Of a stretch of 64,000 nt of DNA, positions 1-64,000 are shown in pieces (the stretch's first letter is position 1; each line of letters begins with the position of its first letter). The notes beneath the pieces were generated by a model. It was not told where the DNA came from. It made no database searches and saw only the letters and a program-made list of their open reading frames with translations. The stretch comes from an uncultured Devosia sp. (lineage in GTDB: Bacteria; Pseudomonadota; Alphaproteobacteria; Rhizobiales; Devosiaceae), in contig NZ_CAJXJS010000018.1 of NCBI RefSeq assembly GCF_913055165.1, forward strand, positions 1 to 64,000, written 5' to 3'. The translations under genes were made by a program, and so were the position numbers.

Positions 1-24
1 GGGAGGACGGTGCGGCGTAGGCCG

Positions 25-2040
25 TTACACGGCCTGCTCGAAGTTCCCATACATGATGGGCATCAGGCCAACCATGGACTTGAAACGGTCCCAGGACTTG
101 CGCTCGGGCAGGGTCCAGCCGGCTTCGGCGATGGCGGAGAGGCGGGGGAAGACCAGGCGGTCGAAGATGGCGCGGTCGGTCATCGATTCCGACCAGATGC
201 AGCTCTGGATGCCCTTCAAATGCTTGAGCCCCTGTTCGGAAAAACCGGCGCGGGCTTCGAATTCGTAAGTTTCCTGGGGACCGGACCAGCCGGCCCAGCC
301 AGCGCCGGGTTCGGCCCAGCTCACGCCATTGGCCATGTCGAGATAATAGCGCTGGCCGGGCGAGACGACGATGTCGAAGCCACGTTCGGCCAAGGCCGCG
401 TTGATCTCCACATTGCGCCAGCCGATGACATAGGACTTGGTCTTGTCGACGGCATCGCCATGGGCCGCCTCCTCCCAGCCGCCGGTAATGGCGCCCTTGG
501 ACGCAATATACTTGTGCACACGCTTGATGAACTCGGCTTGGAGTATCGCGGTGGGCGAGCCCTCAATCTCGTCGGCGCCGTGGTGATTGCCGAGCTGGTT
601 GAACTGGGCCTCGTGCTTCTTCCGCATGGCGGGACCCGCCAACTTTTCGAGCATGTCGAGGGCCAGCGGCGAGCCGGACCAGGCGGCCAGCGGCACTTCG
701 TCGGCACCGAGATGGAAAATGCCCGCGGGGAAGAGTTCCAGGGTCTCGTCGATGACCGTCTCGATGAACTTGTAGACCGGCTCGTGCGCAGGGTTGAGGC
801 TGTTATTGGGGAAGCCCTGGACCGACTGGTATTCGCCCTTTTCATCGGGGTCGCGCAATTCGGGCAGCGCCTGCAGCGCGGCATAGAAATGGCCCGGCAT
901 GTCGATTTCGGGGATGACGGCAATGCCGAGATCATCGGCCAGGGCGACGATCTCGCGCACGGTCTGCTTGCTGTAGTAGCCGCCGGTCGGCTGCGGACCG
1001 GAGCCGAGCAGCGGCGGCAGGGCCTTGCCGTGACCGCGCCATGCCGCGATTTCGGTCAATGCGGGATAGGCCTCGATTTCCAGGCGCCAGGCTTCGTCCT
1101 CGGTCAGGTGCCAGTGGAACTTGTTCATCTTGTTCCAGGCCATGATGCGGATGAGGCGGCTGACCTCGGCGGCGGTATAGAACTGGCGCGCGACGTCGAG
1201 ATGGCTGCCGCGGAAACCAAAGCCGGGTTCGTCCTTGATCGTGCCGGAGGTGGGGAAGAGGAAGGTTGAAGGGTATTGCTTCGCCCCGCGCAGCATGTGC
1301 CCCAGGGTCACCAAGCCATAGAACATGCCCTGACGCGTGGTAGCGGAAACCGTGGCGCTGTCGTCGGCAAAGGCGATTTCGTAGGCTTCGTCGCCGAGGC
1401 CCGCTTTCTCGACCACATGGACCGGCATGCCGGCTTCGGCGGCGGGACGCACGATGGCTTCCACCGGGAAGAGCTCGGCGGTGAGATCGGCGAAGGCCTT
1501 GGCGGCGCGAGTGGCAAGATCGCCCTCGGGCTTGAGGTCAAGACCGGGCGGAGCGATGCGGCTGCCGGCGGCGTCGACATGCCTGGGCCAGGGAATGATC
1601 GAATAGGGTGCGGGGGCCTTTGCCGGGACCGGGAATTTCATCGTGCCCTTGAGGAGGGGTGAATTGTGGCCCTTGCCCTGTGTCGGGGCCGTCGGCACGG
1701 CGATGATCTCGCCACCTTCGAGCACCACATAGGCGGAATTGGCGCCGTCGCTCCAGTGCCGGAGGCCATAGGAAAGGCCCCGTGCGGTCGCCGTCCAGGT
1801 CTCGCCGGGCTGCAGCACGAAGCCATCGAGTGGGGCGATGAGGGTGTGATTGGAGAGACGCTTCAGGAGCTTGCCGTTTTCAAGCGTGGCATGGGGATCG
1901 ATGCGGGCGGGACCAGAAAAGCCGAGCTGAAAATTGGTGACAGGTGTGTCACCTGTGTTGGTCAACTCGAGGCCATAGCCAAGCGGCTCGCTATCGGTCG
2001 CAGGAGACCATGTGGTGGCGAGGGAAAATGATTTGGTCAT
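25..2040 (-). CDS. GH20 family beta-N-acetylhexosaminidase
   Basis: Predicted exo-hydrolase that removes terminal N-acetylglucosamine or N-acetylgalactosamine from oligosaccharides. The 671-residue product has the GH20 catalytic signature HLGADE near residue 440-445, where the adjacent Asp-Glu pair polarises the acetamido group and acts as acid/base. A GH20b-like N-terminal domain comes first. The start at 2040 (MTKSF) is chosen because the open frame upstream is short and low quality. No signal peptide is seen, so it probably works in the cytoplasm on imported oligosaccharides. It is the last gene of the minus-strand ABC operon and lies behind the RpiR regulator, which supports an amino-sugar role. 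The exact substrate is not determinable. Confidence 0.9.
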   Translation of the reverse strand: MTKSFSLATTWSPATDSEPLGYGLELTNTGDTPVTNFQLGFSGPARIDPHATLENGKLLKRLSNHTLIAPLDGFVLQPGETWTATARGLSYGLRHWSDGANSAYVVLEGGEIIAVPTAPTQGKGHNSPLLKGTMKFPVPAKAPAPYSIIPWPRHVDAAGSRIAPPGLDLKPEGDLATRAAKAFADLTAELFPVEAIVRPAAEAGMPVHVVEKAGLGDEAYEIAFADDSATVSATTRQGMFYGLVTLGHMLRGAKQYPSTFLFPTSGTIKDEPGFGFRGSHLDVARQFYTAAEVSRLIRIMAWNKMNKFHWHLTEDEAWRLEIEAYPALTEIAAWRGHGKALPPLLGSGPQPTGGYYSKQTVREIVALADDLGIAVIPEIDMPGHFYAALQALPELRDPDEKGEYQSVQGFPNNSLNPAHEPVYKFIETVIDETLELFPAGIFHLGADEVPLAAWSGSPLALDMLEKLAGPAMRKKHEAQFNQLGNHHGADEIEGSPTAILQAEFIKRVHKYIASKGAITGGWEEAAHGDAVDKTKSYVIGWRNVEINAALAERGFDIVVSPGQRYYLDMANGVSWAEPGAGWAGWSGPQETYEFEARAGFSEQGLKHLKGIQSCIWSESMTDRAIFDRLVFPRLSAIAEAGWTLPERKSWDRFKSMVGLMPIMYGNFEQAV

Positions 2041-2097
2041 TGGAAAATTCCTACAAAAATCGAAACAGTCTGCGACGCTGCCGGGGCATCGCACGGC

Positions 2098-2120
2098 ACC
2101 CTCCCCCTAGCGGGGAGGGT
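2098..2120. repeat. Intergenic CT-rich palindrome
   Basis: A perfect 9-bp stem (ACCCTCCCC / GGGGAGGGT) with a 5-base loop, in the gap between the RpiR gene and the GH20 gene. It belongs to a family of similar C-rich/G-rich palindromes seen at several gene borders in this window (12394, 12487, 13384, 14733-14863, 17742, 26584). There is no U-run, so it is more likely an RNA-stabilising or REP-like element than a classical terminator. Confidence 0.6.
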
Positions 2121-2171
2121 TGGGGAGGTGTGTCATCCAGTGCGCCGGAGCATCCGCGAAAGCACGAGGCA

Positions 2172-3038
2172 TCAATCCCCCAGCGGCTGGGCGTCGTCGC
2201 CATCGCGGTTGACGACGAGCTGGTGCTTGATGCGGCGCATGCTGGCGACGGCGGAGGGGCCGAGGCGGGTGGCAACGGTCTGGGCCAAGACGTCGACGGT
2301 GGCGAGAAAGGCATAGCGGCCCGGCGTGGGACGCAGGATATCGGTGTTCTCATGCCAGTTGACCGGCAGCAGGATATCGGCCTGGGCGGACACAATGGAA
2401 CCGGAACGGGTGGCCACGACGCGCGTGAGACCATATTCACCGGCGACAGTGAGGGTCTTGGCCAATTGGGCATTGTTGCCCGACAGCGAGAAGCCGATGA
2501 TGACGGTACCGGCCGGCGCGGCGGCCACACGCATCAGCTGGAGCTGATGGTCGTCGGTGGAAGCAACCCTGAGCCCGAGGCGGAACAGGCGGGTTTCGAT
2601 CTCGCCGGCCATCATCGAGGAGGCGCCGCCCGAGCCGAAGGCCAGGACATAGTTCGACTTGACGATGCTTTCCGCGGCCCGCTCGACGGCATTGAAATCG
2701 AGCTGTTCGAAGGTTTCGTAGATGATGGACTGGATGCCATTGACCACGCCCTGGGCGATTTCGGGCACGCTGGTCGGTCCGGCCTTGGGCGCGAAATAGC
2801 GCTGGCCGACAAAGCGGGACTGGGCCAGCCGCACCTTGAAATCGGCATAGCTGTCACAGCCCAGGCGCCGGCAGAAGCGGGTGACCGTGGGCGGCGAGAC
2901 TTCTGCCTCTGCGGCCAGATCGACAATGCTCATCTTGAGCACGCTATCGACATCGGCCAACACGATCTCGGTCAGGGCCCGCTCGGAGCGCGTGAAGGCG
3001 TCTTTCTCGGTCTGCAACAGCCCCACTATGTCCAGCAT
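2172..3038 (-). CDS. MurR/RpiR family transcriptional regulator
   Basis: A 288-residue regulator with an N-terminal RpiR-type helix-turn-helix (about residues 1-77, including EAEVSPPTVTRFCRRLG) and a C-terminal SIS phosphosugar-binding domain (about 120-260, with the SGGASSMMAGEIETRLFRLG stretch). Members of this family sense phosphorylated sugars or amino sugars. It sits inside the operon between the transporter ATPase and the hexosaminidase, so it probably controls this operon in response to a phosphorylated amino sugar. Its effector and whether it represses or activates cannot be read from the sequence. Confidence 0.9.
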   Translation of the reverse strand: MLDIVGLLQTEKDAFTRSERALTEIVLADVDSVLKMSIVDLAAEAEVSPPTVTRFCRRLGCDSYADFKVRLAQSRFVGQRYFAPKAGPTSVPEIAQGVVNGIQSIIYETFEQLDFNAVERAAESIVKSNYVLAFGSGGASSMMAGEIETRLFRLGLRVASTDDHQLQLMRVAAAPAGTVIIGFSLSGNNAQLAKTLTVAGEYGLTRVVATRSGSIVSAQADILLPVNWHENTDILRPTPGRYAFLATVDVLAQTVATRLGPSAVASMRRIKHQLVVNRDGDDAQPLGD

Positions 3039-3067
3039 CGCGCGTCCCCTCGATCTGCCCGACTGGT

Positions 3068-4144
<1,077 letters not shown>

Positions 4145-4218
4145 GGTTCGCGTCTCCGGGCACGGGGAATCTTTGGATTGAGCGCCGCCGCCAAAGGCGG
4201 CGGCGCCAGGTCAGTCGC

Positions 4219-4370
4219 GCCATTCGAGCACAGCTCTCATGGCCTTCTCGCCTCAGATCGATCCACCGGATCGATCTGCCCCAAGGGACGGCTTTGCCAT
4301 TCGAGCACAGCTCTCATGGCCTTCTCGCCTCAGATCGATCCACCGGATCGATCTGCCCCAAGGGACGGCT
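4219..4370. repeat. Tandem 75-bp duplication with a strong hairpin in each copy
   Basis: Two near-identical 75-base copies (4219-4293 and 4296-4370, period 77). Each contains a perfect 10-bp stem AGATCGATCC / GGATCGATCT around a 3-base loop. The repeat lies directly downstream of the binding-protein stop codon and upstream of the ATPase gene. The position suits mRNA stabilisation or partial termination that would give more binding protein than transporter. That role is inferred. Confidence 0.85.
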
Positions 4371-4375
4371 CGAAG

Positions 4376-5596
4376 TTACTTGTACTGCTCGAGTTCGCTA
4401 GCGGCCTTTTCGAGGGCAGCCTGGGGCTCGGCAGCGCCGGTGACAACCGACTGAACCATCTCGATCATGACGTTCTGCAGACCGATATAGTCGGTGAACA
4501 GCGGCTCGGGACCACCGAACTCGATGCCGTCCAGGAACGGCTTCCAGTAGGGAGCTTCCTCGACCAGTTCAGAGGTCTGCGGTTCGAGCGGACGCAGCGG
4601 GGTCAGGCCCTGGGCCATTTCGGCGGCCCACTGGCGTTCCGGTGCGGTGATGAACTTGGCGAGGCTAATGGCCTGCTCCTCAACACCGGTGCCCTTGAAG
4701 ACAGCCAGCGAGTCGGTGATCAGCAGGGTGCCGGGACCCTTGGCATCCGGACCGAGCGGCAGCGGAGCGACGCCCCAGTTCATGCCGGCTTCCTCGGCGC
4801 GCAGGGCTGCACCGACCGAGGCTTCGATCATGGCAACGCCACCGTCGAGCCAGATGGCACGCACTTCGTTCTGCTCGTAAGCGGTCGGGCCTTCTTCCGA
4901 ATAGGGGATGATGTCATCCAGAGCGGTCAGGGCAGCCAGCACCTGCGGCGAGTTGAGCGTGATATTGCCGTCGGCGTCGATCACCAGGCCGTCATTGGTG
5001 TAAACCCAATGGAGGAACTGGTGCATGGTGTTGTCGAAGGTCTTGGCGACAGCGCCATAGCCGGCAGCGTCGGTGTTCTCGGTGACCTGCTTGGCGAAAG
5101 CGATCTTTTCTTCCCAGGTCTTGGGCGGGGTGTCCGGATCAAGACCGGCTTCCTCGAACAGGTCCTTGTTCCAGAACAGGGCTTTGGTCGAGAAAGCGAC
5201 CGGCACGCCCCACTGGGTGCCGTCGAACGTCACGGTCTCGGGAACGAAATTGTAGTAGGACGCCTTTTCCTCATCGGTCATGGGAACGGGAACGATCAGA
5301 TCGTTCATGGCGAACTGCTTGAGCGTGCGCGAGCCGACATAGGCCAGGGCAACCGGCGTGCCGGCAGCGGCGAGCGTGGTCACCTTGTCCTGGCACTGGC
5401 CCCAGCCCACCACTTCGGGCACGACCTTGTAGCCCGGGTTCTCGGCTTCCCACTCGGCGAAGTAGTCAGCATAGCCGGCGGTCAGCGAGTCACCACAGTT
5501 GATAAAGGTAATTTCCTTGTCCTGGGCATAGGCTGCCGGCGCGGCGCCGGCCAGGGCCAGCATCGACACGGTCATCAAACCGATTGTCTTTTTCAC
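4376..5596 (-). CDS. Extracellular sugar-binding protein (family 1)
   Basis: A 406-residue periplasmic binding protein of a CUT1 ABC importer. It has an N-terminal signal peptide with a Lys-Lys start and a hydrophobic core ending in AYAQ (cleavage after about residue 24). The mature part is a family 1 solute-binding fold (WGQCQDKVTTLAAAGTPVAL; SSVGAALRAEEAG-like loops). The start is GTG at 5596, preceded by a GGGAGA ribosome site. It is encoded after the two permeases and before the hairpin repeat at 4219-4370. Its ligand is unknown; with GH20 and RpiR neighbours an amino-sugar oligosaccharide is likely. Confidence 0.92.
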   Translation of the reverse strand: MKKTIGLMTVSMLALAGAAPAAYAQDKEITFINCGDSLTAGYADYFAEWEAENPGYKVVPEVVGWGQCQDKVTTLAAAGTPVALAYVGSRTLKQFAMNDLIVPVPMTDEEKASYYNFVPETVTFDGTQWGVPVAFSTKALFWNKDLFEEAGLDPDTPPKTWEEKIAFAKQVTENTDAAGYGAVAKTFDNTMHQFLHWVYTNDGLVIDADGNITLNSPQVLAALTALDDIIPYSEEGPTAYEQNEVRAIWLDGGVAMIEASVGAALRAEEAGMNWGVAPLPLGPDAKGPGTLLITDSLAVFKGTGVEEQAISLAKFITAPERQWAAEMAQGLTPLRPLEPQTSELVEEAPYWKPFLDGIEFGGPEPLFTDYIGLQNVMIEMVQSVVTGAAEPQAALEKAASELEQYK

Positions 5597-5726
5597 TTGG
5601 TAGTCTCCCTTGATTGCGGGCCCCTCGGCCCTTTGTGGAACCGCTTGGTGTCTGCGTGAGACGCCTGGCGAGTTCCAAACTCCTTGTTGATTGCGCGGCC
5701 GCCCGCGTGAGAAGGCGGCCGTGCTC

Positions 5727-6674
5727 CTATTGCTTCACGGCACCGGCGGTCAGACCGGCGACGAGGTAGCGCTGCAGGAACACGATGACGATCATGACCG
5801 GCAGGATTCCGACGAAAGAGGCCGCCATCAGCTCGTTCCAGACCACTTCCTGCTTGCCGAAGAAGGCGAAGAGGCCGATCGGCAGCGGCATGAACTCGGT
5901 CTTGGAGTTGAAGGTCAGCGCGAAGATGAACTGCTGGGCGTAGGCGCCAATGAACGTCATGATGGCGACCACGACGATGCCCGGCATGGCCAGCGGCAGG
6001 ATGACCCGGCGCAGGGTATAGAGACGCGAGGCCCCGTCGACCCAGGCGGCCTCATCCAGCTCGCGGGGAATGCGCATCATATAGGTGCGCAGCAGCCAGA
6101 CCGAGGAGGGAATGAGGAAGGCCGCGCCCGGCACGATCATGGCCCAATAGGTATTGAGCAGGCCCATGGTGCGCATCAACCGGAACAGCGGGATCAGGAG
6201 CACGGCGCCCGAGAACATGTTGACCGCGAGGAACCCGGCCAGCATCAGGCCGGCGCCGGCGAAGTTGAACCGGGCGAAGGCATAGGCTGCCGGCACGACC
6301 ACGGCGACCACGATCAGCGTCACCACGGTGGAGATGAAGAAGGAATTGAAGATGTGCATGCCCAGCATGGGGACCGAGGTCCACATGTTGATATAGGCAT
6401 CGAATGAGCCGTTCTCGGGAATGAAGCTGTAGGGCGTCGAAAAGAGCTGCGCGAGCGGCTTCAATGAGACCAGGAAGCCTTCGATGAAGGGGGCCAGCAC
6501 GAAGAACAGGAAGACGAAGAGGCCGGCATAGAGGGCCGCGACTTCGTACCACTTGTAGCGGTCGATCATCGGGCGGGAGGCAGACCAGAGGCCGCGGCGG
6601 GCTTTGGCCTGGGGCTTGACGCTGGCCTTGCTGTCGGCCGCGGCGACTTCGGTGGAACGGGCGACGTCGCTCAT
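5727..6674 (-). CDS. Carbohydrate ABC transporter permease (MalG type)
   Basis: A 315-residue inner-membrane permease with about six membrane spans. The EAA loop is seen around LDEAAWVDGASRLYTLRRVILPLAMPG, which docks to the ATPase. The start at 6674 (MSDVARSTEV) is chosen because its ATGA overlaps the stop of the upstream permease by 4 bases; the longer frame is an artefact. The first 45 residues are Ala/Lys-rich and cytoplasmic. It pairs with the product of 6671-7558. Confidence 0.92.
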   Translation of the reverse strand: MSDVARSTEVAAADSKASVKPQAKARRGLWSASRPMIDRYKWYEVAALYAGLFVFLFFVLAPFIEGFLVSLKPLAQLFSTPYSFIPENGSFDAYINMWTSVPMLGMHIFNSFFISTVVTLIVVAVVVPAAYAFARFNFAGAGLMLAGFLAVNMFSGAVLLIPLFRLMRTMGLLNTYWAMIVPGAAFLIPSSVWLLRTYMMRIPRELDEAAWVDGASRLYTLRRVILPLAMPGIVVVAIMTFIGAYAQQFIFALTFNSKTEFMPLPIGLFAFFGKQEVVWNELMAASFVGILPVMIVIVFLQRYLVAGLTAGAVKQ

Positions 6675-7558
6675 TTGGCTTCTCCCTGCTGCAGCTTGCG
6701 GACGGCGCGGAAGTAGACGATGCAGAACATGGTCACGAAGATGGAGATGACCACCGCGCGCGCGGCACCCTCGCCGTATTTCCGGGAGCCCATGGCCGTC
6801 TTGTAGGTGTCGATGATCATGGTGGTGGTCGAGCCGGACGGACCGCCCTGGGTAAGGATCCAGATGATGTCGAAGGAATTGAAGGTGGCGATGAGCGAAA
6901 GCAGGCTCATGGTGATGATGGCCGGCACCATCAACGGCAGGGTGATGCGGCGGAAGCGATAGAAGCGGCCGGCACCATCGGTCCAGGCGGCCTCGTGCAG
7001 GTCCCGCGGGATCGACTGCATGGCAGCCAGGAAGTAGATCGTGACCATGGGCACCCCGATCCACACATCGGTGACGATCGTGGCCCAGAAGGCGGTCTCG
7101 CCATAGGCCAGCCAGGCGACCGGCCCACTGATGATGCCAAAGTTCTGCAACAGGCCCGAGATCATCCCGAACTGGCCATTATACATCCAGCCCCACATGA
7201 AGATGCCGATGGCCATGGGCACGATCCAGGGCGGCATGGTGAGAATGCGGAACAGGGCCTGGCCGGGAATGGCGGCATTGAGCAGCACGGCGCCGCACAT
7301 GCCGATGACCATCTTCAGAGAAACCGAAAAGAACGTCCAGATGAAGGTGCGGATGATGACTTCAGTGAAGTTACCCGCGCCAAAGATGCGCTCGTAATTG
7401 GCCCAGCCGACAAAATCATAGCCGGGACGCAGGGAGGCGTTGGTAAAGGAGAGAATGATGGTATCGACCAGCGGGTAGGCCACGATGGTCAGGATATAGA
7501 TCAGTGCCGGAGCCAGCAGGGCGAGGGCGAAGAGGGTGGCGCTTCTGGTGCTGGTCAT
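6671..7558 (-). CDS. Carbohydrate ABC transporter permease (MalF type)
   Basis: A 295-residue permease with about six membrane helices and a clear EAA loop (LHEAAWTDGAGRFYRFRRIT). Length and motif fit the MalF/UgpA partner of CUT1 sugar importers. It starts 12 bases after the oxidoreductase gene and overlaps the next permease by 4 bases, showing translational coupling. Confidence 0.92.
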   Translation of the reverse strand: MTSTRSATLFALALLAPALIYILTIVAYPLVDTIILSFTNASLRPGYDFVGWANYERIFGAGNFTEVIIRTFIWTFFSVSLKMVIGMCGAVLLNAAIPGQALFRILTMPPWIVPMAIGIFMWGWMYNGQFGMISGLLQNFGIISGPVAWLAYGETAFWATIVTDVWIGVPMVTIYFLAAMQSIPRDLHEAAWTDGAGRFYRFRRITLPLMVPAIITMSLLSLIATFNSFDIIWILTQGGPSGSTTTMIIDTYKTAMGSRKYGEGAARAVVISIFVTMFCIVYFRAVRKLQQGEAK

Positions 7559-7570
7559 CGGCGTTTCTCC

Positions 7571-8725
7571 TCAGTGCCCACGGCCCAGGGCGGCATCGAA
7601 ACGCTGCCAGATGGGGGTCATGTCGATGACCGACTTGGTGCGCATGGCCTCATCCATGGAAAGGGCCAGAAGACCCGCCTCCAGGGCATCGGTGACCGAG
7701 ACGGGCAGCGGCGCCCCATCCATGACATGCTTCAAAATATCCTCGGCCATCTGCTCGTCGGCCCCGTAGTGCTGGCTGAGTTCGGAGACCTGATAGGTCT
7801 TGTCCTCAAGCCGGTCCGAGGTGCGGGCGTCGGTGACCTTGAAGTAGTTGCGGATAAAGTCGCCCTCGGCCATGCCGCGAGTGCCGATGACAGCAAAGCG
7901 ACGGAAGTCGTCGGGAACGTTCATATTAGTGTGGAAGGTCAGCGCAGCGCCATTGTCGTACTGGACCAGTGCCGACTGGAAATCGATGATGTCGCCATCG
8001 CTGTCAAAGACCTTGTCCGACCCCATCCAGCCGGACGGCTTGCGGTGATAGACGTTGAGATCGTTGGCGCCACTGTCTTGCGGCGCATTTTCGGGCGTGA
8101 AGCTCTTGCGCCCACCAAAGCTGGCAACAAAGCGCGGGCGGCAACCCATGACGCCATTGTAAAGATCGAGGTCATGGCAGCACTTTTCGAGCATGAAGCT
8201 GCCCGAATATTGCTGGTAGCGGCGCCAATCGCGCATGAAGAAGGCACCGTGATACGGCGGAATGGTCTCGGACGCCTCGATGGAGGTGACGTCGCCCAGC
8301 TTGCCTTCGGCCTGCGCTTTCCTGAGATCGACATAAAGCGGCGCATAGCGCAGCACGAGACCGACCATGACATTGTCCGAGCCGTATTTGCCGACCAGCC
8401 CGGCCAGGGCCATGGTGTCCTCGACCGAGGTCACCACCGGCTTTTCGGCAAAGATCTTCATGCCGCGCTCAAGGCCGATGCGGATATGTTCGAGATGGAG
8501 GTGGTTTGGCGAGCCGACCATGAGCAGATCGAGATTGGCGCTATCGATCATCTGCTCGAGGCTGTCATAGGCCTGGCCGACCGAAACGCCATGCTCGGTT
8601 GCATAGGGAAGGCCCGCCGGAGCCGGGTCCACATAGCCGACGATCTCGAAATCGTCCCGCGCGGCGGAAAAGACCCGCGCCAGATAACCCAGACGATAGC
8701 CGAGGCCAATAATGCCTACCCGCAT
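7571..8725 (-). CDS. Gfo/Idh/MocA family oxidoreductase
   Basis: A 384-residue NAD(P)-dependent dehydrogenase. The N-terminal Rossmann motif VGIIGLGYRLG and the family hallmark FAEKPVVTS (about residue 93-101) are visible, followed by the alpha/beta substrate domain. It is the first gene of the transporter operon, so it probably oxidises or epimerises the imported sugar. Family members act on inositols, glucose-type sugars or N-acetyl sugars; the substrate here is open. Confidence 0.9.
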   Translation of the reverse strand: MRVGIIGLGYRLGYLARVFSAARDDFEIVGYVDPAPAGLPYATEHGVSVGQAYDSLEQMIDSANLDLLMVGSPNHLHLEHIRIGLERGMKIFAEKPVVTSVEDTMALAGLVGKYGSDNVMVGLVLRYAPLYVDLRKAQAEGKLGDVTSIEASETIPPYHGAFFMRDWRRYQQYSGSFMLEKCCHDLDLYNGVMGCRPRFVASFGGRKSFTPENAPQDSGANDLNVYHRKPSGWMGSDKVFDSDGDIIDFQSALVQYDNGAALTFHTNMNVPDDFRRFAVIGTRGMAEGDFIRNYFKVTDARTSDRLEDKTYQVSELSQHYGADEQMAEDILKHVMDGAPLPVSVTDALEAGLLALSMDEAMRTKSVIDMTPIWQRFDAALGRGH

Positions 8726-9088
8726 CCCTTGACGTTCCCTTGTTGCAGTCCCCCGACCTCTTGTGGATCGGCGTCGTTCGTGTAAACGATTTTCAAGACT
8801 AGTCGTGTTCCTTACACAATGTCAACACAGATTCGACGCCAATACAATACCAATTTAAGCCACCCCTGCAGATTGCTCAAACCGCTGGCAGTTTGCCGTA
8901 TTTCTAAGCGTTTTTGGGGTCTTTCTGAGCGGCTAGGGTGTGGACAAACCGCCAAAATGGGCGCAGCATGTCGCAATTGGTATCCATGTGGCCTCTTTCA
9001 TGAGGTGACCCCCACATGACGCAAGTGAAAATTTAAAACAGAAATCGTCGCACGCAGACAGGCGTGTCATTTCACGGCAGAGACGCAG
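8726..9088. other. Divergent intergenic region
   Basis: A 363-base non-coding stretch between the minus-strand transporter operon and the plus-strand NTF2-like gene. It must hold the operon promoter. Visible elements are GTGTAA at 8780-8785 facing TTACAC at 8812-8817 and the 8-base palindrome GACTAGTC between them. These could be part of a repressor site, but the spacing is wide and the call is weak. Confidence 0.4.
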
Positions 9089-9577
9089 ATGAGCCTTTCG
9101 ACAAATCCGTTCCCCAACGATCCGGACCGTTCCGCGATCTGGACCATGCTGGTGCCGCGCGACATCGCGGCCTATGTGCAGGCCGACTGGTCGATGGTGG
9201 AAGATGACTTCGTTGCCAGTGATTTCATGGGCATCAATGGCAATCGCAGCGACAATCCCGATGGCTGGACCATCAGCTTCCCCACGCTTGCCGACTATCG
9301 CGACGAGTGGCTGCGCCAGGCGCATGAGGGACAGAAGACCCAATATGCCGAGGACGTGGAGACCGGCATTCACCGGGCCACCAGCCTGACCGAGATCGAG
9401 ATCAGTGGCGACCGGGCCATTGCCCACAAGAAATTCGACGGGGAGATTCGAAAGGCCGATGGCGGCGTGGATCGCCTCAACTGGCAGACGCTCTATCTCT
9501 GCCGCAAGGTCGACGGGCAGTGGAAGCTGACCGGGTTTGTTGGCTACCTGCCCTATCCGATGCCAAAGCAGGGCTGA
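9089..9577 (+). CDS. NTF2-like/SnoaL-type small protein, unknown function
   Basis: A 162-residue soluble protein. Alternating amphipathic stretches and the ending ...TLYLCRKVDGQWKLTGFVGYLPY resemble the cone-shaped NTF2-like fold (SnoaL, DUF4440 and relatives). No catalytic residues can be assigned. There is no convincing Shine-Dalgarno, so the start is tentative. It stands alone, upstream of the MFS gene and separated from it by 169 bases. Confidence 0.65.
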   Translation: MSLSTNPFPNDPDRSAIWTMLVPRDIAAYVQADWSMVEDDFVASDFMGINGNRSDNPDGWTISFPTLADYRDEWLRQAHEGQKTQYAEDVETGIHRATSLTEIEISGDRAIAHKKFDGEIRKADGGVDRLNWQTLYLCRKVDGQWKLTGFVGYLPYPMPKQG

Positions 9578-9746
9578 GGTCAGCAAGTGCACCGGCTTGG
9601 CTCCCTCCTGCCTTGTGGAGAGGGATTGAGGATGGGGGTCGGTAAGCAGAGTGCCCGTGAAGCGCCCCACCCCTGCCCTCACCATCAAGGGCAGTTAGTT
9701 GCATCGCGCTGCCGGGTGGGCCGGTGGCCATCACTTTGAGCTTTTC

Positions 9747-10934
9747 ATGTCTTTCCTTACCCCCCAGCGCCTCGTCATGCTGGTCTTCTTTCTCCAGCCA
9801 ATCGCCTTTGGGTCGTGGTTGCCGCGCATTCCCGAAGTGCAGGCCAGCATGGGGCTTGGGCCGGCGTCGCTCGCCCTGGCGCTGCTCGGCATGCCGGTCG
9901 GAACGCTGATCACCCTGCCCTTTGCCGGGCCGCTGGTGGGCCGGATCGGGGCGCGCACGGCCATTCTCACCGGCTTCATCTTCTATTCCATCGCCGCGGG
10001 CCTGCCGGTGCTGGCGCCCGACCCGATCCTGCTTTTTATCGCCCTGATGCTGGCGGGCTCGTCCATCTCTTTTGTGGAACTGGGCCTTAATGTTCAGGCG
10101 GACCTGGTGGAGAAATCCACCGGCACGATGATCATGAACACCTCGCATGGCTTCTGGTCGCTCGGCATCATGGCCGGGAGCCTGATCGGTTCGGGCTTCG
10201 CCGGGGCAGGTGTCGCGCCAGCGGTGGCCGTGCCCTTGCTGGCGGCCATCGCGCTACCGGTCGCCCTGGTGAGCGCCATTGCGCTCCCCGTGCTCCATGA
10301 TGCGCCGTCGCAAGGCGAGGCGCCGCGCTCGGCCTGGTCGTTGCCCAGCCCGGCGCTGATCGGGGTCTGTCTCTTCGTCTTCGGCATCACCATGACCGAG
10401 GGCGCCATGGCCGACTGGTCGGCCATTTTCCTGCGCGACGCGCTTGATGCCGAAGGTGGGCTGGTGGGCCTGGGCTATTCGGTCTTTGCCCTGATGGTGG
10501 CGGCCGGGCGCTTCGGCGGCGACACGCTGAAGCGCCGCTTCGGCAGCGTCAATACGGCGCGGCTCTGCGGCACGCTGGCGGTGGCCGGGGCGGTGCTGCT
10601 GTTCGTGGCCCCGAGCGTCGAACTGGCGCTGATCGGGTTCGGCATTATCGGCGTTGGTGTGTCGGTCGGATTTCCCCTGGCCGTCACCGCGGCAGCCGGC
10701 ATTGGCGACCGCGCCGCTTCGGCCAATGTGGCCGTGCTCTCCTTTGTAGCGCTGACCGGCTTCCTGATTGGGCCACCGCTGATCGGCTTTGTAGCCGAGC
10801 ATAGCGATATTCGGCTTGGGGTGGCCTGCGTCATTCCCATGCTCGTGGTCAGCCTGTTCCTCACCGGAAGGCTCACACCGCGCCGCACCCAGCCTGCCCA
10901 AAACCTTGAATCTGAAGTTCCTGGAGTCCTCTAG
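9747..10934 (+). CDS. MFS transporter
   Basis: A 395-residue membrane protein with about twelve helices. It shows MFS features such as GPLVGRIGARTAILTG (the loop 2-3 motif) and a GSxxGxGFAGAG-like helix region. The start at 9747 (MSFLTPQRLV) is preferred over the longer frame, whose first 16 residues are polar and unlike the family. The stop overlaps the GTG of the next gene by one base, so the two are co-translated. It may export or import the substrate of the MlrC-like protein. Direction and substrate are unknown. Confidence 0.85.
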   Translation: MSFLTPQRLVMLVFFLQPIAFGSWLPRIPEVQASMGLGPASLALALLGMPVGTLITLPFAGPLVGRIGARTAILTGFIFYSIAAGLPVLAPDPILLFIALMLAGSSISFVELGLNVQADLVEKSTGTMIMNTSHGFWSLGIMAGSLIGSGFAGAGVAPAVAVPLLAAIALPVALVSAIALPVLHDAPSQGEAPRSAWSLPSPALIGVCLFVFGITMTEGAMADWSAIFLRDALDAEGGLVGLGYSVFALMVAAGRFGGDTLKRRFGSVNTARLCGTLAVAGAVLLFVAPSVELALIGFGIIGVGVSVGFPLAVTAAAGIGDRAASANVAVLSFVALTGFLIGPPLIGFVAEHSDIRLGVACVIPMLVVSLFLTGRLTPRRTQPAQNLESEVPGVL

Positions 10935-12367
10935 TGAAGATCGCCGTTGCCGGACTGCATACCGAGTGCAGCACCTATAACCCCGTCCTCGCCCGCGAAG
11001 CTGATTTCCGTGTGTTGCGAGGACCGGCCATGATCAGGGACCAGTATTTCGACTTCCTGACGCACTTCCCGGCCGAGTTCGTGACGATCCTGCATGCCCG
11101 GGCCATTGCCGGCGGACCGGTGGAGCGGGCGCTCTATGACCGCTGGAAGCAAGAAATTCTAGACGGGTTGAAGGCCGCCATGCCACTCGACGGGGTTTAT
11201 CTCGCCATGCACGGGGCCATGTTTGTCGAGGGCATGTTCGATGCCGAGGGCGATTTTATCGCTGCGGTGCGCGAGGTGGTCGGGCCGGACGTGCTGATCT
11301 CAGCCAGCTATGACCTTCATGGCAATATTTCCCAGCGCATCATTGATGGACTGGACATGTTCTCGACCTATCGCACGGCGCCGCATATCGATGTGCAGGA
11401 CACGATGCGCCGCGCGGTGACGATGCTGGTGCGGGCGCTAAAGACCGGCGTGCGGCCGCTACTGGCCTGGGCGCCGGTGCCGGTGCTGCTGCCGGGCGAG
11501 CGCACCTCGACGCAGGATGAACCCGCGCGGACGTTCTACGCGCAGATTCACGAGGTCGAAGAGCCGACCGGCATCTGGGACGCCTCGTTCCAGGTGGGCT
11601 ATGTCTGGGCCGATGAGCCGCGCGCCACGGCCTGCGCGGTAGTGACCGGGACTGACCGGGCGGCCATGGAAAAGGCGGCGACCCATCTGGCGCAGGATTA
11701 TTGGGACATCCGCGAAGGCTTTGTCTTCGGCATGGAGACGGGTTCGATTACCGAATGCGTCGACCGCGCCATTGCGAGCACATCCCATCCGGTGGTGCTG
11801 GCCGAGTCCGGCGACAACCCGACGGGCGGCGGTGTGGGCGACCGAGCCGAAGTGCTGGCTGAACTCATCGCCAAGGGCGCGACCGGCGTGATCTTTGCCG
11901 GCATTGCCGACAAGGCCGCGACGGACAAGGCCTATGCGGCGGGCGTCGGCGCCAGAGTGCCACTACATATCGGGGCGAGCCTTGATCCATCGAGCACGCC
12001 GGTGGATGCGGAAGCCGAAGTGGTGTTTCTGCTCGAGACCGGAGAGCCGCGCCTGCGAGAAGCCGTAGTGCGCATCGGCGGCATTGATCTCGTGCTCACT
12101 GCCCGGCGCAGGCCCTTCCACAATATCGTGGATTTTACCCGCCTCAGCCTCGACCCGCATGGGGCGAAAATCATTGCGGTGAAATCGGGCTATCTCTCCC
12201 CCGAGCTGGGGCCCATCGCCAATCCGGGGATCATGGCGCTGTCGCCGGGCGTGGTGGACCAGTTCGTGGAGCGGACGGAACGCAAGTATACGCCGCGGCC
12301 GAGCTATCCGTTTGACAAGGATTTTAAGTTTGTACCGGCGGTGAAGTGGTCGAAGCGGGCTCTGTAA
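10934..12367 (+). CDS. M81-family metallopeptidase (MlrC-like)
   Basis: A 477-residue protein with the N-terminal DUF1485 and C-terminal MlrC domains. Typical segments are ASYDLHGNIS, YRTAPHIDVQDT and SGDNPTGGGVGD, which carry likely zinc ligands (Asp/His). The namesake MlrC degrades linearised microcystin, but most proteobacterial members have unknown substrates and occur in small-molecule uptake loci. The GTG start at 10934 overlaps the MFS stop. The MFS partner suggests a transported peptide-like or amide compound. Confidence 0.88.
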   Translation: MKIAVAGLHTECSTYNPVLAREADFRVLRGPAMIRDQYFDFLTHFPAEFVTILHARAIAGGPVERALYDRWKQEILDGLKAAMPLDGVYLAMHGAMFVEGMFDAEGDFIAAVREVVGPDVLISASYDLHGNISQRIIDGLDMFSTYRTAPHIDVQDTMRRAVTMLVRALKTGVRPLLAWAPVPVLLPGERTSTQDEPARTFYAQIHEVEEPTGIWDASFQVGYVWADEPRATACAVVTGTDRAAMEKAATHLAQDYWDIREGFVFGMETGSITECVDRAIASTSHPVVLAESGDNPTGGGVGDRAEVLAELIAKGATGVIFAGIADKAATDKAYAAGVGARVPLHIGASLDPSSTPVDAEAEVVFLLETGEPRLREAVVRIGGIDLVLTARRRPFHNIVDFTRLSLDPHGAKIIAVKSGYLSPELGPIANPGIMALSPGVVDQFVERTERKYTPRPSYPFDKDFKFVPAVKWSKRAL

Positions 12368-12393
12368 CCCCCACCCTTGATCCTTCTCTCCTC

Positions 12394-12416
12394 AAACCTC
12401 TCCGCTGGAGAGGTTT
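12394..12416. repeat. Palindrome downstream of the mlrC-like gene
   Basis: A perfect 10-bp stem (AAACCTCTCC / GGAGAGGTTT) with a 3-base loop, 26 bases after the stop codon. It may end or protect the transcript. It belongs to the CT-rich intergenic palindrome family; another member with a 9-bp stem lies at 12487-12509. Confidence 0.6.
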
Positions 12417-12486
12417 GCCCTTCGGGTCGGGTCGAAGCCCACAAGGGGGAGGGAGACGATGAACACCGGCAGATCAGTCCTGCGCC

Positions 12487-12509
12487 TCCCTCCCCTTGAT
12501 GGGGAGGGA
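12487..12509. repeat. CT-rich intergenic palindrome
   Basis: A 9-bp stem TCCCTCCCC / GGGGAGGGA with a 5-base loop, in the gap between the mlrC-like and DeoR genes. It is the same family as the elements at 2098 and 26584. Confidence 0.55.
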
Positions 12510-12560
12510 ATGAGGGTGAGGTGACTTCTCTGCCACCCGAGCGCCTTCCCTCTTCACCCC

Positions 12561-12585
12561 CTTTCGTTTAATCAAAAAACGAAAG
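12561..12585. promoter_or_regulatory. Candidate DeoR-family operator
   Basis: An inverted repeat CTTTCGTTT (12561-12569) / AAACGAAAG (12577-12585) with a 7-base spacer, ending 13 bases before the regulator's ATG. TTTCGTTT-type half sites are typical of DeoR/GlpR regulators, so autoregulation is likely. It overlaps the ribosome-binding region. Confidence 0.65.
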
Positions 12586-12598
12586 GGAGCGCGCCGAA

Positions 12599-13366
12599 AT
12601 GACCCCATCAATGCGGCAGGCGAAGATCGTCGAGCTGGCGCGCCAGCAGGGCGAGGTCAGCGTCGAAGAACTGGTTGCTGCCTTCGACGTTACACCCCAG
12701 ACCATCCGCAAGGATCTCAATGTGCTCTGCGACCGGGGGGCGCTGAAGCGCACCCATGGCGGGGCGATGCACCCGTCGGGCGTGGAGAATGTGGAATATG
12801 AGGCCAGACGGCAGATTGCGCCGGCGGAAAAGCGGGCCATTGGCAAGGCCGCGGCGGCGCTGATCCCCGATCACGCCTCGCTCTTCATCAATATCGGCAC
12901 CACCACCGAGGCGGTGAGCCAGGCGCTTGTCGACCATCGCGGACTGATGGTGATTACCAACAATATCAATGTGGCCAATCATCTGCGCGTCGTGCCAACG
13001 GCCGAGGTCGTCATTGCGGGGGGCGTGGTGCGGCCCAGCGATGGCGGCATTGTCGGCGAGGCGGCGGTGGATTTCATCCGCCAGTTCAAGGTGGATTTCG
13101 CCGTCATCGGCGTGTCCGCCATCGATCCGGACGGCGCGCTGCTGGATTTCGATTATCGTGAAGTGAAAGTGGCGCAGGCGATCATCGCCAATGCGCGCCA
13201 TGTCATCCTGGTGGCCGACCAGACCAAGTTCACCCGTACCGCGCCGGTACGGATCGGGCATCTGAGCCAGGCGCACAGCTTCATTACCGATGTCTGTCCG
13301 CTCGAGTCCATCCGCAAGGTCTGCGCGGAAGGCGGCATCAGGCTGCTCGAGACGGGCGCGGCTTAG
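12599..13366 (+). CDS. DeoR/GlpR family transcriptional regulator
   Basis: A 255-residue regulator. The N-terminal DeoR helix-turn-helix (about residues 5-55, QGEVSVEELVAAFDVTPQTI) carries the family fingerprint RKDLNVLCDRGALKRTHGGA. The C-terminal DeoRC domain (about 80-235) binds a phosphosugar (INIGTTTEAVSQAL; GGVVRPSDGGIVG). The operator-like palindrome immediately upstream implies autoregulation. It is convergent with the L-fuconate dehydratase gene and may control that or another sugar gene set. Confidence 0.92.
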   Translation: MTPSMRQAKIVELARQQGEVSVEELVAAFDVTPQTIRKDLNVLCDRGALKRTHGGAMHPSGVENVEYEARRQIAPAEKRAIGKAAAALIPDHASLFINIGTTTEAVSQALVDHRGLMVITNNINVANHLRVVPTAEVVIAGGVVRPSDGGIVGEAAVDFIRQFKVDFAVIGVSAIDPDGALLDFDYREVKVAQAIIANARHVILVADQTKFTRTAPVRIGHLSQAHSFITDVCPLESIRKVCAEGGIRLLETGAA

Positions 13367-13383
13367 GTTTGACGTGTAGTGAA

Positions 13384-13436
13384 GGCCCCCTCACCCGGCG
13401 CTCCGCGCCGACCACTCCCCCAGGGGGAGAGGTGAA
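13384..13436. repeat. Bidirectional intergenic palindromic element
   Basis: The gap between two convergent genes contains CGGCGC/GCGCCG and CTCCCC/GGGGAG stems in tandem. Its left part (AAGGCCCCCTCACCC) recurs at 14733-14747 and, inverted, at 14849-14863. The location suits a bidirectional terminator or a REP-like element. Confidence 0.6.
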
Positions 13437-13443
13437 GGCCTGA

Positions 13444-14718
13444 TCAGCCGCGGAACGTATTCTCCGTGATGGAAGCCGGCTTCATCTCGATGGAAAAGCC
13501 CGGGCGTTCGGGCGGCACATAGGCGGCCCCCTTGATGACGCAGGGATCGAGAAAATGCTCGTGCAGGTGGTCAACGAACTCGATCACGCGGCCCTCCTTG
13601 GTGCCGGAGACGGCGAGATAATCGATCATCGACAGATGCTGGACATATTCGCACAAGCCCACGCCGCCGGCATGTGGCCAGACCGGCTTACCGTATTTGG
13701 CGGCCATCAGCAGCACGGAAAGCACTTCATTGAGGCCACCGATGCGGCAGGCATCGATCTGCACCACATCGATGGCATTGCGGGTGATGAACTGCTTGAA
13801 CAGGATACGGTTCTGGCACATTTCGCCGGTGGCGACCCTGACCGGAGCAATGGCCTCGCGAATCTTACGGTGACCTTCGACATCGTCGGGGCTGGTCGGT
13901 TCTTCGATGAAATAGGGGTTGAAGCGCTTGAGCTGGTTGACCCAGCTGATCGCCTGATCGACCTCCCAGACCTGGTTGGCATCGATCATCAGGAAACGGT
14001 CCGGGCCCATGATGGAGCGAACAATTTCGAGACGGCGAACATCGTCTTCGAAGTCACGGCCGACCTTCATCTTGATATGGGTGAAGCCCTCGTTCACTGC
14101 CTCGGTGGCGAGGCGCGTCAACTTCTCGTTGGAATAGCCCAGCCAGCCCGCCGAGGTGGTGTAGCAGGGGTAGCCCTCGTCCCGGAGGCGCGCGATGCGC
14201 TCGGCCTTGCCCGGCTCGGCGGCACGGAAAATCTCCAGCGCCTCGGCGGGGGTGATGGCATCAGTCAGATAGCGGAAATCGATGATGGAAACGAGCTGTT
14301 CGGGGCTCATTTCGCTGACATAGAGCCAGACCGGCTTATTCGCGCGCTTGGCCAGAAGATCCCAGACGGCATTGACGACGGCACCGGTCGCCAGATGCAT
14401 GGCGCCCTTGTCGGGCCCGATCCAGCGCAGCTGGCTATCGCCGGTGACATGGCGCCAGAAGCGGCCGGGATCGGCCTCGATCCAGTCGAGGTCGAGGCCC
14501 ACGACGCGGTCGGTCAGGGCCTTGATGGCGGCCACAACCACTTCATTGCCGCGCCCGATGGTGAAGGTGAGGCCATGGCCTTCGAGATCGCCATCGGTGC
14601 CCAGCACGACATAGGCGGCCGAATAGTCCGGATCCGGATTCATGGCATCGGAGCCATCGAGCGAAGCCGAGGTGGGGAAGCGCAGGTCGTGAGTGGTGAG
14701 GGATATGATTTTTGTCAT
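13444..14718 (-). CDS. fucD: L-fuconate dehydratase (enolase superfamily)
   Basis: A 424-residue enzyme predicted to dehydrate L-fuconate to 2-keto-3-deoxy-L-fuconate. It has the mandelate-racemase-type active site: KMK (Lys216/Lys218), metal ligands Asp246 (MIDAN), Glu272 (IEEP) and Glu299 (GEM), and the base His349 (WPHAGG). This spacing matches characterised L-fuconate dehydratases with a two-residue offset. The start at 14718 ([11 protein letters not shown]) matches the family; the upstream extension is repeat-derived. The next upstream gene encodes a fitting dehydrogenase. Confidence 0.9.
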
Positions 14719-14732
14719 TTGCTCTAATCCGG

Positions 14733-14863
14733 AAGGCCCCCTCACCCGGCCCCTCGGGCCGACCTCTCCCCCAAGGGAGAGGTGGGGCATGGCGCCCTGT
14801 CTCGAAATATCGGCTCCTAGGTCCCCTCTCCCCCGGGGGAGAGGGTCAGGGTGAGGGGGCCTT
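14733..14863. repeat. Paired intergenic palindromes with 15-bp outer inverted repeat
   Basis: The outer arms AAGGCCCCCTCACCC (14733-14747) and its exact complement (14849-14863) enclose two further hairpins: ACCTCTCCC / GGGAGAGGT (14762-14783) and a perfect 22-base palindrome at 14824-14845. The whole element fills the gap between the SDR and dehydratase genes. The nested structure resembles BIME-type arrays of paired REP units. Confidence 0.75.
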
Positions 14864-14881
14864 TCTCACCGCTTCAAGTTC

Positions 14882-15613
14882 TCAAGCCGTCCAGCCGCCA
14901 TCGATGATGTGGACCTGGCCGGTGGTATAGGTGGCGCCGGCCAGATAGACGGCCAGGTCCGCCACTTCTTCGGGGCGGGCGATGCGACCGATGGGCTGGC
15001 GGGCGATGAACGCTTTTCTCGCGGCCTCGAAATCGCCGGTGGCATGCCAGCGCTCATGCAGGCTGGGGCTATCCACGGTTCCCGGGCAGATGGCGTTCAC
15101 GCGGATATTGGATGTGGTGTAGTCGGCGGCGATGGATTTGGTGAGACCCACTACGGCTGCCTTGGAAATGGTATAGGCGGCGCGGTTGGGAACGCCTTTG
15201 ATGGAGGACGCCACGGTGGCCATATTGATGATGGCGCCGTCCTTGCGCTCCAGCATTTGTGGCAAGACCGCCCGGATGGTGCGGATCTGCGCCCTGACGT
15301 TGAGGTCGAGCGCGAAATCGAGCTCGGCGTCGGTCATTTCCAGCACCGTGCCCGAATGTACCACACCGGCGCAGTTGAAGAGCACATCAATATGACCGAT
15401 CTCGGCCACGGCCTCGTTGACCGCCGCATCGGACAGCACGTCGAGCACGCGGGTGGTCACATTGGGTATCACATCGAGCTCAGCCAGGAGCTGGGCGTTG
15501 ATGTCGGTCGCAACCACTTTCGCCCCGGCGCTGGCAAAAGCTTCGGCCGAAGCCCTGCCAATACCCTGGGCGGCGGCGGTGATGAGGACGATTTTTCCGG
15601 AAAGGTCGGCCAT
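14882..15613 (-). CDS. SDR dehydrogenase, probable 2-keto-3-deoxy-L-fuconate dehydrogenase
   Basis: A 243-residue short-chain dehydrogenase with the cofactor motif TAAAQGIG (residues 12-19), the NxxG-like FNCAG and the catalytic YTISK (about 150-154). Its neighbour encodes L-fuconate dehydratase, so oxidation of 2-keto-3-deoxy-L-fuconate is the best guess. Ribosome site AGGAC precedes the ATG. Other keto-sugar substrates cannot be excluded. Confidence 0.82.
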   Translation of the reverse strand: MADLSGKIVLITAAAQGIGRASAEAFASAGAKVVATDINAQLLAELDVIPNVTTRVLDVLSDAAVNEAVAEIGHIDVLFNCAGVVHSGTVLEMTDAELDFALDLNVRAQIRTIRAVLPQMLERKDGAIINMATVASSIKGVPNRAAYTISKAAVVGLTKSIAADYTTSNIRVNAICPGTVDSPSLHERWHATGDFEAARKAFIARQPIGRIARPEEVADLAVYLAGATYTTGQVHIIDGGWTA

Positions 15614-15673
15614 AGCTGTCCTGATGAATTCGGCCGGGCGGCCGTTGGGAGAGCCGCCCGACCCAGGGGGAAA

Positions 15674-16618
15674 TCAATCGTAGAGAACGGCCGCGATCTG
15701 AGGATCGCTCATGTTATCGGCATTGTAGTAGTAAAAGCCGGTATCGATGATCTCAGGCAGTTCTTCACCCTTGAGCGCCGAGACGGCGGCCTGAACGGTC
15801 TGGTAGCCGATGCCGACCGGGTTCTGGGTGATGGCGCCGGCGATGACGCCGCTCTCGATGAAGGCCTTCTGGGCCGCACCGGAGTCGTAGCCGATCACCA
15901 CGATGTCGCTGCCCAGTTCCTGCTTGCCGTTGGCAACGCCCAGGACCGAGCCTTCATTGGCACCGAAAATGCCCTTGAGGTCGGGATTGGCGAGCAGGAT
16001 CGACTTGGTGATTTCGGTCGACTGCAGCTGATCGCCGCCGCCATATTGCACCGAGACGATCTCGATATTGGGATAGGCTTCCTTGATGCGGTTGGAGAAG
16101 CCTTCAACGCGGTCGATGCCGGTGCGGCTGGTCTGGTCGTGGGCCACGATGGCAACCTTGCCTTCGCCGCCGATCAGCTCGGCCATCACGTCGGCGGCCA
16201 GCGCTGCGGCGGCGACGTTGTCGGTGGTGGCGGTGGTGAGCGGAATGTCGCTATCCACGCCCGAGTCGAAGGCGATGACGGGGATACCGGCGTCCTGGGC
16301 CTGCTGCAGCAACGGGGTCGCGGCCTGGCTGTCGAGCGCGGCGAAGCCGATGGCGTCCGGTTGGCGCGACAGGGCGGCGGCCAGCATGTCCATCTGACGA
16401 TCGACCTGGCTTTCGGTCTCCGGACCTTCGAAGGTCACGGTGACGCCGAGGTCGGCGGCGGCCTGGTCGGCCCCGGCCTTCACGGCCTGCCAGAACTGGT
16501 GCTGGAAGCCTTTCGAGATCAGGGCGATGTCATAATTGTCCTGAGCCATCACAGGGGTGCTGGCGGCCAGCATGGCCACGGCGCTGATGGCGCCGAGCAG
16601 GGTACGGCGGTTGAGCAT
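15674..16618 (-). CDS. Sugar ABC transporter substrate-binding protein (RbsB-like)
   Basis: A 314-residue periplasmic binding protein of the CUT2 class. The signal peptide starts MLNRRTLLGAIS and ends VMAQ (about residue 25). The mature Peripla_BP_4 domain contains VIAFDSGVDSDIP and GIFGANEGSVLGVANG. The start at 16618 is supported by GGGAGGA just upstream. Genes for the permease and ATPase follow on the same strand upstream, and fucose-type catabolic genes lie downstream, suggesting a deoxysugar or aldose ligand. Confidence 0.9.
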   Translation of the reverse strand: MLNRRTLLGAISAVAMLAASTPVMAQDNYDIALISKGFQHQFWQAVKAGADQAAADLGVTVTFEGPETESQVDRQMDMLAAALSRQPDAIGFAALDSQAATPLLQQAQDAGIPVIAFDSGVDSDIPLTTATTDNVAAAALAADVMAELIGGEGKVAIVAHDQTSRTGIDRVEGFSNRIKEAYPNIEIVSVQYGGGDQLQSTEITKSILLANPDLKGIFGANEGSVLGVANGKQELGSDIVVIGYDSGAAQKAFIESGVIAGAITQNPVGIGYQTVQAAVSALKGEELPEIIDTGFYYYNADNMSDPQIAAVLYD

Positions 16619-16703
16619 GGTAATCCTCCCAAATGCTGCTGTCGAAGTTGGGGGCATTTGTTTTGCCTCTTGTTGGCGCGGATGCGCAGTCGTCAACCGG
16701 CGC

Positions 16704-17699
16704 CTAAAGATTGCGGCGCCGCAGTATGTCGGCATAGACGGCCAGGATGATGATGGTGCCGGTCACCACCGTCTGCCATTCCTGAGCCACCGATAGAATG
16801 CGCAGGCCATTGGCCAGCACAGAGATGATAAGCGCGCCGATCAACGTGCCGAGCACGGTGCCGCGGCCGCCCGAGAGCGAGGTGCCGCCGATGACCACGG
16901 CCGCAATGGCTTCGAGTTCATAGCCCTGCCCGAGAGCGGGCTGGGCGGAATTGAGGCGGCTGGCGATCAACACACCGCCGACACCGACAATGGCACCGGA
17001 GAGTGCGTAGACGCCGATCTTCCAGCGATCGACATTGACGCCGGAGAGCCGCACGGCCTCTTCGTTGGAGCCCAGTGCGAAGGTGTAGCGCCCCAGTGCG
17101 GTCTTCCCCAGAACGAAGGAAGCCAGCAGGGCGACTGCGAACAGGATCATCACGCCATTGGGCACCGGCACCGCCGGGATGATCTGGCCGACGACCGAGC
17201 CCAAGGCGATCTGGTTGAAGCCAGGCGTGTCGTTGAAATAGATCGGGCGCGTGCCGGAGATGACCAGCGACAGGCCCTTGAGGATCAGCATCATGCCCAG
17301 GGTGGCAATGAAGGGTGGCACTTTGAGCTTGGCCACGACCGTGCCGGAGATGAGCCCGCTGGCCGTACCGGCGAGAATGGCGCCGATGATGCCCAGTGGC
17401 ATGGGCAGGCCCCAATAGGTCAGGATCACCCCGGCGATAACCGCACAGAAGGTCATGAGCGTTCCGACGCTGAGATCGATGCCGCCGGTGATGATCACCA
17501 GTGTCACGGCGATGGCCAGGACGCCATTGACCGCCGTCGCCTGCAGGATCGCCAGGATGTTCTGGGTCTGCATGAAATTGGGCGAGGCCAGGGAGAACAC
17601 CAGCACCAGAGCGATCAGGCCGGAGAAGGCCAGGAGCCGATGGAACGCGCCTGTAAAGCGTATGCCGGATTTCTGAGCGGGGGCTGTGGTATCGGTCAT
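16704..17699 (-). CDS. Sugar ABC transporter permease (RbsC-like)
   Basis: A 331-residue CUT2 permease with eight to ten hydrophobic helices. It contains the BPD_transp_2 signatures GGIDLSVGTLM (about 68-78) and AAVVIGGTSLSGGRGTVLGT. The start at 17699 (MTDTTAPAQKSG) is preferred; the extra upstream frame runs through an intergenic palindrome. It lies between the ATPase and binding-protein genes. Confidence 0.92.
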   Translation of the reverse strand: MTDTTAPAQKSGIRFTGAFHRLLAFSGLIALVLVFSLASPNFMQTQNILAILQATAVNGVLAIAVTLVIITGGIDLSVGTLMTFCAVIAGVILTYWGLPMPLGIIGAILAGTASGLISGTVVAKLKVPPFIATLGMMLILKGLSLVISGTRPIYFNDTPGFNQIALGSVVGQIIPAVPVPNGVMILFAVALLASFVLGKTALGRYTFALGSNEEAVRLSGVNVDRWKIGVYALSGAIVGVGGVLIASRLNSAQPALGQGYELEAIAAVVIGGTSLSGGRGTVLGTLIGALIISVLANGLRILSVAQEWQTVVTGTIIILAVYADILRRRNL

Positions 17700-17741
17700 T
17701 TCGGTATCCCCATTGAAGTCGTTATTTCGGCGCCTGCATCC

Positions 17742-17762
17742 CCTCTCCCTATGGGGGAGAGG
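17742..17762. repeat. CT-rich intergenic palindrome
   Basis: An 8-bp stem CCTCTCCC / GGGAGAGG with a 5-base loop, between the ATPase and permease genes. It is another member of the dispersed palindrome family. Confidence 0.5.
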
Positions 17763-17774
17763 CAAAGAGTGGTG

Positions 17775-19340
17775 TCACCCCGCACGGCGCACCTCCTCGT
17801 CCGGCATCATGGCCGCCTCACGCATGGTGGCCAGGTGCATGATCTCCTCCTGGCTCGAGCCGCCCGGCAAGATGCCGGTGAGCCGCCCCTCGCACATCAC
17901 CGCGATGCGGTGGGACAGGCGCAGGATTTCGGGCAGTTCGGAGGAGATGACGATGATGGCCTTACCCTGGGCGGCGAGATTGTTGAGCAGCTTGTAGATT
18001 TCGGACTTGGCGCCGACATCGATGCCGCGCGTCGGCTCGTCAAAGATCAGGATGTCGCAATCGCGCAGGAGCCATTTGGCGATGACGACCTTCTGCTGGT
18101 TGCCGCCGGACAAGAGGCGCGCTTCCTGGGAATCGCTGGGGGTCTTGATGGCGAGCTGGCGAATATAGTCCTTGGCCGCTGCTTCCATGCCGGCCTCGTT
18201 GAGTACGCCGGTGGGACCGGTGAAGCGTTCCAGACTGGCCAAAGCGATATTGTTGCGGACGTCGAGACCGGTGGCGAGCCCAAAGAGCTTGCGGTCTTCA
18301 GAGAGATAACCGATCCCCTTGGCCACAGCATCGCGCGGCGTGGTGATGCCAACCCGCTGGCCATGCACCCAGATCTCGCCACTCTCCTTGCGGTCCGCCC
18401 CGAAAATGGCGCGCGCCACCTCTGTGCGCCCGGCGCCCATCAACCCGGCGAAGCCGAGGATTTCGCCCTGGCGCACCGAGAAGCTGACATCGCGAATTTC
18501 GCGCCCGCGGTTGAGGCCGCGCACTTCCAGCGCCACCGGCTGATCGGCGACATTGGGAATGACCAGCGCTTCGTTGGTCAGGGTACGACCGACCATCATG
18601 GAAATGATGGTTTCGATAGGCGTTTCGGCGGCCGGGACGGTACCGACATATTCCCCGTCTCGCATGACGGTCACACGGTCGGAAATGCGTTTGATCTCAT
18701 CCATCTTGTGAGAGATGTAGACAATGCCGACGCCTTCCGCCTTCAAGCGGTTGATAATGGCGAAGAGCTCGGCGATTTCCGCATCGTTGAGCGCCGCAGT
18801 CGGCTCGTCCATGATCAGAACGCGCGAGCGGTAGGACAGGGCCTTGGCGATCTCCACCATCTGCTGCTTTGCGATGGTCAGGTTCTCCACCAGCACTGTT
18901 GGCTCAAGCTTGAGGTTCATGGATTTGAAAATGGCCGCTGCGTCGCGATTGAGCTGGCCTTCGTCGAGAATGCCGAACCGGCGCGGCTCGCGTCCGATGA
19001 AGATGTTCTGCGCGGCGGTCAGGTCGCGCATGAGGGCCAGTTCCTGGTGAATGATGGAGATGCCAGCATCCTGCGCCTGGCGCGGCGAGGAGATTTCGAC
19101 CGGCTCTCCATTGAGCTTTACGACGCCAGCATCGCGGGCATAAACGCCGGAAAGCACTTTCATGAGCGTGGACTTGCCAGCACCATTCTCGCCCATCAGG
19201 GCATGGACTTCGCCCGGGACAAGCTCGAACCGGGCCTGCGATAGCGCCCGCACACCGGGAAAGTTCTTGTCGATGCCGGTCATTTCGACCAGTGGCGTGG
19301 TCGAATGCGAAGCCAACTCGGCCTGCGAACCCTCCCCCAT
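17775..19340 (-). CDS. Sugar ABC transporter ATPase with two nucleotide-binding domains (RbsA/MglA-like)
   Basis: A 521-residue fused ATPase. The first domain has Walker [10 protein letters not shown] (about residue 52), Walker [12 protein letters not shown] and signature [15 protein letters not shown]. The second has the degenerate Walker [10 protein letters not shown] (about 305) and signature [15 protein letters not shown], as in RbsA. The GGAGGAACAGACG ribosome site supports the start. It is the first gene of the CUT2 operon and is divergent from the FadR-type regulator. Confidence 0.93.
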
Positions 19341-19424
19341 CGTCTGTTCCTCCGCGGTGTCGCCGGTGTTGGTCCGGTCTATCTACCTGACATGAGCTAA
19401 TGGCAAGTCAGTCAGGCTGTCAAG

Positions 19425-19435
19425 TGGTCAGACCA
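19425..19435. promoter_or_regulatory. FadR/GntR-type operator TGGTCAGACCA
   Basis: A perfect 11-base palindrome in the divergent promoter gap. It fits the FadR-subfamily consensus TNGTNNNACNA. It lies 85 bases from the transporter ATG and 48 bases from the regulator's ATG, so the regulator encoded at 19484 probably binds here. Confidence 0.7.
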
Positions 19436-19483
19436 GTGGACATCCGCGTTGAGTGCAGCTATGAGTGTGCCCGAGGGGATCAG

Positions 19484-20176
19484 ATGAAACTGCAGGCCGT
19501 TTCCAACCGCAAACTCTATATCCAGATCGCCGACCAGATCCGTGACCAGATCATGGGCGGGGCGGTCGAGGCCGGGCGGCAATTGCCATCCGAGCGCGAC
19601 CTGGCCCTGAGCCTTGGCGTCTCCCGCCCTACGGTGCGCGAGGCGCTAATAGCGCTCGAAGTCGCCGGGCTTGTCGAGGTGCGCGTGGGCGTGGGCGCCT
19701 TTGTGCGCAAGCGCGGCGATGCGCGCATGGCTCTGCCCGAGTTGAGCGCTTCGCCCCTGGAAGTGACCGCCGTGCGGCGGTTGCTGGAGCCGGAAGCGGC
19801 GGCCCTTGCCAGCCAGAACATCTCCCCCGAAGGCATGACACGGCTGGCCGAGACGCTGCGCCAGATGCGGTCCGAATCGGCCAGTGGCCTCTGGTCTTTC
19901 GACGCCGATCGCAACCTGCACATGACCCTGGCCGACGCCTGCGGCAATTCGGTGCTGCGCGAAATGCTCGATGGCCTATGGAAAGCGCGCGGCGACGAGG
20001 TCGATACGCGCTTTCACCAGCACCTGCTGGAAGTGGGCGAGGTGCGCGAGCATATCCTGGGCGACCATGAAGCCATCGTCGCAGCCGTGGTCAGCGGCAA
20101 TGCAGACGCCGCGCGGAGCGCCATGGCCAAGCATCTGCAATTTGTCGCCGATGCAATGCTTGAGGCCTGGGAATAG
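19484..20176 (+). CDS. FadR/GntR family regulator (FCD domain)
   Basis: A 230-residue regulator. The N-terminal winged helix-turn-helix (about 5-70, RQLPSERDLALSLGVSRPTV) precedes a C-terminal FCD ligand domain whose Asp/His residues (DADRNLHMTLADACGN; HEAIVAAVVSGN) bind metal and a carboxylate effector in this family. The start at 19484 has GAGGGG five bases upstream; the longer frame overlaps the operator palindrome. It is divergent from the CUT2 transporter operon and probably represses it in response to a sugar acid. Confidence 0.9.
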   Translation: MKLQAVSNRKLYIQIADQIRDQIMGGAVEAGRQLPSERDLALSLGVSRPTVREALIALEVAGLVEVRVGVGAFVRKRGDARMALPELSASPLEVTAVRRLLEPEAAALASQNISPEGMTRLAETLRQMRSESASGLWSFDADRNLHMTLADACGNSVLREMLDGLWKARGDEVDTRFHQHLLEVGEVREHILGDHEAIVAAVVSGNADAARSAMAKHLQFVADAMLEAWE

Positions 20177-20185
20177 AAGATGCGA

Positions 20186-20902
20186 TCAGCCTGAAATCGC
20201 CGCCTTGAGCGCGGCCACGCGGTCGCGGCTGGTCTTGCGACGTGTGGGACTGACGAAGCCGAGACGCTGGGCGGGGGCTGAGTCAGCGTCCGCCGGTTCG
20301 CCGCAGGCGCCATGCAGCGCCGCCAGGGGCGCGGCCGCGAGAATGGCAGGGGCCGTTTCCGCGGTGACACCCGACCCGGCCATGATGGTGATGCGGCCAT
20401 CGGCAAATCTATGGGCCAAGGCGAGATCGGAGATTCCCTCCGGCGCGGTGCGGGTCCGCCCGGAGGTCAGGATGGTATCGAAGCCCAGGGCCACAGCCTG
20501 TTCCACGGCCTCTGCCATATCGGGGACGAGGTCGAAGGCGCGGTGCAGGGTCTTGGGCATTTCGCCCGCCTCGTCGACCAGCCGCTCCAGCATGGCGATG
20601 TCGAGGCGCCCATCGGGCAGACTGGCGCCCAGCACCACGCCTTCTAGGCCGGCCTGGCGGACCGCCTCGATATCGCCCAGCATGGCATCGCAATCTCGTG
20701 GGCCGAAGACAAAATCGCCGCCACGGGGCCGGATCAAGGCGCGCACCGGCGCCGGGGATGCGGCGGCCAGAGCCATGAGGCCAGGCATTGGAGTGAGCCC
20801 GCCCAGTTCGAGCACGGAACAGAGTTCGACGCGGTCGGCGCCCCCTTCGATGGCCGCAGCCAAGCCATCGGCATCGTCCACACAGATTTCAAGCAAGGTC
20901 AT
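20186..20902 (-). CDS. cutC: CutC family protein
   Basis: A 238-residue TIM-barrel protein of the CutC family (LLEICVDDADGLAAAIEGGADRVELCSVLELGGLTP at the N-terminus, then VRALIRPRGGDF). Although named for copper homeostasis, its biochemical role is unsettled. In many bacteria it lies beside sugar genes. Here its ATG overlaps the stop of the ROK kinase gene by 4 bases, implying coupled function, possibly in amino-sugar metabolism. Confidence 0.88.
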   Translation of the reverse strand: MTLLEICVDDADGLAAAIEGGADRVELCSVLELGGLTPMPGLMALAAASPAPVRALIRPRGGDFVFGPRDCDAMLGDIEAVRQAGLEGVVLGASLPDGRLDIAMLERLVDEAGEMPKTLHRAFDLVPDMAEAVEQAVALGFDTILTSGRTRTAPEGISDLALAHRFADGRITIMAGSGVTAETAPAILAAAPLAALHGACGEPADADSAPAQRLGFVSPTRRKTSRDRVAALKAAISG

Positions 20903-21813
20903 TTCGCGCCCTCCGAATAGGCGAGGCTCGCTGCCCCAATCAGGCCCGCATCGACGGTCAGTTGTGCTGGCACGACAAGCGGCCGGTCGATACGCCTGAG
21001 GATACGCGCGCGCACCGCCGCGTCCAACCGGGCAACCAGGGCATGGGCATTGCCCAGACCGCCTCCGACCGGAATGATGTCAGGGCCGACGATGTTGACG
21101 GTCAATGCTAGAGGTACGCTCACCAGTTCCACATGGAGATCCACTGTCTGCGAGGCAGCGGGATCGCCGGCCTGCCAGGCGGCGATGATGCCGGTGCTGG
21201 GCAGATCGACATCATGCAGCAGCCGGTGCAGCCGCTCGATGCCGCGGGCCCCGCCGATCGTATCGACGCAGCCGGCCTGACCGCAGCCACAGGCGAAATG
21301 CGGCACTTCGAACGGCGGTACACCGACCTTTGTGGCGACGGCTGTGCCATGGCCCCATTCGCCGGAGAGACCGCCGGCACCACGGAACAGGCGGCCATCG
21401 GCGACGATGCCGCCGCCTATGCCGGTGCCCAGAATGGCGCCGAAGACGACGCGATGCCCCTGCCCGGCCCCTGCATGGGCTTCGGCCAGGGTAAAACAGT
21501 CGGCATCATTGGCGACGAGGACGGTGCAGCCCAGAAGCGTGGCCAGATCACCGGCCAGATTGCGCCCATCGATGCAGGGAATATTGGCGACGGTGGTGAT
21601 GCCGGTATCGGGATCGACTACGCCAGTCACGGAGATGGAAATCGGCGTACCCTCAGGTGCTCCGCCCTGCTCCACCAAGCTGGCAATAGTGGCCGTGAAC
21701 GCTTCGAAATCATCAAGGGGCGTCGGGACCCGCCCGATGGTGGCGAGCGCGTTGGGGGCGGTTGCGGTGGCGGCCTTGATGGTGGTGCCGCCGATATCGA
21801 AGCAGGTGATCAT
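20899..21813 (-). CDS. ROK family sugar kinase
   Basis: A 304-residue ROK protein. It has the phosphate-binding DIGGTTIKA (residues 5-13), the catalytic segment VANDADCF (Asp about 106) and the zinc motif CGCGQAGCVD (about 168-177). No helix-turn-helix is present, so it is a kinase and not a repressor. Likely substrates are glucose, N-acetylglucosamine or N-acetylmannosamine. The start at 21813 (MITCFDIGG) matches the family; the longer frame is not supported. Confidence 0.88.
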   Translation of the reverse strand: MITCFDIGGTTIKAATATAPNALATIGRVPTPLDDFEAFTATIASLVEQGGAPEGTPISISVTGVVDPDTGITTVANIPCIDGRNLAGDLATLLGCTVLVANDADCFTLAEAHAGAGQGHRVVFGAILGTGIGGGIVADGRLFRGAGGLSGEWGHGTAVATKVGVPPFEVPHFACGCGQAGCVDTIGGARGIERLHRLLHDVDLPSTGIIAAWQAGDPAASQTVDLHVELVSVPLALTVNIVGPDIIPVGGGLGNAHALVARLDAAVRARILRRIDRPLVVPAQLTVDAGLIGAASLAYSEGAK

Positions 21814-21873
21814 GAAGCGTGCCGGGACAAAGCTGGACACGCGCTTGTGGCCCTGCAACCGCGCAAAAGCAAT

Positions 21874-21900
21874 CGGCGCCGGTGATTTCCACCGACGCCG
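21874..21900 (-). terminator. Candidate terminator of the pcaIJF operon
   Basis: An 11-bp stem with one wobble position (CGGCGCCGGTG / CACCGACGCCG) and a 5-base loop, 11 bases past the pcaF stop. On the minus strand it is followed by the modest T-rich stretch ATTGCTTTTGC. Hairpin strength is good but the U-tract is weak. Confidence 0.5.
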
Positions 21901-21910
21901 GTTCTGGTCG

Positions 21911-23113
21911 CTAGACCCGCTCGAGAGCGATGGCGATGCCCTGGCCAACGCCGATGCACATGGTGGCCAGCGCCCGGCCTTTGCCGGTGAGCGCGAGTTC
22001 GAGCGCGGCCGTACCGGTGATGCGGGCGCCGCTCATGCCAAGCGGATGGCCCAGGGCAATGGCGCCACCATTGGGGTTCACGCGGGCGTCGTCCTCGGCA
22101 ATGCCGAGATCGCGCAGAACTGCTATGCCTTGGCTGGCAAAGGCTTCGTTGAGCTCGATGATGTCGAAATCAGCCTGGGTGAGACCGAGGCGCGCAAAGA
22201 GCTTCTTGCTCGCCGGGGCCGGACCCATGCCCATAATGCGCGGCGGCACGCCGGCGGTGGCGCCGCCAAGAATACGGGCGATGGGGGTGAGGCCGTGCTT
22301 TTTCGCCGCCGCTTCGGAGGCGATGATGAGAGCCGCCGCACCGTCATTGACGCCCGAGGCATTGCCAGCCGTGACGGTGCCGTTGGGGAAGAGGGCGCGC
22401 AGCTTGCCCAGGGTTTCCATGGTGGTACCGGCGCGCGGATGCTCGTCCTTGTCGACGATTGTTGGATCGCCCTTTTTCTGCGGGATGGTGACCGGCACGA
22501 TTTCCTTAGCGAGGCGACCATTCTGCTGTGCCGCCACTGCCTTGTCCTGGCTGCGCACCGCAAAATGATCCTGCGCCTCGCGGGAGACGCCGAATTCCTG
22601 CGCGACGTTCTCGCCGGTCTCAGGCATGGAATCGACGCCGTATTGCGCCTTCATCAGCGGGTTGACGAAGCGCCAGCCAATGGTGGTGTCGTAGATTTCG
22701 GCGTTGCGGGAAAAGGCTGTTTCCGCCTTGGGCAGCACAAAGGGGGCTCGGCTCATGCTCTCGGTGCCGCCGGCAATAAGCAGTTCCGCCTCACCCGACT
22801 TGATGGCCCGGGCCGCAGTGATCACCGCATCCATGCCCGAGCCGCAGAGCCGGTTCATGGTCGTGCCGGTGACGCCGACGGGGAACCCAGCTAGCAGCGC
22901 GCTCATGCGCGCCACGTTGCGGTTCTCCTCGCCCGCGCCATTGGCATTGCCGAAGATGACGTCGTCGACGGCTTCCCAATCGACCGAGGCGTACTCGGCC
23001 ATCAGGGCCTTCAGAGGAATGGCGCCGAGATCGTCGGGACGGACCGCGGAGAGCGACCCGCCGAAACGGCCGATGGGGGTGCGCTTATAGGCGCAGATAT
23101 AGGCCTCGGTCAT
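21911..23113 (-). CDS. pcaF: 3-oxoadipyl-CoA thiolase
   Basis: A 400-residue thiolase that cleaves 3-oxoadipyl-CoA to succinyl-CoA and acetyl-CoA, the last step of the beta-ketoadipate pathway. Active-site segments are NRLCGSGMDAV (nucleophilic Cys near 90), GHPLGMSGAR (His) and CIGVGQG (second Cys). It lies one base after the CoA-transferase beta gene, giving a pcaIJF operon order. The neighbours make the 3-oxoadipyl assignment more likely than a generic acetyltransferase. Confidence 0.93.
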   Translation of the reverse strand: MTEAYICAYKRTPIGRFGGSLSAVRPDDLGAIPLKALMAEYASVDWEAVDDVIFGNANGAGEENRNVARMSALLAGFPVGVTGTTMNRLCGSGMDAVITAARAIKSGEAELLIAGGTESMSRAPFVLPKAETAFSRNAEIYDTTIGWRFVNPLMKAQYGVDSMPETGENVAQEFGVSREAQDHFAVRSQDKAVAAQQNGRLAKEIVPVTIPQKKGDPTIVDKDEHPRAGTTMETLGKLRALFPNGTVTAGNASGVNDGAAALIIASEAAAKKHGLTPIARILGGATAGVPPRIMGMGPAPASKKLFARLGLTQADFDIIELNEAFASQGIAVLRDLGIAEDDARVNPNGGAIALGHPLGMSGARITGTAALELALTGKGRALATMCIGVGQGIAIALERV

Positions 23114-23114
23114 C

Positions 23115-23786
23115 TCAAAGCTCCGGGGCGACGAGGTCGCCGATCTGGTCGGGCAGCACCATTTCGGCGCCGGTTACAGCCTGCAATTCCGCGACACTCA
23201 TCGTGGGCAGCTTTTCGCGCAGGACGAAGCGGCCATTCTCGATGTCGAGCACGGCAAGGCTGGTATAGACGCGGGTGACGCAGCCGACGCCGGTCAATGG
23301 CAGGGTGCAACGCTTGACCAGCTTGGGCTTGTCGTCCTTGGTCACATGATCGGTGATCACCGCCACGCGCTTGGCGCCATGCACCAGGTCCATGGCACCA
23401 CCGACGGCAGGAACGCCCTTGGGGCCGGTCGACCAGTTGGCGAGATCGCCATTCTCGGCCACTTCATAAGTGCCCAGGATCGCCACATCGAGGTGTCCGC
23501 CGCGCACCATGGCGAAGCTGTCGGCATGGTGGAAGAAGGCCGCGCCGGGACGAAGGGTAATAGCCTTCTTGCCCGCATTGATGAGGTCCCAGTCCTCTTC
23601 GCCTGCGGCCGGCGCTTCACCGAAGTTCAGCACGCCGTTCTCGGTGTGGAAGATGGCCTGCTTGCCCGGTGGCTGGAACTTGGCGACCATTTCAGGAAAG
23701 CCGATGCCGAGGTTCACATAGGCGCCGTCCTCGATGTCCTGGGCGGCGCGCCAGGCGATCTGGGCGTTTGAGAGCTTGCTGGTCAT
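23115..23786 (-). CDS. pcaJ: 3-oxoadipate CoA-transferase subunit B
   Basis: A 223-residue beta subunit. It forms the 3-oxoadipate:succinyl-CoA transferase with PcaI. The catalytic Glu lies in the HTENGVLNFGE stretch (about residue 48-58), followed by the GGHLDVAILGTYEVAENGDL segment typical of the family. It overlaps pcaI by 4 bases. Confidence 0.93.
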   Translation of the reverse strand: MTSKLSNAQIAWRAAQDIEDGAYVNLGIGFPEMVAKFQPPGKQAIFHTENGVLNFGEAPAAGEEDWDLINAGKKAITLRPGAAFFHHADSFAMVRGGHLDVAILGTYEVAENGDLANWSTGPKGVPAVGGAMDLVHGAKRVAVITDHVTKDDKPKLVKRCTLPLTGVGCVTRVYTSLAVLDIENGRFVLREKLPTMSVAELQAVTGAEMVLPDQIGDLVAPEL

Positions 23787-24505
23787 GCGTAGGCCACTCC
23801 TTCGCGCATCAGGGCTTCTTCCTGTTTGGGATCGCTGACCTCAACAATGGCATCGACGAAGATGCCCGGGGTCACGACATGTTCGGGATCGATCTCGCCC
23901 GGCTGCACAATCTTTGTGGCCTGCACGATCGTCTTGGCGGCGGCGGACGCCATCAGGGGCGAGAAATTGCGGGCAGCCTTGCGATAGGTGAGGTTGCCCA
24001 GCGTGTCGGCCAGTTCGGCCTTGATGATGGCCACGTCGGCCTTGAGCCAGCGCTCCTGCACATAGTGCTTGCCGTCGAACTCGGCCACCGGCTTGCCCTT
24101 GGCGACATCGGTGCCGTAGCTGGCCGGCGTGTAGAAGGCCGGAATGCCGGCGCCACCGGCGCGGATGCGTTCGGCCAGGGTGCCCTGCGGCACCAGTTCG
24201 AGCCCGATCTCACCGGCGAGATATTTCTCGGTGAAGGCGCGCGGATCAGCAGAGCGCGGAAACGAACAGATCATCTTGGCGACCATGCCCGCATCGATCA
24301 TGGCGGCGATGCCGATGCGGCCATTGCCGGCATTGTTGTTGACCACGGTGAGGCTTTTCGGGCTGCCGGTGGCCTTGAAACGGTCGATCAGGGCGTGGAT
24401 GAGCTCGATCGGCGCGCCGGAGCCGCCGAAGCCGCCCACCATCAGCACCATTCCGTCTTCAATCCCTGCCACTGCCGTGGCGAGATCGGGGACTGTCTTG
24501 TCCAT
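23783..24505 (-). CDS. pcaI: 3-oxoadipate CoA-transferase subunit A
   Basis: A 240-residue alpha subunit with the family glycine-rich segment MVGGFGGSGAPIELIHAL (about 22-39) and VNNNAGNGRIGI (about 55-66). It is the first gene of pcaIJF, with its promoter in the gap shared with the divergent IclR-type regulator. Activation or repression through the 15-bp-arm palindrome at 24579-24623 is likely. Confidence 0.93.
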   Translation of the reverse strand: MDKTVPDLATAVAGIEDGMVLMVGGFGGSGAPIELIHALIDRFKATGSPKSLTVVNNNAGNGRIGIAAMIDAGMVAKMICSFPRSADPRAFTEKYLAGEIGLELVPQGTLAERIRAGGAGIPAFYTPASYGTDVAKGKPVAEFDGKHYVQERWLKADVAIIKAELADTLGNLTYRKAARNFSPLMASAAAKTIVQATKIVQPGEIDPEHVVTPGIFVDAIVEVSDPKQEEALMREGVAYA

Positions 24506-24578
24506 GGGCGTTCTGGTCCTTCCTCAAATGCCGGATTGTGTTGTCTGAAATACGCCGTCGCGCGAGTTGTGGGCAATG

Positions 24579-24623
24579 CAGTTTGTGCGATATGCTTCAC
24601 TTGTTGATATATCGCACAAACTG
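24579..24623. promoter_or_regulatory. Palindromic operator between pcaI and the IclR-type gene
   Basis: Perfect 15-base arms CAGTTTGTGCGATAT (24579-24593) and ATATCGCACAAACTG (24609-24623) with a 15-base spacer. Part of each arm (TGCGATAT, ATATCGCA) resembles the CGATAATCGCAC-like sites described for PcaR/IclR regulators of aromatic catabolism. It ends just before the regulator's ribosome site. Confidence 0.8.
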
Positions 24624-24631
24624 AGGCGGAC

Positions 24632-25387
24632 ATGCTTGAGCGTGACATTATGGGTGGCCTCGCCAAGGGGCTTTCGGTGATCGAGGCCTTCACCGCCGAT
24701 CGTCCCCGCCAATCGATCTCTGACGTTTCGGCAGCATCCGGCCTTGATCGCGCCACCGCGCGCCGTTGCCTGCTGACGCTCGCCCACCTCGGCTATGCCG
24801 ATTATGACGGGAAGTATTTCACCCTGACCCCCCGCATCCTGCGTCTTGGTACGGCGTGCCTCGCGACCATGCCCCTGCCGCAAATGGTGCAACCGCTGCT
24901 GGATCGTCTTTCTGACGAACTGGGCGAAAGCTCATCGGTTTCCATTCTGGACGAGGCCGAGATCGTCTATGTGGCCCGCGCCGCCCAGCGCAAAGTCATG
25001 TCCATTGCCCTGATGCCCGGTTCGCGCCTGCCGGCCTTTTGCACCTCGATGGGGCGAGTGATGCTGGCGGCCCTGTCCGAAGCAGAGGCCCGAAAACTGC
25101 TCGAAAGCACGCCACCGGTGGCGCGCACGCCCCATACGATCACCGACATCGAAGCCCTGATGGCGATCCTGGAAACGGTCCGGGCGCAAGGCTATGCGCT
25201 AATCGACCAGGAGGTGGAGCTAGGCCTCAGATCGATCGCCGTGCCGGTCGCCAATGCGCGGGGCAAGGTGATTGCCGCCCTCAATATCGGTCTGCCGGTC
25301 AACCGGGCGGAAATCGGCGAATTGGTCAGGCTCTATCTCAAGCCCATGCAGAAGGTTCAAGCGGAGCTGCGTTCCATGCTGAGCTAG
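24632..25387 (+). CDS. IclR family regulator of the beta-ketoadipate pathway (PcaR-like)
   Basis: A 251-residue regulator with an N-terminal winged helix-turn-helix (about 8-62, RQSISDVSAASGLDRATARRCLLTL) and a C-terminal IclR effector domain (about 80-248). It matches the PcaR/PcaU/PobR group in length and in the RYVAR-like core (IVYVARAAQRKVMSIALMPG). It is divergent from pcaIJF with the large palindrome between them. The effector is probably 3-oxoadipate or a related pathway acid, by analogy. Confidence 0.9.
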   Translation: MLERDIMGGLAKGLSVIEAFTADRPRQSISDVSAASGLDRATARRCLLTLAHLGYADYDGKYFTLTPRILRLGTACLATMPLPQMVQPLLDRLSDELGESSSVSILDEAEIVYVARAAQRKVMSIALMPGSRLPAFCTSMGRVMLAALSEAEARKLLESTPPVARTPHTITDIEALMAILETVRAQGYALIDQEVELGLRSIAVPVANARGKVIAALNIGLPVNRAEIGELVRLYLKPMQKVQAELRSMLS

Positions 25388-25439
25388 AACATTCGCGTTT
25401 GCGATCCGCAAAACCGTTGCCAGATTTGCTGGAAACGCT

Positions 25440-26468
25440 CTAGGCGATGCGGAGCTGATCGAGCAGTTTCCGGGTCATTCGCAGGCTGGCGCCGGTCGTG
25501 ACCAGCATGGGCGGCAGGGTCAGCCATTCGAGCGTCCAGGCGGCGCCGGAGCGCTCATTCTCGTGCACCTGGGCTTGCGCCAGCGTACCCGAAAGGCCGG
25601 CATTGTAGCGGGCCAGCGCCACCAGAACCTCGGCATTAACCGGGTTGGACTTGTGCGCCATGGCCGAGGACCCGCCGCCGCCGGCAAGGCCGATTGCGCC
25701 GATCTCGTTCTGCGCCAAAAGCGTTACATCCATGCCGAGCTTGCCCAGCGAGCCAGAGATCTGCGCAAGAAGGCTCCCCAACGCCATGATGGGGTCGCGG
25801 GTCGCCTGCCAGGGCGTAGCGAGGCCCAGATCGAGGCGTTTGGCCATGCCCGCGGCGATGGTATCGCCCTGGGTGCCAAAGCTGCCGCGATCGCCGACCG
25901 GGCCACCGAGCTGGACGACGAGAAGGCTGCGGCGCATGGAAACCAGCGCCTGCAAGTGACGCTTGAGCGGCTCGGACCATGAGGCTAGCTTTGCCCCCCA
26001 TGTCGTGGGCAGGGCCACCTGCATGCGAGTATGGGCCATGAGCGCCTTGCCGCCATTCTCGGCAGCCAGGAGGTCGAGCTTTTCCAGCAGCGCAGAAAGC
26101 CGCGCTTCATAGACGTCGAAGATTTCCGCCAGCTGCAGCATCAGCGCGGTGTCAGTGACGTCCTGGCTGGTGGCGCCCTTGTGCAGGGCAGCACGATGCG
26201 GTTCGGGAAACAGTGCCTTGAGCTGCCTGATCAGCGCTGGAACGACGACGCCATCCTGGGCCATGCCGGCTTCTAGGTCCGGCCAGTCGGGCTGGAAACT
26301 ACGAAGGGCAGACAGAATCGTCGTCGCGGCATCCTCGGAGATGAAGCCCACTTCCGCACTGGCCTCGGCCAAGGCGCGTTCGAATGCCAGCATGGCGGCT
26401 AGCTGGGCCTCGTCCGAGAGCAGGGTTTCGATTTCCGGATCGCCGGCGAGGGCGGAAAGGAGGGTCAT
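25440..26468 (-). CDS. pcaB: 3-carboxy-cis,cis-muconate cycloisomerase
   Basis: A 342-residue member of the fumarase/aspartase superfamily that lactonises 3-carboxymuconate to gamma-carboxymuconolactone. The superfamily signature is seen as GGSSAMAHKSNPVNAEVLVA (about 252-272), and the Thr/Ser-rich HKGATSQDVTDTALML (about 94-109) belongs to the active site. It is about 100 residues shorter than many PcaB proteins because the C-terminal lyase domain is absent, as in several rhizobial homologues. It is the last gene of the pcaDCHGB group, 162 bases after pcaG. Confidence 0.9.
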   Translation of the reverse strand: MTLLSALAGDPEIETLLSDEAQLAAMLAFERALAEASAEVGFISEDAATTILSALRSFQPDWPDLEAGMAQDGVVVPALIRQLKALFPEPHRAALHKGATSQDVTDTALMLQLAEIFDVYEARLSALLEKLDLLAAENGGKALMAHTRMQVALPTTWGAKLASWSEPLKRHLQALVSMRRSLLVVQLGGPVGDRGSFGTQGDTIAAGMAKRLDLGLATPWQATRDPIMALGSLLAQISGSLGKLGMDVTLLAQNEIGAIGLAGGGGSSAMAHKSNPVNAEVLVALARYNAGLSGTLAQAQVHENERSGAAWTLEWLTLPPMLVTTGASLRMTRKLLDQLRIA

Positions 26469-26583
26469 CGCTCAGTGCTTCGTTTCGTGCTTCGCGTCGA
26501 CCATCCCCCTTCCCAACCTCCCCTGCAAGGGGGGATATCGGGCCGGTGATTTTGCGCAGATCGAGCGACAGACTGGCTGCGAC

Positions 26584-26605
26584 ACCTCCCCCTTGAGGGG
26601 GAGGT
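26584..26605. repeat. CT-rich palindrome between pcaG and pcaB
   Basis: A perfect 9-bp stem ACCTCCCCC / GGGGGAGGT with a 4-base loop. A weaker sibling (CCTCCCCTGCAAGGGG) lies at about 26517-26532. Both belong to the dispersed intergenic family and sit inside the operon, so complete termination here is unlikely. Confidence 0.55.
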
Positions 26606-26630
26606 CGGGAGGGGGCGCTTCAGGCCCACC

Positions 26631-27242
26631 TCACATGTCGAAGAACACGGTTTCCTTTTCGCCCTGGAGATGGATGTCCAGCGTATAGGTCGAGCCGTCT
26701 TTCCGCGCGATCAGGGTTTCGCGGCGACGCTTGTCCATGATCTTGTTAAGCACGAAATCACTCGCATTGGCCTCGGCCTCGTCCTCGAAATAGAGGCGGG
26801 TCTGGAGGCCGATATTGATGCCGCGCGCCACGATCCAGAGCGCGATATGGGGCGCCATGAGCTTGCCATCTGGCCCCGGCACGCGGCCGGGCTTGACGGT
26901 TTCGAAGGTGGCAGCCCCCGCCTCGGTCAGCGGCTGGCGCCCCCAGCCGGTAAAGGCGGGCGCAGAGTTGGAATTGGGGGCCGTGGGACCGGTGAAATTG
27001 CCGCTGGCATCGGCTTGCCAGATTTCGACAACACCGTCGAACAGGGGCACGCCCGCGCCGTCAAACACGTTGACGGCCACGTTGATGCGCTCACCCTCGA
27101 CTTCGCCGTTGATCATGGTCTTGCCCAAATCGGCGTCGACAACTCCGGTGATGCCGCAGAAATTGGGCGTCATGCCGATATGGACATAGGGGCCAGCGGT
27201 CTGGGACGGGGTTTCTTTCAGGGTCGGAACAGGGTGCAGCAT
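26631..27242 (-). CDS. pcaG: Protocatechuate 3,4-dioxygenase alpha subunit
   Basis: A 203-residue intradiol dioxygenase alpha subunit (SQTAGPYVHIG near the N-terminus; GVVEIWQADASG; PHIALWIVARGINIGLQTRLYF). The alpha chain lacks the complete iron ligand set and pairs with PcaH to cleave protocatechuate to 3-carboxymuconate. Its ATG overlaps the pcaH stop by one base (TGATG). Confidence 0.94.
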   Translation of the reverse strand: MLHPVPTLKETPSQTAGPYVHIGMTPNFCGITGVVDADLGKTMINGEVEGERINVAVNVFDGAGVPLFDGVVEIWQADASGNFTGPTAPNSNSAPAFTGWGRQPLTEAGAATFETVKPGRVPGPDGKLMAPHIALWIVARGINIGLQTRLYFEDEAEANASDFVLNKIMDKRRRETLIARKDGSTYTLDIHLQGEKETVFFDM

Positions 27243-27988
27243 CAGTTCCCCTCCAGCTTGTTTTCGAACATGGTCGAGCGGCGGCCGCGCAGCACGATAT
27301 CGAAGCGGTAGCAGAGCGCATCCATGGGCGTTGTGTTGAGGCGATCAAGCCGGGCGATCAACTGGTCGATGGCCGACTTGTCGGGGATGGTCGAGACAAT
27401 CGGGCACTGCCAGATCATCGGGTCGCCCTCGAAATACATCTGGGTGATCAGGCGCTGCGCAAAGGCATGGCCGAAAACCGAGAAGTGGATATGGGCCGGA
27501 CGCCAGTCATTGCCGGTATTGGGCCAGGGATAGGCGCCGGGCTTGATGGTGCGGAAGTGATAGAAGCCGTTCGCGTCGGTGATCGAACGGCCGAAGCCGC
27601 CGAAATTGGGATCGAGCGCGGCGAGATACCCTTCCTTCTTGTGGCGATAGCGACCGCCGGCATTGGCCTGCCAGTATTCCACCAGCGTGTTGGGCACGGG
27701 CCGGGCATTCTCATCGAGCACCTGTCCGTAGACGATCATGCGCTGGCCGATGGCATCGGTGCCGTCCTGGCTGAAATTGCGGATGAGGTCATTGTCGAGC
27801 GCGCCGAGCTTTTCGTGCCCAAAGGTGGGACCGGTCATTTCCGACTTGGTCGGCCCCAGAGAGAGCAGACTGTGCTTGGGCGCCCGGAAGGTGGACGACT
27901 TGTAGCCGGGTGTATCGGCGGGCGGATGCCAGTCGCGGTCGCGCTGGAACAGCAGTCCGTCGGCTCCGGGTAGAATGATGCCACTCAT
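27242..27988 (-). CDS. pcaH: Protocatechuate 3,4-dioxygenase beta subunit
   Basis: A 248-residue catalytic subunit. The non-haem Fe(III) ligands are recognisable: Tyr in [11 protein letters not shown] (about 126-133), Tyr in KPGAYPWPN, and the pair His-Ile-His in [10 protein letters not shown]. The N-terminal pcdioxygen_beta region precedes the core. It overlaps pcaC by 4 bases and pcaG by one base. Confidence 0.95.
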
Positions 27989-28374
27989 TGTGCTGCCTCC
28001 TGGCGCTTGGCGAGTTCGTTTTTGGCAATTTTATAGGCGCTGTTGGCTGCAGGCACGCCGGCATAGACGGCCACATGCAGCAGCAGTTCCTTGATATCGT
28101 CTTCAGTGGCGCCGGTATTGACCGTGGCGCGCACATGCATGGCGAATTCTTCCTCGTGTCCGAGGCCGGCAAGCAACGCCAGGGTGATGATCGAGCGCTC
28201 GCGCCGGGTCAGACCAGGCCGTGACCAGACCGAGCCCCAGGCGCCTTCGGTGATGAAGGTCTGGAAGTCCTCGTCAAATCCGGTCTTGCGCGCCGTGGCA
28301 TTGTCGACATGGTTGTCGCCCAGGACCGAGCGGCGCGTGCGCATGCCGCGGTCAAACAAAGTCGCGTCAGCCAT
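27985..28374 (-). CDS. pcaC: 4-carboxymuconolactone decarboxylase
   Basis: A 129-residue CMD-fold enzyme that turns gamma-carboxymuconolactone into 3-oxoadipate enol-lactone. The core [24 protein letters not shown] and the His in MHVRAT are as in the family. The start at 28374 ([10 protein letters not shown]) gives the normal length; the longer frame runs into pcaD. It overlaps pcaD by 8 bases and pcaH by 4. Confidence 0.94.
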
Positions 28375-29158
28375 GGCCGACCTCCTTGAGAAAATCACGC
28401 ACCAGGCGCGCCACGGCGGCCGGTTGCTCAATGCCGGGAATGTGGCCAACGCCATCGAGAACTTCGAAACGTGAGCCAGGAATAGCGGTGCAGTTGCGCA
28501 CCAGATCGACCGGCGCAGCAAGATCAGCGCTGCCGGCCAGGATCAGCGTCGGCGCCGAAATGGCCGGAATACGCGATGTCAGATCGGTATCGCGCAAGGT
28601 GGCGCAGGTATTGGCATAGCCAAGCGGATCGGTGCGCAGGAAAAGGTTGCGCCAGCCACTCAACTCGACAGTGTGTTGCGCCCGGAAGCCGGGGCTGAAC
28701 CAGCGCTCCATGACCGGATCGGCCAGGGGCAGGAGGCCCTCGGTCCGCGCCGTTTCGATGCGGGCAGACCACATGGCGGCGTCGCCCATGCGCGGCGCTG
28801 TGCAACACAGAACCAGACCCGCCACGCGCTCGGGGGCACGAAGGGCAAGGCCCTGGGCAATCAACCCGCCGACCGACACGCCGATGACCACGACCCGGCC
28901 AATGCCGGTTTGGTCCATGAGACCGGCGAGATCATCGAGGTGATCGTCGAGGCTGTAGTCGCCCTGGGGTGCGTCGCTGAGGCCGTGGCCACGCTTGTCA
29001 TAGGACAGGCACCGATATTGGCCTGACAAGGCCGCGATCACCTCGTCCCAAATGCGCGCATCGGTGCCCAGGGAATTGACGAAGACCAACGCCGGGGCAT
29101 CCTCCGGCCCAGAAAGGCGAAAGTGCAGCAATGTGCCGTTGATGCGGGTGAAAGTCAT
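28367..29158 (-). CDS. pcaD: 3-oxoadipate enol-lactonase
   Basis: A 263-residue alpha/beta hydrolase. The nucleophile elbow GVSVGG (Ser about 99), the acid in LAGSADLAAP and the catalytic His in VGHIPGIEQ are visible. It hydrolyses the enol-lactone to 3-oxoadipate. The start at 29158 (MTFTRINGT) has AAGAGG upstream; the longer frame reaches into the regulator promoter. It is the first gene of pcaDCHGB, divergent from pcaQ. Confidence 0.94.
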   Translation of the reverse strand: MTFTRINGTLLHFRLSGPEDAPALVFVNSLGTDARIWDEVIAALSGQYRCLSYDKRGHGLSDAPQGDYSLDDHLDDLAGLMDQTGIGRVVVIGVSVGGLIAQGLALRAPERVAGLVLCCTAPRMGDAAMWSARIETARTEGLLPLADPVMERWFSPGFRAQHTVELSGWRNLFLRTDPLGYANTCATLRDTDLTSRIPAISAPTLILAGSADLAAPVDLVRNCTAIPGSRFEVLDGVGHIPGIEQPAAVARLVRDFLKEVGHG

Positions 29159-29225
29159 GGCGTCCTCTTGTTCCGATTTAAGGGGCTGGCACGGGCGCTG
29201 TAAAATGATAAGTCTCGGGCATTTC

Positions 29226-29241
29226 ATAATCCATGGGTTAT
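29226..29241. promoter_or_regulatory. PcaQ binding site
   Basis: ATAATC-CATG-GGTTAT between pcaD and pcaQ. It matches the rhizobial PcaQ box (ATAACC-N4-GGTTAA) at all but two positions and is close to a perfect palindrome. It lies 68 bases from the pcaD ATG, a distance suited to LysR activation of pcaDCHGB. Confidence 0.8.
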
Positions 29242-29302
29242 CGAGTTGACCCCGCAATTGAGAAATCCGGCTCGATTTCCCCAATAGCGATAACTGAACG
29301 TC

Positions 29303-30238
29303 ATGGCTCAACGCATCATCGACCCCCGAATCCGGCTTCGGCACATCGCCTGCTTTCTGGAGGTGGCGCGCCTGAGATCCATGGCCGGGGCCGCCGACGC
29401 GCTCAATATCAGCCAGCCAGCCGCTACCAAGACCATTCAGGAGCTTGAGGCGCTGCTGGGCGAGCAATTGTTCGATCGCAGCCGGCGGCGTCTGGCCCTC
29501 ACCTCCTTTGGTGAAGTGTTTTTCCGATATGCGTCCACCAGCATCGCGGCGCTGCGGCAGGGCATCGATGCGGCGCGGGGCACCCATGATGCAGCCATGG
29601 TGCGGGTGGGGGCCCTGCCAACCGTGTCGGCACGCATGCTGCCCGACGCCGTCCGCGCCTTTACCGACCAGAATACTGGCGTAACCACCCGCATCATCAC
29701 CGGGCCAAACGGATACCTGCTCTCACTGCTGCGCACCGGCGATGTCGATCTGGTGATCGGACGCATGGCCGAACCGAATGCCATGATGGGGCTCAGCTTC
29801 GAACATCTGTATTCGGAACGCGTGGTGCTGGCCGTGCGTCCGGGGCACCCCGTGCTCAGCGCTCAGGAATTCAGCCTGCCGCTGATCGAGAGCTACCAGA
29901 TCCTGATGCCCACACCCGACTCGGTGATCCGACCGGTGGTGGAGCGCATCCTCTTGGCGCATGGGGTTACCCAGTTGCGGGACGAAATCGAAACGGTCTC
30001 CAATGCCTTTGGCCGCTCCTATGTGCGCCAAAATGACTCGATATGGATCATCTCTGAAGGCGTGGTGGCCGATGACGTGGCCGAAGGGCAATTGGCCATA
30101 TTGCCGGTGGATACCAGCGAAACACTGGGCCCAGTGGGCTTCACCACCCGAACCGATACGGCCACCTCCCTTGCCACAGCCAATCTGATGCAGTCGGTGC
30201 GCGAGGTGGCCGAGCGCCTGCGGCACGACGGCGGGTAG
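29303..30238 (+). CDS. pcaQ: LysR family activator of pcaDCHGB
   Basis: A 311-residue LysR protein. The N-terminal helix-turn-helix (about 10-68, RSMAGAADALNISQPAATKT) carries the family pattern, followed by the substrate-binding domain (about 100-305). Position divergent from pcaD and the PcaQ box between them identify it. The expected inducer is 3-carboxymuconate or its lactone, as known for PcaQ. Confidence 0.93.
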   Translation: MAQRIIDPRIRLRHIACFLEVARLRSMAGAADALNISQPAATKTIQELEALLGEQLFDRSRRRLALTSFGEVFFRYASTSIAALRQGIDAARGTHDAAMVRVGALPTVSARMLPDAVRAFTDQNTGVTTRIITGPNGYLLSLLRTGDVDLVIGRMAEPNAMMGLSFEHLYSERVVLAVRPGHPVLSAQEFSLPLIESYQILMPTPDSVIRPVVERILLAHGVTQLRDEIETVSNAFGRSYVRQNDSIWIISEGVVADDVAEGQLAILPVDTSETLGPVGFTTRTDTATSLATANLMQSVREVAERLRHDGG

Positions 30239-30250
30239 CCCGCACCAAGC

Positions 30251-31087
30251 TCAATGCCGCCGCATGCGGTCGCGCAGCGATGCCGGGGACATGCCATAGA
30301 GACGAGTGATGAAGCGGGAAAAATAGGCCGGATCATCATAGCCGAGTTCGGCGCCGATCTGCTTGATCGGCAGGGCCGAGAACAGCAATTGCCGCCTGGC
30401 CTCCAGCGCCACCCGCTGCTCGATCACAGCCAGCGCCGACAGGCCCAGACGCTGCCGGCACAGGCGATTGAGGTGCGTATGACTGATCCCGATGGCATCG
30501 GCATAGTCTGCCACTCGCCGGGATTGACGATAGCCCTGCTCGACCAGTTCGCGAAACCGCGCCACCAATTGCGCGGCCCGCCCGCCGGCGTCTGCCGCCT
30601 CACTCTCCGGTCCCGCACGCTGCAGCGAGACCAGCAGCAGGGTCAGATGGGCCCGCATGGCCACGTCATGCGCGGCGCCAGGTCGATCCGCCTCTGTGGT
30701 GAGGCGAGCCAGGGCGGCGACGATATCGCCGCAACCACTGTCAATAACCATGGCTGGCGGTACCGGCAGACCCAACCCCGCCAGATCGCGTTCCATAAGG
30801 GTCACCACCAAACCCCGCACATCGGTGCTGAAGGCATAGCCATGCACCGTGCCGGCGGGCACGACAGCCACACTTTCGGGCACAAGCGGGTGCACATCAC
30901 CATCCAGAGCCATTTTTGCCTGCCCAGCACTGAGGTGAAGCACCTGGAAGAACTGATCGTGCCGGTGCGGGGCTATGCGATAATCATGCAGGCGGCTGCG
31001 AGCCTGGATAGTTTCCCAGTGCAACCAATCCTGTCGGGCATCCTTGTCGGTTTCGCCATAGAGGGTGTAGGTGGGGATCGAGGTCAT
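30251..31087 (-). CDS. pobR: AraC family regulator of 4-hydroxybenzoate catabolism
   Basis: A 278-residue AraC/XylS-type protein with an N-terminal cupin sensing domain (HRHDQFFQVLHLSAG, about 41-55) and a C-terminal pair of helix-turn-helices ending in YDDPAYFSRFITRLYGMSPA. It is divergent from pobA, the usual arrangement for this PobR type. The start at 31087 (MTSIPTYTLYGE) fits homologues better than the in-frame ATG at 31123, which would leave only a 49-base promoter gap. Neither has a good ribosome site. Confidence 0.88.
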   Translation of the reverse strand: MTSIPTYTLYGETDKDARQDWLHWETIQARSRLHDYRIAPHRHDQFFQVLHLSAGQAKMALDGDVHPLVPESVAVVPAGTVHGYAFSTDVRGLVVTLMERDLAGLGLPVPPAMVIDSGCGDIVAALARLTTEADRPGAAHDVAMRAHLTLLLVSLQRAGPESEAADAGGRAAQLVARFRELVEQGYRQSRRVADYADAIGISHTHLNRLCRQRLGLSALAVIEQRVALEARRQLLFSALPIKQIGAELGYDDPAYFSRFITRLYGMSPASLRDRMRRH

Positions 31088-31097
31088 GTTCAGATAA

Positions 31098-32330
<1,233 letters not shown>

Positions 32331-32386
32331 GAACTGCTCCGCTGCCGAGGCAGGCACGGAAGTCCGTGCACAGCGCAAAAAGAAAG

Positions 32387-32416
32387 GGGCCCGGTCAGCG
32401 CACTGACCGGGCCCTT
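32387..32416 (-). terminator. Rho-independent terminator
   Basis: A perfect 12-bp stem GGGCCCGGTCAG / CTGACCGGGCCC with a 4-base loop, between the convergent pobA and TRAP genes. On the minus strand the stem is followed by CTTTCTTTTTGCG, so it mainly ends the TRAP transporter transcript. It may also stop plus-strand readthrough. Confidence 0.85.
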
Positions 32417-32438
32417 CATCGTGTTCAGATTGTCTAAC

Positions 32439-33458
32439 TTACATCTGGGCTTCGACGGCGGCCTGGGCGGCCGCATAGAGTGCCTGGCCGTCAATGCCCT
32501 GCGCTTCCATGTCGGCGAACCACTTGTCGATGGTCGGCTGGGCCGCATCGATCCAGCGCTGCGTTTCGGCTTCATCGAGCTGGACAACGTTGTTGCCAGC
32601 ATTGACGGCAATGGAGAGGCCAGTGGCATCACCATTGTCCATGACGCGGCCGAACTGACGCGAGGTTTCGAGGCCGGAATTGGCGTCGATGATCGCCTTC
32701 AGGTCGTCGGGCAGGTTGTTATAGCTGTCCATGTTCATCACGAAGCCGAAGGTCTGGGTGTAAAGACCATTCTGGCTGGTGAAGCCGGTGTGATTTTTGA
32801 CCAGCTCGGCCACGCGCAGCGACGGCGTCACTTCCCAGGGGATTGTGGTGGCATCGATAACGCCCTTGGAGAGCGCCTCGGTGACCTGCGGCACGGGCAT
32901 GCCGATCGGTTCGGCACCCAGATTGGCCAGCATGTCCGAGATGATCCGGGAACCACCGCGCACCTTCATGCCCTGGAGGTCTTCCAGGCTGGTGATCGGG
33001 TTCTTGGAGTGGAACAGGCCCGGACCATGGGTATGCAGGGCAATGACATGCACGCCGGCAAATTCTTCAGCCGAATTTTCCATGACGTAGTTGTAGAAGG
33101 CGGCCGAGCCCACTTCGCCATTGGGGGTCATGAACGGCAATTCGAACACTTCCGACTTGGGGAAGCGGCCGGGGGTATAGCCGAGCACGGTCCAGATGAT
33201 GTCGACCACACCATCCTTGGCCTGGTCATAAAGTTCCGGCGGCGCGCCACCGAGCTGCATGGCCGGATAAAGTTCGAACTTGATGCGACCGCCGGACTCG
33301 TCAGCCACTTTGGCCGCCCAGGGCTCGATGGCCTGGGCCGGGATAGTGGCCTGAGCCGGCAGCATCTGGTGAATGCGCAGAGTGACTTCCTGGGCAAAGG
33401 CACTGGTGGACATGGCCAGCGCAGTCAGCGCCCCCATAACCAACATCTTGGTCTTCAT
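32439..33458 (-). CDS. TRAP transporter substrate-binding protein (DctP family)
   Basis: A 339-residue periplasmic protein. The signal peptide (MKTKMLVMGALTALAMSTSA, then FAQ) is clear. The family core contains KMKVRGGSR-like LQGMKVRGGSRIISDML with the conserved Arg that salt-bridges a carboxylate. The start at 33458 is preferred over a longer frame. Adjacent DctQ and DctM genes complete the system, and the surrounding catabolic genes suggest aromatic acids such as hydroxycinnamates or hydroxybenzoates as ligand (inference). Confidence 0.92.
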   Translation of the reverse strand: MKTKMLVMGALTALAMSTSAFAQEVTLRIHQMLPAQATIPAQAIEPWAAKVADESGGRIKFELYPAMQLGGAPPELYDQAKDGVVDIIWTVLGYTPGRFPKSEVFELPFMTPNGEVGSAAFYNYVMENSAEEFAGVHVIALHTHGPGLFHSKNPITSLEDLQGMKVRGGSRIISDMLANLGAEPIGMPVPQVTEALSKGVIDATTIPWEVTPSLRVAELVKNHTGFTSQNGLYTQTFGFVMNMDSYNNLPDDLKAIIDANSGLETSRQFGRVMDNGDATGLSIAVNAGNNVVQLDEAETQRWIDAAQPTIDKWFADMEAQGIDGQALYAAAQAAVEAQM

Positions 33459-33544
33459 TGGATTTTTCCTCCCTGTCTTGGCCAAATTGGCCGGTTCACT
33501 GCTTGCGCCCAGTCTCCCCGATCGGGCGCAGGCGGGTCAATATT

Positions 33545-34867
33545 CTAGTAAAGCATCCAGACCAGCCCCAAAGTGATGGGCGGGAATGCAACCAGAATGG
33601 CGGTGCGGACCATGTCGCTGGCCACGAAGGGCAGGACGCCGCGATAGGTTTCCGACAGCTTCGTTTCTCGAGCCATGGAATTGATGATAAACAGATTCAT
33701 GCCCACGGGTGGGGTTATCAAACCCACTTCCACCACGATCAGCACGATAATACCGAACCAGATGCCGAACTCGTCCGGCGTCAGGCCGAAATCGAGCACC
33801 GACATCATCGGATAGAGGATCGGCACGGTGAGAAGTATCATGGAGAGCGAGTCCATGACGCAGCCCATCACCAGATAGAAGATCAGCACCAGGATCATGA
33901 CGAGCCAGGGATTGAAGCCCTGCTCCCCGACCCATGCGGCCAGAACCTGAGGCACCTGAGACAAAGCCAGGAAGCCATTGAGTGCGGCCGCACCCAGCAC
34001 GATGAGGAAGATCATGGCCGTGGAGCTGGCCGTGGCGAGGCACGCTTCCATGATCGTCTTGCGATCCAGGCTGCGGGCCGCCAGGGCGATGAGGAAGGTG
34101 CCCGCGGCGCCGACCGCGGCCGCTTCGGTGGGCGTAAAGATACCGGCATAGATGCCGCCGATCACCGCCAGGAAAACCACCAGCACCGGCCAGGTCTTGA
34201 ACAGCGCCCGGAACCGCTCGCTATAAGGGAGACGCTCGCGCACGCCGCCCGAACCGGGAACCATGCGGACATAGAGCATGATGACGATGATATAGCCGAT
34301 CGCCGCCAGAATGCCGGGCACAAAGGCGCCCATGAACAGCTTGGCAATATTCTGCTCGGTCAGGACCGCAAAGATCACCAGGATGATGGAGGGCGGGATG
34401 AGAATGCCAAGCGTGCCGCCCGCTGCGACTGCGCCGGTGGAAAGGGCGCCTGAATAGCCGTATTTCTTCAACTCAGGCAGGGCCACCTGGCCCATTGTTG
34501 CCGCGGTGGCCAGCGAGGACCCGCAAATAGCGCCAAAGCCGGCACTGGCACCGATGGCGGCCATGGCGACGCCGCCCCGCTTGTGCCCGAGCCAAGCCGC
34601 CGCCGCATTGAAGAGCCCCGCAGACAGGCCACCGAGAGTGGCGAACTGGCCCATGAGCAGAAAGAGCGGCACCACCGAGAGCGAATAGGACGCGTAGGTG
34701 GAATAGGCCAGGTTCTTGAATTGTGCGGAGATAGGATTGAAGCTACCGGTGACCAACCAGCTGCCGAACACCCCGATGGTGAGCATGGCAATGCCGATGG
34801 GCACGCGCAGGAAGATCAGAATGAGGACGGCCGGCAAGCCGAGGAAACCAAGCATCAATGCGGTCAT
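33545..34867 (-). CDS. TRAP transporter large permease (DctM family)
   Basis: A 440-residue, roughly 12-13-helix membrane subunit that carries the transport pathway. It has DctM features such as GGLSAGLFNAAAAWLGHKRGG and PPSIILVIFAVLTEQNIAKLF. It overlaps dctQ by 4 bases. It functions with the binding protein encoded 86 bases downstream using an ion gradient. Confidence 0.93.
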   Translation of the reverse strand: MTALMLGFLGLPAVLILIFLRVPIGIAMLTIGVFGSWLVTGSFNPISAQFKNLAYSTYASYSLSVVPLFLLMGQFATLGGLSAGLFNAAAAWLGHKRGGVAMAAIGASAGFGAICGSSLATAATMGQVALPELKKYGYSGALSTGAVAAGGTLGILIPPSIILVIFAVLTEQNIAKLFMGAFVPGILAAIGYIIVIMLYVRMVPGSGGVRERLPYSERFRALFKTWPVLVVFLAVIGGIYAGIFTPTEAAAVGAAGTFLIALAARSLDRKTIMEACLATASSTAMIFLIVLGAAALNGFLALSQVPQVLAAWVGEQGFNPWLVMILVLIFYLVMGCVMDSLSMILLTVPILYPMMSVLDFGLTPDEFGIWFGIIVLIVVEVGLITPPVGMNLFIINSMARETKLSETYRGVLPFVASDMVRTAILVAFPPITLGLVWMLY

Positions 34868-35406
34868 ACTTCCGCTCCCGCCTGCTTGGGCTCGGCTTCG
34901 CCGCTAAGGGCATAGCTCAAGGATCGTCCCAAGACGTAAAGGGCCACCACGACCAGAACTACCGCGCCGACAAAGGCCAGCGCATAGGCCCAGCTCAACG
35001 GAAAGCGCAGCAGCAGTGTGGTTTCGCGGTAGGCGAACTTGTCCATCATGCCGAAATAGAGCCGCCACGCGATAAAGGCGGATGCCACGAGCATCATGAT
35101 GTCAGTGATGACCAGTATCCAGCTATTGATGCGCACGCCAAAGCTATCGGTGACGAGTGACACCAGGGCATGGCTTCGGGTCAGATGCGCCCAGGGCATG
35201 AAGGCAAAAATGGCAAACCCCATGCCGATCGACACCAGCTCATAGTCTCCGGTGATCGGCCGCAGTCCGATGAACAGCAAGGCGCGCCCAATGATGCTGA
35301 CCACGATCATGGCGACCATGGCCATGAGCACCAGACCCCCGGCGATCGCCAGAGCCCTTGCCAGCCCCACCACCAATCGTCCCAAAGCGGACTCGTCTCT
35401 AAACAC
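34864..35406 (-). CDS. TRAP transporter small permease (DctQ family)
   Basis: A 180-residue four-helix membrane subunit (GLRPITGDYELVSIGMGFAIFAFMPWAHLTRSHA typical of DctQ). The start is GTG at 35406, preceded by AGGGGAGA. It is the first gene of the TRAP operon and shares its promoter gap with the divergent MarR gene. Confidence 0.9.
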   Translation of the reverse strand: MFRDESALGRLVVGLARALAIAGGLVLMAMVAMIVVSIIGRALLFIGLRPITGDYELVSIGMGFAIFAFMPWAHLTRSHALVSLVTDSFGVRINSWILVITDIMMLVASAFIAWRLYFGMMDKFAYRETTLLLRFPLSWAYALAFVGAVVLVVVALYVLGRSLSYALSGEAEPKQAGAEV

Positions 35407-35669
35407 TCAGGTCTCCCCTACCTTCGGCGTCGATTTAAGGTGCTCCAGGGGCGCAAGTAAAATGACAATTGCCCGCCAACCTATAACACTCAGACTATAT
35501 GAACGACAGCTTACTTGCCAAAATCATCGATTGAGACCCTGCAACCGATAACCGCAGCGCATGACTCGCCCGCTGGAAAGCCCGGCGCTTATCTTGTGCA
35601 TTTTTCGGTGCATTTGTCGCCGTTGGTCCCTTGCCGGCTTGCCTTCCCTACCGGCACCGCTAGGGTCGA
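35407..35669. other. Divergent TRAP/marR promoter region
   Basis: A 263-base gap with AT-rich stretches (around 35480-35535) fitting promoters for both directions. No copy of the ATTTAGTTAT-type operator found upstream of the ligase and dehydrogenase genes could be recognised here. Apart from possible half sites (CTATAAC at 35483, ATAACC at 35547), nothing firm is seen. Confidence 0.4.
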
Positions 35670-36146
35670 ATGACCATGAGCCGCGCCAGAAAATCTTCTC
35701 CCAGTGGTCCCGAGGCGGATGCCGCCCTCAAGACCGATGCCACAACCTCGATTGTGGGCTACCGGCTGCGCCGGGCGCAACTGAGCGTATTCCAGAAGTT
35801 CATCGCCGTCTTCGAAGAACTCAAGCTGCGACCAGCCGACTATTCCGTGCTGGTGCTGATCGACGACAATCCTGGTCGCAAGCAGACCGAAATTGCCGAG
35901 GTGCTCGGTATCAAGCGCGCCAATTTCGTGACGCTGGTGCACGGCCTGGAACAGCGCGGGCTGGTCGAACGCATTCCTTCGCTGGAGGATAAGCGCGCCA
36001 ATGCGCTGCACCTGACCACGGCGGGCCAGAACTTTCTGCGATTGGCCAAGTCCCGGCACCGAGCCCTGGAAGACGAAATCGTCACGCAGCTGGGCGGCAC
36101 AGAGGCGCGGGCGCTGTTGCTGGCCCTGCTCGACCGCCTGATCTGA
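35670..36146 (+). CDS. MarR family regulator of the hydroxycinnamate cluster
   Basis: A 158-residue winged-helix protein of the HcaR/CouR type by context. The DNA-binding part is about 55-115 (GRKQTEIAEVLGIKRANFVTLVHGLEQRGLVERIPSLEDKRANAL). An in-frame second ATG at 35676 is an equally possible start. MarR repressors that respond to hydroxycinnamoyl-CoA thioesters control similar gene sets elsewhere. The two MarR-style palindromes at 41293-41312 and 43394-43428 are the likely targets. Confidence 0.88.
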   Translation: MTMSRARKSSPSGPEADAALKTDATTSIVGYRLRRAQLSVFQKFIAVFEELKLRPADYSVLVLIDDNPGRKQTEIAEVLGIKRANFVTLVHGLEQRGLVERIPSLEDKRANALHLTTAGQNFLRLAKSRHRALEDEIVTQLGGTEARALLLALLDRLI

Positions 36147-36192
36147 ACCAGAAGCAGGCAGCCGCCAGCCCCGCAATGAGGCTGGAGCCAAT

Positions 36193-36987
36193 TCAGCCAA
36201 AATTGGGGGCACGTTTCTCGAGGAAGGCCCGCAGGCCCTCTTCCGCATCGGGACCCGTCTGGCTCAATGCGGCCGTCAGGCTTTCAGCATAGAGGCCGGC
36301 TTCAGGCGGCATGGTGCCGATCTGGGCAATAGCCTGGATGATGAAACCATTGATGGTGGGCGAGTTTTTCGCGATGCGCCCGGCCAGTTCAAAGGCCTTT
36401 TCCAAGGCACTGCCCTCGGGCACCACATGGTGGGCAAGGCCCAGACGCTCGCCCTCAATGCCCGAATAGGAGCGCCCAGTCAGCATCATCTCGGTCATCC
36501 GGTCGGGACCGATGAGACGGGAAATGCGCACCGAGCCGCCGCCGCCAACAAAAATGCCGCGCAATCCCTCGGGCATCTGGAACCGCACGGTTTCCTCGGC
36601 GACCCGCACATGGCAGGTGGCGGCCAGTTCCAGGCCACCGCCCATGACCGCGCCATTCATGGCCGCAATGACCGGCACGGTCGAATTGGCGATCATCGCC
36701 ATGACCCGGTGCCAGTTGCGCGAATGGGCCATGACCTCAAGCGGCTGGCGAGCCACATGCTGGGACAGATCAAGCCCGGAAGAAAAATGCCCGCCGGTGC
36801 CGGAAATGACGATCGCCCGTGCCGACGCCGGAACCGCCGCAAAAAAGGCGTCGAGTGCGGCGATGAGATCGTCGTTGAGCGCGTTGCGCTTGTCGGGGCG
36901 GTTGAGCTGCAGATGGCAGATCGAACCCGTTTTGGTGATGGTGAGCACCTGCTCCTGGGGCATCAGTTTTTCCTTCGGGTTGGTCAT
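36193..36987 (-). CDS. Enoyl-CoA hydratase/isomerase family protein
   Basis: A 264-residue crotonase-fold protein. The oxyanion-hole segments FSSGLDLSQH (about 67-76) and NGAVMGGGLELAATC (about 110-124), and the Glu of MPEGLRGIFVGGGGS, are visible. In this cluster it should hydrate a hydroxycinnamoyl-CoA double bond; retro-aldol cleavage (as in feruloyl-CoA hydratase-lyase) is also possible. Its ATG at 36987 overlaps the thioesterase stop by 4 bases; an internal ATG (36963) is an alternative. Confidence 0.88.
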   Translation of the reverse strand: MTNPKEKLMPQEQVLTITKTGSICHLQLNRPDKRNALNDDLIAALDAFFAAVPASARAIVISGTGGHFSSGLDLSQHVARQPLEVMAHSRNWHRVMAMIANSTVPVIAAMNGAVMGGGLELAATCHVRVAEETVRFQMPEGLRGIFVGGGGSVRISRLIGPDRMTEMMLTGRSYSGIEGERLGLAHHVVPEGSALEKAFELAGRIAKNSPTINGFIIQAIAQIGTMPPEAGLYAESLTAALSQTGPDAEEGLRAFLEKRAPNFG

Positions 36988-37403
36988 GCGGGCTGGCCCA
37001 GGAGCGTGCGGACTTCTTCGGGCAACGGCGCAGAACGAATGCCGCCATCCTCGCTGCGCACGACCCAGACGCGCTTTTCATGGGCCTCAATGGCAAGCTC
37101 GCCATCCTTGAGGAGGCTGTGCTTGACGGCAAAGCTGGAACGGCCCAGCTCGGCAATCTCGCTCCTGATCTCGACAACATCGCCAAAACTGGATGGCCGG
37201 ATGAAGCGGGCGCCGGTATCGACCATGGGAATGCCGGCAATGCCGTAATGGGCCAGCCAGTTGCGCTTGTGCATGGCAAAGGCCGCCGAGAGCATGGCCG
37301 CGGTGGCATTGTCGAAGAAGCGGAAATAATTGGGGTAATAGACGATGCCGGCCGGGTCGCAATCGCCGAACTGGATTTCCACCCGTGTGGTGTTGCTGAA
37401 CAT
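36984..37403 (-). CDS. Acyl-CoA thioesterase (4-hydroxybenzoyl-CoA type)
   Basis: A 139-residue hotdog-fold thioesterase. It has the signature QFGDCDPAGIVYYPNYFRFF (residues 11-30), including the catalytic Asp of the Pseudomonas-type 4-hydroxybenzoyl-CoA thioesterase. It probably releases the hydroxybenzoate from CoA after chain shortening and so feeds PobA. It overlaps the hydratase gene. Confidence 0.9.
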   Translation of the reverse strand: MFSNTTRVEIQFGDCDPAGIVYYPNYFRFFDNATAAMLSAAFAMHKRNWLAHYGIAGIPMVDTGARFIRPSSFGDVVEIRSEIAELGRSSFAVKHSLLKDGELAIEAHEKRVWVVRSEDGGIRSAPLPEEVRTLLGQPA

Positions 37404-37412
37404 CCCGGGCTC

Positions 37413-38174
37413 CTATTTGGGCTGCATGCGCAGGGCGCCGTCGAGCCGCACCACTTCGCCATTGAGATAGTCGTTCTCGACCATGGACTTGACCAGGGCC
37501 GCGAATTCGTCCGGCCGACCGAGGCGGGCCGGATTGGGAATAGCGGCGGCAAGGCCCTCCTGCGTCTCCTGCGGCAGGCCCTCCAGCAATGGCGTCAGGA
37601 AGAGGCCCGGCGCGATGGCGAGAACACGAATGCCGAAACGGGCAAATTCGCGCGCGGCCGGCAGGGTCAGCGAGACGATGCCTCCCTTGGAGGCGGCATA
37701 GGCGGCCTGGCCGATCTGTCCTTCAAATGCGGCGACCGAGGCGGTGGAGATGATCACCCCGCGCTGACCGTTCTGGTCGGCTTCCGCCAAGGACATGGCA
37801 TGGGCACAAAGCCGCATCATGTTGAAGCTGCCCACCAGATTGACGTTGATGACCCGGGTAAAGGCATCCAGAGCCATGGGGCCTTCGCGCCCGACAATGC
37901 GCCCGGCCGTGCCGATGCCGGCGCAATTGACCAGCACCGAAGGGGCGCCGAGCGCTTCCACGGCCGACGTTACCGCCGCTTCGGCGCTGGCGGCGTCCGA
38001 GACGTCAACGGTGAAGAATTTTCCGCCCAGTTCGGCCGCAATGGCCTCACCCTTGGCGGCGTCGCGGTCGAAAATACCGACCTTTGCGCCGCCTGCCGCG
38101 AGGGTGCGCGCCGTGGCCGCGCCGAGGCCCGAGGCGCCGCCAGTGACGAAGGCAACCTTACCGGCAATATCCAT
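37413..38174 (-). CDS. SDR family 3-hydroxyacyl-CoA dehydrogenase (type 2, HSD10-like)
   Basis: A 253-residue short-chain dehydrogenase. It has TGGASGLG (about 10-17), NCAGIGTAGR and catalytic YAASKGG (about 161-167). The long insertion LCAHAMSLAEADQNGQRGVI is typical of type 2 3-hydroxyacyl-CoA dehydrogenases. It should oxidise the beta-hydroxyacyl-CoA formed by the hydratase. The ATG at 38174 overlaps the thiolase stop by one base; GTG at 38177 is an alternative. Confidence 0.88.
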   Translation of the reverse strand: MDIAGKVAFVTGGASGLGAATARTLAAGGAKVGIFDRDAAKGEAIAAELGGKFFTVDVSDAASAEAAVTSAVEALGAPSVLVNCAGIGTAGRIVGREGPMALDAFTRVINVNLVGSFNMMRLCAHAMSLAEADQNGQRGVIISTASVAAFEGQIGQAAYAASKGGIVSLTLPAAREFARFGIRVLAIAPGLFLTPLLEGLPQETQEGLAAAIPNPARLGRPDEFAALVKSMVENDYLNGEVVRLDGALRMQPK

Positions 38175-39415
38175 CACGCGGCCTCCGGGTTCTCGATCAG
38201 CATGGCAATGCCCTGGCCGCCGCCGATACAGGCCGAGGCGATGCCGTAGCGGGTGCCGGAGCGCTTGAGTTCATTGGCCAGGGTCAAGCCGAGCCGGATG
38301 CCGGTAACGCCCAGCGGATGGCCGATGGCGATGGCGCCGCCATTGACGTTAAGCTTGTCCTCGTCCAGTCCCAGTTCATCGACACAGGCCAGGATCTGCG
38401 CGCCGAAGGCCTCGTTGATCTCGATGCGGTCGATCTGATCGAGCCGCATGCCGGCAACTTCCAGCACGGCACGAATGGCGGGAGCCGGTCCGATACCCAT
38501 GATCTGTGGCGGCACGCCGACAGCAGCGCTGGCGAGAATACGGGCCAGGGGCTTGTGCCCATTGGCCCTGGCATAAGCGCCCGAAGCCACAAGCACAGCC
38601 CCTGCCCCATCGACGATGGCCGAGGAATTGCCGCCGGTCTGCACGCCGCCAAAGGCGGGGCGGAGCTTGGACAGGACCTCATAGGGCGAGGGACGGATGT
38701 GCGAATCCGTGTCGACGCTCTCGACACCGCGCGGCAGCTTGATGCCACGCTTGTCGAGCGTTTCGATCTCGAAGGTTTCGCTGATCACCGGAACGATTTC
38801 CTCGGCGAGGATGCGTGCGTCCCGGGCCGCGATGGCGCGGTTGAAGCTGCGCTCGGCGAAGCGGTCCACCCGCTCGCGCGGGATGTTGTACTGCTTGGCG
38901 AGGTTCTCCGCCGTGTCGCCCATATTGACACAGCCGGCCGGGTCGTAGAGCGCTTCCCAGAGGAAGTCCTTGAACTCCACCTTACCCATGGCAAAGCCAT
39001 TGCGATGGGTGTAGGCGGCAATCGGGTTGCGGCTCATCGATTCACAGCCTGCGGCCAGGGCCAGGTCGACGCGGCCCAGTGAGACCGAATCCGCCGCCTG
39101 GGCGATGACCTCGATGCCGGTGCCGCAGATGCGCTGCACGAGATGCGCCGGCGCATCGATTGGCGCGCCGGCATAGAGCCCAATATGGCGCGGCGTGACA
39201 TAGGCGTCGAACGAGGCCTGGGCCATGGAGCCGGCAATGGTGTGGCCGATATCGGCAGCCTTGACGCCGGTCCTTTCAATAGCAGCGCGCGCCGCCTTGA
39301 TGCCGAGGTCGATGGGTGAGATCTCGCTCAAGGCGCCGCGATAGTCGACAAAGGGCGTGCGGGCGCCTCCAAGCAGGTAGGCGTCGTCGAAGGTGAGGCG
39401 GAGGCCTTTGCTCAT
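38174..39415 (-). CDS. Acetyl-CoA acyltransferase (thiolase), side-chain beta-oxidation
   Basis: A 413-residue thiolase with nucleophile Cys in VQRICGTGIEV (about 91-101), the His loop GHPLGVTGIRL and the second Cys in SACIGGGQG. It differs clearly from the PcaF at 21911 and lies in the hydroxycinnamate cluster. It is expected to split 4-hydroxybenzoylacetyl-CoA into 4-hydroxybenzoyl-CoA and acetyl-CoA. One base separates it from the ligase gene. Confidence 0.88.
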   Translation of the reverse strand: MSKGLRLTFDDAYLLGGARTPFVDYRGALSEISPIDLGIKAARAAIERTGVKAADIGHTIAGSMAQASFDAYVTPRHIGLYAGAPIDAPAHLVQRICGTGIEVIAQAADSVSLGRVDLALAAGCESMSRNPIAAYTHRNGFAMGKVEFKDFLWEALYDPAGCVNMGDTAENLAKQYNIPRERVDRFAERSFNRAIAARDARILAEEIVPVISETFEIETLDKRGIKLPRGVESVDTDSHIRPSPYEVLSKLRPAFGGVQTGGNSSAIVDGAGAVLVASGAYARANGHKPLARILASAAVGVPPQIMGIGPAPAIRAVLEVAGMRLDQIDRIEINEAFGAQILACVDELGLDEDKLNVNGGAIAIGHPLGVTGIRLGLTLANELKRSGTRYGIASACIGGGQGIAMLIENPEAA

Positions 39416-39416
39416 A

Positions 39417-41276
39417 CTAGGCGCCTTTCCTGGCTAGAACGAAAATGTCGGGACCTGGTGCATCAGCGTAGAGGCTTTCGAGCAAAGTGGCCCGGTGCGT
39501 GCGCACGGCGCGTTGGTTGATCGATCCCTTGTCGGTAACTTCGCCCTTGTCGATGTCGGGGGCGTCGAGCATCAGCAAGGCGCGGGCGACATGGTTTGAG
39601 CTGCCGGTTGCCTTTTCGGCCAAAGCCGCAAGGCTTTGCGCAAATGTCTGCCGGACGGCGGGATGGGCCAGAATGGCCTCCGCACCTGCATCAGCGGGCA
39701 ACCCCGCATGGCGCGCGCAGGCCGCCATATCCGGAAAGATCATCGCGCCGATGAAATTGCGGTCGAGGCCGGTAATGACCACGTCGCGGATCAGCGGGGC
39801 GCAGGCGGCTATGACCCCCGAGCGCACGGCGGCGAAATTGACCCAGGTACCCGTGGAGAGCTTGAAGTCCTCCGTGACGCGGCCGTCGAAAACCAGACCT
39901 TTGGAGAGGTCCTGAGGATCAGCAAAGCGGACCGCGTCGCCGATCTTGTAGAAGCCTTCCTCGTCAAAAGCCTCGGCGGTCTTTTCGGCGTCGCGCCAGT
40001 AGCCGGGCGTGACATTGGGGCCCTTGAGGCGGAGTTCGGTCTTGTCACCGCTGGGCACGAGCTTGAAGGCAATGCCGGCGGCGGGCAATCCGATATGTCC
40101 GGCCTCTTCAACCGGCCAGGTGGTCGTGGAAGCAAAGGGCGCCGTCTCGGTCGAGCCATAACCGGTGATGATCATGATGCGCTCGCCGGTCTCGGCCAGC
40201 GCGGCCCGATGCAGCCCCTCAAAAACATGCTGCGGCAGGCCTGCGCCCGCATATTGCAGGACCTTGAGCCGCGCGAACAGATTCCGCCGGGCCTGCGGGT
40301 ACTCATCCAGCGCCCCGACCAGAATTTCATAGGCTTTGGGGACATTGGTGAAAAATGTCGGCTGAACAAGTGCCAGGTTTTCCAGCGTCCGATCAAACCG
40401 GCCCGGCGTGGGCTGGCCATCGTCAATGTAGAAGCTGCCGCCATTGTAGATGGCAAGGCCGGTATTGTGACTGCCACCGGCCACGTGGTTCCAGGGCATC
40501 CAATCGAGCAGGACCGGAGGCTCGTCTTCCACAAAGGCCAGGGCCTGCCGGATCATCTGCTGGTTACAGGCCATCATACGATTGGTGGTGATCACGCCCT
40601 TGGGCAGGCCGGTGGAGCCGGAGGTGAACAGCACCTTGGCGACAGTATCGGCCGCGATAGCCTCATGGGCCGCGGCCACCGCGTCGGTTACCGGCGTCGT
40701 CAGCAGGTCATCAAAGACCGAAACTGGTCGACCGGAAATGGGATTGGCGCGCACGACCAAGGGAATCTCGGCGCCGAATACGGCATTGATGGCAGGGGCG
40801 AACTTTTCGCCGTCGCTGGCATAGACCATGCCGGGGGTGAGCAGGCCGGCTATGTGGCGCAGCTTGCCATAGTCAGTCGAAATCAGCGAATAGGCCGGCG
40901 AAATTGGCGCATAGGGAATGCCGACCCAGATGGCCGCCATGCCAAGCAGGAAATGTTCGATTTCATTGCCCGACAGGATCATCAGGGGACGTTCTGCTGA
41001 CAGGCCTGCGTCCAGTAGGGCCTGGGCAAGCGGGGCGATGCGCGCAAGCACATCGGCATAGCTCAGCTCGCGCCAGCCCGCGCCTTGCCGGTCCGCAATC
41101 AGCAGGGCATCTGGCGTCCGCTGGGCCCATGCCGCCAGGGCATCAACGATGGAGCGGGGGTATGGACCCAGCTCCGCCACCGATTGCAAAATAATCGTCC
41201 CGTCCGGTCGTTTTTCGGCGGTCGCGGCCATGTTGCCCAGCCGCACCTGGCGGATTGAATTCGCCTGATGTGTCAT
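39417..41276 (-). CDS. Feruloyl-CoA synthase-like acyl-CoA ligase
   Basis: A 619-residue adenylate-forming ligase. Key segments are the P-loop LFTSGSTGLPKGV (about 218-230), YGSTETAP (about 370) and YKIGD. The family and the cluster point to activation of ferulate, p-coumarate or similar hydroxycinnamates. GGGAGGA precedes the ATG. The palindromic operator lies 17-36 bases upstream of it, so expression is probably repressed by the MarR protein. Confidence 0.9.
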   Translation of the reverse strand: MTHQANSIRQVRLGNMAATAEKRPDGTIILQSVAELGPYPRSIVDALAAWAQRTPDALLIADRQGAGWRELSYADVLARIAPLAQALLDAGLSAERPLMILSGNEIEHFLLGMAAIWVGIPYAPISPAYSLISTDYGKLRHIAGLLTPGMVYASDGEKFAPAINAVFGAEIPLVVRANPISGRPVSVFDDLLTTPVTDAVAAAHEAIAADTVAKVLFTSGSTGLPKGVITTNRMMACNQQMIRQALAFVEDEPPVLLDWMPWNHVAGGSHNTGLAIYNGGSFYIDDGQPTPGRFDRTLENLALVQPTFFTNVPKAYEILVGALDEYPQARRNLFARLKVLQYAGAGLPQHVFEGLHRAALAETGERIMIITGYGSTETAPFASTTTWPVEEAGHIGLPAAGIAFKLVPSGDKTELRLKGPNVTPGYWRDAEKTAEAFDEEGFYKIGDAVRFADPQDLSKGLVFDGRVTEDFKLSTGTWVNFAAVRSGVIAACAPLIRDVVITGLDRNFIGAMIFPDMAACARHAGLPADAGAEAILAHPAVRQTFAQSLAALAEKATGSSNHVARALLMLDAPDIDKGEVTDKGSINQRAVRTHRATLLESLYADAPGPDIFVLARKGA

Positions 41277-41292
41277 GCATTCCTCCCTGGCA

Positions 41293-41312
41293 ATTTAGTT
41301 ATGACACATAAC
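41293..41312. promoter_or_regulatory. MarR-type operator upstream of the CoA ligase gene
   Basis: ATTTAGTTATGACACATAAC, whose core GTTATG-ACA-CATAAC (41298-41312) is a perfect palindrome. The same 16 fixed bases (ATTTAGTTAT-N4-CATAAC) occur upstream of the acyl-CoA dehydrogenase gene. It lies between the stop of that gene and the ligase ATG. Confidence 0.8.
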
Positions 41313-41329
41313 ATATATCGCCGCAATAG

Positions 41330-43345
41330 CTAAGTCCCGGCCTTGTCCTCGAACGGGTGCGCGAATGGCGCCGGCTCCAGTCCGGCCAGCATGGTGCTCG
41401 TCTGGTCGATTACATCGCGGCCAACGGCACCGATCCGCTTGCGCAATTCTCGCAGCTGGCGCGACCGGAGCCCCGCTTTGCCTGCCTGCACGCGTTCCCG
41501 AAGGAGCGCGCATTGCAGGTCCGCGATCCGCCATTGCGATTCATCCTGTGCTGCCACGTGATGACAGAGGGTCAGAATCGAGACCAGCCACTCCACCTGC
41601 TGCCCAAACCTTTGCAACACAATCTGGGCACTGGCCAGCTCAAGCTGAAAACTGAGGCTCAGGCGCAGATAGGTCCAGCGCAGATGCCTCAATTCGCGGG
41701 CCGCAAATTCAGCATGATGGCGCAATGATTCAGGCAATCCGGACAGATCCTGTCGGCGCAGCTCCAGCCCTTGTGGCCGGAGGTTACGCAGGACCCAGAG
41801 CCCCAGGCGGTACAGGGCCGGGTTCAGCAGCAACCGCAAAAGTGCTCCACCCGCACGGCGGGGATGGCGCAACAGTGTGGATGGGTCGAGCTTCAATATC
41901 CGCCGGTCGGCGGCCACCGGCCTGCCGTCCGCATCCAGGTTGGCCGCCTGCAACTCGCCCAGAAGTGGGGCCAGATAATGATCGACAAAGGCCCGGGTCA
42001 CGTCCCGCACCATGCCCATGCGGATCATCTCGTCCTCACCTTCGACAACGCCAAAGAGATGGAGATTGGCCCGAGCGGCATTGACGCGGCTGTCGCTGGC
42101 AAAGCTGCGTCCTCCAAGGACGTGCTCGCAGGCGGTCATGGACTCAAGTCCGGTCTGGGCGGCCGAGGATTTGGTCAGGTCACGCAGGCCGGCAAGATCG
42201 GCGCCGCTGGCATCCTGGCTAAGGGACATAAAAGCCAATGCCTGCGCCTGTAGCGAGCCACCCAGCATCCGTCCTATGGCTAGCTGTGGCAATTCATGCC
42301 GCATGATCAGCCCGCCAACGCCGGGCCGCTGGCGCGCATAGTGGGCCGCATCGCAGGCCAGCATGCGCTGATAGCCGGCAGACATCGCCGCCAGCATGCA
42401 TCGACCCAGCCGGAGGCTATAGAACAGCACCTCCACCCCATCGCCTTCGACCAAATTGGCGGCCGGTATGGGATAGTTGGAAAAGTGCAGGCGGCTATTG
42501 TCGTTGGCCGTGAAGGCGGCAACTCCGGAAGGGGTGCAGCGGAACGACCAGCCCTGCTCTGCTTCCTCAACATCGGTCTCGGGCAGGCGGGTCAGGAACA
42601 GACCCAGCTGCTTGCCGCCCTTCCCTAGGCGCGCGACGATGCCAACAAGTGCCCCATGGCGGGCATTGGTGATCCAGAGCTTGTTGCTGGCGCCCTCGGC
42701 GAAGAGGCGATAATCGCCGCTCTCGTCTCGGGTGACATAGGCCTCGATCTTTTTCGCGTTGACGCCCGTGCCGACCTCGGTAAGGGCAAAGGCCATGGGT
42801 ACGCCTTCGGCCACCAGAGGCAGGAATGTGCGTTGCTGGTCGTCATTGCCATAAGCGATCAATGACCCTGCCCCGATGGTCAGGTGACCGGAGATTTCCA
42901 CGGCCATCGGACCAAGACCGTTGGCAGCCAGTGCCTCCTCGACGGCCGCCAGTCGCAGATAGGTCTCGCCGCGCCCGCCAAACTGGGCCGGCACAGTCAA
43001 ACCGTAGGCTCCGGTTTCAGCCAAGGCCCGCCGCACCTGATCGGACAGATTGCCATCAGCGGTGAAGGCCGTCCCCTGCCCCAGGATATCGAGCGCGCGG
43101 TCGACGACGGGATGTGACTGTCTCATCAGCTCGGCCGCTATGCGTCCACCTGCCTGCAATTCTGCAGGCTCCGGCGGAGGCCCATAAATCAGGCGTTCCA
43201 CGAGGCCGCGACGGGTGGGTGCCAGCTTCCGGTCAGCGCCACCGCTTGCCTGGTCCAAGGCGCCGATATCGTGTGCGGCCGCAACATCGCCTGCCGCTCG
43301 CAAGGCCTTCGCAGAGATAGACTCTTCGTGCCCTGGCGATGCCAT
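41330..43345 (-). CDS. Long acyl-CoA dehydrogenase
   Basis: A 671-residue flavoprotein. Residues about 80-470 hold the acyl-CoA dehydrogenase fold (ALAETGAYGLTVPAQFGGRGETYLRLA; ALTEVGTGVNAKKIEA, the FAD/substrate loop). The C-terminal 170-180 residues (about 490-671) are an extra helical, Arg/Leu-rich region. GGGAGGA precedes the start at 43345; a further in-frame ATG lies upstream at 43381. It may saturate or desaturate the phenylpropanoid side chain, like acyl-CoA dehydrogenases in other hca clusters. The long size is unlike typical 380-residue members. Confidence 0.85.
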   Translation of the reverse strand: MASPGHEESISAKALRAAGDVAAAHDIGALDQASGGADRKLAPTRRGLVERLIYGPPPEPAELQAGGRIAAELMRQSHPVVDRALDILGQGTAFTADGNLSDQVRRALAETGAYGLTVPAQFGGRGETYLRLAAVEEALAANGLGPMAVEISGHLTIGAGSLIAYGNDDQQRTFLPLVAEGVPMAFALTEVGTGVNAKKIEAYVTRDESGDYRLFAEGASNKLWITNARHGALVGIVARLGKGGKQLGLFLTRLPETDVEEAEQGWSFRCTPSGVAAFTANDNSRLHFSNYPIPAANLVEGDGVEVLFYSLRLGRCMLAAMSAGYQRMLACDAAHYARQRPGVGGLIMRHELPQLAIGRMLGGSLQAQALAFMSLSQDASGADLAGLRDLTKSSAAQTGLESMTACEHVLGGRSFASDSRVNAARANLHLFGVVEGEDEMIRMGMVRDVTRAFVDHYLAPLLGELQAANLDADGRPVAADRRILKLDPSTLLRHPRRAGGALLRLLLNPALYRLGLWVLRNLRPQGLELRRQDLSGLPESLRHHAEFAARELRHLRWTYLRLSLSFQLELASAQIVLQRFGQQVEWLVSILTLCHHVAAQDESQWRIADLQCALLRERVQAGKAGLRSRQLRELRKRIGAVGRDVIDQTSTMLAGLEPAPFAHPFEDKAGT

Positions 43346-43393
43346 CGTTCGTCCTCCCTCGAATTCAGACAAGCAGGCCAATTCGCACCCGCC

Positions 43394-43428
43394 GCCATAT
43401 TTAGTTATCTAGCATAACCAAATATGGC
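43394..43428. promoter_or_regulatory. Large MarR-type palindrome upstream of the acyl-CoA dehydrogenase gene
   Basis: Arms GCCATATTTAGTTAT (43394-43408) and ATAACCAAATATGGC (43414-43428) match at 14 of 15 positions around a 5-base centre. It shares ATTTAGTTAT-N4-CATAAC with the ligase operator. On the minus strand TTGCCA-N17-TAACTA overlaps it, a plausible promoter that repressor binding would cover. Confidence 0.85.
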
Positions 43429-43644
43429 AAGCAGGACCTCACGACCGGGCCGGTTGTTGCCCTGAAGGTGTCGTGGTGCCTTGGCGGATGGTAGGACTTG
43501 TCTATCGGAAGGCCAATAACCCGGACCAACCGCGCAGACTGGCCCGGCAGGATGACGATCACATCGGCTGCGCATTCAGCGGGGGCGCACCAATCCGGCG
43601 GGGATCTCCATCCCGACCGTCAGATCAGGCGGAGAGGCGCAGCG
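43429..43644. other. Intergenic region, adaptor end to dehydrogenase promoter
   Basis: A stretch of 216 bases downstream of the secretion adaptor and upstream of the MarR palindrome. No hairpin with a U-tract, gene or repeat was recognised. It marks the border between the catabolic island and the secretion locus. Confidence 0.4.
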
Positions 43645-44979
43645 CTACTGCTCGTGGAACGCCCGCGCCATGCTGTCCATCACTGGCTTGATCAGATAGT
43701 CCAGGAAGGTGCGTTCGCGCGTACGAACAAGTACTTCGGCCGGCATGCCCGGCGTGGGGCTGAAGCCGGGAACGCGGGCAATCTGGTCGGGTGGAATGGT
43801 AACCCGGGCCAGGTAGACATCGCGATGCATGCCCTGAGCATCGGCGATGGTGTCAGCGGAAATGTACTGCACCTGCCCGTCCAGCACCGGCGTGGTGCGC
43901 TGGTTAAGAGCGGTCAGGCGGATATTGGCCATCTGGCCTTCCTTGACCTCGTCGATCTGCATGCGCGGGATCTTGACCTCGACGATCAGCGGTACATCGG
44001 CGGGCAGAATCTCGAAGATGGGCTTGCCGCTTTCCACCACGCCGCCGGTCGTGTGATAGTACATGCGGACGATCGTGCCGGCGACCGGAGACGAGACGGT
44101 GGTGCGATTGAGCACGTTCTGGGCCTGGAGTGTCTGTTCGCGCAGCGCCTCCAATTCGCCTTCCACGGTCTGCATTTCATCAAGCGCTGCCTGGCGCACC
44201 GCATCGCGGGCCTGGATGACCTCGCCCTGATATTTGTCGAGCTGGGTATAGGCTTCCTGCACTTCGGACTCGAGGCGCGAGATATCGCCCTCGGCATCGA
44301 AGACAGAGCGTTCTATGGCCCGGACAGAAGACTGGGCGACGACGCCCTTATCGAACAGTTCGAGCATGGCCGCATGATCCTCGCGAAGCAATGCCAATTG
44401 GCGCTGCATGGATTCGATTTGGGCCTGCCGGCCACTAATGCGGAATTCGAGCGCTGCCACGTTCTGCCCGATCAACTGCTTTTCATTGACCAGCTTGTCG
44501 CGGGCTGCCTTGAAATTGGTACGCTGGCTTTCGACCACGGCGGCTATCTCAGGATTGCCCATGTGGTCCTTAACGATGTCAGGCGGCACATATTCGTCCA
44601 GCTCCAGAGCCTCGGCATTGAGCCGGGCGCGAATGGCTTCCAGGCGGATGACCCGCAACTGCAATTGCTTGGTGGCAGCATTGGCCGCCGTCTCATCGAG
44701 CAGGAGCAGGCTCTGCCCGGCAATGACCTTGTCGCCTTCGCGCACCAGCAGGTCCTTGATGATACCGCCCTCGAGATGCTGGACAATCTTGTTTTCGCCC
44801 GTGGCCACGAAGCTGCCCTGAGCAATCACAGCCGCGGACAGTGGCGCGGTGGCCGACCAGCTGCCAAATCCACCGAAGGCCAGCGCCACCAGCAGGATAC
44901 CGATCCAGACCGGCGTGCGGATAGAGCGCGGCACGCCGCTATACCATTCCAGATTCTGCAGTTCGCCGGCAGCGGACAT
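43645..44979 (-). CDS. Type I secretion periplasmic adaptor (HlyD family)
   Basis: A 444-residue membrane-fusion protein. One transmembrane helix lies at about 22-42, then a lipoyl-like segment (VQHLEGGIIKDLLVREGDKV, about 65-84), a long coiled-coil hairpin (about 95-290) and a C-terminal barrel with TVSSPVAGTIVRMYYHTTGGVV. It connects the ABC exporter to an outer-membrane TolC-type channel, which is not encoded here. It lies 3 bases after the ATPase gene. Confidence 0.93.
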   Translation of the reverse strand: MSAAGELQNLEWYSGVPRSIRTPVWIGILLVALAFGGFGSWSATAPLSAAVIAQGSFVATGENKIVQHLEGGIIKDLLVREGDKVIAGQSLLLLDETAANAATKQLQLRVIRLEAIRARLNAEALELDEYVPPDIVKDHMGNPEIAAVVESQRTNFKAARDKLVNEKQLIGQNVAALEFRISGRQAQIESMQRQLALLREDHAAMLELFDKGVVAQSSVRAIERSVFDAEGDISRLESEVQEAYTQLDKYQGEVIQARDAVRQAALDEMQTVEGELEALREQTLQAQNVLNRTTVSSPVAGTIVRMYYHTTGGVVESGKPIFEILPADVPLIVEVKIPRMQIDEVKEGQMANIRLTALNQRTTPVLDGQVQYISADTIADAQGMHRDVYLARVTIPPDQIARVPGFSPTPGMPAEVLVRTRERTFLDYLIKPVMDSMARAFHEQ

Positions 44980-44982
44980 GTT

Positions 44983-47391
44983 CTAGTTCTCCCTCACAGG
45001 TCCCTGTGCCTTGATGCCGGCCGGGCTGGGGCCGGCCTTGCCGGTCAACGCCGCCATCACCTCGGTGCGCGTGCCGAACATGGAAACCGAGCCATTGTTG
45101 AGCACCAGGATCTTGTCGACGACATTGAGCAGGGCCGGGCGCTGGGTGATGGTCACCACGGTGATCTTCTGCTTGCGGGCATGCTCCAGGGCCTTGGCCA
45201 GGGCCGCTTCGCCCTGAGAATCCAGGTTGGAATTGGGTTCGTCGAGCACCACCAGCTTGGGATTGCCGAAAAAGGCCCGCGCCAGAGCAATGCGCTGCTT
45301 CTGTCCGCCCGAGAGCGGAGCGCCGTCGGCGGCAACGAAGGTTTCGTAGCCCTGAGACAGACCGGCGATCAGTTCGTGCACATCGGCCAGGACGGCGGCC
45401 TCGAAGATGTCGCGGTCATTCACATCCTCCCGCATGCGGGCGATATTGGCCTTGATGGTGCCGGGAAACAGCTGCACGTCCTGAGGCAGATAGCCGATAT
45501 TTTCGCCGAATTGGCGCTGATCCCAGTTGCGCAGGTCCATCAGGTCCAGGCGCACCGAGCCCGAGGTTGGCAGGATCGAGCCGACCAGCATCTTGCCCAG
45601 CGTGGTCTTGCCGGCCCCCGAATTGCCGATGACAGCCAGAGATTCGCCGGGCATCAGCGAGAAGGAAATGCCGTTGAGCAACACCTTCTTGTTGGGCGGC
45701 GGCACAAACAGGATGCGCTCGACATCCAGCCGCCCCTTGGGCTCGGGCAGGAGCAGGCGCTGGAAGTTGAATGGGGACGAATTGAGCAGGCCCTTGATCC
45801 GCCCGAAGGACGCGCGGAACTGGGAAAAGCCGCTCCACCCCTCGATCGTGCCTTCGATGGGGGTCAAGGCGCGAGCCGCGATGATCGAGCCGGCAATCAC
45901 CATGCCGCCGGTGATTTCGCCCTGGATGGCCAGATAGGCGCCCCAGCCGAGCATCGTCACCTGGGTCAGCAGGCGCACGCCCTTGGAGATGCTCGACATG
46001 ATGATATTGCGGTCCTGCGCCCTGACCTGAGCCTGCAGGGAATTGGCCGTGTCGCGCCCCCAGATACGGACAACTTCGGGGATCATGGCCAGTGCATTGA
46101 TAATCTGCGAGTTGCGCGACATGGAATCGAGGTGCAGCGTCGCGCGACTGAGGAAATTATTGGCATCGGTGAAGGAGCGGGCGGTCAAGCGTTGGTTGAT
46201 CATGGCGATGATCATCAGGCAGATCGCTGCACCGACCACCACCAGCCCGAGCTGGGGATGGATGAGGAAGACTGCCACCACAAACAGCGGCGCCATGGGT
46301 GCATCGAGGAAGGACAGCAGCGTGCCCGACACGATAAAGCTGCGCAATTGCTGGAGATCGCCCAGCACCTGATAGTCCCGGCCATTGCTGTGCAACGAAG
46401 CGCGCGCCGCCGCGCTCAGGATTGGGGAGCCCAGCTGCACGGCGATTTCGACCGCCGTGCGCATCAGAATGAAGCGTCGCACAGCGTCGAGAATGGCCTG
46501 CAGCACGACGGCACCGACGACAGCCGCTGTCAGCATGACCAGCGTGTCCATGGACCGGCTGGTCAGCACGCGATCCGAAATCTGGAACAGATAGATCGGA
46601 ATGGCCAGGACCAGGATGTTGATGAAGACGGTGAAGGCCATGACAATGGCCAGATTGGTGCGCACCGCCGCCATGCCATTGGCCAAGCTCTGGGTAAAAT
46701 TGGGCTGCGGCGCCCGCTTGTGAAAGCCACGATTATCCCCGCCCCCGCCGCCATTCCCGGCGCCACTCGAGCCCTTGCTGCCTCCGCCCCCGGACCCGGA
46801 GCGTGTCGACTTAAGTGGTCCACGGTCTCCTTCAACAATGGGTGGGATGCGGGTCTTTGGCGCGTCCTTGTCTGGGGTTCGGAAGTCCCCCTGCGGACCT
46901 TCCGAACGCGCGTCCGTCGTCTGGGGTTGGGGAGCCTCGTCCACCGCTTCAGAATCTGGCTCAGGCCCGGATTTGGCTTCGTCTGCGTCCTGCAAGGCTC
47001 CGGCACGCACAGTCGTGGTCGTGTCTGACTCACCAGGGGGCGTGATGTCTTCGGAAGCGGGAGGCGGGTCGACCTCGCGGGCAGAGGCTTCCTCGAGCGC
47101 TGGAACCTCATCGCGCAGGTCGCCTGGCCGCGGCCGCAGCACCGAACGTGGCGGAGGCGTCGCGCCGTTCTTTCGGGCGGCGGTCGGGGCCTCAACTGCG
47201 CGCTGGGCGCTATTGTCCTCGCCTGTCTGGGTCGCCGGGGCATAGCCACGCGCAAGCTCATCGAGTTCGGCGGCGGCCAGATGGATATCGTCCATGATCT
47301 GGTCCATCCGGTCGGATCGAACCTGGCTGGCCTGGCGGAGCTGACGGCCCAGCGCCTCTCGGTCGGTGCGGGTCAGGTGCTCAAAGGTCAT
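44983..47391 (-). CDS. Type I secretion permease/ATPase (PrtD type) with long disordered N-terminus
   Basis: An 802-residue exporter. Residues about 1-215 are unusual: low complexity, Pro/Asp/Glu/Ser-rich, then Gly/Ser-rich (GSGGGGSKGSSGAGNGGGGG). The membrane domain (about 230-520) follows, then the ATPase with Walker A GNSGAGKTT (about 585), signature LSGGQKQRIALARA (about 693) and Walker B LVVLDEPNSNLD (about 715). It exports proteins carrying C-terminal signals, presumably those encoded upstream. The ribosome site is poor, so the true start could be the Met codons at residues 29 or 33. Confidence 0.92.
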   Translation of the reverse strand: MTFEHLTRTDREALGRQLRQASQVRSDRMDQIMDDIHLAAAELDELARGYAPATQTGEDNSAQRAVEAPTAARKNGATPPPRSVLRPRPGDLRDEVPALEEASAREVDPPPASEDITPPGESDTTTTVRAGALQDADEAKSGPEPDSEAVDEAPQPQTTDARSEGPQGDFRTPDKDAPKTRIPPIVEGDRGPLKSTRSGSGGGGSKGSSGAGNGGGGGDNRGFHKRAPQPNFTQSLANGMAAVRTNLAIVMAFTVFINILVLAIPIYLFQISDRVLTSRSMDTLVMLTAAVVGAVVLQAILDAVRRFILMRTAVEIAVQLGSPILSAAARASLHSNGRDYQVLGDLQQLRSFIVSGTLLSFLDAPMAPLFVVAVFLIHPQLGLVVVGAAICLMIIAMINQRLTARSFTDANNFLSRATLHLDSMSRNSQIINALAMIPEVVRIWGRDTANSLQAQVRAQDRNIIMSSISKGVRLLTQVTMLGWGAYLAIQGEITGGMVIAGSIIAARALTPIEGTIEGWSGFSQFRASFGRIKGLLNSSPFNFQRLLLPEPKGRLDVERILFVPPPNKKVLLNGISFSLMPGESLAVIGNSGAGKTTLGKMLVGSILPTSGSVRLDLMDLRNWDQRQFGENIGYLPQDVQLFPGTIKANIARMREDVNDRDIFEAAVLADVHELIAGLSQGYETFVAADGAPLSGGQKQRIALARAFFGNPKLVVLDEPNSNLDSQGEAALAKALEHARKQKITVVTITQRPALLNVVDKILVLNNGSVSMFGTRTEVMAALTGKAGPSPAGIKAQGPVREN

Positions 47392-47412
47392 CTGGTCGGT
47401 CCGGGTACAGGA

Positions 47413-49410
47413 TTACGCGAGAACGGATTGCATGAGATCGACGGGCGCCGCGTCGTGGGAGGTATCGGCGAGGGTGTAGTCCGGGGTGTCGGCCAAGATC
47501 TCGGAATGGTCGAGGAAGGCGACGACCTCGCTCACAAGGGCATCGGGCTCGTCGTCCTCACCCTGGGCCTCCAGGATATTGGCCTGGATGAGCACCGCAT
47601 CGGAATAGTGATTGCCGCCGACTTCGATGGTGTCGCCGAAGGTGTCATAGTCCTTGATGGCGGCGACATTGACCAGGGCGTTCGAGCCGGTGTCGATCTG
47701 CCATTCCGTGGCCGGCTGACCATCGAGAAAGGCCTTTTTCTGCAGGGCGACGAAGTCAGCATCGCCCAGGATATTGGTCTGCTCGATATAGCGCAGATCA
47801 TAGATGCTGCCGGAAACATAGAGCACCTTGGGGATGGAGACGCCTTCGAAGTCCGCCGATTTGTGAAAGCTTGTCGGCATGGACTTGTTGCCATTGGCGA
47901 GCCCATCCATGGCCGCCTGGTAGTGATCGGAAATACCCTGCTGCACGTCCGTGGCGCCGACATTGTGGATCGACGCCTGGTTCCAAAGCAGGTTGTTGCT
48001 GGTATTGAGGCTTCCGGAGGCCGAATAGGTGTCATCACCGGCGCCGAGCATGGCGATGGTGTCGTTGTCGTACAGGATGTTGTTCTGGATGATGATGTTG
48101 GCGTCGAATACATTGCCTCCGACCAGGATGAGGTCATAGAGCGAGCCGATATTGGCAAAGCTGACGCTGTTCAGCCCGATATTCTCGCCGCTGGTCACCA
48201 CTGCATTGGAGCCGGCGGCAGTCAGCACGCCGACGTCCTGATCGGACATGAAGGTCAGCTGCTTCATCCACTCCAGGAAGATGATGTCGCCCGAAACGAT
48301 GCTGATCTGCCAATTGACGGGGAATATCCCAGGATCGGCCTCGGCGGCCTCACCGGCGACATCGAGCGTTTCCTGAACGAAGCTGGCCATATTGACCGCC
48401 TCCGTGCCACCAGTCTTGGCCGCAAGGGGAAAGTCATCGCTGATCGTATCATTGTCGGCGTAGGAATTGGTCTGGATGATTGCGTCGAGCTGGTGGAAAT
48501 CACCGCCGACGACGAAATGCGTGCCGATCAGGCCGGCATTGACGACGGCCGCTTCGTTGACGAGAAAATTGCCGCCGGCCTTGTAAGTCACCGAGCCCTG
48601 GGTATCGTCACTTATGATCTGGAGATGCGCCTCGGGCTTGCCCGTGACCACAATCGTGTCCGCCGGGGTGGCGTCCTCGACCTCCGCCTGCAAATGCGCT
48701 GGCAGGGCTTCGGACAGCAGAGGATCCTCGTCCACCAGCTCTCCGTTGACATAGGTGCCGGTCAGGCCATCGACCTCGTGGAACTGTGTATCAGGACTGG
48801 ATTGATGCTGGAGCGTGGTTGCGTCAACAGCGTCCATTACCAGGGGCACATCCTCATGCCCCTCCATGCCCGGACCATTGGCAAGCGGACCCAGAACGGC
48901 GCCGCTGGCATACTGGAGCCCGAGAAGCCCCGCATCGGCGCCGGAATGATAGACTAGCGGTTCGTCGAGCGCGCCCATGACGAAGAGGTCATTGTCGGAC
49001 TGGGTGAGGGATTGCGAGATCAGCGCAATGACCGAGCCCGGCTCGGTGCCGATCAGCGGAACGACAATGTCACCAGGAGCGAAGGGCCAATGCGCAAGGG
49101 GCTTGTCAAAATCGGGGTGAGCAAAATTGGGAGCGCTTGGAAGGGCGATATGAACCGGCCCGAACAACGCTTCACCACGAATAGGGAAATCGGGCGGGGC
49201 GTAGTGGACGCCCGGGTCGTAGGCGCCCAGGGCATAGGCCTGGAGGACGTCTACCGAAATCTGCCGCATCTCGGGGGCCTGGGGAGCCGGATCACCATCG
49301 TGCTCGATCTGCTCGAGCTCAATCCGGACGCGCATGTCTTCCACCGCGATCTCGAAATAGCCGAGAAAGTGGACGACAATTTCTGAAATCGGATCGCTTG
49401 GAAAAAACAC
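47413..49410 (-). CDS. Putative type I secreted repeat protein (beta-solenoid-like)
   Basis: A 665-residue acidic protein without a signal peptide. A motif of the form GG-(N/D)-x6-(I/V)-I-Q-x-N-x-L-x-D-x-D-x-(I/V) recurs with variations near residues 297-318, 427-450, 530-552 and 595-618 (for example IIQNNILYDNDTI and YIEQTNILGDADFV). This regular Asn/Asp ladder suggests a beta-solenoid or calcium-binding surface. No RTX nonapeptide (GGxGxDxxx) is present. It sits 21 bases upstream of the exporter ATPase gene, so it is probably a substrate or surface partner. Similar rhizobial genes are simply called 'type I secretion protein'. Confidence 0.75.
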   Translation of the reverse strand: MFFPSDPISEIVVHFLGYFEIAVEDMRVRIELEQIEHDGDPAPQAPEMRQISVDVLQAYALGAYDPGVHYAPPDFPIRGEALFGPVHIALPSAPNFAHPDFDKPLAHWPFAPGDIVVPLIGTEPGSVIALISQSLTQSDNDLFVMGALDEPLVYHSGADAGLLGLQYASGAVLGPLANGPGMEGHEDVPLVMDAVDATTLQHQSSPDTQFHEVDGLTGTYVNGELVDEDPLLSEALPAHLQAEVEDATPADTIVVTGKPEAHLQIISDDTQGSVTYKAGGNFLVNEAAVVNAGLIGTHFVVGGDFHQLDAIIQTNSYADNDTISDDFPLAAKTGGTEAVNMASFVQETLDVAGEAAEADPGIFPVNWQISIVSGDIIFLEWMKQLTFMSDQDVGVLTAAGSNAVVTSGENIGLNSVSFANIGSLYDLILVGGNVFDANIIIQNNILYDNDTIAMLGAGDDTYSASGSLNTSNNLLWNQASIHNVGATDVQQGISDHYQAAMDGLANGNKSMPTSFHKSADFEGVSIPKVLYVSGSIYDLRYIEQTNILGDADFVALQKKAFLDGQPATEWQIDTGSNALVNVAAIKDYDTFGDTIEVGGNHYSDAVLIQANILEAQGEDDEPDALVSEVVAFLDHSEILADTPDYTLADTSHDAAPVDLMQSVLA

Positions 49411-49463
49411 GGAACACCTCCCATTTGCCCATCCGGCTGATAGCGGACCGGCTAAAATCAGAT

Positions 49464-49496
49464 GATCTGCGCGGTGGGGGCGCTACCGCGCAGATC
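49464..49496 (-). terminator. Hairpin/attenuator between the acidic repeat protein and the solenoid-like protein
   Basis: A perfect 12-bp stem GATCTGCGCGGT / ACCGCGCAGATC with a 9-base loop. On the minus strand ATCATCTGATTTT follows, so the T-run starts several bases late. It may be a leaky terminator or a 3' stabiliser, making more acidic protein than transporter. Confidence 0.7.
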
Positions 49497-49521
49497 CTTG
49501 GCAAGCGTTGGGGGCGCTCGC

Positions 49522-50715
49522 TTATGCGTCGTCGCTGCTGGAGTCGTTGTTCATGTGGTTGTTGCCGCCAACCACCGTCGCATCGACTGCGTTCTGCTGC
49601 AGGTTTGCACCAAGCACGACTTCCATGTTGAAGGCCGAACCGCTCACCGCTGCGCTGGCATCGGCGATGTTGCTGGCGGTGGAGTTGTTGCCGGCATCAC
49701 CTTCGAAGTCATTGTCATCGGCGTCAGCATCGTCCGCATAGGCATAAGCGTTGTACGTGCCGTTTGCGTTGTTCTGAACGTTGCTCAGCGAGTCGTTATC
49801 GACGATGTCTGCCACCTGGTTGATGGCAAAGCCGGTGTCGCCGCCGCCGCCCGAGAAGGCGCCATTGAAGACGTTCTCGAAGTTGACGTCATCACCTGGG
49901 TCGAATTCGAGCGAACCGCTGTTGATGAGCATATTGTCCAGCGTGGCGGTACCGATATCGAGGTCGGCGAAGTCGTCATCGGAATTGAACGAGCCGGTGG
50001 CATCGTCGTCGGACGAGTTGAACGAGTCCTCGATCTCCACATCGACATCCAGGTCGACATCGGCATCAATGTCGGTGGAGTTGTCGGTCGAGTTGTCGTT
50101 CATCGAGCCATTGACCGAATTGTTCGAGTTGTCGTTCATCGAGCCGTTGACCGACTTGTTGTTGGCAACGTCTTCGATGTCGGCATCCAGATCGACGTCG
50201 GTCGAATTGTCGTTGTAGGAGTTGGTGTTACCCACATCCTCAACTTCAACTTCGATGTCATCGATGGTGGTCGAATTGTCGGTCGAGTTGTCGTTCTGGG
50301 AGTTGGTGTTGGAGTTATCGTTCAACGAGTCATCCATGGCGAAGGCCAGGGATTGGTCACGATTGTCCGAGTTGTCGTTGTGCGAGTTGTTGTCTGAATT
50401 GTTATTCAGAGAGTCCTCGACCTCGACATCCAGATCGACATCGTTCTCGGTCGAGTTGTCGTTGTAGGAGTTGGAGTTTCCGGTGTCTTCAACGTCTATG
50501 TCGGCATCCACGTCCACATCGGTGTCGGTGGAATTGTCGTTATAGGAATTGGAGTTCCCCGAGTCCTCGACATCCACTTCGATATCATCGACCGTCGTCG
50601 AGTTGTCGGTCGAATTATCGTTATAGGAATCTTCGGGTTCGAAGTCGTCGAAGTCGTCGAAATTGACCGAGTTATCGGTCTGTCCGCCGCTGTTGTTGTT
50701 GAAGTCGTCAGCCAT
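49522..50715 (-). CDS. Asp/Asn/Ser-rich repeat protein, likely type I secreted
   Basis: A 397-residue, extremely acidic, cysteine-free protein. Residues about 30-240 repeat a unit SYNDNST(D/E) followed by alternating Asp-hydrophobic runs (DVDVDADIDVED); at least six units are seen. Residues 240-397 are a non-repetitive Gly/Asn/Ala/Asp-rich region ending in an acidic tail (NNDSSSDDA). No signal peptide is present, as for type I substrates. GAGGAG lies upstream of the ATG at 50715. The role is unknown; calcium binding, adhesion or matrix formation would fit the composition. Confidence 0.8.
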   Translation of the reverse strand: MADDFNNNSGGQTDNSVNFDDFDDFEPEDSYNDNSTDNSTTVDDIEVDVEDSGNSNSYNDNSTDTDVDVDADIDVEDTGNSNSYNDNSTENDVDLDVEVEDSLNNNSDNNSHNDNSDNRDQSLAFAMDDSLNDNSNTNSQNDNSTDNSTTIDDIEVEVEDVGNTNSYNDNSTDVDLDADIEDVANNKSVNGSMNDNSNNSVNGSMNDNSTDNSTDIDADVDLDVDVEIEDSFNSSDDDATGSFNSDDDFADLDIGTATLDNMLINSGSLEFDPGDDVNFENVFNGAFSGGGGDTGFAINQVADIVDNDSLSNVQNNANGTYNAYAYADDADADDNDFEGDAGNNSTASNIADASAAVSGSAFNMEVVLGANLQQNAVDATVVGGNNHMNNDSSSDDA

Positions 50716-51260
50716 AGTTACTCTCCTCAATGATAAATAATGGCTGAGCTACCAGGACCCCCTGTCATCTCGAATGGAGGTATGCTTGGTCGCTCATGAC
50801 TTGAAGGGCATACGCGAGATACGCAGATCGCTGGTGCCGTACGCAGAAACCGGTCAGCACGTATGAATCCAGAACCCAATTACCCAACGCGACGCAGCGA
50901 ATTTCGCATCGCAGGGTCAAGTATTGCTCGATAGGGAGAGAAGTATAGTTGCCACTTCAGCCTAGGCTGATCGGCCCAATCTTAATCTTATCGATTTAGA
51001 ACATCTGTTCGGTGCACTTCGGAGCTAGATCGTTTTCAATACCCTCAAGGAGGGATGAAACGGGCGTGTTTCTCCATCGAATGGCTGATTTCCGGCGGGG
51101 AAGCGCCACCACAGCTCAATCCATTGAATTAGTCTTGCCGGGGAACGAATCACGCCAGAGTCACGCCCCCGATGTTAACCTTTTGTCAACCTTGGGAGCG
51201 ATGGCACCAAGCAAAGCTGTGGGCCCCAAACACAGTAATCGCCGGGGAGGGAGTGGTAAA
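50716..51260. other. Long regulatory region between secretion and LuxR genes
   Basis: A 545-base divergent non-coding stretch. It holds a 12-base palindrome CAGCCTAGGCTG (50958-50969), a strong AAGGAGGG at 51047-51054 followed by a 25-codon open frame (51055-51132), and AT-rich segments near 50975-51000. Promoters for both directions must lie here. An in-frame GTG at 51066 could extend the LuxR protein, but the extension looks non-coding. Confidence 0.5.
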
Positions 51261-52106
51261 GTGCGTGAAAACCTTTATGACGGTCTGCGCGATCCGCAGC
51301 AGATCGAAGAACGGCCGTTGGACTCCGAGACACCGCGTCTCATTTTTGTTGCTCCGAAACAGACGATATATCAGTGCCTATGCGGTGCGCTGCAGGATCA
51401 CTTCCGGGAGGTCGAGGTTTTCCTTGTCGACCGGATAGATGATGGCCTTGGCCCCGACAATAATGTGAGACTGGTCTTGCTGGGGGCTGGCGCACGATCG
51501 ATCGGCCCCTCCTTCGTCGAGCAATGCCGGGTGCGGTTCCCGAAGGCGGCTATTGCGGTGGCCATCGATAGCGGACGTCCGGTCGTTGACCCGCTCGTGG
51601 TCGAACACCGTCTGATCCAGGGACTGCTGCCGACCACCCTGCCGCTTGATGTCTGGTTCGCCTTGATGCGGCTGGTCATGGCCGGCGGCGAGTATTTACC
51701 GCGTGAGTCTCAGAGCGCCGGCGGACATTTTGAGGCGCAGCAGCGCCTGTCGCCGCCGCCTGGACCAGTGGACAAGGCACCCACCCCTCCAGCGCCGAGA
51801 GCCAATGGCGCACAGTCAGCTGTGCGTGACCAGGGCAACGAAACCAGCGCCGAGAGCGGCCTTGACTCTCTGACCGCGCGGGAACGGGAAATCCTGACAC
51901 TGGTCTCGGAAGGCTATCAGAACAAGCTGATCGCCGATCGCATGGCGCTTTCCGAGCACACGGTCAAAGCCCATGTGCACAATCTCATCGCCAAACTCCG
52001 AGTGACCAATCGCACGCAAGCGGCGGCCTATCTGCATGAGCATCGCTCGGAGAGAGGAGGCGCTGTGACGGGACAAGACCACCGCCGCCGCGCCTATCCG
52101 GGGTAA
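51261..52106 (+). CDS. LuxR family regulator with degenerate receiver domain
   Basis: A 281-residue protein (GTG start at 51261, GGGGAGGGAG upstream). Residues about 20-150 resemble a receiver domain, but the phospho-acceptor position reads RLVLLGAGA, with no Asp. A Pro-rich linker leads to a LuxR helix-turn-helix (about 203-265: LTAREREILTLVSEGYQNKL, then IADRMALSEHTVKAHVHNLI). It is therefore probably phosphorylation-independent. It lies opposite the secretion genes and next to the polysaccharide genes and likely controls them. The start is uncertain by up to about 83 residues. Confidence 0.83.
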   Translation: MRENLYDGLRDPQQIEERPLDSETPRLIFVAPKQTIYQCLCGALQDHFREVEVFLVDRIDDGLGPDNNVRLVLLGAGARSIGPSFVEQCRVRFPKAAIAVAIDSGRPVVDPLVVEHRLIQGLLPTTLPLDVWFALMRLVMAGGEYLPRESQSAGGHFEAQQRLSPPPGPVDKAPTPPAPRANGAQSAVRDQGNETSAESGLDSLTAREREILTLVSEGYQNKLIADRMALSEHTVKAHVHNLIAKLRVTNRTQAAAYLHEHRSERGGAVTGQDHRRRAYPG

Positions 52107-52111
52107 GGACA

Positions 52112-52594
52112 ATGCCCAGCCTGGACAGGGTGCTCCAGCAGGTCGGCCAGTTGAACTATGTCTGGACCAATACAGAGAGCCTGTTCATCTATCTCATCGC
52201 GCATCTGGCCGGGACATCCAAGGATGCCGCGGTCATCATCTTTTTGACGCTGAACACAACGCGCGCGCGACTGGACCTGCTGGACCGGCTGGCCAAATTG
52301 CCTTCGACACCCGCGGCCACCCGTACCGCCGTACTGGATCTCACCGACCGCCTCAAGAAAGAAGCCAAGGTCCGGAACAAATATAACCATTGCATCTATT
52401 CATTCGACTCCAATGGTGAATTGAGCGGGACGCAATTAATGCGCATTGTCGAATTTGGCGATGAGTTGAAATACGGGAAATCCGAGGCCTTGGACGACAC
52501 AGAATTTGAGAGGGTGCAGTCGGCCATCAAGGCGATCACGGCAGTCAACAGAGACATGTGGGCCTTTTTTGCCGCAAGCGGCATAAGACCATAG
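52112..52594 (+). CDS. Conserved hypothetical protein
   Basis: A 160-residue, mainly helical soluble protein (LDRVLQQVGQLNYVWTNTES; LDLLDRLAKL; TDRLKKEAKVRNKYNHCIYS). No catalytic or binding motif was recognised. It starts 5 bases after the LuxR gene (AAGGAC ribosome site), so the two are co-transcribed and it may modulate the regulator. Function unknown. Confidence 0.75.
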   Translation: MPSLDRVLQQVGQLNYVWTNTESLFIYLIAHLAGTSKDAAVIIFLTLNTTRARLDLLDRLAKLPSTPAATRTAVLDLTDRLKKEAKVRNKYNHCIYSFDSNGELSGTQLMRIVEFGDELKYGKSEALDDTEFERVQSAIKAITAVNRDMWAFFAASGIRP

Positions 52595-52738
52595 TGAAAA
52601 AGTAGGACAGCAGCTCAGACGAACAAAAATTCGTGACGAGCCGATTTAGAAGAAGTAGCTTCTACAAAATAGTCTTGGTTTAGGACAGGATAAACAAATT
52701 CCGCGTTAGACTAGCGTACAAAGGGACGGAGGGCGCAG
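52595..52738. promoter_or_regulatory. Promoter region of the SARP-like regulator
   Basis: A 144-base AT-rich gap with the inverted repeat TAGAAG-AAGTAG-CTTCTA at 52647-52664. It may be a terminator-like stem or an operator. No firm promoter boxes were assigned. Confidence 0.4.
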
Positions 52739-53488
52739 ATGGGTACTCAAGCGCCGCACCAAATAACGGTAAAGCTGCTGGGCACCTGCTGTCTGATCGC
52801 GGACGGCACACTGGTTCAGGGCGTCCCTGCGAGTTTTTTTCGGATCGCCGCTTACCTTATCCTGTCCACGCCTGACCAAGTGCAGCCGCGGAGCCGGCTG
52901 GCGGCTTTGCTATGGCCCAATGCCGAGGACGGCAAGGCCGGCGCCAATCTGCGGCAAGCCGTCGCTCGTATCCGGCATCTGCAGGATCAGCAAGGCTTCC
53001 GGCTAATCGAAGCCAGTGTTTCCACCCTGCATCTGGCGCCAGGGCCCGAGGTCTATTGTGACCTGATCGAGATGATCCGCCATATCTCGGGCGATGTCAC
53101 CTACAGCCCCCATGCGCTGTGCAAGATCTACGGGGGCGAATTGCTGGCCGATCAGGGCAGCAGCAGTTCTGAATTCGAGGATTGGCTGTCATCCCGGCGA
53201 GATGAGCTATTGCTGCAGGCCGTGGACGGCATTGCCGAAGGCATCCACGCCGATGGCCAATACACGCAGAACGAGCGTTCCGCCTGCGCCCGCCGGCTGC
53301 TTGAGCTTGATCCATATCGTGAGGATGCGGTGCGGGTATTGATGGCCGAGGCGGCCGAACGGCGGCACTTCGTTCGCGTCAGCGAACTCTACGCGTCAAT
53401 GCGCTCGGTGCTTGCGGACGATCTGGGCGTGGAGCCCAGTCCCGAAACACGGGCGCTCTATACCAGCCTGATGGAGGCGGTCCGCTAA
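52739..53488 (+). CDS. SARP-like transcriptional activator with BTAD domain
   Basis: A 249-residue protein. Residues about 8-95 form an OmpR/SARP-type winged helix (VKLLGTCCLIADGTLVQGVP; ALLWPNAEDGKAGANLRQAVARIR). Residues about 105-245 form a bacterial transcriptional activation (BTAD) domain made of TPR-like helices, ending GVEPSPETRALYTSLM. GGAGGG precedes the ATG. Such regulators in Hyphomicrobiales often sit beside exopolysaccharide or secretion genes. Here it lies between the LuxR regulator and the xylanase/polysaccharide genes and probably activates one of these. Confidence 0.88.
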   Translation: MGTQAPHQITVKLLGTCCLIADGTLVQGVPASFFRIAAYLILSTPDQVQPRSRLAALLWPNAEDGKAGANLRQAVARIRHLQDQQGFRLIEASVSTLHLAPGPEVYCDLIEMIRHISGDVTYSPHALCKIYGGELLADQGSSSSEFEDWLSSRRDELLLQAVDGIAEGIHADGQYTQNERSACARRLLELDPYREDAVRVLMAEAAERRHFVRVSELYASMRSVLADDLGVEPSPETRALYTSLMEAVR

Positions 53489-53503
53489 GCCGATGCGGCT
53501 CAA

Positions 53504-54634
53504 TCAAGCGAACGCGGTCAGAATTGCATTATGCATGGGCTTAGCCTGCCATTCCCGGTCGTAGGGCAGGCCGCGATTGGCGCTGCTTCTTTGCGTGCGC
53601 AACCAGGAATGGCTGTCATTCAACCCCCAGGTGCTGACACCCAGCACATTGTTGAACTGCAGCACGATATCGAGGTAGCGGCGGGTTTCATCTGCCACGA
53701 GAGAGTCGCGCCTCTCCACGGAAAGGCCGGTATTGGCTTCGGCTACATCAAGCTCGGTGATCGCAACCTTGAGCCCCATATTGCGGATGTCGCGCATCAG
53801 CCCATAGATGCCGTCAGCATAGACAGTGCCCTTGCGCAGATCCAGATGTGCCTGCAGGCCGACTGTATCGACCGGGGCACCGCGGGAGCGCAGCCGCTCA
53901 AGCAGGCGCAAGAGTGACAGACGACGCTGCCCCTCATAGCCGCTATTATACTCCAGCCCATATTCATTGATGACCATGCGTGCGCGCGGGGCTCGGGCAC
54001 GAGCCGATTCCAGCGCGCGCTCGATGTAATCCTCCCCAAAGGCCTTGTAGAACTGATTGTTCCGCAGGCCCCTACCCCCGTGATTGGGTTCGATTGGCTC
54101 GTTTATCACGTCCCATTCGCGAACCTGGTTGCCATAACGGCCAATCACTTTTGAGAAATGGTCGTCGATGATCGCCCAGTCCCGGCTGGAGGCGAGCGCA
54201 GATGCCGCCCAGGACGGCAGGCTCTTGTGCCAAAGCAACGTGTGGCCACGCATGGCCAGGCCATTGCGGGCAGCAAAGCTGGCGAGCTGGTCCATCTCGC
54301 TGAAATTGTAGGTCCTGCCGGGAGCCAAGGCGTCCCATTTCATCGCCCATTCCGGTGTGATGGTGGAGCAATCCCGCACCACAATCGAGCGCAGACGACT
54401 GTCGCCGAGCGTGCCGGCCTGAATGGCCGCGCCGAAATAGAGCCCACGTGACGAGGCCGCCGAACGCAGAGCGCGGACGGGCGGGGGCGTGGCCGGGCGA
54501 GGCTGACGGGCAGGGGCCTGATCAGGACTGGTGGTTACCGAACCGGTCTCGGTTCGATCGACGCGGGCACAGCCGACCAATTGGCCCACAGTGAGCGCTG
54601 CCGCGGCCCCCACGATCAAGTTCCGACGCTTCAC
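53504..54634 (-). CDS. GH10 endo-1,4-beta-xylanase, predicted lipoprotein
   Basis: A 376-residue GH10 enzyme. The N-terminus (MKRRNLIVGAAAALTVGQ) leads to a lipobox LVGC (Cys22), so it should be membrane-anchored. The acid/base Glu is in WDVINEP (about 177-183) and the nucleophile Glu in AITELDVAEAN (about 292-296). The start is GTG at 54634, with GGGGAGG upstream. It lies opposite a xylan-binding-module-like protein and next to UDP-xylose synthesis genes, so it may trim or edit an endogenous polymer as well as digest plant xylan. Confidence 0.93.
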   Translation of the reverse strand: MKRRNLIVGAAAALTVGQLVGCARVDRTETGSVTTSPDQAPARQPRPATPPPVRALRSAASSRGLYFGAAIQAGTLGDSRLRSIVVRDCSTITPEWAMKWDALAPGRTYNFSEMDQLASFAARNGLAMRGHTLLWHKSLPSWAASALASSRDWAIIDDHFSKVIGRYGNQVREWDVINEPIEPNHGGRGLRNNQFYKAFGEDYIERALESARARAPRARMVINEYGLEYNSGYEGQRRLSLLRLLERLRSRGAPVDTVGLQAHLDLRKGTVYADGIYGLMRDIRNMGLKVAITELDVAEANTGLSVERRDSLVADETRRYLDIVLQFNNVLGVSTWGLNDSHSWLRTQRSSANRGLPYDREWQAKPMHNAILTAFA

Positions 54635-54846
54635 TTCTGCCTCCCCGAATCGTCCACCGGCTATCCCCTGGGAGAAAAAATGACGGAATGGCCAGACCAG
54701 GGCAATTAGTCAGAACTGTCTAGATCGTTGTATTAATGGCGGCAATTAAGTTCAAAAGCTACAGTATTGTCAGGATAGAGGCGATCTATGCGGGAGATTT
54801 TCTGCATACGCTTTGTGATACGTGCGTTTATTAGTGGTGAGTCAAG

Positions 54847-55494
54847 ATGTTGAAGATATCACAAGTAGTATTGGCAAAAATCCTGGGCGCCTCGACTGCG
54901 CTCTCCATGTTGGCAATCTTGCCGGCGATGGCCGATTCGCTGATCGTCGTTTCGATTGCCGGAGAAGCGTATGACGGCCCGCCAAGCTTTGATCTTTTGA
55001 TCAATGACAAGGTGATTGGCAGCGGGACGCTGACCCGGGCAATCAGCACGGAGAGTGACGGACGCCTGTTCACCAAGCCGCGGCCAAATTCCTTCCTCGA
55101 ACAATTCTCGTTCACCATCCCGGACACGGCGCTCATGCCGGATTCCGAGATCAGCCTGGTGCTGACCAATGACAAGTTCACGCGTCAGGAAGGGCTCGGC
55201 GAGGATGGTGTGTTGGACCGCAATCTGTTCATCGATTTCGTGCGTGTGAATGATATCGAAATCACCTCGGCGGAGATGGTGCTGATCCACGATGGCGACG
55301 AGGTGCACTACAATTATCAGGCCGGCCTGCTACCCATATATGAGGCCGGATATCGCGCCGTCGTCCGGCCGCCAGAAGGTGGTTGGATGGCTGGTGGCGC
55401 GGACGAAGTCGCCAAGGTTGGCATGGTGGATATTCCCCTGCCGGTTCCTCGCCCCAAGGACCTGACCCTCGGCGTCGGCCTGGTGCAGCAATGA
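54847..55494 (+). CDS. Secreted protein with xylan-binding (CBM60/CBM36-like) domain
   Basis: A 215-residue exported protein. The signal peptide (about 1-29, ending PAMA) precedes a domain with [20 protein letters not shown] and, later, [10 protein letters not shown], resembling the calcium-dependent xylan-binding modules of the CBM36/60 type. The C-terminal tail is Pro-rich. Its TGA overlaps the next ATG by 4 bases (ATGA), so it belongs to the polysaccharide operon. The divergent GH10 gene supports a xylose-containing ligand. Confidence 0.75.
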
Positions 55495-56573
55495 GCGCCC
55501 GGCATAAAACGACCGGGCAGGTACGCGAGGAGCGCGCCGGCCGCAGGATAGCTGCGCCCAAATCCATCTGCGTGACAGGTGGGGCGGGCTTTCTGGGCTC
55601 GCATCTGTGCGCCCGCCTGATCGGGGAAGGTCACCGGGTTACCTGCATCGACAACTTCCACACCGGCCGCCCGGCCAACGTCGCCGCCCTGGCGCGCAGC
55701 AACCGGTTCGAACTGGTCGAGCATGATGTGTTGGATGCCCTGCCCGACCAGTTGCCCTCCTTTGACGAGATCTACAACCTGGCCTGCCCGGCCTCACCGG
55801 TGCACTATCAGAGCGACCCTGTGCGGACCGCGCTGATCTGCGCAGAAGGGGCGGCCAATGTGCTGTACCGGGCTGACAGGGACGGGGCGCGAGTGATGCA
55901 TGCCTCAACCTCAGAGGTCTATGGCGACCCCGAAGTGCACCCCCAGCGTGAAGACTATTGCGGCAATGTGAACACGGTCGGGCCGCGCTCCTGCTACGAC
56001 GAAGGCAAGCGCTTTGCCGAGACCTTGATCACCGACTTCGCTCGGCAGACCGGTGTGGTGGTCAAGATTGTCCGCATCTTCAACACTTACGGCCCGCGCA
56101 TGCAACCCGACGATGGGCGGGTGGTGTCGAATTTTATCCTCCAGGCCCTGCGCGGCGAGGACATCACTGTCTATGGAGAGGGCCAGCAGACGCGTTCTTT
56201 CTGTTATGTCGACGATCTGATCGAAGGTTTCGTACGCCTGATGGCCTCGGGGCCGGAGGTCGAAGGCCCGGTCAATATCGGCAATCCGGCGGAAATCAGC
56301 GTTGGCGAACTGGCCCGGATCGTCATCGAGATGACCGGCTCGACCTCAAGGATCGTCCACAAGCCCCTGCCGGTCGACGACCCTCGCAGGCGCCGCCCCG
56401 ACATTACCCGCGCCAGCAGCCTGCTGGGCTGGATGCCGCGTGTCCCGCTGGCTGAAGGGCTGGCCAAGACCATCCGTTATTTCGCCCGGCTCGACACTAG
56501 CCCGTCGGCGTCCATCCAAAGTCAGCCCGGCGTTGCGCCGGTCCCGCGGAGCCAGGCCGCGGTCTCTATCTAG
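55491..56573 (+). CDS. uxs: UDP-glucuronate decarboxylase (UDP-xylose synthase)
   Basis: A 360-residue extended SDR. Cofactor motif [10 protein letters not shown] (about 27-36), catalytic YDEGKRFAE (Tyr169, Lys173), and the family segments [13 protein letters not shown] and YGDPEVHPQ(R/K)EDYCG are characteristic of UDP-glucuronate decarboxylases. It converts UDP-glucuronate to UDP-xylose. The start at 55491 overlaps the preceding gene by 4 bases. The adjoining UDP-glucose dehydrogenase supplies its substrate. Confidence 0.9.
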
Positions 56574-56602
56574 TTTCAGTCAGTCAGTGTGAGTACAAGA
56601 CC

Positions 56603-58030
56603 ATGCGCCTTATTATCATCGGTTCGGGATATGTCGGTTTGGTATCGGGCGCATGCCTAGCTGAGTTGGGACACCATGTGCTGTGCGTGGACAATGATCC
56701 GGCCAAGATCGAACAGCTGCAGGCTGGCCAAATACCCATTTACGAACCGCAACTGACCGAGACGATCACGCGTAATGTGGCCCGGGGACGCCTTGGATTC
56801 ACCAGCAGGCTACCGGCTCTCGGGCGTGAGATTCACGCCGTAATGGCCGCCGTTGGCACCCCGCCGCAGGCCAATGGCAGCGCCGACCTTTCCGCCATCT
56901 TCGCCGTTGCCCAGGAGATCGCGGAGAAAGCGACCCATCCGCAGATGCTGATTATCAAGTCCACCGTGCCGGTGGGCACGGGGGATCGCGTACAAGCCCT
57001 GTTGCAGCGGGCGCGCCCCGATATGCGGTTCTCGGTGATTTCCAATCCCGAATTTTTGCGCGAAGGTTCGGCAATCGAGGACTTCATGGCACCGGACCGC
57101 ATCATCGTCGGTGCCGGAGACGAAACGGCGCGCAATACCCTGCGGGCGCTCTATGCCCCGCTTGAACAGCTAGGGACGCCGGTGGTCTGCATGGGCCGGC
57201 GCGAGGCCGAACTGGTCAAGTGCGCCGCCAATGCCTTCCTGGCAACCAAGATCGCCTTCATCAATGAGTGTGCAGACCTTTGCGAGGCCGTGGGCGCCGA
57301 TGTCGGAGAAGTCGCTCACGGGATCGGGCTCGATAGCCGGATTGGGGAAGCATTCCTGCAGGCGGGGCCGGGCTATGGCGGATCGTGCTTTCCCAAGGAC
57401 ACTTCAGCGCTCCTGGCCATCGCCCAGGAGCATGGCGTCAATTTGCGACTGGTGGAAACCGTCATCGGCGCCAATGAGGCACGCAAGCGCGCCATGGGCC
57501 GCCGGGTAACACGTGCCGCGGGCGGCAGTCTCAATGGCCGGGTCGTGGGGGTACTGGGGCTGACCTTCAAGCCCAACACCGATGATATGCGGGACTCTCC
57601 GTCGCTGGCGCTGATCGAGACGCTGCAACGGGCGGGCGCCAAAGTGCAGGTCTTCGATCCGCAGGGTATGGCCGGCGCACGGTTCCGGCTGCGCACTGTC
57701 CGGTTCACAGATGACGCCTATGCCTGCGCTGAAGGCGCCGATTGCCTGGTTCTATCCACCCACTGGCCGGAATTCGCGGACCTCGATCCCAACAGACTGG
57801 CCGGGCAGATGCGCGGCAAGGTGATCGTGGACTTGCGCAATTTCCTTAAGGCACAGGCCTTTGTCGAGGCCGGCTTCTCGGTTCACGCCGTCGGCCGCCC
57901 GGCGGAACATCCGCGGCGGAAGCAATCGACCGAGGTGCGACCGGCCCAGAAGTGGCGCCAGCGGGAGCCGGCGCTCAACGGCGCCGCGCCTGGGTCTGCG
58001 GCGGCGCTGCACAGCGGCATCGCCGGGTAG
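56603..58030 (+). CDS. ugd: UDP-glucose 6-dehydrogenase
   Basis: A 475-residue NAD-dependent dehydrogenase that oxidises UDP-glucose to UDP-glucuronate. The Rossmann motif IIGSGYVGLVSG (about 3-14), the catalytic Cys in GPGYGGSCFPKDT (about 262) and the C-terminal UDP-binding part (GLTFKPNTDDMRDSP) are all present. The last 45 residues are an extra Arg/Ala-rich tail. It follows uxs by 29 bases. Confidence 0.94.
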   Translation: MRLIIIGSGYVGLVSGACLAELGHHVLCVDNDPAKIEQLQAGQIPIYEPQLTETITRNVARGRLGFTSRLPALGREIHAVMAAVGTPPQANGSADLSAIFAVAQEIAEKATHPQMLIIKSTVPVGTGDRVQALLQRARPDMRFSVISNPEFLREGSAIEDFMAPDRIIVGAGDETARNTLRALYAPLEQLGTPVVCMGRREAELVKCAANAFLATKIAFINECADLCEAVGADVGEVAHGIGLDSRIGEAFLQAGPGYGGSCFPKDTSALLAIAQEHGVNLRLVETVIGANEARKRAMGRRVTRAAGGSLNGRVVGVLGLTFKPNTDDMRDSPSLALIETLQRAGAKVQVFDPQGMAGARFRLRTVRFTDDAYACAEGADCLVLSTHWPEFADLDPNRLAGQMRGKVIVDLRNFLKAQAFVEAGFSVHAVGRPAEHPRRKQSTEVRPAQKWRQREPALNGAAPGSAAALHSGIAG

Positions 58031-58055
58031 GAGCGGCCCAAGGAAGGGGGAAGCC

Positions 58056-59558
58056 ATGGAGATCGGCGCCCATACATTGTCGCTGCTGGTGGTTGGCGCC
58101 TTTTGCGCGGTGCAGATCGCCTATGCTCTCTCGCAGGCGGTCGATCTCTACTTCTTCACGCGCCCCGTCAATTGGGTGGATCCGAACGAGGCCCGGTCTC
58201 TGCCCGCAGACGACTACCCCTATATCGTCCTGTTCTATCCGGTGCTGCGCGAGCTCGAATCGACCATGCGCACCACATTTCTCAGCCTGGGGCAGTTGGA
58301 CTATCCCAAACACAAATACAGCGTGGTCGCCATACCCAATGCCGACGACGCTTTCACTGTGCGCTCGCTGAGGCGGCTGCAGAAGGAGTTCCCGTTCCTG
58401 CAGATTATTGAGGTACCGCCCACCTCGCACAAATCCTGGCTGGTGGTCTGGAAGGCCTGGGATCGCTGCCAGAAAGCCTATTGGTGGCATAAGGGCAAGT
58501 TGGCCCAAAACCGCAACCTGCCGCCCAAGAAGACACGGCAGTTGATCTACGCCTTCTACCAGATCGCCGATCGGGTGATGACCCACCAGGATTTCCTGGT
58601 CAACTATATAGACGCCGATAGCTGCCCGCCGAGTGACCATTTCCTGGCCGCAGCCGCTGGCATGCGCCACTACGATGTGCTCCAGGCGCAGAATATTGCC
58701 GGAAATCTCAACTCCAGCTGGGCGGCCAGCTGGCATGCCTTTGACCACATGGCCTGGGACGGCTCGAAGTATCCGCACCTGTCCGCCAATGGGAAGCACC
58801 CCTACTGGGTGCTGGGGAAAGGCTTGTTCTTCCGCGCGTCTGACTTGATCTCCCTGGGTGGTTTTCACCCCTGGCTCACGATCGAGGATCCGGAAGTGGG
58901 CATGCGGTTCTGGACCAATGGCAAGCGGCTGGGGGTCATTGAAAACCCCCTGATTGAAGAGGTGCCGCTCACCTTTGCGCACGGGATCACGCAGCGCAAA
59001 CGCTGGGTCGCCGGGTTCTTCCAAAGCCTGACCTATCCGCTCAAAGCCATGGGCATGCCATGGCCGGCACGGTTCAAGGCCTGGCTCAACTTTCTGCCCT
59101 GCCTGTCGCTGTCACTCAATTCGGTGGGCATCCCGCTGGGCATTTGGGCCAGCTGGGCGGCATGGACCGGTCATAACCTGCTGCCAGACTGGGCCATCGT
59201 GTTGTCTCTGGCCAATCTGGCCGCTTTCGGTCTGTCGATGAGCGCACTCTATGTGCGCACCTGGCGCCGCTCCGCGCTGGTACTACCCCGCCACAAGGAC
59301 CGGCTGCGCTATCTCTTCCGGGTCAACCCGGTGTTCATCATGGCCTGGTGGCTGGTCTGGCTGATCCCGCTCTGGATCGGGTTCCGCATGTTCCTGCTCA
59401 ACGAAGGCCTTGTCTGGGAACGCACCGAAAAGACCGACGCGAACCACGACCTGGTGCGGGTGGCGCGTGGGAAACGGCCGAGTCCGGTGACCAAGGCGGC
59501 GCCCGCCAAAATTGCCACCATCTCACCCCTGCAGTCAGGGGCAGAAAAATCCCTATGA
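58056..59558 (+). CDS. Processive membrane glycosyltransferase (GT2)
   Basis: A 500-residue membrane protein. One N-terminal helix (about 6-28) leads to the catalytic domain with NADDA (about 93), YIDAD (about 184-188), the TIEDPE acid/base region (about 272-277) and QRKRW (about 311-315), which fits the Q(Q/R)xRW signature of processive beta-glycosyltransferases. At least three further helices follow (about 340-470). The start at 58056 has AAGGAAGGGGG upstream; the longer frame overlaps ugd. The sugar it polymerises is unknown; UDP-xylose or UDP-glucuronate are candidates from context. Confidence 0.88.
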   Translation: MEIGAHTLSLLVVGAFCAVQIAYALSQAVDLYFFTRPVNWVDPNEARSLPADDYPYIVLFYPVLRELESTMRTTFLSLGQLDYPKHKYSVVAIPNADDAFTVRSLRRLQKEFPFLQIIEVPPTSHKSWLVVWKAWDRCQKAYWWHKGKLAQNRNLPPKKTRQLIYAFYQIADRVMTHQDFLVNYIDADSCPPSDHFLAAAAGMRHYDVLQAQNIAGNLNSSWAASWHAFDHMAWDGSKYPHLSANGKHPYWVLGKGLFFRASDLISLGGFHPWLTIEDPEVGMRFWTNGKRLGVIENPLIEEVPLTFAHGITQRKRWVAGFFQSLTYPLKAMGMPWPARFKAWLNFLPCLSLSLNSVGIPLGIWASWAAWTGHNLLPDWAIVLSLANLAAFGLSMSALYVRTWRRSALVLPRHKDRLRYLFRVNPVFIMAWWLVWLIPLWIGFRMFLLNEGLVWERTEKTDANHDLVRVARGKRPSPVTKAAPAKIATISPLQSGAEKSL

Positions 59559-59586
59559 GGCATGTGTCAATGTAAGGAGTAAACAT

Positions 59587-60726
59587 ATGGCCAAAGGTCA
59601 CGTTCTGGTCACCGGGGGAGCCGGCTTCATCGGCTCACATCTGGTCGATTTGCTGCTGGCGCAAGGCTTTGAGGTCACCGTGCTCGATTGCCTGCTTGAG
59701 CAGGTGCATGGTGATGCCGAGCGGGACGCAGATGGCTGGCCGGTCTATCTCAATCCAGGCGCCCGGCGCATCCATGGCAATATCCTGGATGACGGTGTGT
59801 TCGAAAGCGCCCTGACTGGCATCACCCATCTGGCCCATCTCGCCGCTTCGGTGGGTGTCGGGCAGAGCATGACCAATATTGTCGACTACACGCGCAACAA
59901 CACCATGGCCGCCGCGATCATGCTGGAGGTACTGTCGCGGACCCAGCACACGGTCCGGCGGATGGCTGTTGCTTCGTCCATGTCGATCTATGGTGAGGGA
60001 CAATATGTGGAGGCATCGAGCGGGCGCGCCGTCACCCCCTCGATGCGCGACCATGCGCAACTCAAAGAGCACCGCTGGGAGCTGGACGACCGGGGCAACG
60101 CGCTGCTGCCCATCCCAACCAGCGAGGACAAATTGCTCCAGCCCGCCTCGATCTATGCCGTCAACAAGCGCGATCACGAAGAGATGTTTCTTTCCGTCGG
60201 ACGGGCACTGGAAATACCGACAATAGCCTTGAGGCTATTCAACGCCTATGGGTCGCGCCAGGCACTGAGCAATCCCTACACTGGGGTTGCTGCCATATTC
60301 ATTTCCCGCCTGCTCAACGACCAGTCGCCCATCATCTTTGAGGATGGGGAGCAAAAGCGCGACTTCGTGCATGTTCTGGACGTTGCCAATGCCTTTGCCG
60401 GCGTACTCGAAAGCGATCTTGAGGTCTGGGAGGCCTGTAATGTTGGCAGCGGTCAGGCCCGCACCGTCAACGAGATTGCCAGGACGCTTGCCCGTCTCCT
60501 GCACAAGAACATCGCCCCAACCATACTCAACCAATATCGCGTCGGCGACATCCGGCATTGCTTCGCCGATACCAGCAAGCTGGAGAGGCTGTTCGGCATC
60601 AGGCCGAGGCAAGACTTCGAAGCGGGAATGCGCCAGCTGATCGAGTGGGTAGAGACCGTCAATCGTCCGCAGGATCGCTCACAGCAGTCGCTGTCGGAAC
60701 TGACGCGGAGTCGGCTCGTGGTCTAG
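59587..60726 (+). CDS. NAD-dependent sugar-nucleotide epimerase/dehydratase
   Basis: A 379-residue extended SDR. Cofactor motif GGAGFIGSHLVD (about 9-20) and catalytic YAVNKRDHEE (about 191-200) are clear. The segment resembles dTDP-L-rhamnose 4-epimerase and UDP-glucose 4-epimerase relatives; the substrate is not certain. The start at 59587 (MAKGHVLVTGG) is preceded by AAGGAG. It closes the polysaccharide gene set, 28 bases after the GT2 gene. Confidence 0.85.
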   Translation: MAKGHVLVTGGAGFIGSHLVDLLLAQGFEVTVLDCLLEQVHGDAERDADGWPVYLNPGARRIHGNILDDGVFESALTGITHLAHLAASVGVGQSMTNIVDYTRNNTMAAAIMLEVLSRTQHTVRRMAVASSMSIYGEGQYVEASSGRAVTPSMRDHAQLKEHRWELDDRGNALLPIPTSEDKLLQPASIYAVNKRDHEEMFLSVGRALEIPTIALRLFNAYGSRQALSNPYTGVAAIFISRLLNDQSPIIFEDGEQKRDFVHVLDVANAFAGVLESDLEVWEACNVGSGQARTVNEIARTLARLLHKNIAPTILNQYRVGDIRHCFADTSKLERLFGIRPRQDFEAGMRQLIEWVETVNRPQDRSQQSLSELTRSRLVV

Positions 60727-60981
60727 GATCGCAGCTTGTCGTGGTGTCGGGAATGGCTGGATTGCGCTTCAGGTGCCATGCCCATAAACACCGATGCGAT
60801 CTACGAAATCTACTCTCATTTTTAATTTCGTAACCCGGCTTTAATGCTTCCCGCGTCTCATCGGACCGTCCGGACAGGTCTATGGGGAGCAGGCAGTTTT
60901 GAACGGCGAGCAGAACACTTGTGCCTCGGACTCGGGATGGGTCGAATCCGCCCGGACAAAGACCGGCCGGATGGACGCACT
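60727..60981. other. Intergenic region before the PAS-GGDEF gene
   Basis: A 255-base stretch with an AT-rich part (60810-60835) that may hold a promoter. The downstream reading frame is open from 60826, so part of this could be coding if an upstream start (60844 or 60937) is used. No terminator with a U-tract was seen. Confidence 0.35.
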
Positions 60982-63900
60982 ATGACGCTGCCCTACCCAA
61001 ACCGCTCCAGAATGCGCCGTTGGCTGCGCTCCACGCAGGCGCAGGGCTCCGTTATGTCGACGGGAACCGCGCTGCAGACAGCCACGACATCGCCTGGTCC
61101 AGCCAAAGATTTCGGCGAGGGGGGCGGACGCTGGAATTTTGCCTTCGAGAGCACCGGCCAAGGCATCTGGGACTGCGATATTCCGAGCAACACCGTCTAC
61201 TACTCGCGCATGTGGCGGCTCATGCGGGGGTTCGATGCCGACGAGGTCGTCGACAGTTCCTTCGACGCGTGGATGGAGCGGGTGCATCCGGACGATCGAG
61301 CCCTCGTGCTTGAGGAGATGCGCAAGCAAAATTCACCCGACATTCGGCAGAACGCCTTCGAATATCGGGAACGTCATCGGGCCGGGCACTATATCTGGAT
61401 CCTGAGCCTGGGCGCAGCGATCGAATGGGGGCCAGACGGCAGGCCAACCCGCATGATCGGCACGGACACGGACATCACTGCCCGCAAGATGGCAGAGATG
61501 GAGAAACTGCACCTGTCGCGTCGGCTGGAACTGGCACTGGATTCGTCCTGGGATGGCGTGGTCACGCTGGACCTCGAGACCATGGCGGTGGTGCAGAGCA
61601 ACAAGTCATTCGCGAAAATGCTGCAGCGGTCCCCCGAGGAAGTGGTCGGGATGCACCCCTGGGAATACGTCGATGCCACCCGAGAGGAAATCCTCGATTT
61701 CCTGGAGACGACCAGTGCCCAGGATGGCAATGCGGGACTGATCAGCGCACGGTTCAAGCGCAAATGCGGGGACCCGATTGATACCGAGGTCAGCCTCTCC
61801 TTCTTTGAGGCCGCCAACCGGCGCTTTGCCTATTGCACGGTCCGCGACGTCACCGAAAGCAACCGCACCAAGCTGGCCCTCAAGGAAGCGACCGAGTTGC
61901 GCCGCGCGGCAGTGGAAGCGTCACACCAGGGCATTCTGCTGGTAGAAATGGACGGGCATACCATTACCCAGGCCAACCGCGCCTTCGCCGACATGCTCAA
62001 CCTGCCCCAGGATGCGGTGACGGGCCAATGCCTCTGGACATGGGCTGACGAGGACGAGGCGACCGCATTGCGCCAATTGCTGTCCGACAGCGCCGATGAG
62101 CCAACGGCCCAACTGCTCAGGCGCGAAGCCACGTTGCGACGGCAGGATGGACGCACCATCGCCGTGGACATCAAGACGAGCATGATCGAGGTCGGCGGCG
62201 ACCGCTATTGTCATCTGGTCGTGACCGACATGACAGCAAGCCGGGCCGCGGCGTCTGCGCTCAAGCGGAGCGAGACCCGATTCCAGGCCATGTTCGAGAA
62301 TACGCGCCGTCATATCGGCCTGCTCGAGCCGGATGGTCGATATATTGAGGCTAATCCGGCCTATTACGCTTTTCTGGGGCTGACACCCGGTCAGCTCGGG
62401 AATTTGCGCTTCTGGGATGGTGACCAGTGGCAGAGTGAGGAAGAGCGCGAGGCCGTCAAGTCAGCGGTTCATCGCGCAGCCAGCGGCGAATATGTGCAAC
62501 TTAAGGTCCGTCACCAAGGCAGGGACGGCACCATCCGCGTCAGCGACCTGAGCATAGCTCCGATTGCAGATGACTGCGGCGCGATCGTCCAGCTGATGAC
62601 CGAGGCCACTGATATCACCGCGCTCGAGCAGGCCAAATCCGACCTGGAGCAGAGCGAGCGGCGTTGGAACCACGCGCTGGAAAGCGCCGGCCAAGGCGTG
62701 TGGGAATGGGAGATACACAAACCCCAGACACAGGGTTCCCGCCGGTGGAAGGAAATGCGGGGCTATGCACCGGACGAGGACATCGACTTCACTTTTGATG
62801 GATGGCTCTCGCGCGTACATCCCGAGGATCAGGACAGGCTGCGGCGGATCATTGAAGAGCAGGCCAACAACGCTCAAGAATTCAACACGTTCGAATATCG
62901 CGAACGGCATAAGCAGGGCCACTATATCTGGATCAACAGCGTTGGCGCTGCGGTAGAGTGGGATGCTGATGGTACGCCGATCCGACGCACCGGAACGGAC
63001 ACTGATATCACCGAGCGCAAGATGGCCGAGCAAAAGGTGCTCGACCTGTCACGCCGGCTTTCGCTCGCTTTGGAGGCCTCACAATTCGGCGTTTTCGAGC
63101 TGAAGCTGGATAGCGGCGAAGTGCTGTGGGACGACAAGCTGTGCGAGATGGTGGGGGTCGCCCGCGATCCGACCTCAATGCAGTTGACCGATTTGCTGGG
63201 CGCCATGCACCCGGACGATGTGGCCAAGACCATCCTGGCGCTCCAGCGCGCTGAAGAGGATGGCAGTTTCGAAATGGAATCCCGCTTTATCAGGACCGAT
63301 GGCGTGGTGCGAACATTGCGCTCGCGCGGGGCGCGCTTTGAGGACGAACACCAGGAGCCCCGACTGATCGGCGTATTCTGGGACGTGACCGAGGAAGTGG
63401 CCCTGACGCACAGCCTGCAGGCGGCCAAGGAGCTGGCGGAGAGCCGCAATGCCGAGCTCCTACATGCCAAGGAGCGCATCGAAAACCAGTCCCTGCACGA
63501 TGCGCTGACCGGTCTGCCGAACCGACGCTATCTGGACAAGATCCTCAAGCGTCACGCAGCAGGTTCGCCGTCATCGGGCGCCATGGCGCTGTTGCATATC
63601 GACCTGGATGGCTTCAAGCAGATCAACGATACACTCGGCCACCTGGCGGGCGACGCCATGCTCGTGCATGTGGCGGAACTCCTGCGTGACAATATCGGGC
63701 TGAGCCGTTTTGCCGCCCGAGTGGGCGGCGACGAGTTCATTGTTGCCTGTCCCGGTGAAACCGATACGCAAGGGCTTCTGGCGCTGGCCAACCAGCTGAT
63801 CGACAAGATCCGGCAACCGGTGCCCTATCAGGGACACCAGTGCAGGTTTGGCGCCAGCATCGGTATTGCCGTCGAGGCTGATGACCCCTTTGACGCACAA

Positions 63901-64000
63901 CGCGTACTGATCAATGCCGATGTGGCGCTCTATCAGGCCAAGGGCCGGGGGCGAAACCGCTGCGAGTTCTTCTCTGAGGCCCTGCAGGCCGAAATTGCGG
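60982..64000 (+). CDS. Multi-PAS sensor diguanylate cyclase, 3' end outside the window
   Basis: An open frame that runs off the window, about 1006 residues visible. It shows six PAS-type units, starting near residues 51, 181, 308, 433, 561 and 693, then a GGDEF domain from about 835 (SLHDALTGLPNRRYL) with an intact RVGGDEF active site at about 911-917. Units 1 and 5 are near copies (FEYRERH-(R/K)-xGHYIW and GTDTDIT). It has no membrane helix in this part. An EAL domain may follow. Start candidates are 60937, 60982, 61012 and 61054; none has a strong ribosome site. Confidence 0.88.
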   Translation, partial: MTLPYPNRSRMRRWLRSTQAQGSVMSTGTALQTATTSPGPAKDFGEGGGRWNFAFESTGQGIWDCDIPSNTVYYSRMWRLMRGFDADEVVDSSFDAWMERVHPDDRALVLEEMRKQNSPDIRQNAFEYRERHRAGHYIWILSLGAAIEWGPDGRPTRMIGTDTDITARKMAEMEKLHLSRRLELALDSSWDGVVTLDLETMAVVQSNKSFAKMLQRSPEEVVGMHPWEYVDATREEILDFLETTSAQDGNAGLISARFKRKCGDPIDTEVSLSFFEAANRRFAYCTVRDVTESNRTKLALKEATELRRAAVEASHQGILLVEMDGHTITQANRAFADMLNLPQDAVTGQCLWTWADEDEATALRQLLSDSADEPTAQLLRREATLRRQDGRTIAVDIKTSMIEVGGDRYCHLVVTDMTASRAAASALKRSETRFQAMFENTRRHIGLLEPDGRYIEANPAYYAFLGLTPGQLGNLRFWDGDQWQSEEEREAVKSAVHRAASGEYVQLKVRHQGRDGTIRVSDLSIAPIADDCGAIVQLMTEATDITALEQAKSDLEQSERRWNHALESAGQGVWEWEIHKPQTQGSRRWKEMRGYAPDEDIDFTFDGWLSRVHPEDQDRLRRIIEEQANNAQEFNTFEYRERHKQGHYIWINSVGAAVEWDADGTPIRRTGTDTDITERKMAEQKVLDLSRRLSLALEASQFGVFELKLDSGEVLWDDKLCEMVGVARDPTSMQLTDLLGAMHPDDVAKTILALQRAEEDGSFEMESRFIRTDGVVRTLRSRGARFEDEHQEPRLIGVFWDVTEEVALTHSLQAAKELAESRNAELLHAKERIENQSLHDALTGLPNRRYLDKILKRHAAGSPSSGAMALLHIDLDGFKQINDTLGHLAGDAMLVHVAELLRDNIGLSRFAARVGGDEFIVACPGETDTQGLLALANQLIDKIRQPVPYQGHQCRFGASIGIAVEADDPFDAQRVLINADVALYQAKGRGRNRCEFFSEALQAEIA

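Follow-up and report, generated by a model that had tools for sequence, protein, structure and literature searches.

Gene content of the locus

The locus was found at positions 53504-60726 of the window, which is the whole 64,000-nucleotide stretch of DNA analysed here and belongs to a Devosia-type genome. For its GT2, D. indica, D. marina and D. subaequoris provide the nearest matches (86-88%). All six reading frames that an earlier note had read from the DNA letters were present, with the GH10 gene on the minus strand and the other five genes on the plus strand (Table 1).

Table 1. Features of the locus, with positions in the window and the evidence for each assignment.
Feature	Position	Strand	Evidence
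GH10 lipoprotein, 376 aa; presumed editing hydrolase	53504..54634	-	Pfam, Glu pair, tree; lipobox by eye
Exported CBM60-fold protein, 215 aa; presumed Ca-dependent xylan binding	54847..55494	+	Pfam, fold; signal peptide by eye
UDP-xylose synthase (UDP-glucuronate decarboxylase; UXS), 360 aa	55491..56573	+	Pfam, PDB matches
UDP-glucose 6-dehydrogenase (UGD), 475 aa	56603..58030	+	Pfam, three domains
Processive-type GT2 synthase, 500 aa, QRKRW, no PilZ found, distinct family	58056..59558	+	Pfam, alignment, fold model, tree
Extended SDR, nucleotide-sugar 4-epimerase type, 379 aa	59587..60726	+	Pfam, locus comparison

UGD and UXS lie side by side as the note had described, and the gene following the GT2 is indeed a second epimerase by Pfam. 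Enzymes of the UGD family convert UDP-glucose to UDP-glucuronic acid, which UXS enzymes decarboxylate to UDP-xylose. The best PDB match of the UXS was UXS1 2b69 (2e-105) and the next non-UXS match was a UDP-glucose 4-epimerase (2.9e-39), followed by UDP-apiose/xylose synthase (UAS; 9.5e-26) and ArnA (4.5e-21). On these sequence matches the UXS identity is firm, being closer to UXS than to UAS or ArnA.

The stop codon of the CBM gene overlaps the start of uxs in an ATGA at 55491-55494, and a signal peptide was seen in its product, both by eye. Assignment of this protein to CBM60, a family that binds xylan with calcium, is marginal by sequence, since PF16841 matched at E 5e-6 with 27.3 bits against a cut-off of 28.2, a miss of 0.9 bits. 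Its AF2 model had a pLDDT of 75.7 (below 50 for residues 1-25 and 184-215) and matched just two PDB entries at better than E 1e-3, the vCBM60 structures 2xhh and 2xfd, with TM scores of 0.67 and 0.66 by target length and 0.39 and 0.35 by query length. The predicted structure has a CBM60 fold. The proposal of a CBM36/60-like exported protein overlapping uxs was thereby borne out for the overlap and the modelled fold, but the Pfam score stayed under the cut-off.

The divergent GH10 gene, called a lipoprotein gene in the earlier note and showing an LVGC lipobox by eye, was far over the Pfam cut-off (E 6e-78, 262.6 bits against 22.1). Its product keeps the catalytic Glu pair, with Glu at both the Cex E127 and E233 columns of the alignment, and Cex, which is named an exo-beta-1,4-glucanase, was its second-best PDB match. 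Enzymes of family GH10 cut beta-1,4-xylan backbones. The locus GH10s might have been distinguished by their minus-2 subsite, but this idea was dropped: the column of Cex N44, which we take to be the minus-2 subsite residue, holds W, I or F in them and is replaced in most other GH10 rows as well.

No outer-membrane exporter, BcsB or BcsC was recognised in the six-gene set, and Pfam showed no second glycosyltransferase in it. An upstream T1SS/LuxR/p160 module was left out of the system as a separate module, because C5 and p160 occurred together in 13 of 61 genomes, and just four of these 13 carried the GT2.

The GT2 synthase

The only Pfam domain of the GT2 was PF13632 (E 1e-25), with no PilZ among the Pfam matches. 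The protein carries the processive GT2 signature (D, DxD, ED, Q(Q/R)xRW); the last motif, already recognised in the earlier note, reads QRKRW, and residues Q313, R314, R316, W317, D98, D186/D188 and E277/D278 showed no variation across an alignment of 24 family members. The top PDB match from sequence comparison reached only E 0.036. The structure model (pLDDT 83.4) had BcsA (E 6e-12) and hyaluronan synthases as best Foldseek matches, with modest TM scores of 0.41-0.55 by query length in the BcsA rows. With 21.3 bits against a cut-off of 699.1 for NCBIfam CelA, and with PilZ also not found, the GT2 does not qualify as a BcsA cellulose synthase.

Besides the 24 family members and 26 GT2s from relatives, the GT2 tree comprised four synthases of known product, BcsA and PgaC of E. 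coli and ApsS and BgsA of S. meliloti, without curdlan synthase or plant Csl proteins. The BgsA row is a presumed assignment, made by position and by 35% identity to BcsA. The 24 members grouped as a single clade, set off by a long branch and containing no member of known product, and its nearest neighbours were GT2s of relatives and not the four known synthases. The branches of ApsS and PgaC were very long, so their position in the tree is unsure. The phylogenetic comparison that the earlier note had proposed as a check defined a distinct family, which groups with none of the four known synthases, for or against xylan.

Distribution and gene content of 24 loci

A scan of genome contigs with five GT2 rows produced 20 loci; it used two peptide patterns and the family survey is thus not exhaustive. 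Together with the window, the plasmid of Rhizobium sp. BG4 and two class-sample genomes, 24 loci were compared (window, L032, L036-L055, L078 and L079), hosted by Devosia, other alphaproteobacteria, Eremiobacterota and one actinobacterium. The GT2 family was present in three of 385 genomes of the class sample and in four of 37 of the genus sample, own genome included in both, and the best GT2 match in the order's 24 other genomes (E 1.5e-11) was not a family member.

An epimerase of the locus type was found in 23 of the 24 loci and directly adjoined the GT2 in 21; those of L051 and L079 (43% and 49% identical) lay farther from it, and none was found on the 6.7-kb contig of L047. UGD was present in 17 loci and UXS in 19, the exceptions for UXS being L043, L044, L047, L053 and L078. 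Elsewhere in the genome, a UXS match of 60-61% was found for L044 and L078 and of only 39% for L043; none was found for L047, whose locus is on a short, cut contig.

Full-length GH10 was identified in 16 of the 24 loci, with two copies in L032, L042 and L045. For the others, only part of a GH10 domain (36.8 bits) was recognised in a 714-aa protein of L079, L041 retains only a 26-residue remnant, and the contigs of L040, L053 and L054 are cut within the locus. L048 has no GH10 in the stretch examined, and its Aurantimonas genome carries a GH10 of the same clade (see below) on a separate 4.6-kb contig. No GH10 was found anywhere in the genomes of L055 and L078. BcsS, of a cellulose-biosynthesis family, is the neighbour of GH10 in L050 and L051; for L052 the same was concluded from homology. 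The CBM60 protein was found in six loci (window, L036-L039 and L042), all of Devosia except the Hyphomicrobiales L042, and as a broken remnant in L041. As a general partner of the GT2 it was discarded, the class-sample CBM alignment having matched two of 385 genomes, own included.

GH10, UXS, UGD, GT2 and epimerase thus recur together beyond Devosia, which is the kind of conservation that the earlier note had proposed to check. Recurrence in other families and phyla indicates more than chance, with the counts not independent because the loci share ancestry. These counts also bear on the alternative that the GT2 makes a beta-glucan or a hetero-chain, the pentose being a decoration or the product of a neighbouring pathway and the GH10 cutting beta-1,4-glucosyl bonds. 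The GT2 fold nearest to cellulose synthase, the Cex match with its exo-beta-1,4-glucanase name and the five loci lacking UXS are in keeping with it. We nevertheless consider it unlikely, given UGD and UXS in most loci with the GT2 and six genes that offer no second glycosyltransferase for side chains.

Phylogeny and neighbourhoods of GH10

The GH10 tree was built by a quick method without bootstrap from 41 rows, in which duplicate gene copies were used once (L036-L038 stand as L059-L061, and L080-L083 were entered as L067, L058, L063 and L057). The 19 rows from GT2 loci formed one clade (SH-aLRT 99); one of the 22 other rows fell inside it, L090, from an Aurantimonas genome also carrying the GT2. 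The partial protein of L079 did not join the clade and had a very long branch. The distance matrices of GT2 and GH10 for 16 loci, with one GH10 copy hand-picked for each of the three two-copy loci, were correlated with r 0.86, a value that none of 5000 permutations reached. Such a correlation is expected from joint inheritance and is by itself no proof of interaction.

In the genus sample, GH10 (E <1e-60) was present in all four GT2-positive and in four of 33 GT2-negative genomes (one-sided p 0.001). With the limit set at E 0.001, GH10 matched in 19 of 61 genomes, and only the 13 below E 1e-60, eight of them in the genus, were counted; the matches in G001, G002, G004, G021, G024 and G034 spanned roughly 80 of the 311 positions (E 2.5e-5 to 9.8e-4), and two of these six weak partial matches pass the Pfam cut-off. 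All four GH10s of GT2-negative Devosia lay beside polysaccharide biosynthesis genes. Those of G014, G023 and G030 adjoin a Wzy-type O-antigen ligase, in G014 together with a flippase and a UbiA gene, and that of G012 is near another BcsA-like GT2, which is distant from the locus family and 28% identical to BcsA of E. coli, and near a CBM60 protein that passes the Pfam cut-off.

A survey of plasmids showed 77 records with a match, and eight neighbourhoods were inspected besides BG4. Four were annotated as polysaccharide biosynthesis clusters (Rhizobium leguminosarum, R. tumorigenes, Nostoc and Methylosinus) and two had a catabolic look (Sphingomonas and Streptomyces). The Mesorhizobium neighbourhood combined a nucleotide-sugar dehydrogenase at one flank with a sugar ABC transporter at the opposite flank, and the neighbourhood in Azospirillum was without annotation. 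The Devosia and plasmid neighbourhoods together indicate that GH10 genes occur more widely in biosynthesis clusters.

A GH10 serving plant-xylan digestion that merely adjoins a polysaccharide locus would agree with its family of xylanases, its opposite strand and, in L036 (D. indica), a sugar-uptake operon that adjoins the locus on the side far from GH10. This operon follows the epimerase on the minus strand with a BadF-type ATPase, a NanE-type epimerase and two ABC permeases, and further on a solute-binding protein, an ABC ATPase and an RpiR/SIS regulator; L037 and L038 have the same gene clusters there. Its NanE and BadF-type genes, however, point to amino sugars rather than xylose, and in the window a PAS-GGDEF gene follows the epimerase instead, so the operon was not counted in the system. 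With the locus GH10s in one clade tied to the GT2, and all four other Devosia GH10s beside biosynthesis genes, plant-xylan catabolism is highly improbable and was rejected. By its sequence relationships, the locus GH10 probably belongs to the synthesis system and is not a stray digester of plant xylan. The suggestion that it edits a self-made polymer was upheld as far as a likelier role in synthesis is concerned, the xylan-like polymer itself being putative.

Proposed system

Our main reading, held at a probability of roughly 0.55, is a synthase-dependent exopolysaccharide system for a xylose-rich, beta-1,4-xylan-like polymer with a dedicated GH10 editor. UGD and UXS would supply UDP-xylose by way of UDP-glucuronic acid, as known for their families. 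The GT2 would polymerise pentose units to a beta-1,4-xylan-like chain and move it across the inner membrane, as its motif, fold and neighbours suggest. Some of the UDP-xylose is probably a substrate of the 4-epimerase-type SDR, which might turn it into UDP-L-arabinopyranose for side groups; alternatively, the SDR supplies a different donor. The secreted CBM60-fold protein may hold the nascent chain, and the membrane-anchored GH10 may trim or release chains as BcsZ does for cellulose.

This reading draws on the recurring gene set, the GH10 clade, the GT2-GH10 correlation and the association in the genus sample, and on the GT2 and CBM60 folds, BcsS beside GH10 and the GH10 neighbourhood of G012. 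Against it stand the two loci whose genomes have no GH10, the remnant of L041, the partial and outlying protein of L079, the five loci in which UXS was not found, the CBM60 protein in only six loci, a GT2 clade with no member of known product, the modest TM scores to BcsA and the sugar-uptake operon of L036.

The strongest doubt on a xylan product is the epimerase. As the most constant partner of the GT2, it suggests that its own product, and not UDP-xylose alone, is a substrate. The SDR might then make UDP-L-arabinopyranose for a GT2 that polymerises mainly arabinose, with the GH10 acting on a minor xylose part. Such an arabinose-type polymer is in our judgement improbable, GH10 being known for beta-1,4-xylan backbones. 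The same logic is nevertheless seen in the S. meliloti operon uxs1-uxe-GT2-DUF995-GH26, the product of which (APS) is described as arabinose-containing (PMC7902896). Against this parallel, the 22-kb S. meliloti stretch had no GH10 or CBM60 match, and its GT2 was only 21.6% identical over 176 aa and its epimerase 26%.

The S. meliloti case makes "pentose polymer" a safer term than "xylan", and the backbone may be of xylose, arabinose or both. The xylan-like polymer with GH10 proposed in the earlier note accordingly gained from the conserved gene set and the GH10 clade, but is better worded as a pentose polymer. We favour a pentose polymer that the bacterium makes itself and for which it keeps a dedicated GH10; the backbone of this polymer would likely be xylan. 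The further idea that bacteria have in this GT2 family a beta-1,4-xylan synthase, equipped with a UDP-xylose supply and a GH10 editor of its own in a cassette passed between phyla, is more tentative and at somewhat less than even odds.

If the polymer is xylan-like, bacteria would make a plant-type hemicellulose via a single-enzyme synthase route, and this route would be a simple system in which to study xylan synthesis and to design materials. Some genomic GH10 "xylanases" would then be biosynthetic and not markers of plant-biomass digestion, and the reading of GH10 genes in ecology and annotation would change.

Comparison with known systems

No report of a bacterial xylan synthase or a GT2-UXS-GH10 locus was found in the open-access papers searched, subscription papers being mostly outside this search. 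Extracellular polysaccharide of UV-exposed cyanobacteria is reported to contain xylose, with "xylan-like" offered as conjecture only (PMC12555021). GH10 inside Wzx/Wzy exopolysaccharide clusters is already known, in print as prmN of the promonan cluster of Sphingomonas LM7, and deletion of prmN reportedly changed nothing visible (PMC11340318), a finding that speaks against our main reading. The present locus resembles the promonan cluster in having GH10 inside an exopolysaccharide biosynthesis cluster, and differs in its single synthase from the Wzx/Wzy system with several glycosyltransferases described there.

Among characterised systems, the S. meliloti APS locus comes nearest. It has uxs1, a GT2 and a GH26 and no GH10, and is described as uxs1-uxe-apsS-apsH1-apsE-apsH2 under CuxR/c-di-GMP regulation (PMC7902896). 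Both loci have a UXS (65% identical), a dedicated epimerase, one GT2 and a synthase-linked glycoside hydrolase. They differ in the GT2 and the epimerase (GalE-type in S. meliloti), at the low identities given above, and in GH26 and DUF995 there but GH10 and CBM60 here; no UGD match was found in the 22-kb APS stretch. Identity of the two systems was rejected, as orthologues of ApsS, Uxe and the hydrolase were not found.

Bacterial cellulose synthesis (BcsA-BcsB-BcsZ-BcsC; clostridial CcsA-CcsZ) shares the processive-type GT2, with BcsA as nearest solved fold, and a cognate hydrolase, and some of the present loci have BcsS beside GH10. The locus differs in a GT2 with no PilZ among its Pfam matches, in six genes without BcsB or BcsC, in having its own UDP-pentose supply and in a hydrolase of GH10 and not GH8 or GH5. 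A synthase-linked hydrolase tends to match the polymer, as for clostridial CcsZ (PMC7710045). Overall, the gene set is real and conserved, and the system is of the "GT2 synthase plus cognate hydrolase" kind.

Genes flanking the locus

The module upstream of the locus combined exporter, repeat-protein and regulatory genes. Among the 61 relatives, the genes for its 665-aa and 160-aa proteins were both found in the same 13 genomes, and in the nine of these without the GT2 the genes beyond the module were mostly different. On the other side, a multi-PAS GGDEF gene followed the epimerase. GGDEF-EAL genes were also close to the loci L032 and L039, and it is possible that the locus is tied to c-di-GMP. 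In the closest Devosia loci (L036-L038) the same place was occupied by a transporter operon and not by a multi-PAS GGDEF gene.

Variation of the gene set

The UXS-UGD-GT2-epimerase run of L041 was otherwise open, with CBM and GH10 remnants around it. The actinobacterium Allobranchiibius (L055) carried the GT2-UXS-UGD-epimerase set, which was likely acquired by horizontal transfer since its GT2 was placed among alphaproteobacterial rows in the tree and a search of its genome showed that GH10 was absent. Another Devosia genome, G012 (stretch L112), carried a second, distant GT2-CBM60-GH10 grouping. Genes of BcsS, a cellulose biosynthesis family, adjoined GH10 in Eremiobacterota and Brevundimonas loci (L050-L052).

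Features in the window and in the compared loci
Locus	Feature	Position	Remark
Window	Upstream module: HlyD-type and ABC exporter, 665-aa repeat protein, 402-aa Asn/Asp-rich protein, LuxR-type regulator, 160-aa protein, BTAD regulator	43645-52594 and 52739-53488	402-aa protein without Pfam match
Window	Multi-PAS GGDEF protein	60844-64000	Starts directly downstream of epimerase; continues past window end
L041	CBM gene remnant	7202-7411	
L041	GH10 gene remnant	12834-12911	
L112	GH10, SpoIIE/HAMP regulator gene, BcsA-like GT2 and CBM60 protein together	1471-8655	Genome G012
L050	BcsS-family gene adjoining GH10	12476-13267	
L051	BcsS-family gene adjoining GH10	12664-13392	
L052	BcsS-family gene adjoining GH10	12476-13267	By homology
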